From Branchiostoma floridae (lineage: Eukaryota > Chordata > Leptocardii > Amphioxiformes > Branchiostomatidae), in contig NC_049982.1 in NCBI RefSeq assembly GCF_000003815.2, positions 1,209,604-1,273,603 on the forward strand: a stretch of 64,000 nucleotides of DNA. The letters are read 5' to 3'. The stretch's first letter is position 1. Each line of letters starts with the position of its first letter. Under the pieces are notes generated by a model, which ran no database searches, was not told the origin of the DNA, and saw nothing but the letters and a program-made list of their open reading frames with translations. This document shows, piece by piece, positions 1 to 64,000 of the stretch. The position numbers were made by a program, and so were the translations under genes.

Positions 1-68
1 TGCAATGTATAAATTGCCGCGCACAGAAAAAGCTTCACACATTACAGAGTCTGGACTCGACTCAGCAT
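1..68 (+). promoter_or_regulatory. Proximal promoter and 5' leader of gene A (partial)
   Basis: A TATAAAT box lies at 8-14, about 55 bases before the start codon. The leader (attacagagtctgg and following bases) closely matches the leaders of genes B to E. The upstream CCAAT/DR4 block seen in the paralogues would lie outside the window. Confidence 0.65.
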
Positions 69-6567
<6,499 letters not shown>

Positions 6568-6639
6568 CCGAGAGGTCAAAGGTCTTCTACTTAAACCAGG
6601 ATGGCGGTCGAAGCTTAATCTTCATCAATGATGGAAGAA

Positions 6640-6645
6640 AATAAA
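6640..6645 (+). terminator. Poly(A) signal of gene A
   Basis: AATAAA lies 73 bases after the gene A stop codon. A very similar 3' UTR, including ATGGAAGAAAATAAAG, ends gene B. Confidence 0.8.
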
Positions 6646-7132
6646 GTGATTAAAAATGACATGCTCAGTCTGTTCTTTCGACCTTTGTACCAAATGATTT
6701 ATAAACATGTAAGCTCGAAAAAATTATACCCTGATTGCTTGTCATGGAAAACAATTTTGCATTATTAAATAAGTCACCGCGGTTGATTACAACAGAGACA
6801 GAGAAACAGATAGGCTAGATAAACTAAATGAAATTAATCCAATAATATGCTTTGGGGTTTTATTTTCTTCAGTAATTGCTATTTTAGCTAAATAGAGCTT
6901 AGCGGGCTCAAAGAATTGTAGACCGACGTAAATTGCAAATATAGAAGTGACAATATAGGGTCCTGACGTATGTGTGACAATGATGGGGGTTGGGGGGTCT
7001 GGGTTTGTTTGAACAGTGACAGGGTTCTTGAAAAAGTTTGCCTTTGCATTTGTCGTCGAATTTCAAAGGACATTACCAATTTTGTATGGGTTTCTATTTA
7101 AAAAATAAGGACAGTAATGTGTTGCCAATCTT

Positions 7133-7922
7133 CTCTGACATATCTGTCTGGATTGCTCCCACCTGTTTATTGAACTGACGATAGGCCATAACAACTAGCG
7201 GATGGAGGGAGCTATTCTTGGTAGGTATGTCCACAGGTAGGGTCAGGAGGTCAGGGTTTGTCGGGACGGCGGGAGGGTCATGGAAAGTTTAGTTCAGTTA
7301 TCGTTGGTGATGTCGTATTAGCGTGATGGTGATATATAATGTCACAGGAGAGATTGGAATCAAAGGGAGATTGGGATTATAATCTCGCACAGGGGAATCC
7401 GGAAAGGTTGAAGAGATTGAAATTGTCTGCATTGCTCCCACCTGTTTATTTCACTGGCGCTGGTTTATAACAACTAGCGGATGGAGGTAGGGTTAGGGGT
7501 CAGGGTTTGTTGAAACGGCTGCAGCGTCATGGGAAGTTTACTTCAGGTGAAGTCGGCGATGTTAGAGTGTTGGCGAGACAAAGTCTTCAGCAAGTAGAAA
7601 AATTATCATAGTCTTTTAGAACTTTGTGTAAATACAGCAGATTCCTCAAATGTGCTAAGAGTTTTAGGATGCCAATTTTCGACAGTTCCCATTTTGTTGC
7701 TATCAAACCACTTTTTGAACTAACATTAGTAAAGGGATCTTCTAAAATACGAGTTGCTCCCCACCTGTTCATTTCACAGACTCTGCCCTCTTGGAGCCAG
7801 AGTGAAGAATGAACTGTTATCAACTCAACTGTGTCCACAGGTAGGGTGAGGGGTCAGGGTTTGTTGGTGCGGCGGGAGGGTCATGGAGAGTTTACTACAG
7901 GTAACGTCGGTGATGTCTGAGA
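7133..7922 (+). repeat. Intergenic conserved repeat, three copies between genes A and B
   Basis: The cores are at about 7231-7314, 7486-7566 and 7835-7920. Each has a GTAGGGT(G/C)AG element, GGTCAGGGTTTGTTGG or a close form, a GGGAGGGTCATGG element, then AGTTTACT and AACGTCGGYGATGTC. They are preceded by a weaker unit containing CTCCCACCTGTTTATT and AACAACTAGCGGATGG. No coding potential is seen. The other intergenic stretches of the cluster carry the same core. Confidence 0.7.
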
Positions 7923-8451
7923 TACAATGATAGAGACTAATTGTGTAATATGCCACAAGACAATAGAATTGTAGGAAAATCGTGAAAATATTTGATTAAA
8001 GGCACACGTACCGGTAATATTTTGGAAGCAATTGAGATGTTGAAGAGCGACACTTTTGTACACTCACGTGCACATATTTGTTTATTTATTTATCTATTCA
8101 GTTTCTCCATAACAGCACGGAGCGGAGAAAATAAAGCTGATTACTAACCTCTGCTAGTTATCTAACAGGGCTACGTTAATTTGTAAGTTTATTTTACTTG
8201 TGTACGGCACTGTAAACTATTACATTATGTGCAGTACCACATTGTCCTTTTCTTTGTCTGAATGCAAATACAAAGAACGCACCAATATACAGCTGTGTAT
8301 GATTTTGTATGTGCGCGTATGTGCATCGGTATGCGCCTTTGTGTGTGATAATGTTCATGTGTCTTAAATTCTACAGCCTTTCTATATTATTTGCATATGT
8401 AACAAGCCTGTATTGAGGCATGAGTTACTTGTTAGCATCATCATCCATGTT

Positions 8452-8705
8452 TTGGGCAGTTTGTGGCACACGGTCCTGTTGTCACGGGCACAAAATTTAC
8501 TTTAACCCTGCCTACGTCACTCAGTCTGCACCAATCAGCAGTCCATGGGATCACGCCAGGTCAAACGCCTCCCTCCAGAGAACTATTAATAGCGCCCGTC
8601 CCTGCTGGTCAGCTGTGTGGTTCCCACGGCATTCAGACACAGTCTAAGTTGCTATTGGCAAAACAAGCCCCACACACCATACAGAGTCTGAACTCAACTC
8701 AACAT
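8452..8705 (+). promoter_or_regulatory. Promoter block of gene B (CCAAT + DR4, no TATA)
   Basis: CCTACGTCAC is at about 8511-8520 and the CCAAT box at 8531-8535. A DR4-like pair follows at 8548-8563 (GGATCA, 4-base spacer, AGGTCA), then CCTCCCTCC and ATTAATAGC. The TATA position reads TAAGTTG instead. The block aligns by eye with those upstream of genes C, D and E. Confidence 0.65.
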
Positions 8706-10307
8706 ATGGCCAAGATGTGGACGGTTCTGCTCTTCGTCTCCGCTCTGTTTGCCTGGCCGGACTCGTCGAAAGGTAGATATAGATTTATGATTATTATTTA
8801 CTATTTTTTTGCATGCAGTAAGTGATGAATGAATGATTATATTCGTGAGTTGATAGGACTATGCTGTTTATAAGTCAATGTTTGATAACGCTCTCATTCT
8901 ACTAAGGTGGCACGTGGCGACGTCCATACGACCGCTCTGCAACCTAAGAGCGCTCAATGAATTTCAAAGACTAAAGGAAAACGTTTTTTTTTTCTACATT
9001 TTGTGCCTTTTTAGTCATTTTTTTGCACATGTTGCATAATGATCCAATTCTGGAGTCAAAGTTGGACAAATTCAATTTAGTTCGCAACGAGGTTGCAGCG
9101 CGATCGTGGAAGGGGGCCTAATAGATAACAACGCATATAATGTGTAGGGAGGGTGTTTAAATGTAAATTTGAAAACTTCCTTTAATAGTGTCTTATTTCC
9201 TACACAGCGAATCCATGGCCTTTGCAATGCATTAACTACTGTACAACAGACTTGTATCAACTTTAAACTCTTCTTTCTGTCTTTCTTCTGTTTCGTCTTT
9301 CAGTCTTTAGGTCTATCTCTGTCTATTTCAGTCTCTAAGACTATCGTTTGTAGATGTGTAGAATGAACATCCTCTTCGCACAATCCCCAACCGGCTAATC
9401 GCCTATGTGGGGACCCTGCTATCTGAAGGGACACCCCCGGTTACTGACCGCCCTGCTTATAAATATTAATGAGCTTGCCCTTATATGGGAACCAGGCAAT
9501 CAGTGCCCAACCAGGCCTTTGCGAGATCTAGATCTCTTTTGAAAACAGAAAGGCTATTCTTTGATTGGCTGACAGCTGGTTTGTGTCGATGCTCACAGTA
9601 GCATGTTGGGATGAAACTGAAAAGACTATAATGAATCTTTTACCTTCAAGGTCAACACGTTTACCTGGCGACCCACGACGGTTGGTCCTTTTATAAGGTT
9701 CGCACTTCCGGCCCGATGACCAATGCCAACGTCAAGGCCGCATGTGAGGCGGCGGGGATGAGCTACCCGTGCCACAGCTCAGGTATGGCTGGGTGTACCG
9801 GCTACTGGACCTCAGACTGCATCAGGTATGACATCGTTGCTAGCTGTTATACCCTTAGCGTCCTGTCGGGAAACATGTGTGGGATACTTGACGCCGTTGG
9901 CAGCTGTCAGCCCCTTGATGACACCTTTGTGTACATCCCTGGCTGGCGAAGTGACAACAGTGCTTACGGAGTGGACTACGAGACTCACACCTGGGAGCTA
10001 CATGGGGCAAACTATCACAACATGTACGCGCTGTGTGCAGGTAAGGATGCAACGGAGATGACGTTTGTTAAAACAGATTGGTCGGAACAAACTTCACTTT
10101 TTGAGTGTCTCTTCATTGTTTCAAGTCATCATGTGTCAATTCGCTTTTGTGGTTATCATCGAAATGTTTCTCTAGTCCTTTTATTAAAAGGCCATTGTTA
10201 TTTTCACTCCGCGTACCGTAGGTACGCTTCGAGTGAAAATATTGTTATTTTCACTCCGCGTACCGTAGGTACGCTTCGAGTGAAAATATTGTTTTCATAC
10301 GGTTTCT

Positions 10308-10342
<35 letters not shown>

Positions 10343-13300
10343 CCTGTCGCGACCTTTAAAGTGATTCCTCTCCGTCGTTCCTGGACCAAATGGCCTGAAA
10401 TTTGGCACAAGGGTACAGTGGGCCAATACCCAGACCCGTTTTTCTCATTTTTTTGATAGATACCTTTACAATGATTTTAGGGATGTTTTAAGGTCATTTT
10501 CTGGCCCGGCTGTATATTCATGTCTCCCGTGCCCAGGTATTACGCCCAGATGACTTGAAAGTTGGTATGATACTGCGTGAGATACTTATTAAAAGGACCC
10601 CGGTATTATTTTTGGCCAAACGTCACTTCAAAATCATTTAAAAGCCAATTTGGCGGGGTATCTACGCATATTTTCACCGAGCTCGCGTTTCGCGCGTGTA
10701 ACCATATATGGTCACGTTTGCACGTGCGTCCGTTGCACCATATATGGTTATGGACGTTTCCGCGCGTGACGTAAGCTGTTTACCTGCAGCTGTGCATTGT
10801 GGCTAATTGAATTAAGAAGGGAACTAATATGCGCCCGACACTTAGCGGACGCGATGACCTGATTGGTCAGCTCGGGTACAGCCAATGAGGAAGGGTTTTT
10901 CAACTTAGCGGCTGGGAGTACATATATGTCGCCGGGAAGAAGTCCGTTAAAAGTAAGTGAAAAATTGTACTGTTTATCTTAAAATTGGCAACAATACACA
11001 AACGCAGTAACAAATTTGGGTAACTTGTCGTCGTTATTGTGTAGTTTTTGTTTGATTTACCCACGTGTAGAGTGTCTGGATAGGCGATACCGTGGCGTCA
11101 GAATGCCGCGGTAAGTGGGAGCGCATGCATGGAATATTGTTGCGCTTTGCAGTGACTGATGAGACAGTACTAGTATTGTATCATCAAGCTTTATTGACAC
11201 GACAAAAAGTACAGTCAATTTTGTATGGCCAACTTTAAACTGCAACGAAAAAAGAAAGAATACAGAGTATATCTTACAATTCTACTAATTAAACATTATG
11301 ATATGATTCTACTAATTATCGGTGAAAAGTGTACAGTAGTTCTCTTCCATAGTAACGTTATATGATAGTACAGATTTTCAAGGGCAAATCTACTAGTACA
11401 AACGTTACACTATGTTGTGAATTGTCCATTCAGGTTGGTTGTACAAGAATATATGTAATCAGGTGTGGCTTTTTTTCTAATCAACAAACAAAAAGGATCT
11501 TCCTTTTACTCTGGGTGGCAGTACATGAAATTACACAAAGGAAATACTAATTATTGTATTCTATTCTATTTTCTACTGGAGGAAGAGGATACACCACCAG
11601 GACTGTTGTGCAGACAGGTGGGGTTGTGCCTTGATAGAGGGTGTCAATTTGACAGTGCTAAATTCATTATTGGTCGGGTGCTCGAACTCAACTAATTCCA
11701 CAAAGTCTGGCCTGTCAGAGAACACAATAGTCAACTGGCTACAAAGGTGGCATCAACAGACACCAAGGAGAGGATAGCAAAGTCACGTACAAGAAGTGTT
11801 ACTGTGACAGAAACACCAGCTTTATGTATGATTAGGCTATTTGGGACAATATTGTAACTATTAAACTAAGTGACAATTAGAGATATTATTATACCAACCA
11901 TGAGTTCAAACATTGTATTTCATGACAGACATGAATAAGTTTTTATGACTTTTCAGACACCACGTCATGGTATATGCTGTGTAATTTAGTAATGCACTGT
12001 ACTACAAACAGTTAATCAGAATAATTAGATAATCATAAACTGATTAGTTTATGTGGAAAATAAATGGGACGTTAAGTTTATAACAGACGTATAATAACTG
12101 CAATTGCTGCATCCTTTTTTCAGACAAAAAGCATGCAAAACATTTAGATATGCAAAACAGACTCCGTGCAAACATACAGTCGCTAATTAGCTTTGTTCAT
12201 CAATATAATGTATTAGCTGATTAACTCTAAGTATAAAAACAGAATGCGATCCTTTTTGTCTGAGTACAATGTGCATACATTTATATGTATTTGTAATGAT
12301 AATGTAATTGCAGTGCAGCCATGATATCCAATTGGATTTTTTTTTTAAATTGCACTTCGCTAAAAACGGCTAATAAGCATATCTTGGTAAAGAGTTAAAA
12401 GTGTAGTGCAGTTTGTTTGGAGAGGTCTGCTTGTATGAAGATTAGTTATGCTTGTGACAATCTTGAATAAGTGCAGTAATTGCCCTTGCCTTGTGTAAAT
12501 AAGCAGGAAAACTTTAATCATAACCACGCTATTGTCTGCTGTGGGTACGTAATACCAACGCATAACGTGTTGCATCTGTAGAAAATTTCCGTTTGTGACA
12601 TAATTTTTTTTTTCTTGAAGTAAAACGGTGCTTGCTTTGTTAATGTGTGAAACATTAGCATGCTGTGTGCGTGTTGTAATAAAGAAAAAAAGTTTGATTA
12701 CCGTACAGTACTCACATTGGATTTTTCAAGTTCAATTTTGGAAAAGTCCATTTTTGCATAAAGGGGAGAGCGGAGTGAAAATAGCTGAATTTGCTCCTAA
12801 GCAAATACCGGCCTTTCTAGTTATTGTTTTGCATTTTAAAGAGTTTCTCAACAGAATTAGATACATTTGCAGGGATAAGAAAAGATCAGGGATAAAAAAA
12901 ATGTTTTAAACTTTTAAAAGAAGGGTACAAGCCAATTTGTGATGTAGGTAAAGGTGATTTCTGAAATAGGTTTCGTAATTTGCTGTTGACCAAGAATTAG
13001 AACTCCTCAACGGTGTTATATGTAAATTATAGTAATATTTGCTTAGCTATTAGCTCCTGCTTTAAGAATCGGTCATTGGTTTGTTACAGGGTACTTTTTT
13101 TTCTCTTTGTATAAGTGAAAGAGATGACATACCCTTATATCATTACCGTTGTATCATGCCTTTGGACATTTGAATGTCACACCCATGTAGCTACATCCTT
13201 GCAAATAGGTACGATGATTTTCCTTAGCTCGTTGCTGAAAAAAACCTGCTGCACTACAAATTACCTCACGTTTCCAGATATAAATGAGTGCGAGACCTCC

Positions 13301-16300
13301 CCATGTGTCCATGGAAACTGTTCCGATGATGTGGGGGGTTACACTTGTACTTGTGAAAACGGTTGGGAAGGGGCCAACTGTGATCAAGGTAAGATATTGC
13401 AAAGACACAGAAGGATCTTAGTCCTTTATTTGCTTTCCTATCAAAGTCACCTCATGTAATATTTCGTTTTATACGTTCTCTATGATACCTGTTTTAGTTT
13501 GGGTTGAATACCAATCAAGGTATCTAAAACATGGAAAGTCACAAAACAGGTGATTTCTGCGTGTATGCGAAACTGGCAGATATTATGATAGATTTTTCAC
13601 TCGCATTGTATGCCCCTGAACATACAATTCTCAGATGTCACGATAATAATGCATTGCCTATTAATGTAGATATCGACGAGTGTGCGAGTAACCCTTGCTG
13701 GCTGGGAGGGACATGCCTGGATCACGTGGCCGGCTACAGCTGTGTCTGTCCTAAAGATGCCACCGGCAAGAACTGTGAAATTGGTATTAACTCTAATATT
13801 CCAAAATTGTAGCTTAAAACGTAGCACTATAAACCGTATGTTTTTAATTGATATTGTCTTCATTCATAGTTAGAGTATAAAAGACCTGTCTCTTGCAGAT
13901 CACTTCAGTGTCACTGACGAAGGAAAGTGGATTCTTTCCGAAGCGTCTGACCGTTTCAAAACCATATCCAGTTGCTTGAGTAACTATTTTTGGCGTATCT
14001 TATTACCTGGATGTCTAACCTACATCGACGTGTTTAATTGATATTGTTAATATGGAAAGTTCATTGTTACATGTATCACATGTTAAGGTGAGCATCGAAT
14101 TGGACGCATTGGATTTACAACAGCTCTGATATTTCAGTGCGGTATTAGGTTACCTAAGTGTAAGTAACATGTACCACATGTGGTATTTATTCTGATCCAC
14201 AAATGACAAATAAGAGCACTTAAACATTTACATTTCATTTATTATCTACTGAACAACCGCTTCTGAATCTAAGGGCCATTTGCTGGAGAATGCTACGAGT
14301 TCTCAACCGTGGCTTTAACCCATCGTGAGGCGACAGAGGCCTGCAACACCAATGGTGGCCGCTTGGTGGACGTGAAAGACGGCAAGCAACAGCGTTTCCT
14401 CGCTGACAACATTGCAGCCACGAGTGGTGTCTCCAACTGGTTGGCAATGACCAGTGCCCAAACGCCCATCTTCTACAGCGACGGGTCGCCTTGCTCAGGT
14501 ATGACTCCCTGAAGTGTATTGTCCTAATTGTACTCGGGCTGTGCTAGAATTACTTCTTTCTACATACTTTGCTTTGACTTAAATTTTAACGATAAAGATC
14601 AGGGACAGATTTATTCCAGCACGCTACTATCAAGACAGATACAAGTTCTGTTGAAGTATTGGATTTTGCTTATTATCATACAAGACGATGTATCTTGACG
14701 ATGATTACGAATGGTTTATTAGGATAGAAAGAAATCTCTCGCAGCCTGTTGGCTAAAGTTTGTATTCCTTACAATAATTGTTGGCAAGGTAGAACCAGTT
14801 CTAGAAATACTAAACATCATTATTTGTATCATCAAATATATATATTGAACATTGTCATAACGTTTAAAATCTTTAACATGAAGGGTGAAGCTATAATTTA
14901 AATGCAAAATTGTGTCATGTATGGTAGACAAAGTATTGTGGCACCCACTTGTTATATAACGTTTTTTGTTATACGTTGGAATTGCAACAAACAAACAAGA
15001 AAAATAAACAAAAACGGCATGCTCTACTCCAGGTTCACTACAGTGGGTGGGAGGCGAACCTTCGTCCCCTTTGGACTTATGTGTTGTCCTCGACAGCTCC
15101 AACAACTACCAGGCAAAGAATGTTTTCTGCACGGAGCAACACAACTACATCTGTCAGTCTGGTACATCATCTTCTTTCTCTGTTTTCTTTATTAAAATAG
15201 TGCATATAAAGTATATTTCCATGTTCCATCGACAAGAAGAAGATTAACTTCATAGAGATTCTTGCGTGCATTTCCAAAGACTTAAAACAAAACGGCCGAA
15301 AATTGATTTTTGCATAGATGCCATCCATGGAATTAAATCAGCATGGCATAACGTGTTATTTGATTATTTCAGCTGGCAAACCCTGTGAACCAAACGTGTG
15401 TCAGAACGGCGGAAACTGTACCTCCTGCTTCAACGGCTCCAGCACCTTCTGCGACTGTCCTGATGGGTTCGAGGGAAGGACGTGTGAGATAAGTGAGTAC
15501 TTTTGTGTTCACCATGTATCATAATGATTATGATTCCATTTGGTTTCATGAATTAAAGTGGCTGACATATAGACAGATTTCACATTTCTCAAGTAATAGT
15601 GCTTTTCCATCCTATTTTCTAGCCTCATCGTCACAACTTAAATGCACTCAACTTGCGGCTACGTATTTTTTGTCTATTTGATACATTTTTTGTTCAAATA
15701 TCACCTGCCTTTAGAATAAGAAAATTTTAATCTGACCAGACATTGACGAGTGTGCCTCCAATCCGTGCCAAAACCATGGAAGTTGTGATGACGGCATCAA
15801 CTCCTACTGTTGTCGCTGCCTCAACTGGTTCCAGGGCGTCCACTGTGAAACAGGTTTCTGTGGTAGTCATTTTTTTGGTATTGCGCCATACATTGTAAAT
15901 GTTATTGGTGCCAACTACAATTCTAATGGGAGATTGTAAAAGAAGCACACAAAAAGTAACTTGATAGTCCTATAAACAATATGTCCAGATTTGGGGTCCA
16001 TGAATTGTCGATTATACCGTTAGAAGCATATGGAACTTGATGCAGTGAATCTACAGAAAAATTCACTACTTTACAGGGGCAGAATCACGACATAATGTAT
16101 GTGTAAGGGTGCCACTCCATATGTTATAATTGGCCTTGGATAATGTATTATATTATCTGTATATTTGTTATCTCTGTTGTCTAGCCCCGGACTGGTGCAA
16201 CTCAGGCCCATGCCCTTCCGGTTGGACCTGCGTAGACATCATCTTTCACTTCTCGTGTATTGGTGAGTAAGCTCCTGCTGAAAACTTACTATTTTATCCG

Positions 16301-16587
16301 TGTGAAGACTGTCAATGTCAAAAGTCCGAACTTTATACTTAATGTGATCCCTAACTTTTATTTTCTATTCGACATCAAATCCAGTTTTCCAGAGTGACTA
16401 TCTATGTAATATTTTTATAAATACCATAGCTGAATGTTCACTTTAATTTCTGTAAATGTTGCATCTATTTCCAGATCCAGATCCCGCCAATCGGATGGTC
16501 TCCTACCAGTGCAGCAGCGACTCCTGTCCGGATGGCATGTACTGCACCGAGGAGGGTGCGGCCTCCTTCTCGTGCAAACCTGAGTGA
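8706..16587 (+). CDS. Gene B: secreted Dom1-EGF(2)-CTLD-EGF(2) lectin-like protein
   Basis: Ten exons: 8706-8772, 9651-10040, 13278-13388, 13670-13783, 14274-14498, 15033-15161, 15373-15492, 15740-15853, 16185-16262, 16475-16587, about 486 residues. The signal peptide is [17 protein letters not shown]. Dom1 (exon 2), two EGFs, a two-exon CTLD, two EGFs and the C-terminal pair match gene A, with two EGF exons fewer. The second intron (10041-13277) is enlarged by repeats. The EGF at 15740-15853 has an extra cysteine (SYCCRC where paralogues read SYICRC) and W for G after the fifth cysteine, so its fold may be altered. The last exon has two tandem acceptors (16475 or 16481), both in frame. The CTLD first exon has a weak acceptor (AATCTAAG). 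The product is probably secreted; ligand unknown. Confidence 0.85.
10195..10288. repeat. Two tandem copies of a 47-base palindrome
   Basis: Each unit contains ATTTTCACTCCGCGTACC, a 3-base loop and GGTACGCTTCGAGTGAAAAT, a near-perfect inverted repeat. The two units follow each other directly, 47 bases apart. A (CTTT)n tract follows at about 10304-10342. Confidence 0.8.
10199..12782. mobile_element. Candidate non-autonomous element in intron 2 of gene B
   Basis: The palindromic left edge begins ATTTTCACTCCGC (from 10199), and its exact reverse complement GCGGAGTGAAAAT lies at 12770-12782. The interval makes up most of the oversized intron and contains no transposase-like ORF. The 13-base inverted match is seen; calling it one inserted unit is inference, as I could not define a target duplication. 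Confidence 0.4.
10645..10945 (+). promoter_or_regulatory. Dense promoter-like cluster inside intron 2 of gene B
   Basis: In order: a TTTCGCGC E2F-type site (10688-10695), two identical CArG boxes CCATATATGG (10702-10711 and 10738-10747), a TGACGTAA CRE-like site (10767-10774), inverted and direct CCAAT boxes (10862-10866, 10882-10886), and a TATA-like ACATATATG (10919-10927). A good splice donor, AAAAGTAAGTG, follows at about 10949. No downstream ORF is convincing. It may be the promoter of a transposon or of a noncoding transcript. Confidence 0.4.
13900..14040 (+). repeat. Repetitive exon-like fragment, possibly Penelope-associated
   Basis: After TCTCTTGCAG the sequence stays open for over 40 codons in the phase expected of this gene before TGA. 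It contains GACGAAGGAAAGTGGATTC and CCGTTTCAAAACCATATCC. I associate such wording with sequence beside GIY-YIG Penelope-like retroelements, from general memory only. I did not include it in gene B. Confidence 0.3.
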
Positions 16588-16682
16588 CCGAGAGGTCAAA
16601 GTCTTCTTCAGAAACCAGGCTGGCGGCCAATGTCTTATTGCAATAGCCTTGAGAGGCTTTATCTTGATCAATGATGGAAGAA

Positions 16683-16688
16683 AATAAA
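16683..16688 (+). terminator. Poly(A) signal of gene B
   Basis: AATAAA lies about 95 bases after the TGA of gene B, in a 3' UTR similar to that of gene A. Confidence 0.8.
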
Positions 16689-16980
16689 GCACTTGAAATT
16701 TGACTTTCTCGGTCTGTTCTTTCCAGAATTTTGTACCAACCATTTATAAAAAAACGTAAAATCGTAAAATATAACACATGGAAAACAGTTCTGCGTTACT
16801 TAAGGAGCCACCGTGGCAAAAGAATCAGACAGTGTGACGTTATAAACAAAAAGGAGGTACGCCCCCCCCCCCTGCTATGCTCTTAGTTACTGCCCTCTTG
16901 GTTAGCTCAAATAACTGTTAGCCAGCATAGACGCCTAATAATTATGTGAGGCAATAAAAGCTTCTAAAGTACGTGCGACA

Positions 16981-18017
16981 AGTTAGGTCAGGGTTTGTTG
17001 GAACAGCGCCAGGGTTACGGAAAGACGAAAGTTTACACGTAACGTCGGCGATTTGAGTGAAAGACGACAAAACGATCGATATCTGGCTGATCGATGTTGA
17101 CAGCTTTTTGAGGCCAATAAAAGAAGTGTTTCAAAAATAAGTTACAATTCTGCACCTTTTTGAATATCTCTTCCTTACGTATACTCTATAACTTGATTTA
17201 CTTTTTATTATATAAACTTATTTTGAACATATTTAGTTCCTCGCTAACAGTAAGATATTTATTCGGTGTCTACTTTAAACACTACGCATTTTTCTTTTTA
17301 ATTGTTAGACTAAAGGCGAAATAATAATTTGGCGCTTTAAATACCCTACATCTACTTATATCGAGTAACCAGACTTAGCGTTAAGTAGGTGTATAAAATG
17401 TGTGTGTGTGTTTGTACGGGCTCCTGAAGTGGTTACGACAATAGTAAGGTTAAGAAGGTCAGGGTTTGTTGGAACAGCGGCAGGGTTACGGAAAGTTTAC
17501 AGGTAACGTCGGTGAATTTTGAGTGTTGGACCACGAAACGATCGATATTTGGCTGATCGATGTTGGCAGCTTTTTGAGGCAAATAAAATAATGTCTCAAA
17601 ACAAAGTTACAATTTTATATCATTTTGAATATATCTAATTATCAATTACAGTCTGATAAGTTTAGTTACTCTTTTGTTCATTATTATATAAACGTATTTT
17701 AATTTTTGTGTTCATTATCAGCAATAAGCTATCTATTATCTACTTTAAACACTACATTATTGTTTAATTAAACTAGAGGCAAGAAAATAATTTGGTCATT
17801 TAAAAAATAGCACACGTACATCTACCAGTATTAAATAACCAGTCTGAGTGTTAAGTAGGTGTATACATACATATGTGTGTGTGTGTGTGTGTGTGTGCGC
17901 TCATGTGTGTGTATGTGTGTGAGTGTGTGTGTGTATGTGTGTGTGTGTGTGTGTATGTGTTTGTGTGTGTATATGTGTGTGTGCGTATGTGTGTGTGTGT
18001 TTGTGTGTATTTGTGTG

Positions 18018-18084
<67 letters not shown>

Positions 18085-18327
18085 CGCGTGTAAATGTCGC
18101 CTTGGACTTTCGACTAAGTAAATTTACGAAAATAGTCTGTTGTCGAAGACTATTATTGACGAAGCCCAGTTAGGAAACTTTTAACACATAACTGTGATTC
18201 CACCTGTTCAGTTCACAAGAACAGGTCGATTACGTGAGCTATTCTAGGGTCGTTTGTCTGCAGTCAGGGTGAGGAGGTCAGGGTTTGTCAGAGCAGTGAT
18301 AGGGGCATGGAACGGTGACTTTACTAG
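16981..18327 (+). repeat. Intergenic conserved repeat, three copies between genes B and C
   Basis: The cores are at about 16981-17054, 17450-17523 and 18261-18327. The first two share TCAGGGTTTGTTGGAACAG and a downstream CGATCGATAT(C/T)TGGCTGATCG stretch, so they are recent duplicates of each other (about 470 bases apart). The third is more divergent. Confidence 0.65.
17873..18083. repeat. (GT)n microsatellite
   Basis: About 210 bases of interrupted GT repeats. The ORFs of alternating Cys and Val across it are artefacts. Confidence 0.95.
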
Positions 18328-18489
18328 CGCTAAGGGGCCTAACAAATAACGGAGATCGGTGGCACAATCGAAGTGCTTCGCCTTATCAATTAAGCGGCGA
18401 GGCTTTTTTCATGTGAGCAAAATTTGTAGCTGTTCGTCAACATTTACCAGTTCTCAACATTTACTCAATGTTTTTATGTACAGGCACTC

Positions 18490-18860
18490 GCAAACAACCC
18501 CCCCCCCCCCCAAACACACACACGCACATCCCTCGGATAGGACGTTAAATGGAGGTCCCGTGTCTGGGGAGAGCCATACCCCGGGCACGTTAAAGAACCC
18601 GCCACATATGCGATGGTGCGGTGTGAGCGGTTCAAAACCTACAGTACCTTGGCCGCACCTGGGGCAATTACTGTCGTATTGAGGTCACCTGAGTGGCACC
18701 GAATGGCAACTCGCTCCAGGCACTTGCGACAGTCGTATTGAGGTCACCTGAGTGGTGCCGAATGGCAGCTCGCTCCAGACCCTAGTGATTTAGCCCCACC
18801 TATTGTAAGCTACTCGCAATTCAGCCCCTGACTGCCAAGAGTCAGTAGTCGGCCCACCCA
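18490..18860. repeat. Dispersed SINE-like repeat
   Basis: It contains GACGTTAAATGGAGGTCCCG, GCACGTTAAAGAACCC and TGCGATGGTGCGGTGTG; the last part recurs at 56885-56945. A local duplication of GTCGTATTGAGGTCACCTG follows at about 18671 and 18731. An (ATA)n tract at 18861-18885 may be the tail. Confidence 0.45.
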
Positions 18861-18959
18861 ATAATAATAATAATAATAATAATAACATACACACTACTGC
18901 ATATTAAATCTGCTTGGAGGTTATGACATGGTGCATTTGTGGAAACAGTATTGTTCTGA

Positions 18960-19175
18960 CGTAGATATCATTGGTCTCTTATATCTTTCATCTCAAACCA
19001 ATCAGCGGCGACTAGGTTCACGCCATGTCAATCCATCCACATCCATCAGAAATATGAATAGCGCCCGTCTCTACCGGTCAGCTGTGCGGTTCCCATGGCC
19101 TTGGTGTACAGTAAGTTGTTATTGGTGGCAAAACAAGCCGCACACATCATACAGAGTCTGGACTCACCTCATCAC
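18960..19175 (+). promoter_or_regulatory. Promoter block of gene C (CCAAT + degenerate DR4)
   Basis: CCAATCAGC is at about 18998-19006. The DR4-like pair is GGTTCA, CGCC, ATGTCA at 19015-19030. The downstream segment AATAGCGCCCGTCTCTACCG matches the other promoters. As in gene B, the TATA position has decayed (GTAAGTTG). The leader CATACAGAGTCTGGACTCA is conserved. Confidence 0.6.
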
Positions 19176-20344
19176 ATGGTAAAGATGTGGAAGTTCCTAC
19201 TGTTCATCGCGGCAGTGGTCGCCTGGTCGGACTCGGCACAAGGTGAATATACGATATCAATTGTAGTTTTTTATATTTAATACCATACATGAGATAGTGG
19301 TGGAATTTATTGTTATTGTTGTTCAATATTGATAATTGAGACAAAGAGAAATATATATGGAAGTATTGAATTACTTCAAAGTTAGATCTATCTGCTTACG
19401 AAGTTTGTATTTCATTATATTTGATAACTTACTAGTTTAACAAGTTATGTGTCAATACTCCAGTCACATATACCTTCAATGTGCTAGAATATACAGATGC
19501 GGAGACAGTGATCACAACTTTCCGTTTGATTTCACAGCCGACAATGTGTACCTGACCACGCTAGGAGGCTGGGATTTCTTTAAAGTCCCCGCGGTTGGCG
19601 CGATGACCAATTCCAACGTGATAGCGACTTGTGGGAGGGCTGGGATGGCGTACCCTTGCTGGTGGTCACGTTATTCTTGTAACTACGATTGGGACCAAGG
19701 CTGTATCAAGTTCGACGATGGCGGACACTGCGATACTCTTATCGCCCTCTCGGTCAGTTTGTGTGGGCACGAGCAAGCTTGGTACTGTCAGCCCCTTTTT
19801 GACACCTTTGTGTACTACCCAAACTTGAGCTGGCCATACCATGACGACAGTGCCGGGGGCTTGGATTACGAAAACGTCCAAAGTGTGGACCACGGGCAAA
19901 ATGTGCTGCACGGATCACACTATTTCAATAAGTACGCCCTGTGTGCTGCTAAAGGTATGAGATAACAATTCTTAGGAATATGAATACTTGTAAATAGTCA
20001 TATTTCAGACCATTATTCATTGGTTAGTTTGTTCATCACGCACAGCCGAAACAACAGATCATGACGTTTTAACTATTGTTAAGATTTAAACTCCTTTTTT
20101 TTTCCCTGACTCAAAGTAACACAATTGTTTCTTCTCACAATAGTGTGGAATGTCAAACTTATACTTGATTGATATCATTCTATTTACTCTCTTTTGTTGA
20201 GCCACTACAGCCTGTAAGAGCCTGTAAGCTTTTTCTGTATTTTTATATATTAAAAGGACATGTATAAAGTTAAAGCTCACAACTTGGTCGTTCATCCTTA
20301 CAGTGGGTTCCCACAATGGCGGCACTGACGTCTTCACGGGCTGA
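19176..20344 (+). CDS. Gene C: minimal secreted Dom1-only protein
   Basis: Three exons, 19176-19242, 19538-19954 and 20304-20344, give 174 residues: a signal peptide (MVKMWKFLLFIAAVVAW), one complete Dom1, and a 13-residue tail ending in TGA. Dom1 keeps all eight family cysteines and the FVYYP and YALC motifs but differs more from the others and begins ADNVYL rather than GQxVYL. The third exon has a good acceptor (CATCCTTACAG) and is followed by AATAAA at 20403-20408. It contains no EGF, CTLD or C-terminal module. If the donor at 19954 were not used, the frame would stop at 19965, two codons later. Either it is a truncated copy that kept its function, or it shows that Dom1 can stand alone. 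Confidence 0.7.
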
Positions 20345-20402
20345 AGATGAAGCCCAAAACCCAACTGGAAAGCATAAAGCAGTTAACTTCTATTCAGCAT
20401 TG

Positions 20403-20408
20403 AATAAA
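20403..20408 (+). terminator. Poly(A) signal of gene C
   Basis: AATAAA lies 59 bases after the proposed stop codon, in the context GCATTGAATAAAGTC. It supports gene C ending here. The next 500 bases (20409-20930) show nothing I can name. Confidence 0.65.
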
Positions 20409-20934
20409 GTCTACAGCACAGCACAGTATTCATTGTCTCGTTTTCTTTGCTACTTTGACGTTTAACTAAACAAATATGGGGTTATGTCGGGTACACGTGA
20501 CTGCACAGTGTTTATCTAAGAATATCTTTATTGAAATAGATTAATTCAGAAAAATACTAAAAAATCGAATTGCTAAGGAAAAATGTTGTTTCCTGTTTCC
20601 CTACCTACCATAGAACAACCTGTCGACCCTAGACTTTTGGGGGGTGGGTAGTGGATTCACGTAGCGTGCAGTTAAATTCTTATTCTGCCTTCTTCCTATT
20701 GAAGTAAACACACTGCTTGTTCTATCTAATGAATGATAAATATATCCATTATGCCCAACATTCAAGTTTCTGGATTCGACTCTTGTCATGCTACCAATCC
20801 TGTGACTTTGGGAAAGGCACTTTTCACAACTATCCTCACCCACCCAGGCATACAAATGGGTGCCTAACTTTTAGGGAGGTAAAACTAGTGACATGTATAC
20901 CTTGTGAACTGTTATCATCGCATGAAGTGCTTAC

Positions 20935-21325
20935 GTCCACAGGCAGGGTCAGGGGTCAGGGTTTGTTGGTCCTGTGGCAGCGCCATGGACAGGTAACATT
21001 TAATTTAGTAGTGCCTGAGCGCTGAGTAACACAAAGCTCGATATAAGAATCGAAGTATGGGATCCTCACCAGTACGGATCTGTATGTTCATATGAGTTAA
21101 ACTTGCAAGAGATCGACAGGCTTTCCGTGTGTGAAAATAATGATAAAACGTTTGAAATGAATTTTAGATGTAAAGTACACATACATTTGGCATTCAGAAA
21201 GGAACTGCAAGTTTCCTCGAAGTTTCCTTCGTATATGTAAGCGACATCAGGCACCCCAATAACTACAACAGATTAACTGTCTTCTTACATAAAAACTAAG
21301 GACGTATGTGTGGTCTTGTGTGGGT

Positions 21326-21405
<80 letters not shown>

Positions 21406-22712
21406 ATGTGCGTGTATATATTTACGCGTACAAGTGTCCATGTGTCGTCTGAATTCGAAGGACAGTGTGAGACCCAGATGGGTGTTCTTGGATATCTTCA
21501 ATTTTGGACAGAATTCTGTTGTCAATCGTTTATGACATAATTGTCAGGAGTGCTCCCACCTGTGTATTTCACCGACGCTGGCTTATAACAACAAGCGGAT
21601 GGAGGGAGCTATTCTCGCTACGTGTGTCCACAGGTAGGGTGAGGGGTCAGGGTTAGGTGGAACGGCGGGAGGGTCATGGAAAGTTTACTTCAGGTAACGT
21701 CGGCGATGTCATAGTGTTGGTGTTACAAAGATGCAACGAGTGAAAAAGGCAAAACTCTACTTCTACGTTGCCATTCTGCAAGTATTTTACACGGTGACTA
21801 ATATCTAATAAAGGAGTAAGTTTTTTTTAAATAAGACATGCTATGTTTTAGTACCCTATTAAAGGACGCTGGAGAATAAAATTAACGACGTCAACTTTTG
21901 GTATTTTTGTTTGATATTTTACTGCCAAACCGAATTTCCTTTGCAAAGATGAGTAAAGAAGATATTTTTTAAAACTAAATGGTTTACCGCCACCTGTTCA
22001 TTTCAGAGTACGTGAGTCAACAGACAGGGTGATGGGGTCAGGGTTTGTTAGAACTGTTGTAAGGTCATGGAAAGATAAATTTAGTAGTGCTTAACACGGG
22101 CGAATAACACAATGATCGATATAAGAATAAATGTACACACCACAGGCAGGGCTTTAGAAGTTCCTAAGGGTAAACTTTTCACCCCTCAGAGCTTAAACAG
22201 CGATGAAACGCCTAAAAGCTTAGATGGGCAATCAAGCAACCTACCTTTGAACACAAAAAGCGATTAATTTTCAACGTTGACATCTACCTGTCCTTGAATT
22301 AGCTATAGGCTGTGTGCGTTTGTGTCTGAGTGTGTGTTTATGTTCGTAAAACTATGTAACGTTATGCATGTGCACGGAGTTGAGATGTGTGTGGTGTAAG
22401 TGCGCGACTGTTTGTGTGAAAGTGTGTGTGTGTGGCTGTGTTTGTTTGTTTGTTTGTTTGTGTGTGTGTGTCTGTGTGTTTGTCGTCTAAATTCAAAGGA
22501 CTGTATGAACTATGGGTTCTGTAGGATATTTTTAAAACTAGGTCAATATTCCGTTGTGAATGATTGTCTGGATTGCCAACACCTTATTTCACAGAGTATA
22601 ACAACAAGTGGAAGGAGTCAACTAATCTAGTGCCGTGTGTCACAGGCAGGGTGAAGGGGGCCAAGGTGCTATGGCAAGTTTACTTCAGATAACGTCAGTG
22701 ATGTCTGAGACT
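20935..22712 (+). repeat. Intergenic conserved repeat, four copies between genes C and D
   Basis: The cores are at about 20935-21020, 21624-21710, 22017-22094 and 22636-22712. The 21624 copy is close to the A-B copies. The 20935 and 22017 copies share a different 3' half (TTTAGTAGTGC) followed by GATATAAGAAT, so at least two subtypes exist. Confidence 0.65.
21321..21415. repeat. (GT)n microsatellite
   Basis: About 95 bases of GT repeats with few interruptions. Shorter GT tracts lie at about 22420-22490 and 22999-23040, at a comparable place before gene D. Confidence 0.9.
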
Positions 22713-23210
22713 AATCAATGCTACCAATATGACTCAACGCAGTTAGAGTTACACGGAAGTCTTAAATATCTTCAAAAGTACACTTAACATGTTCGAAGCA
22801 CTCGTTGCGTTGGAGCACAAATGTTTTGGAAGAGACTTTTTGTTTTTCAAATCCATATACACACATACAAATACTAACATAGTTTATTTTCTTTGCATAT
22901 TCCATTGTTAGTTATCGAAATGTGTGCAGTACAACATTGACCATTTCTTTGTTTTACAGCAAAAGTTCTAAATTCACTAACATACAGCAGTGTTTTTGAG
23001 TGTGTGTGTGTGCGTGTGTGTGTGTGTGTGTGTGTGCGTGCCCGCGCACTTGTGTGTATGTATGTGATTTTGTTGGTGTGTGTGCATGTGCATTTGTGTG
23101 ATCATTTGAGTGTGTTATGGCTTGAATTGGACAACTTTATAACCTTAGTGTCAGGTGCAAAAAGTATGCAACAAGACATAAGTCTACAAGTATTATTGTA
23201 TAATCATGTA

Positions 23211-23475
23211 TGTTTTGAGCTTTTTGCGCCACGCTATACTGTTGTCACGTCTACAAAATTGATATCATCCCTGCCTACGTCACTCGTCAGCTTGCACCAA
23301 TCAGCAGTCCACAGGGTCACGCCAGGTCAAGTCCCTCCCTCCGCAAAAAAATATTAATAGCACTCATCCCTACCGGTCAGCTGTGTGGTTCCCATGACCT
23401 TGGCATACAGTATAAATTGCTGTTGCCGCAAAGGTAGATTCACACGTCATACAGTGTCTGGGCTAACCGCAGCAT
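23211..23475 (+). promoter_or_regulatory. Promoter block of gene D (CCAAT + DR4 + TATA)
   Basis: CCTACGTCAC (about 23273-23282), CCAATCAGC (about 23297-23305), a DR4 at 23314-23329 (GGGTCA, CGCC, AGGTCA), CCCTCCCTCCGC, AATATTAATAGC, and TATAAAT at 23411-23417. The block is nearly identical in layout to that of gene E. Confidence 0.75.
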
Positions 23476-26400
23476 ATGGCAGAGATGTGGACGATTCTGT
23501 TCTTCATCGCCGCTCTGGTCGCCTGGCCGGACTCGTCACAAGGTAAATACATGTATAGCTAGATCTTATAGTTATCATTCGTCAGTTTTTTAGATGTGGT
23601 AAGTTAATTATTATATTTGTGAGTTGATATACCTATTCGAAATTTGGACCTTTACAGGCTAAATATCTCACAGACAAATGCGTAGTCTTTTAAGAGATTT
23701 TTGAGAGAAGTCTGATGGAACTACGACGGGTGCTATGGATTTAAATAGAACAAAGAAAACAATACCGCATCGGCCTTCAGAAATATACATGTGCACGTGT
23801 GTTAGCATTAGACTATTCTCATCAAGACTAATAAAGATTGTCTTAAATACTCCCAAGACACCCCATATTTCCCAAGAAGCATTATCGACTGGAATAAACC
23901 ACCATATTCAACCACCCTTAAGGCTAATCCTGTTAAGTTCAAGAAAGAGGTGTTACTGCACCTGAGGAACGGCCAACAAAACAGTAGCACTGCGCCCTGG
24001 GTGTTAGCCAGCATTTATACAAGAACAAGGTCAGGTCTGGTATGGAGTTCTAACCCTATCCAGGCTAGGGGCTGGGGGCTAAAGGTGTCTTTGACCTTGT
24101 GCTAGGACAGTATGGACTTATCATTTTTCGTGTTGCCATGGCAACGGGTCTCTGAAAGGCATATTTTACTAGTTTTTGTTTAAACAATGAGATTTTTGTT
24201 ATTTAAAGCACATTTCTTTTCATATTTCTTTTATATCCAATATTTACATGTAACATTCTTAAAAAGATATTTCTATTTTAGCCATATCGTAGATATGGTA
24301 GATATATTGTATTAGATTGTTTTAATTGGATCCGGTTGGAATATGCAGAATGTTAGGCTTCGCCAACATTAATATTATTGTACAGAGTAAAATTCATTAA
24401 TCTTTAGATGTGTGGATACTGATAATACTATGTTTATGGTTTTTCTGAGACGCTTCTTCTTCGGAAAAGCACCCTTAAAAGTTTTCAAGTAAATTTCCCG
24501 TCCTTTAAAATCAGAATTACTTACTAGTCAGATTAACCAAAGCTATTCAGTTTCTAATATTATCACTCATAGATATTTAAAAAAAGCCATCAAAGTAAAG
24601 ACAGATCTTTTATCTTCAAGGTCAATCTGTTCACCTGACAAGCCACGACGGATGGTCATTTTATAAGATTCCTGTCTCCGGACAGATGACCAATGCCAAC
24701 GTCAAGGCGACTTGCGAGGCGGCGGGGATGAGGTACCCCTGCCATTACGCAGGTAGGGATGGGTGTACCCACTACTGGACCTCAGGCTGCATCAGGTATA
24801 ACGCCTACTCCCTCAGTCACAACTGTCGTACTCACGCTGTCCTCTCTGAGATCCTGTGTGGAACAACTGGCGGGCATGGTGGGTACGGCAGCTACTGCCA
24901 GCCCCTTGATGACACCTTTGTGTACATGCCTGGCTATTGGAGTGATGACAGCGCCTTTGGAGTGGACTACCAGACACACAGCTACGCCCTGCATGGAGCA
25001 GACTACAACAACAAGTACGCCATGTGCGCAGGTAAGTGCTATATTGTCGACAGCAAATTTCAGTTGGATTATATTTGGACTGGTCTATATTGCAATTTTA
25101 CATAATGTGTGCTGAAAGAGTCCATTTTTGTGCAGGGGTCGTTTTTTAAAATACAATTTTGGACTTTGGTGATTATGTCCTATTTTAGCATAATTATTAA
25201 TGGACTGCTCTACTTTACATATGAATATTACAAAAAAGAGTCCATTGTTGCAAGGAGGGGATTTTTTAAATTCAGTTTTGGACGGGTGATGATTCAAAAT
25301 TTCATTTTTTGAGTGAAGTGTTTAGACTGGTCTATTTTACCTTTTTACATGGCATCAGCTAGATGAAAGGGTATGCTAAAAGGTAAGGGGCGGTATAACC
25401 TCAACGGTGATGTAATACATCGCATGACTATGACTGACGGGGTGATATTGGGTGCGCTGGAAGAGTCCATTCTTGCATTGGGGAATGTTTAGGCTTAAGT
25501 GTTAACTTCTAGTAGTTAGAAGTTATTTTAAGCAGATAGAAGTGTTCCACTTTAGCACATTGGTGATTTTGGAACGGTCTATCATTGCAGTGAGAGGGAG
25601 ATGGCTAAAATATTGTAAGGTGTGAGAATCACCCCCGTTTAGAGTAGATCAGTCTGGTGACCCTGGAGAGGTCAAGTTTTGCACACGTCACGATATAAGC
25701 AGAATACACAAGAGTTCTTCCCACTTCTGATTCCCGTCTCTTCAATCCGTATGAGTGTTTACTCCCAGTAAGTCATCTCTTACAATATGATGCATTTGCT
25801 CGCAAACAAATATCGTCCTTTTTTGTTTACTATAATAATATCTTCTGATTAACACCTTACCTCACATTTCCAGACCTTAATGAGTGCGAGAACTCCCCAT
25901 GTGTCCATGGAACCTGTACCGATGATATCGGGGGCTACACCTGTACGTGTGAGAACGGCTGGGAAGGGACCAACTGTGATAGAAGTGAGTACGCTTTCAC
26001 TTCTTTGGTCCATTCATACCGGGCTAGTTACGGCATCCGTAAGACGTGCGGGGGAGGAGGCGTTTGAGATCCCCTCTGTAACTACTAAAACTACTTTCTT
26101 TAGGACCACCGAATTTAAACATAATGACTTACGCATACAGATAAATAATAAAAGTTAGTTTCACATTATTATGATATGACATAATCATGATGTCATTTGG
26201 GTCTGTTACTGTGGAAAAGGGAACTTAAGGAAAACGAACTAGCTCACTACGTGCGATGGATCAGTTCTTTCCTACAGGACAGATCTATATAGGTGGTAGG
26301 GGATGGTGAATGTTCGTTCAAGGCGTTTGATTCTCTCCACATGAAATCCATTACACCAACAAAGGACTTCAAACATGTCTAAAACCTCAATTGCCATTTT

Positions 26401-29400
26401 AAATAAATTGTACAGATTGAAATTCTTTAATCTTCAGATTTGTGCATACTATGTTTATGGCTTTTCTGAGACCCATAAAAAAGTTTTAAAGTATATTTGT
26501 AGATTTCCCGTAATTTTCAATCATATTCACTTACTAGATTAACCAGTGCTAGATACATGTGAAAAACATATATCAAAGAAAAGATAAATCTTTTATCTTC
26601 AAGGTCAACCTGTCTACCTGACGACCCACGACGGCTGGTCATTTTATAAGATCCCTGTCTCCGGACAGATGACCAATGCCAACGTCAAGGCCACGTGCGA
26701 AGCGGCGGGGATGAGGTACCCCTGCGTTTGGTCAGGTACTGCCCAGTGTAACACCTTCTGGACGTCAGACTGTATCACGTATGACGACGCCGGTATCAGC
26801 TGTCGCACCCACGAGGTCCTCTCTGCAAACATGTGTGGAACTACTGACAGTCGGTACTGTCAACCTCTTGATGACGCCTTTACGTACAGCCCTGGCTGGC
26901 GGAGTGACAACAGCGCCTGGGGAGTGGACTACGAGACTCACACCCACGAACTGCGTGGAGCAGACTACAACAACATGTACGCCCTCTGTGCAGGTAAGTG
27001 TTAGGGTACTAAGTTGCAGATAACAATGATAATGTTTTTTACGACTTGTATTGCCAATAGCAATATTCACGACGTCTAATTGACGTCATAAAATGACGTC
27101 ATGCACATCTAAGATACCTTAAGGGTATCCGCCACCATCTTGAATTTTCAAAAATACATTTTTTGCAACAAATAATCACAAAGACAATGAAAGTAGAATA
27201 AACATTCATTTACACGTTTGTTAAAGAAAAATACCAGGTAATTACATCTAAGGGTAATATACTGGTTATTCTTGATCTGATCATGTGGTGAAAGTCAAAG
27301 TCAAAGGTCCGCCATCGTGCTACGAGCTATTCCTTTGCATAGCGCATTGTCTTATGTTTCCAGACATCAACAAGAGTTCGTAGACATCAGGCCTGCATGA
27401 AATGTATTGGGTTTCTGTAGACCTATTGTGTATTTTTGCCTTTTTGTCTGTGGTACGTGGTTGGAAAAATGAGCTTTTTACTGTGTTGGTTGTGCACCAT
27501 GCAAAAGTCTGACTCTGAAATTCCATTTTCTGAATTTGTAAGTTTGGACAGGGATGAACATTACTTATTTTGGATTTCTTAAGTAACTATGTAACCAACC
27601 ACAGTACTTTGAAGTTGTTGAGACGCTACCTCTTTTTGTCTCAGATGGCCCATGCACATGTAGTTAGTCTGTCACATGATATACTAATATCTTCCTATTT
27701 CAATGTACTGACCTAAAGCAGCTGCTAAGTCTCCTTGGTTTGTGTTCTTCCAATGATATTCATTTAAGATTTATTTCTGGAGTGTTATTCACTTGACATC
27801 GGAATGTTACTCGCATAATTTGACCAATGATACTTTTATCTGTAGTTCCATAGACATTAGACAACATGAATAGTGGTAGCCCCCATGCAGCAGCAACAGT
27901 TAGTCCCCAGGGTGGTATGATATTTTCATTCAATCCATCCAACCCAAACCTAAATCTCCTGTAGTATCTAAGCCAAATTTAACAGCATAATTTACTATGA
28001 AAAATGTCCTTGTCAATCCCATTTATAGATGGCAAGCTGCTGGCAATGGAAGCTTTGAAAAGTTCAGAAGCTGTTGTAGTCAAAGCAAACACCCAGCAAA
28101 CATCCCCGCAAACCAATGAGCAGTTGCTTAGAAGGGGAATTTCATCATATATTTGCCGCGACAAAATGCAACAAACGATACTGAATTTAAAACAGAACAA
28201 AGCTAAGCCTCCACCACTTAACCCTGCCTGTACCATAGATTAAGCAGGCCCAAAAACCAAGCGAATATGACTAGCCCAAAACAACAAATTACCTGTATAC
28301 AGTATGGAAATGGCATTACCAAAGAAACAAAAAGAAACACAGGACAAATCATACACATACCTTTCTCTTATGCCCACAATCTATACAGTTCTCCTCCACA
28401 TTAGAAAATTGCATCTTCTTCTGTTTAAGTTCAAGTTCAACCATGATTGCCAACAGGGTAAAGGAACTTGTACCGGAACTTAAAACTCAGTACTATACAG
28501 CTCTAGAAACACCACAAAGAGTAATAAGCAAACTCCAATTATACCTGACCAACAGATATATAATCTTGTACACTCCCGTCATCTGGCAAACTGTCAGTGC
28601 CACTAAGTAACCTGATACATTGAAGGTGGCCCAGGCCAGATGATGGTTCTACACCCAACCATAATCTGTTTTTAAAACCAAGCAGATATTGGGAGGATGC
28701 CCCAACCACACCACACTAAAACAGGGTCAACCTATACAGTATCAAGTTCAAGCACTAGGAGGCCCAAAATCAAACCTGACCACCAGGACACCACAAACAA
28801 CTCACATACCATATGGCAACACAATGGCACCTTGCGTTCCGGAGATACAGCGCACGCCCCGTGCCCGCACAAAAGGTAACCTAAAATGTCAAGTTCAAGC
28901 ACCAAGGGCGCCAAAATCAAAATTGAGCATTATTCAGCCACCGCCGACACATGTGCCAAATATCATCGCGCCAGCACCAGCCGTTCAGAAGATATAACTC
29001 CGGAAACACCCCTCCCGGACACAAAATTCGACCTGCCGGGTCAAGTTCAAACGCGACAAGGCCCAAAGTCAATCCTAGGCAACAGGCAACAACCCCCCAC
29101 CCATGCACCAAAAATCGTCGCAATCGCGCGTATCGTTCCGGACACACAGCGCCAAAAGTGCCCCAAAAACACCAAAAATGCCACCTTCAATGTCAAGGTC
29201 AAGCGCCAGGAGGCCCAAAATCACACCTGAGTGTCAGGCTACCACCCCCAACCCACGTACCAAAAATCGTCGTGCTCGCACCATCCGTTCACGAGATACA
29301 GCGCCCTACATCCCCGGCTACCGAAAAGTTCCCACCAGCATCAAAACCATACCTGCATACATGCAGGTAATGACATCAATGGGTGCAACACCTCTCCATG

Positions 29401-32400
29401 TGTCCATGGAACCTGTACCGATGCCATTGGAGGTTACACTTGCACGTGTCAGAACGGCTGGGAAGGGACTAACTGTGATCGAAGTAAGCAATTTTTTTCC
29501 CTTTCCCATCTCTCCATCTTGTACAGATTTATAAACTAAACTTATAGAGCGTTTAAGAAACCCACCATACTTTTTGGAGAAAAGGGATACATTGAGGGAT
29601 CAAACCTTGCATTCCGGACGTACACAACTTGTACTTAGAGGACAAAACTACATTATTAGAGGAATCAATTTAAGAGAAGTCGCCGTCAATTAAGCACATG
29701 ATATATCATACATTATAGCAGAATTGTCAATTGTATTTTAAAGATATGCTGAGAATATTGAGTCATACACATATACAAATGTTGTACCAAAACAACATGC
29801 ATGCAAATACACAAAATATGTGGGTAAATGCTGGATTAAATTTCAAGTTTGATAATTTAAACGGTCTGAGATCACCAAACAGCATTCTTATGGACTCGCC
29901 CAGGTCATTCTACACTATCCATTGATGAACTAATGATTATTACTTGTTTCATTATCATAAGTAGTATTATTCATTTATGTATTCATTATTCTTCTATTCT
30001 TTGTATTATTGAGTTATTACTTATTGAGCCCTGGCAACCCTCCCAAGTTGAACTCCACAAAAATTCTCGACGGCCGAATGAAGAATTATCGAGACAATTT
30101 AAAGACACAAAAAAGAGAATATTAGTCAGTGACAATTTGAAAGGCAGAAACACGTACCTCCACATTTTCCATTCACGTCACGGACCTAGTCTTTTACTCT
30201 CGTGAGACTTAGTCACTCCGTGAACAAGATATAAGAAGGTGTTGCACTCATAGCTCCATGGAGTCCGACGCAGGGTTGCACTAAGATCTCCATGAAGCTA
30301 TTATTACAGCCCCTATTGCCTTAAGTTGTCACAACGTGTATGAAAACTGGATGCTTGAATATTTCGTCAGACATCGACGAGTGTGCGTCCGACCCGTGCC
30401 AAAATGGCGGAAGCTGCCAGGACGGCGTCAACTCCTACACTTGCAGTTGCCTTACCGGTTTCAATGGAGATCAGTGTGAATCGGGTAGGAGTGATATATT
30501 TCCTTCTCCGATGCATTCTTGTTGAATACCTTTAGGTATTGCAAGAATTCACAAGTTATGATTTTTAGCCATAAAATTAACTTAATGACGCCATGATTAG
30601 GGCATATTATATTATAATAAAATCAAAATTACAGGAGTTATCAACTTTAGAAGTTTATCACCCCCTGCAAATTAAGTGATCATACGTAAAACGTTTAAAA
30701 ATTATAAAGGGGAGGAATGAGACCCCCCCCCCCCCCGTGAACACTATACCACACTCAGTAACTTTCTAGCGAGGACCAATCATAGCGCTACTGAAAGGGC
30801 AAGGACAATGATTTCGGTGCGAATAGCCCGATTGAGTAGCCTAAAACAAAAAAAAAATTATTGAATGTCATATGGTCTTTCAGTTTTTTTGGGATTATCG
30901 TTCCATCTTACAAAAGACATGTAATCTGTATGTCTAATTTTCATCGACGTAACACAGAGCATGTAATGTGTAGAAAAGGCCTTTAACTGTGAATCTAAAA
31001 ACGTTCAAGGTGTTTGATTTTCTTTACATTCATTCATGACACCAACAACGAACTTCAAACATGTTGAAAAACTCATCTGCTCTTCGACCGAGCAATTACG
31101 GCCCTGCTGAAATAAATCGTGCAGATTAAAATTAATTAATCTTCAGATGTGTGGACACCATGTTTATGGTTTTTGAGACTTTAATCAAAAGACGCTTCTT
31201 CGTCGAAAAAGTATCCATAAAAAGTTTTCAAGTACAATTACAGTCCTTTTAGATCATATTTACTTACTAGATTAGCCAGGGCTATTCAATTTCTAATATT
31301 ATCACGCATAGATGTAAATATCCATCAAAGAAAAGAATAAATCTTTCATCTTCAAGGTCAAGGTCAAGGCCAAGCTGTTTACCTGACGACCCACGACGGC
31401 TGGTCATTTTTTAAGATCCCTGTCTCCGGGCCGATGACCAATGCCAACGTCAAGGTCACGTGTGAAGCGGCGGGGATGAGCTACCCGTGCCACTACTCAG
31501 GTGGGGATGGATGTGCTCCCCATTCTTGGACCTCAGACTGCATCGTGTACGACGACGCCGGTGCCGGCTGTGTTACCCACTGGGTCCTGTCGGCAAACCT
31601 GTGTGGAGATACTGACGCAAAGCAGTGTCAGCCCCTTGATGAGACCTTTGTGTACATCCCTAACTGGCGAAGTGATGACAGCGCCTGCGGAGTGGTCCAG
31701 GACACGCTTTGGTGCGCGTACGGAGCAGACTACCGCAACATGTACGCCGTCTGTGCAGGTAGGAATGAAACTTATTTTTTTTTACTTAATGGTCCCCACG
31801 TAAAGCTAAGGTCACATTTCCACAAAGGGGCCGTCCGGGCAGCTTTCGGGAACTGAAAATATGATAGAAAATGCACCAAATTACACAAGATGTAAAGAAA
31901 ATAGTCGTGGGCATTATATGTGTATATTTTTACGTATACATGTCTATTTTTCGTTTTCTCAAACAGCCCGGCCGGGCCTCGGTTTGGAAATGTGACGTAG
32001 GCCTAACAAGACATGAAGGCTACTCAAGCTTACGGGTTATGTTGGAACTGTAACAGCATTAGGTCAGAAACATCATAATTGAGACCAGCCCAATTGCTCA
32101 CTATGAGTGAGGTTTAACTGACCCAATAGGCGAAGCAGGGGTTACGAGGGCTGTTCGGGAAACTCCCTACCACATTTTAACTACACAAAACGGAGGGGCT
32201 TGTGCAATTTTTTAATTTGGGATGCCTTTCATATTGTCATCATGAACATAAAAGATAAAGCATCAAATTACTTTTGTTGTAATCAACACAATATCTAACG
32301 TCTTTGTCAAATAAAACTACTTACGTAATCACATTTGTTATTTAGTTTCTCCGCTCAATTTTTTTGCAGGGGTTAGCAAGAGAAATAAATTTCCTTATAT

Positions 32401-35400
32401 TATTTCATGTCCAATGATTCCAAAGATATAAAAAAAAGAGTTTGAAGTTTAGTAAGTAAAATAGATGGAAGAGTGCCTTTTTTTGACGTAAGGATGGATC
32501 TTTCCTTTGTTACAGGACGAGTCCCTTTCTTCTTGTAGCTTACAAGTGATGTAAATACATTTGATTGTTTGTCCTTAGTTGTGAGCCATCTGGCAATGTA
32601 CTTAAATAAAGTATTAATTAAGTCGATAAAATGAAGCCATTGCTACAATAAATTTGCATATGCATCCACAGCCCCTACATGTGCGAAGTGTGTCCATGGG
32701 ACCTGTACCGATGCTAACGGGGGCTACACTTGTACGTGTGAGAACGGCTGGGAAGGGACCAACTGTGATCAAGGTATGATATACACATGTTGTTTAACGT
32801 GGTAGTAACATATCACGACATGAAATTCAGCGCAGGCCTCAAGCCAAACCCCACACCAACCCAACCGGTCTGAATAGGATTCATAGTAGATAGCACACGA
32901 GCTACTACTTTGCATAGCGCATTATCTTATGTTTCCAGACATCAATGAGTGCAACAACTCTCCATGCGTCCATGGATCCTGCATCGATGCCATCGGGGGT
33001 TACACTTGCACGTGTCAGAACGGCTGGGAAGGGACCAACTGTGATCTAAGTAAGTAGTTTTCACTTTAAAAATTGATATCTCCATCTTGTATAGAATTAT
33101 AAACTATTCAGGGTCTTAATAATGACCTCGCTATCTGCAACGTTTTATTGTGAAGAAATAAACCATGATATAACCAAATTTATATAGCGTTTAAGAAACA
33201 CATCATACATCTTAAAAATATGGCGACATCCAGGGATCAAACCTTGCTTTCAAGACGTACACAGCTTATACTTAGCGGANNNNNNNNNNNNNNNNNNNNN
33301 NNNNNNNNNNNNNNNNNNNNNNNNNNNNNNNNNNNNNNNNNNNNNNNNNNNNNNNNNNNNNNNNNNNNNNNNNNNNNNNCATTGTATTTCAAGATTTATA
33401 CTAATTATCATAAATTATTCATACATAATTATGAAATATATTCTAGATAACATAACATTTTATTTATGTAAGCAAATAGCAGCAACATGGCAAATAAGAG
33501 TGAAAACTTCATTGTTGGAACCGAAATTAACGATTTTTGTCAAAAACACCTGTCACCAAACGGTTTCCACGGCAACACACAAAACATCATTTTTTTCTAT
33601 ACACATTTCCAAATTTTTGCAAACTGAATTTCAAGAAAATTCACTAAATCTATTGGCTCTAGCGTAAGCCGTCCTGGCGTTATACGACATGAAATTGGCG
33701 CAGGCCTCAAAAGCCAAACCACCCACCTACGCATAGATAGTAGATAGCACAAGGGCTATTCCTTTGCCTAGCGCATTATCTTATGTTTCCAGACATCAAT
33801 GAGTGCAACAACTCTCCATGCGTCCATGGAACCTGCACCGATGATATCGGGGGCTACACGTGTACGTGTGAGAACGGCTGGGGAGGGACCAACTGTGAAC
33901 TGAGTAAGTAAGCTTTCATTCTAGAAAATAGATATCTCCATCTTGTATGGATTTATAAAGTTCTATTGTTGTGCGTCAGTTTTGTAGTAAAACCGCGAAA
34001 GGGAGCAACTCGAAGGCGTCATAAAGGCAACATACTTGAAGAACTTATTTCAAACATGGCTGAATTGTACGAGTAGGTGGTCGGAGTCAACCAACTTCAG
34101 CCACAATATAGGGGTGTCAAATAAATCCAACCGTAATGTAGGCGGCGGCGCATAAGGCTCCTCATTCGTCGCGTTTACATGTTTAACTAGCGATCTAGTG
34201 CTTTGATTTGTAATGTCTATTTCCAGACCATGATGACTGCGGGTCCTCCCCCTGTGTACACGGAGCCTGTCAGGATGACGTGGCGAGCTACACCTGTTGC
34301 TGTGAAAGCGGCTGGGAAGGGACAAACTGTGATCAAGGTAAGATACATTGCAAACAGGGCAGTCCTGTCCTAATAATCTAGATAAGATGCTTACCAAAGT
34401 TGAAACGTGAAAGATACTTTGACAATCGGATATTTAGATGAATGACAATATAACATTTTTCTATTCGTTATCTAAACCTTGAACACAACATGTTCAGAAA
34501 TCCTGTAATATGTCAAATACAGATATCGACGAGTGCGCTAGCAGTCCATGTTTGCTGGGAGGGACCTGCCTGGATCACGTGGCCGGCTACAGCTGTGTCT
34601 GTCCTAAAGATGCCACCGGGAAGCACTGTGAAACTGGTATTACTTATTTCTACAGAATTGTTAAACCATTTTATCTGTGATCTTATTCCAAGCATAGTTG
34701 GTATAAAATCATATAATCAGTATGAATTCCAATAAATAACGCTATGGGTTAAACATACATATGCATACATTCGATGATAAATTAACCTTTTGGCAGAAAT
34801 TGTTATTGTAAATTTGTCTTGTACCGTTGTAAAGTTATGTTATTTGTAGACCTATGTAATTAGCTGTACTGCCTATTGGTCTGTGTAATGTACCATCGCA
34901 TTTTGAATAAATAAATAAATTTTGGCAGAATTTGTTGACATAGTGTCCCAGACCAACCTTTTTGGAACAGCACTCTTTGTGCATTATTTCGTGCAATCCA
35001 GCACTCTTTGCCGGAGAATGCTACCAGTTCTCGTCCACTGCGCTAACACATCAGGACGCTACTCAGGCCTGTAGTACCTTGGGCAGCCACTTGGTGGATC
35101 TGACAGACGATCAGCAGCAAAGCTTCCTCGCTGACAAGATGGCGACTACCACTGGAGCTTCGAACTGGCTGGCCATAAAAACGTCACCGGCGGCCTTTCT
35201 GTACAGTAATGGATCGCCTATTTCGGGTACGAAAGACCAGTCTTTTAAATATGGATTTACGCGGACTAAAATATATATTTTCTGCAACGCTTCTATAGCT
35301 ATTCCCCTGATCAATAGTGTCATAGAGAATTAATGCAAACTACCAAATATTTGTTGCAATCGATTCACAAAACGTAAATTATTGTAAACAAGCTTATGTA

Positions 35401-37179
35401 ATAATTAGCCTTCATCGATGTTCGTACAGTTTTATAGTTATTTGTTCAACTAAAATATTGACATCGTTCAAAAACAGGTCCTATTCAATGGTCATCAAGT
35501 GAGCCAGCCGCTCCCTGCGAACTGTGTGTTCTCCTGGACAGCAGCGACAGCTTCCTAGCCAGGACAGCACCGTGCACGGAACAGCACAACTACGTCTGCC
35601 AGTCTGGCAAGTCACACCAATTAGCTAATGCCAATAGGAAAAAAAAATTAATCCAACAGTGATTGTGTGCTTTAAAACAAATTCTCACGTACATGTCTAA
35701 AATGATAGACTATTAGTACACACTCCAGGCTGTAGTATAGTAGTATACACTCAAGGATTTCAAGCGCAACATTCTCTTTCTCCTTCTGTTTTGGTGAAAC
35801 CGGTTTTTCTTAATATGCAAATATTAAAAAAAAATATGTAGTGTATCTTTTTTCAGCTGAGTTCTAATAGTGGTCGACGTTAGCAATAAAAAGAAATAGC
35901 ACATGGCAACATGTGATACATTTTATTTTAAGTAGTTAATTTTAAGTAGTTCTAGTTCAAAGTTAATCAGAACTTCATGCTCATTGTTGCTTATCTTTTG
36001 ATTATCTAAGACCTGAAGCCCTGTGGACGAAACGTCTGCCAAAACGGCGGCATCTGCACCTCCTGCTTCAACGACACTGCTGTCTTCTGTGACTGTCCTG
36101 CTGGGTTTGACGGGAAGTTGTGTGAGATAAGTAGGTACTTTTATGGTCTACAAAAGACGTTTCTTAGACCTGCATTTTTAACTTATGTTCTTTCTTATTT
36201 TGAAAATCATACGTGCAAATATCGCAACTGATTTGTATTTTGACGTTGTGTACAGAGATGTGTAGACTATTTCATCTTAGACTAATAGTATAAAGGACTT
36301 TTCTGAAAGCATTAGGACAGCTGTCTGGCATAAAGGTGAGAGCAATCCTAATAAATAAATAAATAAATAAATAAAAGCAAAAGTATGAGAAGTCTTCCGA
36401 AGAAAACGTTGGCCACATCAGTACCTACCATACTTTACGTTTTCATACGATTATACATTCGGTTATAGTAGATATAAAACAGACCAGAAGCTTTCTACAA
36501 TCTGACAACAACCCGATGCTTCAATAATTGAACAGACATCGACGAGTGCGCCTCCAACCCCTGCCGAAATGGCGGAAGCTGCCGTGACGGCACCAACTCC
36601 TACAGCTGCAGCTGTCTCACCGGGTTCCAGGGTGACCACTGCGAATCTGGTAGGAGTGATACTTTTCTCTCTTTTGCCTATCGTAGCAACAATCAAATAA
36701 ATTTCTATTATGATCCATGCCTTTATTTACAGCATTTCGTCCTTAGATTTGCAATCTTGAATATTTGTTTTATCTAGACATGGACTGGTGCTCCCAGGTC
36801 CAATGTCCCCAGGGCTGGGTCTGTCAGGACTACACTTTCTACTTCCAATGTGCTGGTGAGTACATTTTATCATTATTTAAAAATCCGTCTGATATACAAC
36901 AGTTAAAAGTGACAGTTGGTTTGTCACTATCTACCATTGTAAACCTGACACCCGTGGCACCGGTCAATTTTCATATAATCGCAATTGTAGTAGGTTTTGG
37001 TATTTGAATGGAAGGCTGGTAGCGAAATACCCGTAACGGCATATTTGATGTATACACCTCCAGATCCTGCTCCCATCACCAGCAGGATGATCCCGTACCA
37101 GTGCAGCAGCGCCTCCTGTCCGGATGGCATGTACTGCACCGAGGAAAGCTTTGCGTCTTTCTCCTGCAAGGCTGAGTGA
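23476..37179 (+). CDS. Gene D: expanded lectin-like protein with three Dom1 domains
   Basis: Eighteen exons join in one open frame of about 980 residues: 23476-23542 (signal peptide), 24621-25031 (Dom1), 25874-25984 (EGF), 26604-26993 (Dom1), 29367-29483 (EGF), 30371-30484 (EGF), 31357-31758 (Dom1), 32672-32773, 32939-33049, 33793-33903, 34227-34337 and 34523-34636 (EGFs), 35002-35226 and 35478-35606 (CTLD), 36011-36130 and 36536-36649 (EGFs), 36778-36855 and 37064-37179 (C-terminal). The EGF at 32672 lacks the usual DxNEC start; the one at 34227 has YTCCCE, an extra cysteine. The CTLD second exon uses a GC donor (G|GCAAGT). The third Dom1 has two extra cysteines. A 100-base gap lies in an intron, so an exon could be hidden. 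An alternative reading is several partial duplicates of which only the last block is used, but no second promoter or poly(A) site was seen between them. Confidence 0.75.
25090..25500 (+). repeat. Imperfect repeats in intron 2 of gene D
   Basis: The motif GAGTCCATT(T/G)TTG..., a short G-rich step, then TTTTTTAAA and CA(A/G)TTTTGGAC occurs at about 25119 and 25240, with a weaker trace near 25460. A related stretch (AAAAGTCCATTTTTGCA) lies near 12733 in gene B. It is noncoding. Confidence 0.45.
27330..27400 (+). pseudogene. Relic EGF exon start in gene D
   Basis: The intron end GCGCATTGTCTTATGTTTCCAG matches that before the EGF exons at 32939 and 33793. The exon opens with ACATCAACAAG, then reaches a stop within a few codons and loses all EGF similarity. 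It is a truncated duplicate of an EGF exon. Confidence 0.55.
28738..29345 (-). repeat. About four tandem units of ~152 bases
   Basis: Units begin near 28741, 28889, 29041 and 29193 with TCAAGTTCAA or TCAAGGTCAA and share GGCCCAAA(A/G)TCA, CCAAAAATC and GAGATACAGCGC. Reverse-complemented, they resemble the internal repeats of the 50106-51215 element. The array ends just before an EGF exon. Confidence 0.7.
33280..33379. other. Assembly gap (100 N)
   Basis: Exactly 100 N, a usual placeholder for a gap of unknown size. It lies in the intron between the EGF exons at 32939-33049 and 33793-33903 of gene D. The flanks resemble DNA after the EGF exon at 29367 (shared GGGATCAAACCTTGC), so collapsed duplicates are possible. 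Confidence 0.98.
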
Positions 37180-37253
37180 CGTCACAGCCCAAGCCTCATG
37201 CACGCAGCTGGCACCCAAGTGCTGAATATAATTTGATTTCAGATGATATGTGG

Positions 37254-37259
37254 AATAAA
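37254..37259 (+). terminator. Poly(A) signal of gene D
   Basis: AATAAA lies 75 bases after the gene D stop codon. The 3' UTR (ATTTGATTTCAGAT) is shared with gene E. Confidence 0.8.
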
Positions 37260-38044
37260 GTGCTTCTAAGATGATTTTAACGGCTCTTCTATGACTTTTG
37301 TACCGATTCATTTTAAAATACATAGAACATTATAGTTCAATGCAAATTCTTGCCCGAAGGCTAATTGCATGCTCAATACAACATGAAAGGGGACAAACAA
37401 ACAAATAGTGTAGAATAATATAGAATATGTGTACACTAGTCTATAAGCTAACTCTAAACTCTAACTTGAAGGGTACGACTTCGTAGGGTCATGTCAACAT
37501 AAGCCCGGTACCTGATAGTTTCGGGATAGCTAAGTGTCAGCGAGGTTCATTTGTTACAGAAAACAGAGAAAGTAGATAAATGACCTATCGGAGTGATCTT
37601 CGGAAAAAAAAAAAACAATGTTTCAACACAACATTCTATTACCAGCTCTGTTATAAGTCACCGCTTCCTTAGCAGCCGATCGCAAACAGAACGATCAAAC
37701 AGAGGTTTATGGGGCCGGAAGCAGTAAGGTTACGTCTATACTGCAAATGGTCAGGAATTTTTCCATTGCATATTTTGTTGTCAAAAAAGTTTCTTAACAA
37801 AGAGGAGTAAAGAATATGTCTAAAAAAACATCATAGGTAGGGTTCCCCCCACCGGTTCATTTCACAGACGCCGCCTTCAATCAATCAATCAATCAATCAA
37901 TCAAATGGTTTATTCAGAATAAAAACAAGACACTGGCAACCAGAGGTTGAATTACGGCCTTGCTGTACAGCACCTCTGTGCTACAAATACACTTCTTATA
38001 ACCGGAGCGAAGAGTGAACGTTCTGTTATCAGTTCATGAAGTAC

Positions 38045-39427
38045 GTGTGTCCACATGCAGGGTGAGGGGTCAGGGTTTGTTGGTACGGTGAGAGGGTCAT
38101 GGAGTTTACAGGTAATGTCGGTAATGTCTAGTTCTATATGTACACACGCATGAGTGTACTGTTATCAGTTCATGAAGTACGTGTGTCCACAGGCAGGTGA
38201 GGGGTCAGGGTTTGTTGGTAAGGCGGGAGGGTCATGGAAAGGTAAAGGTAACATCGGGGAGTGATGGAAGACAATCAATATAAAAAGGACCAATTTTGGC
38301 ATATTCTTCGAGACCAAAAAACAATAATTTATTTCTAGAACTATCACAATGTCAATGTCGCGAATATGCAGGTATTTCAGACTCTGTTTGGTGACAAATA
38401 TCTAATAAAGGAGTTTTATAAAGAATCGCACGGTCTGTTTTAGTGCCGCTAGGACGCTAGAAAATAAAGTCAATTTTTGCATTTCTATTTGATATTCTGT
38501 TGAAAAAAAAAAAGAATTTTTTTTGCAAATACGTTTAAATGAGATATTAGAACAACATATTTGGCTGGGTTACCGCCACCTGTTCATTTCACAGTACGTG
38601 TGTCCACGTGTAGGGTCAGGGGGTCAGGGTTTGTTGGAGCTGTTAACGGGTCATATAAAGATAAAGTTTGTAGTGCTTAAACGTTTGATAACAAATATCA
38701 ATATAAGAATCGATGTATGCTGACACCATAGGCAAGGCTTAAGAAATTCCTATGAGTAAAATTTTTACCCTTTTGCCAAGCCGGTCAGGGCTTAAACTCT
38801 TTAAAGTTTCGATGGAAAATTTACCTACGTTTGGCATTCAGAAAACAAGGTCAATTTTTATATTTGAAATTCTTTACTGCAGTGGTTAGCCCTATTGTTA
38901 CAACAGAAAAAAAAAGATTGACATCTACCTGTCTTAGAATTAGGCAGTGTTTACGTATGTATGTGCACGTGTGCTTAATGGTATGTGCTTGTGTGCGTGT
39001 GTAGTTGAGTTTGTGCGTGTGGTGCAAGTGCGCGACTGTTTATGTGCGAATGTGTGTATGTGTCTGTGAGGTTGTGTGACTGTGTGTGTGTGGGGGGGGG
39101 GAGAGGGGGTGTTGTCTAATTTTTTTTCTGTATGAAATATAGATCCTCTAGGATATTTTGAAATTTAGCGCGATTAATGTTCCATTGTCAATCGTCTATG
39201 GCATGGTTATCTAGAATTCCTCCACTTTATGTTACAGAGTATAACAACGAGAGGAAGGAGTGAACTATTCTAGTGTCGTGTGCTCACTGACTTTGCCTCA
39301 TAATAACAAGCGGATGGAGGGATCTATTCTTGGTTGGTGTGTTCACAGGTAGGGTGAAGGGGTCAGGGTTAGGTGGCATGTCGGGAGGGTCATGGAGAGT
39401 TTACTTCGTATAACGTCGGTAATGTCT
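38045..39427 (+). repeat. Intergenic conserved repeat, four copies between genes D and E
   Basis: The cores are at about 38045-38129, 38180-38258, 38596-38680 and 39339-39427. The first two share ACTGTTATCAGTTCATGAAGTACGTG wording (split by a short unique stretch) and are a local tandem duplication of about 135 bases. A TCAA tract lies at 37878-37904, and GT-rich DNA at about 38960-39090. Confidence 0.65.
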
Positions 39428-39963
39428 GAGACTAATCAATACTACCGATATGATTTAAAATAGTTATAATTACACTCCCCATCTTCATGGCTATCTTGAG
39501 CCCCCAATGACCTGGAGGTCAAGGTACTAGGTAGGTAGGTAGAATTACACGAAAATTTAAATATTTTTAGAAGCACACTTTATATTCTCGAAGCTCCAGA
39601 AGCATAATTTGGAGCAGACTTTTTGTCTTTTAAATTCATGAAGCACATGCACACTAGTATTGTTAATTTTTTTGTATATTCTATTATTAGTTATCAAATT
39701 GTCTACATTACCAAATTGTTATCTTCTTTGTCTAAAAAAATCAAACTAACATGCAGCTGTGTTTGTGTTGGTGTGCCTGCATGTGTGGCACTGGTGTTTG
39801 TGTACATGTGCGCGTGCACGCGCGCTTGTACGCATGTAGTTTTTTTGTGTGTGTGCATGTGTATTTTTGTGATTATGTGAGTCTGTTATGGGCAACTGTA
39901 TAACCTTAGTGTCATGTGCAAAAAAGCATACATCGGAACATGAGTTTATCCTTGTATAATTAT

Positions 39964-40232
39964 GCATGTTTTTGAGTAGTTTGCGCCACGCTATTCTGTT
40001 GTCACGTCTGCAGTATTGATTTCATCCCTGCCTACGTCACTCGTCAGCTTGCACCAATCAGAAGTTAACAGGGTCATGTCAGGTCAAGTCCCTCCCTCCG
40101 CAAAAAAATATTAATAGCACTTATCCCTACTGGTCGGCTGCGTGGTTCTCATGGCCTTGGTGTGCAGTATAAAATGTAGTTGCTGAAAAGGTTGTCACAC
40201 ACATTATACAGTGTCTGAGCTAACCGCAGCAT
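39964..40232 (+). promoter_or_regulatory. Promoter block of gene E (CCAAT + DR4 + TATA)
   Basis: CCTACGTCAC (40031-40040), CCAATCAG (about 40054-40061), a DR4 at 40071-40086 (GGGTCA, TGTC, AGGTCA), CCCTCCCTCCGC, ATATTAATAGC, and TATAAAA at 40168-40174. Confidence 0.75.
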
Positions 40233-43200
40233 ATGGCAGAAATGTGGACGATCCTTCTCTTCGTCGCCGCTCTGGTCGCCTGGCCGGACTCATCGCAAGG
40301 TAATAATTATAAGTTTGAATTCTATAGTTATTATTTGTCAGTTTATTAAAATGTAGTAAGCTAATTTTGAGTTTCTTTAACTATTCTTCTGTTCACACGC
40401 AACGTGAGGCATATAAAAGCTCCCGAGTGGGTCCATTTCGACCCCAGGCGTACATTTTGAAGTGCCATTTAATCATTTTTAATCTGAAGAAAAAATCCTT
40501 CCTTGACTTTGTCAGTCAATATGTCTTATACCTTCTCCTTAGTTTTCGCAAAGATTGGTACAATAATGTGGAAATTATAAAGAAAGTTTGTGTTCAGTCC
40601 CTCTGGGGTCCAAACGGACCCCAGCAAAAATGTGCAGTTTTTAAAACATACTTTGGAGACTTACTACTTAACAACTTACAGTATGACTACCAAGCTTTTA
40701 GATAATAATAAGAATGTAAACCTAAATCATCACAAAAATTTCTGTGTCATCAACATGTAATGATATAATTATGACGTCATTTGCCTAATCAGGGCGGCCA
40801 TCTTGGATTTTGACCAATGACGTCATGAAATTAGCATAAATTATAAGTTTTAAGTCATGAAAATTACATCGAATTTATTAAAATTTAATTGTCGTCAAAA
40901 ATCAGGTGTAGTTTACCAAGAAAACCTTGTTTAGATTGAACTTGTCAAATTTTGGCAAAAATATGCCTGTTAGAATATGGTTGCCATGGCAACCCCCAAA
41001 AATGATAAACTTACTTTATTGACTAAAAACTTTGAAAATAATATTTTGTGATAAATTACCAAGTTTTGTAGCTTTAGCTCTAGCCGTTCATGAGTTATGC
41101 GACATAAATGTTGCTGAGGGCCTCAAAATTCCCCTATCTGGTCGGAAAAGGTTTAGTGCAAAACGTGGTCCTTCTGAACTTTTGCATAAATTATGATAAT
41201 GGCTTGGAATTAGCAACACCTTAACATCTCAAAATCTTCCTCTTACATTGACGAAGCAAGGTATATACCGGGATCGCCGATAAGAAATGGTACTGAGATT
41301 TTATGAACAAAACATTTTGGGGTCCGTTTGGACCCCACTCGGTCATTTTAGTCGCAAAAAAAGGTCGGGTGCTTGAGGGTTAACATGAAATGTCTCAAGA
41401 TACAGCACATAACCCCAATATCACACGGTTTGTAAAAAAGTAGTGTTGATATTATAGTGAAAATAAGCTGATTATACTTTTCATAAAAATATTGGCAAAA
41501 TATTGGATTTTACAATTTTCATCATAAAAGTAGCATAAATCAGTAGTAGTAAAATCATTCTTTATTCATAGTAAAGAAAGGTACACGGAGCCCAGGACAC
41601 GATGGTCATTATTGACCAAACATGCAGGGGGACAAAGGACATAACATAGATAGTATTGCACAATGTGGGTATTGCTTATCATTACTTTTAAGAAAAAACA
41701 TTATATTTAGTTTAGTTCGGTTTTCATATTTCTAAATTTGATCTAAAATCACAACATTTCAATCATCAATATTGTCCATACAGATGCTCTACATTTCTCA
41801 GCCTTGTGGGTTTCTACAATAGCGTTTCTGACTCCCAATGCGGTTCGTGGCGTGAGTTCCAAATAGCATATGACGATAACATCGCAAGGCGGCTTATATC
41901 AGTAAACAGAGTCTTCGGTGGTTTGGCTTTAACTATTTTGAACAGTGTTCTAAGCCTGGTCTTGTTCTCTGGCGTGACGAGCCCTCTTGATCCGACTTCA
42001 AAGCAGGTTAGTGTAGCGGAAATGCCAGCAGTTTCTAAATCTGCCGCTAGGGTGCTGTATTTGTTGACCTTTCGGTCGTGACTTGTTTTGATGTTCTTTT
42101 CAAAGGGTACAGTCAGTTCATGGATGTGGAGGGTCTTCTGTTCTGGTAAATATATGATCAGGTCTGGTTTCTGGGTAGTGGGTATTGTATGGACCTGGAT
42201 GGTACCTCCGTTAGTTGTGTAACCTTGTATGTCCGCATAGATGGTGGCGTTGATCCGAGAGGTGTCAATGGACTCTATGATGGTGTCCGTTATGTGCTTC
42301 AATCCCGAGTTGTGTCGGAATGTGTACCGTCCTTGTTGGAGAGCGACACCGCAGTGGTTCAGAACGTGGTGGAGTGTTTCCCGGTTGCCACACAGTTTAC
42401 ATTTGTCAGTGTTACGTTTTCCCCAGGTGGTCAGGTTACAGAGTGTGGGGAGGGCGTCGATGGAGGCACGCACAGCGAAACTGAGGATGCCCCTCGGCAG
42501 GTTGTACATAGCGGACCGCCATGTCAGGTCGCATTTTTCTTCCTCAAGCAGTTGTAGCATCTGCCCTTGCTGTAGAAGGTTTTCCTGATGTTTACTCCAG
42601 ACGTCATGACGCATATCTGTGACTTGTTGTTTGACATGTTTACGTATTGATGTCCAATCTGAGTCCTTTGCTGCATGGATGGCTTGCTAGTGATGGTGTG
42701 ACACTTTCCAATACCCCATTTCTGCATTTTCCTAGTCCATTGCGATTCGCGATCCAGTTTGGCTTGTAAAGCGTGTTTTACCTTCTCATCTGCTTTGAGG
42801 ACTGGCCTACTGTAGGCCAGAGCGTGGGCTTCTAGGTACAGGTCTGAGATGCTTTTGAAGTTGAGACCCCTTGTGTTGTACAGAATTGCATTTGTTGCAC
42901 TAGGTTGCATTCTGAGCCATGTTTTGATCGCCTTTGTGTGGATAGAATCAAGCTTTTGTAGCTGGGTGTCTGTCAGGTCGTGCACCATCAGCATGTACCT
43001 CCAAGATAGGAGGCGTACTCCATGTAAACCCTGAGTTTGTACTCGTTCCTTATCGCTGATTTGTTTATGTTTTCAACAGTCGTTTCTATTGTCTTTGCTA
43101 GGATGTCATAGGTCTCTTTTGTTTTACTCAGGAAGGTGATGTAGCCACCTAGGAATTTCTCCGGTGCATCTTTGGTCGTTTTGACAGGGTCCCCATCTAT

Positions 43201-46200
43201 CATGAAGCTGATGTCCGATGGCTTCCCGCTCACTATAGACATAGACTTACACTTGCGTGGTTTTAGCTTTAGGTTCATTGACTTTGTGTTGGAGGAAATT
43301 TGAGTAATTAGTTTCTGATGCTGTCGTTTGTTTGTGGTTATGAGGCAAAAGTCGTCTGCGAAAGGCAGTGTAACATAATGCTTGTCATTGAGGTTGTAGC
43401 CGTGTTGCTGCTCTACTCCCTTGAGATGCTGTAGGATAGGCTGGAACACCGTTAGGAAGATGATGGGTGACAAGTTGTCTCCTTGGAACACTCCTCTTCC
43501 GAACGGGAACGGATCACTTTCCCAGCCTGGACCCTTCACTTTCCCTTTCAGGCGAGAATACAGGTTTTTAATGTAGGTGGTGATAATTGGCGGGAAGCCG
43601 TTTCTCTCCATCTGGTAGTAGATCAGTTCGTGTTCCACGGAACCAAAGGCATCCGCGAGGTCAAACCATGTAATGTGGACTGTACGGCGGTTTTTCTTGG
43701 CATGTGCTAAGATCTCCCGCATAACTTGGACATGCTCCACACAGCCGTTGATTCCGGTCAGGAATGCCTTTTGTGTTTCTGGGTCTATCAGATCATTGCA
43801 AGTCATGTACTTTACCCATCGTTCCGAGAGTATTTGGTGGAAAATCTTGGAGACGCAGGAAGTAAGGCAGATCATTCGAAAGTTTTCGGCAGCTTCTGGA
43901 CTACCATCCTTGTGTATAAGTGACACGTTACCAGATGACCATGATGTCGGTGGGTCTCCGGACTCAAGCAGTTTGGAGAACAGTGTACTAAGGAACAGGT
44001 GACAAGCTGGCAGGTGCTTGAGGTGGCCATACATGATCCCGTCCGGGCCAGGTGCAGATGTAGCGCATCGTTTGGATAAGACTGCCTTAATGTCTTTCGG
44101 CCTGACAGGTGACATGTCAAAAGAGTTCGCAGGTACTTGTTCCTCCACCGGCAAATGAGGAAACCAGAGCAGTTTGTTGAAGTCAACACGGGTTGGGTGT
44201 GAGTATTTGTTTTTGTAGTACTCATTTGCATAATAAACAGAGAATGCCGGTTTTACTGGGGGGATATCGAGCTGTCCTTTTGCACATTTACCGGCAAACT
44301 TCCAAAAGTTCTTATGATATTCTTTCCCTTGGTGTGCTGCCGATTTTGTAGTTTCCTTTCGTTTCTGTTGTCGCTTCATAAAGGAGTATGTTTTAATTGC
44401 ATCTCTGAAAGCCTTTCGATCCTCAGGTGTTGCGTCAGCTCTGAATGCCTTCTTACGTAGCTTGTTTTTCAGGCGTTTTACTTGTGCGAGAGACTGTGGT
44501 TCGTGGCTTATATAGCCTTCTAAGTGACTTTCTTCGGTAGTGTGGCTGAACTCTGGTTTACTGGCCATAAAGTCGCACATGATGTCACTGAATCCCTCCC
44601 CAGCTAGTTTGGGGGACATTTCATTTGTGGCCAGTTCGTGGTGGAGCGGGCCTAGCAGGGTTTTCACATCATTGTTATACCCAGACCAGGTATCAGTAGA
44701 CACCAGTGGCAGTTTAAAAGACATAAAACCATCTGTACCTTTAGCAGCGACGATGACCAGCGTGAATCATGAATATTTCTATTATAAATGTCACATTAAT
44801 GTATGATAGACATAACGGATATATATAAACAACTGTAGTTTAGCAACAGAATCTTGAATCCCCACCGTTTCAACTAAAATTATACCTTGTAGAAAATGTG
44901 TTGCCAACAAAATTTTAGGAAAACTCACTAAGTTTGGTTGTCATAGCACAACAAGCTGTTTGGAAGTTATAATAAGTCAAAGTTGGTGTAAGCACTTTTA
45001 GCCTGGATAAAGTTACCTTGTCATGTTTTTGTTTTGGTATACCTTTTCAGTAACATTGTTTTTCGCGAAAGCTTACAAGCTTGGATCAGGTTTGGGAATT
45101 CGAATGTACTGAAAGGCATGAATGTAACGTTTCATTCGCTCACACATGGACGGACGCTTTACTGTTTTAGATGAATGAGGTGGGTGTTTTAAAGTGTTAC
45201 AGGAGTCACTCTCCTGAAACCAGTGATTCTAGGCAGGGATGTAGCGATATTTACGAAGTGAAGGCGAACACTCGTCGTCTGAAATCAGATTTAGTTTTAT
45301 TAACTAGCTATCTAGCTAGTGCTTGTCAGTTTCTAAGATCATTGCGGGTAGATCCGTAAAATTATCTATGAAAAAAGATTAACCTTTTATCTTCTTGTCT
45401 TCAAGGTCAACCTGTCTACCTGACGACCCACGACGGATGGTCATTTTATAAGATTCCTGTCTCCGGCCAGATGACCAATGCCAACGTCAAGGCCACGTGT
45501 GAGGCGGCCGGGATGAGCTACCCGTGTCACTACTCAGGTGGTGGCAGGTGTACTCACCACTGGACATCAGGCTGCATCAGGTTCAGGGACGACGGTGTCA
45601 TCTGTGATACCCAAGATCTCCTCTCTCCAAACCTGTGTGGAAGTCTGGTCACTGTCGCATGGCTCTGTCAGCCCCTCGATGACACATTTGTGTACTACCC
45701 TGGCGGCTGGCAGGGGCATGACAGTGCCTGGGGAGTGGACGTCGACACTCACAACTGGGCCCTGCCGGGAGCAAACTACAACAACATGTACGCCCTGTGT
45801 GCAGGTAAGAGTGTAGCCTTGTTTAGTTATACAAGACAGAGGGGGTCTGGGTTTAATATCACCGTAACGTGCATATTCCTAGGGCGCTCACAAAACGTCT
45901 GTTTACTTTTGTGATGATCAACAGAATAGTTTTCTCGCCCATTAATTGTTCTTTAAAGGGAAAAATGTCTTTTTCTTTAAAAATACAGTGACTACTTCTT
46001 GGCCTTTCCCCTTTGTAGTACATGATAGTAATATGCCAAGAAATATTTCACGGCACACCTATTCCTGTATTAGGTGTCATAAGGCCTAGACATTTGCTTT
46101 GACCACCGAATAATTTAAATCAAAATTACAGTGCGAACCAGGTGATTTTATGAAGTAGCATTATGACACCAAATACACCAAGGGATAGGCGGGTCATAAC

Positions 46201-49200
46201 TTAATTATCATACAGCCTATCCAAAATAACCCGTGTGAGACATACAGATTCCGTATGACGTATAAGCAATTCAGCATCCTTTGATACCATGCAAGTCAAT
46301 TCATTTCTTGAATTTCCGACAAATGCATTTGAATATTTACAAATGTCCCCTTGGTACAAATGAGATTCAGTGGAAACCTAATCAAAACCAAACAGCAAAT
46401 TTCGTAGCATTGCAAACAAAGTTCGCATGTGGAATCTATAGTCTATTCACTATATCTCTCTCTGCTGGAAGTGATCATTTCTACCTACAGGGTGCTATGC
46501 TGATTGGGCAATGTCATTATACACCCCATCCTGATTGGTCATTGTCATATACACCCCATTCTGATTGGTCATTGTCATAATACACCTTATTCTGATGGGC
46601 TAATGTTATTGAACACCCGCCTGAGATCCGGGTGAACCCTTGGGTCACCTCTATGATACAACGGCGTCATAACCAATATGAAATGGGGATTTCTGATTGT
46701 CATCGTCATATTGCATTTTGATGTTATATATTAAGAGTCGATAAGAGTCGATAATTGATTAAATAAATAAGGCTTATTCGGCACTAGGAGGTGCTTAGGT
46801 TCCTTCATATAATCTCAAAGTCTCCTAAACAGTACTTTTCAATATTTGACATCCTTAGTTGTGAGCTAGCTCCCAAGGCCAATGTACTGTTTACAAAAGT
46901 ACATTCCCCGAGTGACGTAAACGTAAGCTTAATAAACAACACATTACCTCACAGTTTCGGATCAAGACCTCAACGGGTGCCTGACCTCTCCTTGTGTTCA
47001 TGGAAGCTGTATGAACGATATCGGGGGCTACACGTGTACCTGTGAGAACGGATGGGAGGGGACCAACTGTGATCAAGGTAAGTACTCTTTTACTTTATGA
47101 AATTCTTCACTATGTATAGGTTTGTTTCCTAGCAATATTTGAGCAATCAATGTGAGAGCGGTCACATTGTGTTTTATTTAGCCGATGGTAAGCGACATTA
47201 TAGCCGAATTGTATTTAAAGATAATGATAGAATCAAACACAAGAGGCGCCAACGAAATGAACTTAATATGTCAACAAGGTTTCATCTTTATTAGATTACC
47301 TGACTCCTATACATAGCAATACAGTCATACTGCCATCTTTTTGTTCTATTGTTATGATTAGGGCTCCTCTAGAGGCCTGCGCTTTGATTACATCTGTCCA
47401 TGCAGTCGCATCTTTAACTATTGGTCTGGGATCAAGTTGATAGTAACACTGTCTGTATTTAATTCTTTTATGTAAATAATTTTAACCTAAGCTGTGTCAG
47501 ACGCTGACGATTGCGCGTCCTCCCCTTGTATCCACGGAATTTGCACTGACGGCTATATGAGCTACACCTGTAGCTGTGAGAACGGCTGGGAAGGGACAAA
47601 TTGTGATCAAGGTTAGTTATGTATGAAACCATATACAAATGTTTTTAGTGTATAATCTTTGTGCCAGCTGTATGCCATGGCGTAACTACATTGTAAGAGA
47701 GCATTCTTGATATGAGTTTGTTTCATATGTTCTGGCGTAACTACATTATATACATTGGGTCCGGATCTCTAAGAGGTAGAGGTTCTAAAATAGATAAATA
47801 AATAAATAAAATATGAACATGTTGATATTACCGGGGGATTTGTAATGATTACTTGTGTATAACGGCTATTTCCAGACATTGACGACTGCGCGTCCTCCCC
47901 ATGTGTACACGGAACCTGCACCGATGACTATATGAGTTACACCTGTAGTTGTGAGAATGGATGGACAGGAACCAACTGTGATCAAGGTCTGTAGTTTTAC
48001 GTCATGTTGTATATACGGATTTTCGTTTTGATCTATTACCCGTAGTCTCGGTGTGACGTTTGTTTTTTGCATTTATTTTCCAGAAATCGATGACTGCGCG
48101 TCCTCCCCATGCATCCATGGAACCTGCACTGACGGCTATATGAACTACACCTGTAGCTGTGAGAATGGCTGGACAGGGAAAGACTGTGATCAGGGTAAGA
48201 TTGAAAACAGGGCAGAACTATGTCTGTTCTATGTTAGATAAAATGCCAAGGGGTGGGGGGTAAAAATAAAAAAGTGAAATTTAAAAGACTTTGTCATATA
48301 TTTGAAATATAACGTCTACATTTTTCATTTCTATTTAAAGCCGTGAGCATAGCATGTCCTGTAGTATTCTAACTAACGAATGAATATAACTATGCAGTTG
48401 ACCCTGATGAGTGCGCGAGCAACCCTTGCTGGCTGGGAGGGACCTGTCTGGATCACGTGGACGGCTACAGCTGTGTATGTCCCAAAGATTCCACCGGCAA
48501 GAACTGTGAAACCGGTACTACTTTTTTACAAGATGCTAAGACGTGATAGTTTATTACATACTAGATGATTACTGTTGAATTTTTCATCATGTCATAATAA
48601 TTATTATTAAAAAACCTTACACGTAATTGTTCGTGCTAGAATCCATCCTTCACATCGCAAATCTCTTTAATATGAATACTTCACAATGGGTTTATGTTTT
48701 GATATGTATATGGTAGCTACACGTAGAAGAAAATAGGTAAAATTGTTTGAGAAAACATGTTAAATTGATGAAGGCCAAACATCCAGATAAAAGAATACAC
48801 TATTTAGCAGTTACTCAAGCAACGGCATAATGATTTTTCAAACGGCAATAGAATAGACATTCAAGGTAGCATTCACTGCTTTGTGATTTATGCCACATAC
48901 TTGAGAAACTAAGTGACTAATAAGGATATTGCATTGCCATAACTTATCATAGGTTGATTTACATGTAAAAGTATAATGTGATAGTACATTCAAAGACGAC
49001 GAAACAATTTCCCAGTGATCGTTTTCTAATGCGCCGCAGGGGTTTATGGCGGAGAATGCTACTACTTCTCGTCCACCGCCCTGACCCATCTTGAAGCGAC
49101 ACATGCCTGCAGTGCCAACAGCGGCCGCATGGTGGACGTGAGAGAAGAGCAGCAGCAACTCTCCCTCGCGGACAAGATCGGGGCCTCCACCAGTGGCTAC

Positions 49201-52200
49201 TACGTGTGCCAGTCCGGTATGCATGCTACCAGCGAATATCCCTTTATCATTTTGCGTTGAATTTCAATTAAAGGCCGATTTGCATTTTCTACATTTTTGT
49301 ATGACGACATATACATATCATGTGTTGTCAAGATTGATTCGTGTGATGTCTCATCGATGACAGCAACCAAGTGGAATAGAGTCTGCTTTATCTCTTTCTC
49401 TCTTAAAGATCGACTGTAGCATTCGAGATGAGTGCTCTGCAGACCAGGAAAAGTAGCACCACTTGCATTTAACTTTTTTTTTACAAATTAAAAAGCCTAT
49501 CTTTAGATAATGAATATTTTTAAGCATGAGGATTAAACATTAGGATCTCACGATGAAACCAAAAGAAGGAGATAGTTGCTTGTCAAGTAAACATATACTG
49601 ACTATCCGACACGGTTCCATGATTCCAGCTCTCAAGCCCTGTGAACCAAACGTGTGTCAGAACGGCGGAATCTGCACCTCCTGCTTCAACGAGACCACCA
49701 CTTTCTGCGAGTGTGCTGATGGATTCGAAGGGAAGTTCTGCGAGATAGGTGAGTACTTCATTGTTATTCACATACACTCATGTTTAACTCTACTTTGCCC
49801 CTATGGACCGTTCTAGTCAAGCACTGTAGGCCCTGTCCCGGTTTTCGAACACCTCTAGATCTGCAATAAACAGCGCCAATAGGATATACCGCTGCCGAGC
49901 TGCCGATGGGTCTTTTTGGCTTGGAAGTACTGTTAGAGCTGGAAACAAAGGGGCTATTTCTCTTTATTGTCAAGCGGTAAATACATAAATTTGTTTAAAG
50001 AGGTGACAGACGTGGTAGATGTGCGTGCAGTGAAATCATATTTTTTGGCTTGATTAATCTTTAACCACTATTCTTAAAAAATGGCACTTTTGCCAACAGT
50101 TTATTCTCTTCGCCAATGGCGATAGAGTATGTTTTTGTCGACTTGGGTCTGTATGTAGGTCAACAGCATATAACTCGAGAAATTGTGGATGGAACTTTGT
50201 GATTTTTGGTAGGTGTGTAGCGGTTGTCGAAAGGAATGCCAAGTTCGAAAACGGTTTACCTGGCGTTTTCCTACGGTACTGCAGCTAGCTTGGTATGTTT
50301 TTTGCAGTTTGTTTTGGGCAGCATAAGTCAAAATCTAGCTGGGCGATTTTCAAGAAACTTGGTAGGTGTGTAGCGGTTTTGGAGAGGAAGGTCAAGTGCG
50401 AAAATGGTTTACCTGGCTCTTACCTACGGCGCTGTAGCGGGATTTGTATGTAAGTGCGTTTGTCTGTAAGCAAGATAACTCGAGAACCCTTGAATGGATC
50501 CTGATGATATTTGGTAGGTGGGTGGGGGTCAAGAAAACGAAGGTCAAGTTCGATAATGGCCCCCCTAGTGACTGCCTAAGGTACTGCAGCAAAACTTTTA
50601 TTTTTGACACTTCGTGTTTTGGATATGCTGTGGTCATGATTTTTGAGTGGTAGATAGCCCTTGGGGCAGAGAGTAAGTGCTGTGAGTTTGGACCCCCTAG
50701 CGGCTTTTTGGGAACTGCAGGCACCGATTTCCTTTCAAACTTTGAACGAGAATAACTCGAGAACGTGTTGACGGATCATCAGGATTTTTTGGTATGTAGA
50801 TAGAATGAGTACTTAAAATAATAATCTACATGGAAAGATGCATTTAATTGTAATCAGTGGCCAATTAACAGAAATAAACTGTTTTGTATATACATGTATC
50901 TCACTTGACCTATATCTATGGACACATCTGTTTGACAGATGTTTTTGCTGGAGGAAACACTGACAAGCCGTGAGCTGGACACTGAAAAGCTTGAAATTCT
51001 GATTGACCAGGGGTGCTATCAGGTCATCTTGTACAATCAGGTCTTGTTTTGGTAGCATTTGTGGGGTTTGGGGGTAGGTACTATTTAGTAATACATGAAT
51101 AAGACCTTAAAGTCTTAAATAAAGGCATGATTTAGTAATACATGAATAAGACCTTAAAGTCTTGAATAAAGGCATGATTATTTGGCGAAGAGATGGGTTC
51201 GTTGAACTCTAGTTTAGATATGTGAATATTTTCTACAAAACATACGCATTTAAGACGTTAATTGACCGTCTAGCAATTGCATATTTCAACAGACATCGAC
51301 GACTGTGCCTCCAATCCGTGCCAAAATGGCGGAACCTGTCAGGATGGCATCAACTCCTACAGATGCCGCTGTCCAACCGGGTCCATTGGAGCCAACTGTG
51401 ACTCAGGTCAAAACTTTTACACCATTTCTATGTTAATTGACAACTGTTATGGATGCTTTACACTCCCTTGCGTTTAGGACTGCATTGTAAATAATTTGCC
51501 TACAGCTGTCTGTAAATATGTACATACTAAATGTTTGATGACCGCATCTGAACTGTGATCAGCGTCACCTGTCCTGTAGTACAATTTGAACCACTTAGAA
51601 TTGCCCTAAAGAAGGTGACAGACGGTCATTGCAATGTCTGTGAGAGTAAACCAATGGTTGTGTAAAAAGAGCATCTTTATTCATGGACGCACTAACCTGA
51701 TGAAACGGATGTGACTCAGGTCATTCCGTCCAATTCTGTTGTTGTTTTCATTTTTAAACGTATACTTTCTTGCTGTTATGATCCCATTGAGCACAATATC
51801 ATTCTAAGTTACAATATCTTTTGAATAACTCTTCTGATTAAAAGAAAGAGAAATAGCCTGGTCATGATTTGAACTGTGATTGCGCAGTTTGGTACAAAGT
51901 CAGGTGGTGAGCTTGACTATCCCAGAATTCCTGAATACACATTCAACAATACACACTCCCAGCTTGACTGTGACCCACAAGTATATTGTGGACTTGTCAT
52001 GTTGCGTTTGAAAATGCAAGTCTTACAATATGATCTGTAAATATTCTTGTGTCAACAGACTCAAGTAGTCCATGAGAAGTAATCCATGCCTGATGTTTGT
52101 AGCCTGCGGGCATAGATTAGCAAATTAGATTATCATTAGTATAACACTGAAATTCTCATTAAAAAAAACAGGATGAACGGGATTTCATACTATTGCAAGA

Positions 52201-53686
52201 AACAGCAATATTTGGATTGATGCCATATCCAACTTGTGCGTTTTTTCTTGAGCATCTAGGCCTGCCAATAAAGTATAGATGCGACTTCTTGTTGATTTTA
52301 TTTTCTCAATGGCTAAAATCTTGATATGATTTTGCTAAAGATGTAATGGAGTTTGATGGTGTGTGCTGTTATCTGAAATACTTGTATTTCTAAATGTAAT
52401 CAGAAAACTTTAGGTAAATTGATGGATTGATTGATTGATTGATTGATGACGTCATCTATGTCATTGACCTATTCCAATTTTACCTGACTCCAATTCCCTT
52501 TTTCTTCATCAGCAATCGACTGGTGCCAGTTTACTCATTGTCCGTTCAGTTGGACCTGCCAGGCGGCCACGTCCTCCTTCCAATGCGTCAGTGAGTGCAG
52601 TCTTATTTCTTATATTAGATCTGAATGCACTCTAGAACTATCGTAGAGTGGAATTTGTTATCACCAAGCACAGTAGGGACATCTTCTTAAGATAGTTTTA
52701 AAGAACGCTTGCAGATAGATGTGCAAAAGTTAGGTGTGACGGATCGTTCAGTGTAATATAACCAGCTGCTGTCGCGCCGCGGGCCTGCGAAGCTGGTGTG
52801 TTACACTGACGGGCGGTCATACCGGCTATATAGATACAGATACAGTCTTCGTTACTACGTAACTGCAAAGCTAAGTAGCATTTTAGTTTTCCCTAGTTGA
52901 CGAACGATGTGACAAAGTGCAAAAAAAATGAGTTAAAAGGAGAGGTAGTTCGATAGAAAAGTGTTCTCAGACGAACTAGAGTTACTGTGGCCGAGAAACG
53001 ATCTACAACACTGTCACATTCCCATCTATTTCTGCCTTCCAACTGATACTACAAATCGCTAGTTTGACAATCTATTTTTGGTAATCTTAGCTTTGTGCTG
53101 ACAAAGTCGGGACAGATTCTCACTATATTTATTTGATCATGACAGGATGATTAATCAACAAGTGAACAAACCTATCTGAGGGCTGTTCTTAATCCATATA
53201 TGTAGCCAGTATGCACTCTATGGCACAAAAATTGTCAATATCGGCAGCGAGAGAGCGTATACATAAACAAAGTTTAGATAAGTCTTCATTAATTTCAATT
53301 CAATCTAACTAACATATAAATGTTTGCAATAATAAAACATGGATATCGGCCCCATTGATTTCTATTGGCGTATATTTTCCATTACTTCTTATGTAGTTGG
53401 TAAGTCATCTTACGGATCTATTTGTGACGACAACATTGTAATAATTGTTATTGTAAAGATAACATTCCTATACGACGTTAATATGCCTCCCTTCATCTTT
53501 TAATTATTGCTTCCCTTCATCTTTTAATTACACGGAGCACTGTTTTCAAAACTTGTGTTGTATTTTCTTGCAGACCCTTATCCCGTTGTCCGGGAGTTCC
53601 GTTACCAGTGCAGCAGCGCCTCCTGTCCGGATGGCATGTACTGCACCGAGGAGGGCGCTGCGTCTTTCTCCTGCACGGTTGAATGA
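40233..53686 (+). CDS. Gene E: Dom1-EGF(5)-shortened CTLD-EGF(2) protein
   Basis: Twelve exons: 40233-40299, 45406-45804, 46967-47077, 47501-47611, 47876-47986, 48084-48194, 48398-48514, 49040-49216, 49629-49748, 51293-51406, 52513-52590, 53574-53686, about 542 residues in one frame. The signal peptide is [17 protein letters not shown]. Dom1 is complete. Three tandem EGFs of the DDC-ASSPC type precede one with WLGGTC. The lectin part is unusual: one 177-base exon joins the start of the CTLD ([12 protein letters not shown]) directly to its last residues (YYVCQSG), so the middle is missing. The first EGF acceptor is uncertain (46955 or 46967, both in frame), and the donor at 51407 (GTCAAA) is weak. 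Intron 1 holds an antisense retrotransposon. The product is probably secreted; without the CTLD core, sugar binding is doubtful. Confidence 0.75.
40415..41386. mobile_element. Repeat with paired GGGGTCC/GGACCCC ends, possibly piggyBac-derived
   Basis: GAGTGGGTCC...GACCCC at about 40425 mirrors GGGGTCCGTTTGGACCCC plus ACTCGGTC at about 41321. The right end reads GCTTGAGGGTTAA, which resembles a piggyBac-type end at a TTAA site. No matching left TTAA end was found, so it may be truncated. It is noncoding. Confidence 0.35.
41790..44760 (-). mobile_element. R2-like non-LTR retrotransposon, degenerate
   Basis: It lies antisense in intron 1 of gene E. Three minus-strand reading frames (44724-42988, 42994-42524, 42614-41814) carry, in order, a reverse transcriptase and an R2-type C-terminal region. 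It is broken by a frameshift near 43000 and a stop or frameshift near 42690. The N-terminal zinc finger/Myb part expected of R2-type elements was not seen, so it looks 5'-truncated. Confidence 0.75.
41814..44724 (-). pseudogene. Reverse transcriptase / restriction-like endonuclease (broken)
   Basis: Reverse transcriptase signs: APGPDGI, the [14 protein letters not shown] palm motif, [10 protein letters not shown], and the catalytic FADDF. Further on, a C-x2-C-x7-H-x4-C knuckle ([17 protein letters not shown]) is followed by PDLIIY and HELTVP, the pattern of the PD-(D/E)xK restriction-like endonuclease found in R2/NeSL/Hero/CRE-type retrotransposons. An APE endonuclease is not seen. The reading frame is lost twice, so no full-length protein can be made. 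It presumably has no role in gene E beyond lengthening its intron. Confidence 0.75.
46495..46625 (+). repeat. Minisatellite of about four 30-31-base units
   Basis: Units start near 46500, 46531, 46561 and 46592 with CTGATTGG or a variant, then TCATTGTCAT and ATACACC. Three ATTGG (inverted CCAAT) copies lie at 46503, 46533 and 46563. It is in intron 2 of gene E. Confidence 0.75.
50106..51215. mobile_element. Repeat element with inverted ends and internal tandem repeats (copy 3)
   Basis: CTCTTCGCC at 50106-50114 pairs with GGCGAAGAG at 51184-51192, followed by GAACTCTAGTTTA as in copy 1. The inside has several ~150-base units with TAACTCGAGAA, TTTGGTAGGTG and GGTCAAG. A 47-base direct duplication lies at about 51083-51176 (TTTAGTAATACATGAATAAG). 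It is in the intron of gene E between EGF exons. Confidence 0.6.
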
Positions 53687-53754
53687 CGTCACAGAGCGTC
53701 AGGCATGCAACTTGCAGCCAAATGTTAATTCTAATTTGATTTCAGATTGAAGAG

Positions 53755-53760
53755 AATAAA
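53755..53760 (+). terminator. Poly(A) signal of gene E
   Basis: AATAAA lies 69 bases after the gene E stop codon, in a 3' UTR like that of gene D. Confidence 0.8.
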
Positions 53761-54330
53761 ACACTTCAAAGATAATATTCACAGTTTCAGCTCTTTCCTG
53801 ACTAATTATATTAGTTTTTTTGTAAAAAGAGTTTTTCTCATTATGATTTCAACAAATTTTATATATCTATTTTCAACCCGTAGCAAGCATTTTTTTGTAT
53901 CTTCATGGAACACTTTAAATACGTTTTGATTAAAAAACTGTAACGAAATCTTAATTTCACATAATACCACCCATCAAAGCAGTCTAAGTAAGTCAGTGAC
54001 AAATTTATGCTGTACGCCTTTAAGAGAACTTAACAAATAGATAAATAAACAATAGCTTCTAGAATTTAATTCTAAAGAATAGAAAATTGTACCCATTTCA
54101 AATTTACTAGTATGTAGTATTGATTAAATGTATTTGTCGATGACGCTGTATTTTCCTCTCCGTATTCGGTACTTGGTATGACCCATCTTGTGTGCTACTA
54201 TTCAAACAGTCCAAAGGTTCACTACAGACCAGCTGTGGCATAACTAAATTTACATTTACATAACCTCTGCCAACAAGAAACACGGAACAACGGAGCGGTT
54301 GGTATAACTACATCCTAACCCTTCTCGAGG

Positions 54331-55619
54331 ATGAACTCCCGGAGGACCCGTCCCCGTGCCGTTACCGGGGTGTTGTTGCTGTTGTTGGCGGTGGTCTGTT
54401 CGCCCCTACACCGAGGGGCTGCCGTAGCTGTTGCGGTGAGATCAAACGGAGCCGTCGTAAGTGCCGGCATGGCAGATTGTTTTTGTGTGTGTGTGATTAT
54501 CGCTTGGTACGTAGGTTTTCTCACCGCAGAGAAATTTCCGCAGCAACTCGATCCAAACTTTAGCTGAAGCAAAACCGGGCTTTTTATTAATTTTAATTCG
54601 GCGTTGGTTAAAGAGCCAATTAGAGTATCGTAACTGATTTCACAACTGGACACACCAGATAGCCTGCGTGCCACCCTCCATTGCGAACGCTGACTCTTTT
54701 CAATTGTTAACGACAGCGTTAGAATATTAATATCTCTACAAACATAGGCAAGCACGACATGGTTGCTTTCAGTGAGCCCTCTACTTGGCAGAGGAAGAAG
54801 ATAAAAAACAACAATTCCCCATTGGGAAACAATAATTAGTAGATCACTGTCTTTTTCAGCTTTAGATTTTGTACCAATGCAGAAAGATACGGAATGATGA
54901 TACATCTACCAAACTGCTGTACTTATTAAGTGAAATTTCAATACTAAGATCTAGTGATACTTCTGTTATGTTTGTGGGAGGACGTGGAAGACGTACGGAC
55001 GTACCTACTTCTTACCCAATAACATGTCGTTTCTTTGGTTTTGATAGTAGAATTACTGTCAGTGATTAAATTGAACTTAAATCCACCAGGACCCGGTAGT
55101 GAATGTTGCACAAGGCAAACCCGTGAAAGCGAACGTGACCTGCGGCAGCCCTTTGGAGGATTTCTACCCACACAGCGACTTACTCAAACCTGCGTCCGAC
55201 AGACAGATACAGAGGTGTGACGCAAGGTGCTGCAAACATTTTCTTACTGTATACAGGAGTTAGTTCTGATTAGAGAAGCCATCATCGCTCTACTACAAAA
55301 TTTCACCATGTTTTGATCGAGGTTGCCCAGAAAGAAAGGACGTTCTACATATTATGAAATATAAACCTACTATGGCTGCAGTGTTAGATACAGCATACTT
55401 GCCAAAGTAGGAACAAGAAAGGCTAGCCTTGGTACTGAAATGTAAACTGAGAACACTCCCCCAGTCAATGGTAAAAGACAGTAGAAGCTCGGTAGCCTAG
55501 GCACGGTACTTCGAATTTATTCAGTTGCTGGAGTGACTTTTATTTTTGCATCGTGTATCTCTTTTAAGGTAATTTGATTTGGGTTTTAACCTCAATCACA
55601 CCACCCTTAGATATTTCGA

Positions 55620-55707
<88 letters not shown>

Positions 55708-58512
55708 CTCTGAATAATGGCATTTCACATCACTACAGATTGAATCAACATAATTGAGATTTCAATTCATAAAATTTTCATCAATCAGTGACTGCAGCTG
55801 CTCCTTAAAAGTAACCACACGTACCTCCAAATTTTCGATGGCCATCATTCCATCTTGATCACGGACTGACCTAATTCTGGCGAGAGTTGGGAGAACTAGG
55901 TCTAGACTTTCGCGGATCTTCTGGACGTACGCATGTTTTTTTTTTTTTAACTAGTCACCGATTGATGTAAATTATAAATGTGTATATACGTTACTAAGGA
56001 ATATCTTAAACGATTGGGATTTCGTCTTTACAGCAATCCTTCCCTGGCCCACAATGCCTCACTGATGACTGATGGCAACAGCTCCACCTGGTGGCAGAGC
56101 ACATCACTGCAGCAGCTGATGCTGTCCGGGAACGGGGTCGGAGATCGAGCAGAGGTCTCCATAACCCTGGATCTGGGACAGGTATTTTCAACGAGAAGAA
56201 ACAACAACTCTTTTATCACGTGTGAAGTTTATGTACATTGTATAATTTGGATGTGTGTCAGCTTTTGTCCTTTTATGTTTGTTGATAAGATCCACAGGTA
56301 GAGTAGCTACAATGCACTTGTATATTTCTTCAAGATCGACATGCTGTCGTCATATACATGATAATGATAACATGACGTCATTGTCATCAGTTTCCGTGAC
56401 GATGACCTTTCACCTGTTCCTGAACCCATACAGACGTACCACCCTGAGAACATCACCATCCACATGGGTGATACCATCCGGCCGGGACGGCTGGCCATCA
56501 TGAGGTCAGCTGACGGACTGAACTTTGACCCCTGGATTTACCTGGTAACCAATGGCAACAGGGACTGTCGCAGGTTCGGGGTTGCCAAGCAACCAGAGCC
56601 GGACAGCCCGGAATCGGTGGTGTGCCGGGAGTACGCACAACTGGAGCCGCAGCTGTATAATGAAAGGGTGTGTGGAGTTTGCAACATTAGCTATTTGTTC
56701 TTATAATCGTTTGTCATTGTCATTGATTATCAATAATAAGAATTTTTCATATTGTAGGACAGTACTAGTAAGTAGTAAAATAATAATACGAGAAGTATAG
56801 CACGGCTAGTTGGTTCCAATCGTAGTAATGAGTGACGTTGTAACGTGCTCATATTTCAAAAATACGTTATTTTTGTTGAGAGCCACACCCCATCCACTGT
56901 AAAGAACCCCCCACGTGCGATGGTGCGGTGTGCGATGGTGCAAATTCTTTTGTCTGGAGTTGGTGACTCACTTCGAATCACCCGGATGAAGGCCCGGCGA
57001 ACCTCTGTTTCGTATCAGCCACATGGTGACTTGGACCATTTACCCGGACGGGAGACCTGGCGCATCCCCGTCTTGTTACCGTCTTGTCTCCGACAGGCTG
57101 AATAAAAGTTCAAAACTTGAACTATGCGGCTCCAGATGTCTTTCTGAGGGACGACTGCAGTGTGCAAGATGTCGCGGTAGCTTGAGGGATGAATCTGCTC
57201 TACTATACATAGCCAGCGAAAGGGTATGTCACCCAGAAAAAGGCGGTATAACTAGTCTCCAAGCAGACGCTACGGTACCTTAGAGATAGTATTAAAACTG
57301 ACAAGGGACTGAATATAGCGGTGCCCGTTTGACTCCCTTTGGCCGACTATACTCCTTGGCCTGCTTTGATACTAATGTTCACATTACTTATTGGCACTGT
57401 ACAAATTCTGAATTTGAAATCTAGAGCTAAGGCACCATAGGGTCTGCTTGGAGACTACGGTATAACCGTGTCGTGTGTAAGCACGTCGAACGATGATGAA
57501 GATGATGATAAAGAATCATACTTTCTCCCCCAGATCACCGTGTCCCTGTCGGAGGTTCCCCCCAGTTTCAGTGATGAGGCCCGGCAGCGCTGGCAGGCTG
57601 TACGACACCTGCAGCTGCGCTTCTACGACATGGACCTGGTGCTGGGGACATCTGCAGACCAGTTCGTGAGTATCTGCGTCTGTATAGCTGGTATAACCGC
57701 CCTTCGGCGCAACACCCCACCTTCTCAGGCACGCGGCGAGGCAGCAGCTGGTCATATAGTACTAAACGACCTGTCAAACCTAGCTTTTGTGCAAGTGTTC
57801 TTAAAAAATATCCAGAGAAGATGCCGCTTGGTGATAACATATTCCACTCTAAGATAGTTCTGGTAAAATACAAATTTCTAAACACATCAATTCTAGGTTT
57901 GTAACTCTCTTACTTGAAGGCATGGCTGTTTCTAGTTCGTTTTTAAGCTGGTGTTAGATACTTATCAGTCGGTAGGTTCACCAGTTTTGGGTCATTTTGT
58001 ACATCATCCAGAGTGAGTACAGCAATCGTCTTAGATATTAGCTGTTACGCCCTGGTCCTGTTTATTTTGCTTTGTTTTATTTAATGGGTTTACTCATAAA
58101 CTGCAATGCTTGATTGATCATTGCTTGGCATTTGGGTTAGAAGAGAAAGGGTGGATTGGCAGAAAGCTTGTATTTGATAGCTTCTGGCTAATGTATATAG
58201 ATATAAAATTTAGATAAGATACTCTAGGGCTTATTGGTTCAACAATTTTAAACCTAAAAGTATTGCCGGATTGTTCTGTTAGGGCCAATGTTTATTTTAT
58301 TTACATTTTCCCTTCCCAGGACCACCATGCAGTGTCGGCGATCTCTGTTATGGTCCGTTGCGAGTGTAACGGATTTGGGAAAGGTTGTGAAATCAATGCA
58401 GACTCCGGCCAGTATGAGTGCATCTGCAGTGGAAACACCCAGGGCCGATTCTGTGAGGAATGCAAGCCTCTGTATAACCAGTTCCCCTACCAGCCTGGTC
58501 GGCCCTGCCAAG
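54331..58512 (+). CDS. Gene F: laminin N-terminal + laminin-EGF head (3' end open)
   Basis: Six exons read in frame: 54331-54456, 55090-55226, 56034-56181, 56434-56667, 57534-57665, 58320-58512, about 323 residues. Exon 1 gives a signal peptide with a leucine-rich core (TGVLLLLLAVVCSP). Exons 2-6 match a laminin N-terminal domain: VTCGSP, CDASNP, STWWQS, VSITLDLGQ, RPGRLAIMRSADG, DPWIYL. The final exon is one laminin-type EGF with eight cysteines (CECNGFGKGC through RPC). Such domains occur in laminins, netrins and usherin and act in basement-membrane assembly or guidance. The last exon ends in a donor (CAAG|GTACTG) in phase 1, with no stop or poly(A) signal before the lectin-family exons from 59091. 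It is either the head of a fusion with gene G or a gene whose 3' part is lost. Exon phases here (0, 2, 0, 0, 0) differ from the phase-1 lectin cluster. Confidence 0.8.
55622..55705. repeat. (AT)n microsatellite
   Basis: About 84 bases of AT repeat, interrupted once by CCTT, in the intron between exons 2 and 3 of gene F. Confidence 0.95.
56880..57115. repeat. Dispersed SINE-like repeat in gene F intron
   Basis: It contains TAAAGAACCCCCCAC and TGCGATGGTGCGGTGTG, shared with 18590-18640, then a GACCATTTACCCGGACGGG stretch and a final AATAAAAG. It is noncoding. Confidence 0.45.
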
Positions 58513-58622
58513 GTACTGTAGAGTGGTATCAGTTGTTTTGGTTGTGATATTGGTATAGGTAGATAGTCCACTAACATTTTCAAGACAGTAGGAAGAGAGG
58601 GATGTTATCCACTGCGTCGAGG

Positions 58623-58702
58623 CATTCTCCTACGCCGAGACACCCAACGGCAAACTACATCCGGATATAGTTCTCCGTTGGATGTCTCTGCGTAGGAGAA
58701 TG
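58623..58702. repeat. Near-perfect 28-base inverted repeat (hairpin)
   Basis: Arms 58623-58650 and 58675-58702 pair with two mismatches around a 24-base loop. The first arm starts CATTCTCCTACGCCGAGACA. It sits between the laminin-EGF exon and a SINE-like sequence. Confidence 0.8.
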
Positions 58703-58704
58703 TG

Positions 58705-58873
58705 TCTAGAACACGGTATGGGAAGCCAGAGCCCATCCCTCTTCTTTCACTGCCTTTACCTCTCCAACCGAAGTTACTGACAGTTACCCATTTACACCTG
58801 GGTGGAGTGAGGAAAGTCGCTGGCACGTCAGGGGATTTGAACCCAGGACCTTTGGTTTCTCAGCCAAACACCC
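58705..58873 (-). repeat. tRNA-derived SINE-like sequence, minus strand
   Basis: Reading the minus strand, a TTGGCTGAG A-box-like motif (about 58854-58867) precedes GGTTCAAATCC, a perfect B box (58833-58843). A CCCAGGTGTAAATGGGTAAC stretch then follows. This is the layout of a tRNA-headed SINE. Confidence 0.6.
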
Positions 58874-59090
58874 CAATATGACGTCACTATGTTGTGGCAT
58901 TTTAGATGAATAATAAAAATGACTAGCAATCTCATTTGATTTAGTGTAAGTCTAATCTCATTTGAAATGGCAAGATTGGGTTTCTATTACAGACCATTGT
59001 TTGAACTGGGCGTATTCATTTTGAAATGGAGTCTTATTGACTTTAAAATACTTATGAGAAGAAAATGATTCAATTTAAATCTAATTCAAG

Positions 59091-59966
59091 GTCAACGAGT
59101 TTACCTGACGACCATCGGCAGCTGGTCCTTTTATAAGGTTCAGGCCTCTGGACCGATGACCAGTGCCAACGTCAAGGCCACGTGTGAAGCGGCGGGGATG
59201 AGGTACCCCTGCTTCGCCTCAGGTCGGTTTATTATTGTTTATTGACTCCTTTAGTTGTTGACAGCATATCACTGCAACATCTAATCTTCTGTGAGTAATA
59301 ATTACACATAACATTTGGACACACAAAATGCACAACACATAACATATATTACATGTCATTCAAAAAGTTATCAAAAAAACGCATGTGCCTTATCAACGTT
59401 ATCAAGTACCTCATGTGTCATTAGCTGAGTTTCGCATGTGTTTCACTAGCTGCTGTCTAAACATCTTGAATGTACTCACAGTTTGCAACTTATGTACTAG
59501 TTGGTTCCATCCGGATGTTGTTATATAGGTGAAGGATTTCTTAAGGCTATTTGTCTTTGGTTTCTCAGTTCTAAATTTTTCCGTGTTGCATGTCTCGTAT
59601 GGTAGCCGTGTTTGTTAGATACCAGATGTAGTCTACAGTACAATGATGATGGTTCGTTGGAAAGAAGTATTTTGTGAAAATAAACTATTGTCGACGTTTT
59701 TTTAAAGGTCGGTGCACCGGCTACTGGACCCCCGACTGCATCAAGTATGACGACGCCGGTGTCAGCTGTGAAACCCACAGGGTCCTCTCTTTTCATCTGT
59801 GTGGACATGATAACCCTTATAGATGTGAGTCCCTTGATGACACCTTTGTGTACATGCCTGAATGGTGGAGCGACGACAGCGCCTGTGGAATGAAATACAA
59901 TACGGACAAATGGTGGTGCGTGCGTGACTGGAGCAGACGTTACCAACCTGTACGCCCTGTGTGCAG
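59091..59966 (+). pseudogene. Dom1 exon of gene G, broken by insertion and frameshift
   Basis: The exon opens normally (TTCAAG|GTCAACGAGTTTACC, giving GQRVYLTTIGSWSFYK). It is interrupted after TCAGGTCGGT at 59228 and resumes at 59706-59713 with GGTCGGTGCACCGG. Past the insertion it reads well to TDKWWC, then a one-base shift puts the YALCAG end out of frame. No signal-peptide exon is visible upstream. It could not encode Dom1 as it stands. Confidence 0.75.
59229..59705 (-). mobile_element. 5'-truncated LINE 3' end inserted in an exon
   Basis: An 8-base target duplication AGGTCGGT flanks the insert (59221-59228 and 59706-59713). On the minus strand the insert ends in AATAAACAATAATAA. It encodes a stretch with YETCNTEKFR, KSFTYITTSGWNQL and FRQQLVKHM before a stop, the usual look of a non-LTR polymerase C-terminus (CR1/L2/jockey-like). 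The clade is not settled. Confidence 0.65.
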
Positions 59967-60560
59967 GTAGGGATAAACTTGAGATCGTTGGTTGCCTTTC
60001 TATTATCGACGTCAGCATGCACATAATCATGAAATATTAAGTTACTTATTTCGTATTTAACACAATATGTACCTATTCTGAGAAAGAATAGTTCCTAGAT
60101 AAACGAATCTGGTATCTAGTGTCTCGAGTTGGACTTGTTTACAGAGAAAAATAGGATTAAAACCTTGAATATTGAATAGAATTTTCTTTTATGTCCGATG
60201 ATTCCAAATATGCAAAAAACATGGACCTTATGTATGTGGGGTAGATATTCTAATGCAAGTAACGATGGTTTAGAAAATTTATCATCGTATTACCACTTGG
60301 CTGTTGCTTGATGAATTCATGCAATATTGGTTAGTTACAGAGTGTTTTTTTCTTATAGATTAAGTAGCTAGATAAAAGTAAATAATCTGATTTATCGATT
60401 GATGCTTAAAGATATTTGAATGCCACAGTCATACGAATCCATTCATAAGTATGGTTGTTGGACCTTACTTGTGAGCCAGCGGGTAATATGATTGACTTGA
60501 ATTCCTTTAGTGGCTTCGAAAACTAACATTGTTGCACAACACTTTGATTCATATTACCAG

Positions 60561-63500
60561 AGTGCGAGACCTCCACATGTGTCCATGGAACCTGTACCGA
60601 TAATATCTGTACGTGTGAGAACGGCTGGGAGGGTACCAACTGTGATCAAAGTAAGTATTCTTTCAATTCAATAAGCTAATATCTTCATCGTGTATACATC
60701 TACCGCCTGATACAATCAGAGGAATCAATTTAAGAGTCGCCACCTTTTGGTAAATGCAATACAAATTTCTAAGTGAAATTATAGCGGAATTCATGAAAGA
60801 ATCGATTCATACACGGTACGCGTCAAACCAACATTCTTAGTAGAATATGATGCTACCAAAGTTTATGCTGCAAACTTGTTGTTATAGTGTTGTGACTAAG
60901 ACTCAGGCTTGCGATTTAATTGCGCTGTACCTGTATCTATAACTAAAGGTCTTGGAGCAATGTATTATTTTATGCAATCCATATTTTATACAATCCATTA
61001 AACTAAATTTGTGTCGGGTTCCGGTAATTGTTGTCCACCCCACGTGAACTCGGGACCTGCACTGAACCTGTACATATCCAAGAATGACATATACATTTTC
61101 CATTCCTATTAAAGCCTTGAACACAACATGTACAGAAATTCTGTAACATTATGATTGATTAGGTGCATTTTATATTCATACAGATATCGACGAGTGCGCG
61201 AGCAACCCTTGTTGGCAGGGAGGGACCTGCCTGGATCACGTGGACGGCTACAGCTGTGTCTGTCCTAAAGGTGCCACCGGCAAGAACTGTGAAACTGGTA
61301 CTACTGTTTTACCTTAGTCAAAGACTTCTTACTTGTTTTTAAACATTAATAAAGGGTTAATGCCCCGGCCCGAGGTGTATATGGTGAGATAATCCCTGGT
61401 CAGGTGCGATAACCACCGAATAAACCACCGGGTGAGCGTAGCGAATGAGGTACGACACTGGTGCCGGTGTCGATGCAAATCGACACCGGTGCCGGTGTCG
61501 ATTCATTCTGACCAATCAGGGGAGCGATACCCACCTGCCTGGCCTGACCTTCTGATTGGTCCGCGGCGCCTGGCTATATGATAAAGGTAATTATAATGGT
61601 AATTATCCATATCGTGGTACCGTTTTGCAATGTAATATTGTTCCGGAAATCATCAGCATAAAATTGTCTAATCAGTATAACATTGACTGATATTACTGGC
61701 TGTGTTGGAAACGTGAGGACCAACATTTACGTTTGTGTTTGTAGATGATGCAATCACAGTTATAGAAAAATCAAATGATCTTGATCGATTAACGTTTCGA
61801 AAAAAGTATATTCCAATACAAATGTAAAATCATCATTTAGTTTTCCAAAGCAAATTAATCTAAGCGTCGTTTGTAATAGAGGACGACGAAACAAGCGTAC
61901 CCTTTGTGCAATATTTTCACTCCAGCATTCTTTGCCGGTGAATGCTACGAGTTCTCGTCCGAGGCCCTAACCCATCAGGAGGCAACACAGGCCTGCAGCG
62001 TTAAGAACGGCCATTTGGTGGATCTGAAAGACGAGCAGGAGCAAAGGTTTCTTGCTGACAAGCTAATGGCGTCCAATGGAGCTTCCAGCTGGCTGGCCGT
62101 AAGATCGGCACCAACAGCCTTTTTGTACAGCAATGGCTCTCCAATTTCAGGTAAGTAAGACCAGTCTTTCACAATGGATTTGTATGGACCAGACGATTTG
62201 TTTTCTTCAACGTCCACTCATCTGAGGGTGGCGATTGAAATAAAAGACCAGTAATTAAAGAAAATAAACAAAAGTGGATAATCATGTGGTAAAAAGCTTA
62301 TGATTTCTTTGTTATTTATACAGTTTTATTGTAATAGTAAATCAACTAAAAAATTAATACCGTTCAATACCAGGTCCAATCCAGTGGTCTTCCAGTGAGC
62401 CAGCCGCTCCCTGTGACCTGTGTGCTCTCCTGGACAGCAGCGACAACTTCCTGGCCAGGACAGCAGCGTGCACGGAACAGCACAACTATGTCTGCCAGTC
62501 TAGTAAGCCACTTCATTTATTTTAACCCCAACTGGAAGACAACGATAATTCACCAGACTGAGGATTTGTGTACTTTACAGAAAAATCCTCCCGTATATGT
62601 GCGAAAACGGTAGATGATGAATAGAAATATTAGCTTGGACACTCCAGGCTTTTAAGCGTAATTTTTTCTCCTCTTGGTGCACATGTAAGTGTTTTAATAT
62701 GCTTATATCAACAAAAACTTTCTCGTTGTTGTTTATTTTTAATTCTGTAAGATATGAAGCCTTGTGGAGAAAACGTCTGTCAGAACGGTGGTATCTGCTT
62801 CTCCTGCTTCGACGACTCCGCTGCCTTCTGCGACTGCTCTGCCGGGTTTGACGGGAAAACCTGTGAGATAAGTAGGTGCTTTGCTACTATGTTAGCTCGT
62901 CTGTCATAAATGGGATTTTTTACACGTAATAGACTTTGAATAAAACTTACATCAACATTTAGCACTTCGGTTCCTATCATACTTGATAATTTCATACATT
63001 TATACGTCGATGATAGCAAATACGAAACAGAAACTACTCCAGCTGTCACAGTTTGGTGACAACCCGATATTTAAATATTTGACTAGTGTGTCCTGCCAAA
63101 ATGGCGGAAGTTGTCGGGAATCAACATCAGCATCAACTCCTACAGCTGCAGCTGCCCTATAGGATTCCACGGAGAATTTCTTTAGCCCAACCTAGCAAAT
63201 CAAGTAAAACTTTTATTATTAGGCATGTCTTTATTTACAACATATCCCGTCCTAACCTTTTCCAATCTTGGACCCGTTTTCTCCAGACATGGACTGGTGC
63301 TCCCAGGTCCAGTGTCCCCAGTACTGGGTCTGTCAGGACTACACTTTCTACTTCCAATGCGTTCGTAAGTAAATTTTTTCATCGTTTTGTTATCAAAATG
63401 GCTTTTAAAAGATCTTGTAATAAACTACGGTACAGAGGAATGATGGATTTGAACAATGCTGACTGAGTTGACATCCTGTTTTCACTGTAAACGTTCTACG

Positions 63501-63658
63501 TATTCGGAAGCGTAACAAAATAACACTTCATATATATTTCAGATCTTGCCCCCATCACAAGCAGGACGATCCCTTACCAGTGCAGCAGCGCCTCCTGTCT
63601 GGATGGCATGTACTGCACCGAGGAGAGCGCCGCGTCCTTCTCCTGCAAGGTTGGCTGA
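60561..63658 (+). CDS. Gene G: lectin-family tail EGF(2)-CTLD-EGF, lacking its own start
   Basis: Seven intact exons: 60561-60650, 61184-61297, 61926-62150, 62374-62502, 62752-62871, 63287-63364, 63543-63658. The first EGF is short (30 codons) but keeps six cysteines. The second has [12 protein letters not shown]. The CTLD spans two exons ([30 protein letters not shown]). One EGF ([12 protein letters not shown]) and the C-terminal 4-cysteine pair follow, ending in TGA at 63656-63658. The exon that should hold the last EGF is broken. No promoter or signal exon is present. Joined to gene F, the seven exons plus its six give 1842 bases, 613 codons and a stop, uninterrupted. Otherwise this is a decaying duplicate, but its remaining exons carry no stops, which argues for recent or continued use. 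Confidence 0.6.
63085..63185 (+). pseudogene. Broken EGF exon of gene G
   Basis: CCAAAATGGCGGAAG and CATCAACTCCTACAGCTGCAGC match the EGF exon at 36536-36649 of gene D. The DIDEC start is gone, the two halves are in different frames, and there is no donor at the end. Confidence 0.65.
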
Positions 63659-63731
63659 CGTCACAGCCCAAGCCTCGTGCGCGCAAAAGGCAATCAACTG
63701 CTGGATCTAATTTGATTAGAGATGTAAAAAA

Positions 63732-63737
63732 ATTAAA
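63732..63737 (+). terminator. Poly(A) signal of gene G (ATTAAA variant)
   Basis: ATTAAA lies where genes D and E have AATAAA, 73 bases after the stop codon. It is the common functional variant. Confidence 0.55.
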
Positions 63738-63947
63738 GCGGTTCAAAGATGATACTCGACGTTTCCACTCTTCCGTGGCCTTTGCACCGATTGTCCTGCT
63801 TCAACGTGCACTAAGTACTGGGAATGATTTACTGTCAGAAATATTTGATTTTATGATTGCGTTTGAACGGCAAGGTGTGTTGATAAAATACTGGGCTGAA
63901 CCCTGTACAACAACCATTGAGCCAAGGCAATATGGACGAAGACAGAA

Positions 63948-64000
63948 ATCTTTATAGACACGACAAAAGTACAGCGACTTTCGTAAGGTCTACATGTATA
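63948..64000. repeat. Edge of a dispersed repeat
   Basis: TCTTTATAGACACGACAAAAGTACAG matches AAGCTTTATTGACACGACAAAAAGTACAG at about 11185-11213 inside the gene B intron. The repeat runs off the window end. Confidence 0.5.

Follow-up and report, generated by a model that had tools for sequence, protein, structure and literature searches.

A laminin N-terminal head at the edge of a C-type lectin-like array in Branchiostoma floridae: a probable exon-shuffled gene with a second copy

Near the end of the 64,000-nucleotide stretch of Branchiostoma floridae DNA analysed here (the window), a head comprising a laminin N-terminal domain (LamNT) and a first laminin-type EGF module (LE1) lies immediately upstream of exons belonging to an array of C-type lectin-like genes (Table 1), which raises the question of whether head and tail form a single gene or are simply neighbours. 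The initial annotation proposed that exon shuffling had given a unit at the array edge a new 5' end, and capture of this kind is strongly supported at the sequence level, since a second fused copy exists, the probable parental gene on another chromosome (C2) continues into further LE modules, and the array's own signal exon is missing. A genuine exon-shuffled gene formed in the DNA, in which the C2 head was captured by an array unit on the window's chromosome (C4) and the fusion was then duplicated, is considered the probable explanation.

The window copy (F1) of the head consists of six open exons at 54331-58512, ending in a phase-1 donor and totalling 970 bp, in agreement with the exons and total annotated initially. 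Pfam searches detected Laminin_N (4e-29) and EGF_laminin (1.2e-4), and a PDB search with the head returned laminin alpha-1 as best match (1.8e-24) with alpha-5, then gamma-1 and netrin-1, the queries for both searches carrying exon 1 in a shorter form than 54331-54456. Shorter ends for head exons 1 and 2 were ruled out, alignment with two further head copies (F2 and F3, below) favouring donors at 54456 and 55226. Laminin_N followed by LE, as in the LamNT proteins, is evident from both Pfam and PDB, and LamNT with LE1 is what F1 shares with laminins and netrins; further LE modules and a laminin or netrin C-terminus are not present, however, since F1 has one LE only, neither a coiled coil nor an LG or NTR domain was seen, and lectin-array exons come after LE1. 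In the PDB match, the PLENGE stretch of laminin alpha-5, which has a role in polymerisation, aligns with PQLYNE in the F1 head. The flank shared with the C2 copy upstream of exon 1 is probably a 5' UTR or proximal promoter that was carried along with the head.

Table 1. Features of the F1 locus and its surroundings (window positions)
Feature	Position	Strand	Remarks
Terminal exon (matched part) of preceding array gene E	53591..53686	+	Stop at 53686; present beside F2 too
5' flank common to the C2 head copy	54112..54330	+	blastn F1-F3 from 54112; last ~100 bp aligned
Head exon 1: start codon and signal peptide	54331..54456	+	Donor GTAAGT in 3/3 copies
Head exon 2, laminin N	55090..55226	+	Pfam Laminin_N; length equal in F2 and F3
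Head exon 3, laminin N	56034..56181	+	Pfam; alignment of copies
Head exon 4, laminin N	56434..56667	+	Pfam; F3 version longer by two codons
Head exon 5, laminin N	57534..57665	+	Pfam; alignment of copies
Head exon 6: laminin N end and LE1	58320..58512	+	Phase-1 donor CCAAG/GTACT in F1, F2 and F3; F1 reads CCAAG/GTACTG
Junction intron	58513..59090	+	blastn match to C2 intron stops at 58549; patchy likeness to ~110 bp in
Array domain D, left half	59091..59222	+	Array-type acceptor ...TTCAAG/GTCAA
Multi-copy repeat inside D exon	59223..59707	.	AGGTCGGT flanks both sides (59221-59228, 59706-59713)
Array domain D, right half	59708..59966	+	GTGC tandem duplication at ~59916-59923 shifts frame
EGF exon a	60561..60650	+	Cys3-Cys4 spacing 4 residues shorter than relatives
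EGF exon b	61184..61297	+	No counterpart found in F2
C-type lectin-like domain, exon 1	61926..62150	+	Pfam Lectin_C 3.8e-8
C-type lectin-like domain, exon 2	62374..62502	+	Pfam; alignment
EGF exon c	62752..62871	+	Array-family comparison
EGF exon d, degenerate	63083..63190	+	Frame broken in F1
Cysteine-rich exon Cx of array family	63287..63364	+	Array-family comparison
Terminal exon Ct with stop codon	63543..63658	+	

A DNA search of the genome for further copies was conducted, in which the best 40 of 5249 candidates were scored. F2 is a second unit of head and lectin tail, located in C4 at a distance of 1.6 Mb and inverted, in which the exon order, donor motif, acceptor and junction intron are the same as in F1. 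F3, on C2, is a third head copy that is followed by more laminin-EGF exons (4/4 downstream pieces tested match EGF_laminin) and then by a Thr/Ser-rich ORF; a search of the 33 kb after the C2 head, 6.6 kb of which reads N, turned up no tail exon. Two separate source genes can be recognised, the head resembling the C2 LamNT-LE gene and the tail the C4 array, and the C2 gene is the probable parent of the captured head. An assembly misjoin that set a laminin-head contig beside the array is barely credible: the window does contain 100 N, though none within 53001-64000, but the junction, including its intron, has been assembled again at the second, diverged locus.

The array's signal exon was sought with a profile built from eight such exons (seven from this array, one near F2), which at E <= 2.2e-11 identified eight signal exons across the 84 kb of the array, the seven already in the profile and one that was not. 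A signal exon is present in five of the six array intervals that follow a terminal exon, and the sixth carries the laminin head instead. None was found in 53601-59100 or in the F2 counterpart, the best profile match having E = 19, so that the earlier description of a tail without a signal exon is upheld. Since the 30 kb past the window gave no array exon match at E < 1e-4, the F1 unit lies at the array edge. Elsewhere in the array, positions 24615-37170 hold several copies of D, an extra uncatalogued domain of the family, with no terminal exon between them. It is very unlikely that the tail is instead spliced from the upstream array gene E, with the laminin head a passenger in a long intron. 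The 1-1 phases of the tail exons and the arrangement at 24615-37170 would suit such splicing, but gene E ends in a terminal exon of its own, and beside F2 that terminal exon is all of gene E that was found in the 14.5 kb searched upstream.

At the head-tail junction a phase-1 donor meets a phase-1 acceptor in both F1 and F2, and alignment of the two junction introns shows 37 differences over 574 sites. The initial reading of a head followed by neither stop nor polyadenylation signal holds only in part, an AATAAA being present at 58912 in the F1 intron and the motif being kept in F2. This motif, together with a stop codon 35 bp on when the exon 6 donor is read through, could feasibly reflect separate neighbours, namely a truncated head gene that ends by intronic polyadenylation and yields a short LamNT-LE protein, and a promoterless lectin-like relic; there is also the precedent, in PMC4967905, of a lancelet Lectin_C and fn2 fusion model refuted by ESTs. 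Separate neighbours are nonetheless unlikely: the exon 6 donor motif is kept in F1, F2 and the C2 gene, in the last of which it precedes an LE exon, and the F1-F2 comparison shows strong constraint on the amino acids of the tail exons, which nevertheless lack a recognisable signal exon. Because a 32-codon ATG ORF with a phase-1 GT is common to both junction introns (at 58682 in F1), an alternative tail start is just conceivable; the ORF is unlike a signal peptide, with a best 10-residue hydropathy of 1.34 in F1 and 0.57 in F2.

The array exon order of D, EGF, C-type lectin-like domain (CTLD), EGF, Cx and Ct is held in F1, with damage to D and EGFd. Seven tail exons (60561, 61184, 61926, 62374, 62752, 63287 and 63543) are open and the six internal ones are 1-1 symmetric. 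Joining them to the six head exons gives 1842 bp and 613 aa with a single terminal stop, as calculated initially, although a multiple of three is weak evidence by itself, because 1-1 exons will join in frame to any phase-1 donor. The initial joining left out the exons beginning at 59091 and 59708, which are the two halves of one D exon split by a repeat. The repeat has at least 40 other genome matches among the best 40 of 175 candidates, and D is one open exon in 6/6 array copies tested; for these reasons the idea that 59223-59707 is an ancestral intron was rejected. In principle, the repeat could be spliced out at AG/GT. The GTGC that is duplicated in the F1 D exon is single in F2, giving a 4-bp frameshift in F1, and the F1 frame is open through the fusion only with the frameshifted D half skipped. 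Splicing directly from 58512 to 60561 would require D to be skipped. The domain order proposed initially, LamNT-LE-EGF-EGF-CTLD-EGF-Cterm, is only one reading of a damaged copy; it omits D, and its EGFb was not found in F2, whereas the original fusion also included D after LE. In F2 an insert containing a 23-bp minisatellite interrupts the D exon, the exons are open piece by piece, and EGFd appears by eye to have lost Cys6. Comparison of D with Pfam gave scattered weak matches only (five families, each matched by 1-5 of 12 members, best E 0.0057), and with PDB a single match (E = 0.45). Inspection of the aligned CTLDs by eye showed EPA in F1 and gene D of the array and EPS in genes A and B, with no WND. 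EPN or QPD and WND are the calcium-site motifs of carbohydrate-binding C-type lectins, and sugar binding is not predicted, since EPA, or EPS in some relatives, replaces EPN and WND is absent.

Since D (insert and 4-bp frameshift) and one EGF exon are damaged, a full-length F1 product could arise only by D-skipping, or not at all, and F1 may be decaying. That F1 is a plain pseudogene, the functional fusion being F2 or no present copy, is compatible with the exon-shuffled origin and falls only a little short of an even prospect. The GTGC duplication and repeat in D, the short EGFa with its probably shifted acceptor, the dead EGFd and the marginal constraint in the F1 lineage speak for it, whereas the frame of the head plus seven tail exons runs through 1842 bp with no premature stop, the head has no indels relative to F2, and D-skipping would preserve the frame. 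A young LamNT-LE-D-EGF-CTLD-EGF-Cx-Ct family, born of the capture of a promoter with exons, then duplicated, and working on after the D inserts in both copies by means of two independent intron births, is rather unlikely; the inserts could be removed exactly, because each lies at an AGGT site, duplication of which gives a donor and an acceptor.

The head shows no indels between F1 and F2 in 970 bp, where the rate in three introns selected because they align well (18 events in 1666 bp) predicts 10.5 (P about 3e-5), and all aligned F1-F2 non-coding sequence has 20 indels per kb. Nonsynonymous changes numbered 54 against 67.5 expected in the head (P = 0.002), 15 against 21.5 in D (P = 0.006) and 37 against 67.3 in the tail from EGFa to Ct (0 of 4000 simulations), the dN/dS figures being simple NG86 or single-site counts with no codon model. 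For the F1 lineage alone, 26 of 42 head changes were nonsynonymous against 30.5 expected (P = 0.08), in simulations that used a ts/tv of 1.2; the actual head counts were 42 ts and 49 tv. Since the duplication the head has been under moderate constraint, which in F1 alone is marginal. Non-coding divergence between F1 and F2 is 0.180 in the 3' half and 0.105 in the 5' half (introns 1, 4, 5 and 6), the latter rising to 0.128 once the 5' flank and introns 2 and 3 are counted as well; the constraint test was run without the 5' flank (0.196), intron 2 (0.188) and intron 3 (0.000). Since the 3' half is the more diverged, the constraint on the tail may partly predate the fusion, and the gap between the halves could be gene conversion.

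Under the exon-shuffling explanation, the 5' part of the C2 laminin-like gene would have been copied into the 3' edge of the C4 lectin-like array, a direction of copying that we infer from sequence. The captured piece would have comprised about 200 bp of 5' flank, the signal exon, laminin-N, the first LE and the opening part of the intron that follows, and would occupy the place of the last array unit's own signal exon. Transcription from the captured promoter would then yield a predicted fused transcript in which LamNT-LE is spliced onto D-EGF-CTLD-EGF-Cterm, joining at D because there the head's phase-1 donor meets an array phase-1 acceptor, and the putative fused protein would be secreted. 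Judging from its domains only, the product's likely role would be that of a secreted extracellular matrix or defence protein. The fused unit would later have been duplicated within C4 to give F1 and F2, F1 afterwards suffering the damage to D and one EGF exon.

Selectins are an example of C-type lectin-like proteins with EGF modules, and the present tail resembles these in its CTLD beside EGF, E-selectin being among the PDB matches, but differs in its noncanonical CTLD and in the D domain of its family. No description of a LamNT-CTLD gene in lancelets was found in the open-licence PMC literature, mostly at the level of titles and the beginnings of abstracts. Lancelet exon shuffling is a known but disputed phenomenon, of which F1 and F2 are a concrete instance. 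Huang et al. 2014 (PMC4284660) count shuffling via 1-1 phase domain exons genome-wide; 1-1 phase exons, repeat-rich surroundings and a new domain combination are common to those events and this one, but here one case is followed back to its two sources and its junction, and an entire promoter-to-LE1 5' end, not a single internal exon, appears to have been captured. Banyai and Patthy 2016 (PMC4967905) dispute lancelet fusions and attribute them to gene-prediction errors. The present case is similar in having a C-type lectin domain beside an unrelated extracellular module, and transcripts are the deciding evidence in both, but a prediction error would not explain a tail without a recognisable signal exon in an arrangement that is duplicated. 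Since C-type lectin domains are over-represented among the dispensable genes of two lancelet species (PMC12373286), individuals may differ for this unit.

The dispute (PMC4284660, PMC4967905) is between an exceptional rate of new domain combinations in lancelets and an artefact of gene prediction, and in this case a single genome still preserves the gene proposed as donor, the recipient array, their junction and a duplicate of the fused unit. An array-edge gene that had lost its signal exon could in this way be rescued through capture of a promoter together with a signal peptide.

The tandem lectin-like array fills 84 kb, from 20 kb upstream of the window through its end, with a unit order of signal exon, D (a conserved, cysteine-rich domain of ~130 aa encoded by one exon), EGF exons, a two-exon CTLD, further EGF exons, a Cys-rich exon (Cx) and a terminal exon (Ct); some stretches have a repeated D or are without certain parts. 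Seven terminal exons are present; six of them are followed by an interval leading to a further unit, and a signal exon stands in five of these intervals, a laminin head instead in the sixth. A signal-exon profile, built from eight exons (seven from the array and one from near F2, the inverted second copy of the unit described below), found eight in the array, seven being profile members, and nothing in the interval of the window copy, F1, or in the corresponding F2 interval (best E = 19), which bears out the proposal of the initial annotation that the lectin-like tail lacks an array signal exon. Its placement of the unit at the array edge held also, since the 30 kb following the seventh terminal exon gave zero array-exon matches at E < 1e-4. 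Gene E, the array gene directly before F1, carries between its signal exon and D a long ORF of 592 aa that by eye resembles reverse transcriptase.

The six open exons of the F1 head encode a signal peptide, a laminin-N domain (LamNT; Pfam 4e-29) and one laminin-EGF (LE) module, the closest solved structures being laminin alpha-1 and alpha-5. The last head donor is phase 1, and seven open exons of the array unit come next; joined to the head they give 1842 bp (613 aa) with a single terminal stop, the number previously put forward for the splice of laminin head to lectin tail, although with all six internal tail exons in 1-1 phase this length is by itself unsurprising. Laminin-type polymerisation, with which the PLENGE motif is associated, is not predicted for the LamNT, since the PLENGE stretch of laminin alpha-5 is absent. 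Similarly, the usual EPN/QPD and WND motifs, tied to sugar binding, are absent from the CTLD, so that sugar binding is not predicted. Alignment of 12 D copies revealed 27 invariant columns; comparison of D with Pfam gave no convincing match and with PDB zero sequence relatives, and D appears to represent an uncatalogued family of domains within the array. It is a single open exon in all six array copies tested.

Coordinates of features (window positions unless a contig is named)
Feature	Position	Remarks
D copy	2721-3116
D copy	9650-10042
D copy	19546-19947
D copy	24620-25033
D copy	26603-26995
D copy	31368-31760
D copy	45405-45806
D copies aligned from other loci		L017 (three), L018, L011
Reverse-transcriptase-like ORF	42000-44766	minus strand
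Interval without signal exon	53687-59090
F1 head	54331-58512	six exons
Repeat copy, fifth head intron	57670-58014
Junction intron, F1	58513-59090	head exon 6 to D
32-codon ORF, F1	58682
Most hydrophobic ORF, F1	58967
23-codon ORF, F1	59065
Most hydrophobic ORF, F2	19804	in fetched strand
Repeat in F1 D	59221-59713
Seventh terminal exon, end	63658
Unit with divergence shift	53700-63900	compared with C4:2.85 Mb
Repeat in F2 D	C4:2853565-2852896
F2 minisatellite	about C4:2853.2-2852.9 kb
F3 gene	C2:1253747-1274934	L032-L034

The window spans C4:1209604-1273603. Near 2.85 Mb on the other strand of the same contig the entire unit recurs (F2), starting with the preceding gene's terminal exon and running through its own Ct, with the order of F1 retained: six head exons, D, EGF, CTLD, EGF, Cx and Ct. 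The junction introns differ at 37 of 574 aligned sites, without a difference in the donor up to position +5 or in the acceptor region. A misassembly or prediction error would not recur as such a duplicate, but duplication of the DNA is by itself no proof of a fused transcript. The tail could instead have a separate start of its own, as both junction introns share two ATG ORFs, one of 32 codons with a phase-1 GT and one of 23 codons that crosses the acceptor. Neither resembles a signal peptide, their best 10-residue hydropathies being 1.34 in F1 and 0.57 in F2 for the former and -0.42 in both for the latter; moreover, the most hydrophobic ORF of F1 (2.02) is altered in F2 (-0.08) and that of F2 (2.03) has no F1 counterpart, and a separate start is therefore unlikely.

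Comparison of F1 with F2 revealed no indels in 970 bp of head, where three well-aligned introns would predict 10.5, and fewer nonsynonymous changes than expected in the head (54 versus 67.5, P = 0.002), in D (15 versus 21.5, P = 0.006) and in the tail from EGFa to Ct, leaving out EGFb and EGFd (37 versus 67.3; 0 of 4000 simulations). With F3, a head copy on contig C2, as outgroup, the head changes were split by lineage, ten further differences being unassignable: the F2 lineage is constrained (21 of 39 nonsynonymous, P = 0.01) and the F1 lineage only marginally so (26 of 42, P = 0.08). A lack of stop codons within a single lineage carries no information, its chance probabilities being 0.21 and 0.24. 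These deficits and the lineage split indicate that protein-level constraint acted on the unit for a while after it was duplicated, most evidently in F2, and that F1 may by now be under relaxed constraint. The tail signal may in part predate the fusion, since non-coding divergence is higher in the 3' half (0.180 versus 0.105 in introns 1, 4, 5 and 6, P = 3e-12; adding the 5' flank and introns 2 and 3 lifts the 5' value to 0.128). This shift along the unit may point to gene conversion or to a history in two steps.

A search of the genome (513 Mb) with the head protein, in which all 35 candidates were scored, returned 19 matches. Three close copies, of which two lie on C4 and one (F3) on C2, account for five each, and the other four are distant, with 30-41% identity. 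The six exons and phase-1 donor recur in F3, where they are followed by pieces matching EGF_laminin (4/4 tested) and then an ORF rich in Thr and Ser (138 and 44, respectively, of 469 readable residues; 5781 bases are N). No lectin-array exons were found in the following 33 kb, 6581 bases of which are N. Homology between F1 and F3 by blastn begins ~220 bp before the start codon and reaches 37 bp into the intron that follows exon 6, within which patches of similarity extend to about 110 bp. On the simplest reading of these sequences, the array received a copy of the C2 gene's 5' end, proximal promoter included; copying from array to C2 is formally possible, but the C2 gene shows the usual LamNT-LE-LE layout and is the probable parent of the head. 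Across its locus lie a LamNT, several LE exons and the Thr/Ser-rich, mucin-like ORF, broken by a long N stretch.

Both copies are damaged. D of F1 is split by a repeat bordered by AGGTCGGT on each side, with 40 other matches in the genome (the best 40 of 175 candidates were scored), and its right half carries a GTGC tandem duplication absent in F2, such that reading through head, D and tail meets stops; one EGF exon of F1 is shortened and another dead. D of F2 carries a different repeat together with a 23-bp minisatellite of 9 exact units, EGFb was not found in F2 and EGFd has lost one cysteine. Variant units accompany the exact ones, the minisatellite having grown from the repeat-end/exon junction. 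The family of the F2 repeat, of ~360 bp, also has a copy in the fifth head intron of F1, and dozens of relatives match it at 82-83% identity. The D insert of F1 and that of F2 each lie at AGGT, which occurs 3 to 6 times per array D exon, its own donor counted; splicing at AG/GT could restore the D exon in each, which is suggestive of candidate intron births from transposon insertions.

The unit has two sources joined in compatible phases, has lost the array signal exon and has been duplicated. Following the putative copying of the C2 5' end into the array, the captured promoter would drive transcription, LE1 would be spliced to D or, in F1, alternatively past D to the EGF exons, and a LamNT-LE-lectin-like protein would be secreted. 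Huang et al. (2014; PMC4284660) describe lancelet exon shuffling as the fastest in metazoans and biased to 1-1 exons, and report that translocated regions are enriched for fragments of transposase and reverse transcriptase, whereas Banyai and Patthy (2016; PMC4967905) regard such differences as probable gene-prediction errors and used ESTs to refute one Lectin_C fusion, a case repeated in PMC6071037. The dispute turns on RNA evidence. The F1/F2 case has DNA evidence beyond any prediction error, and its fused transcript is a prediction from that DNA; the pair would represent a further instance of an already known phenomenon, lancelet exon shuffling.
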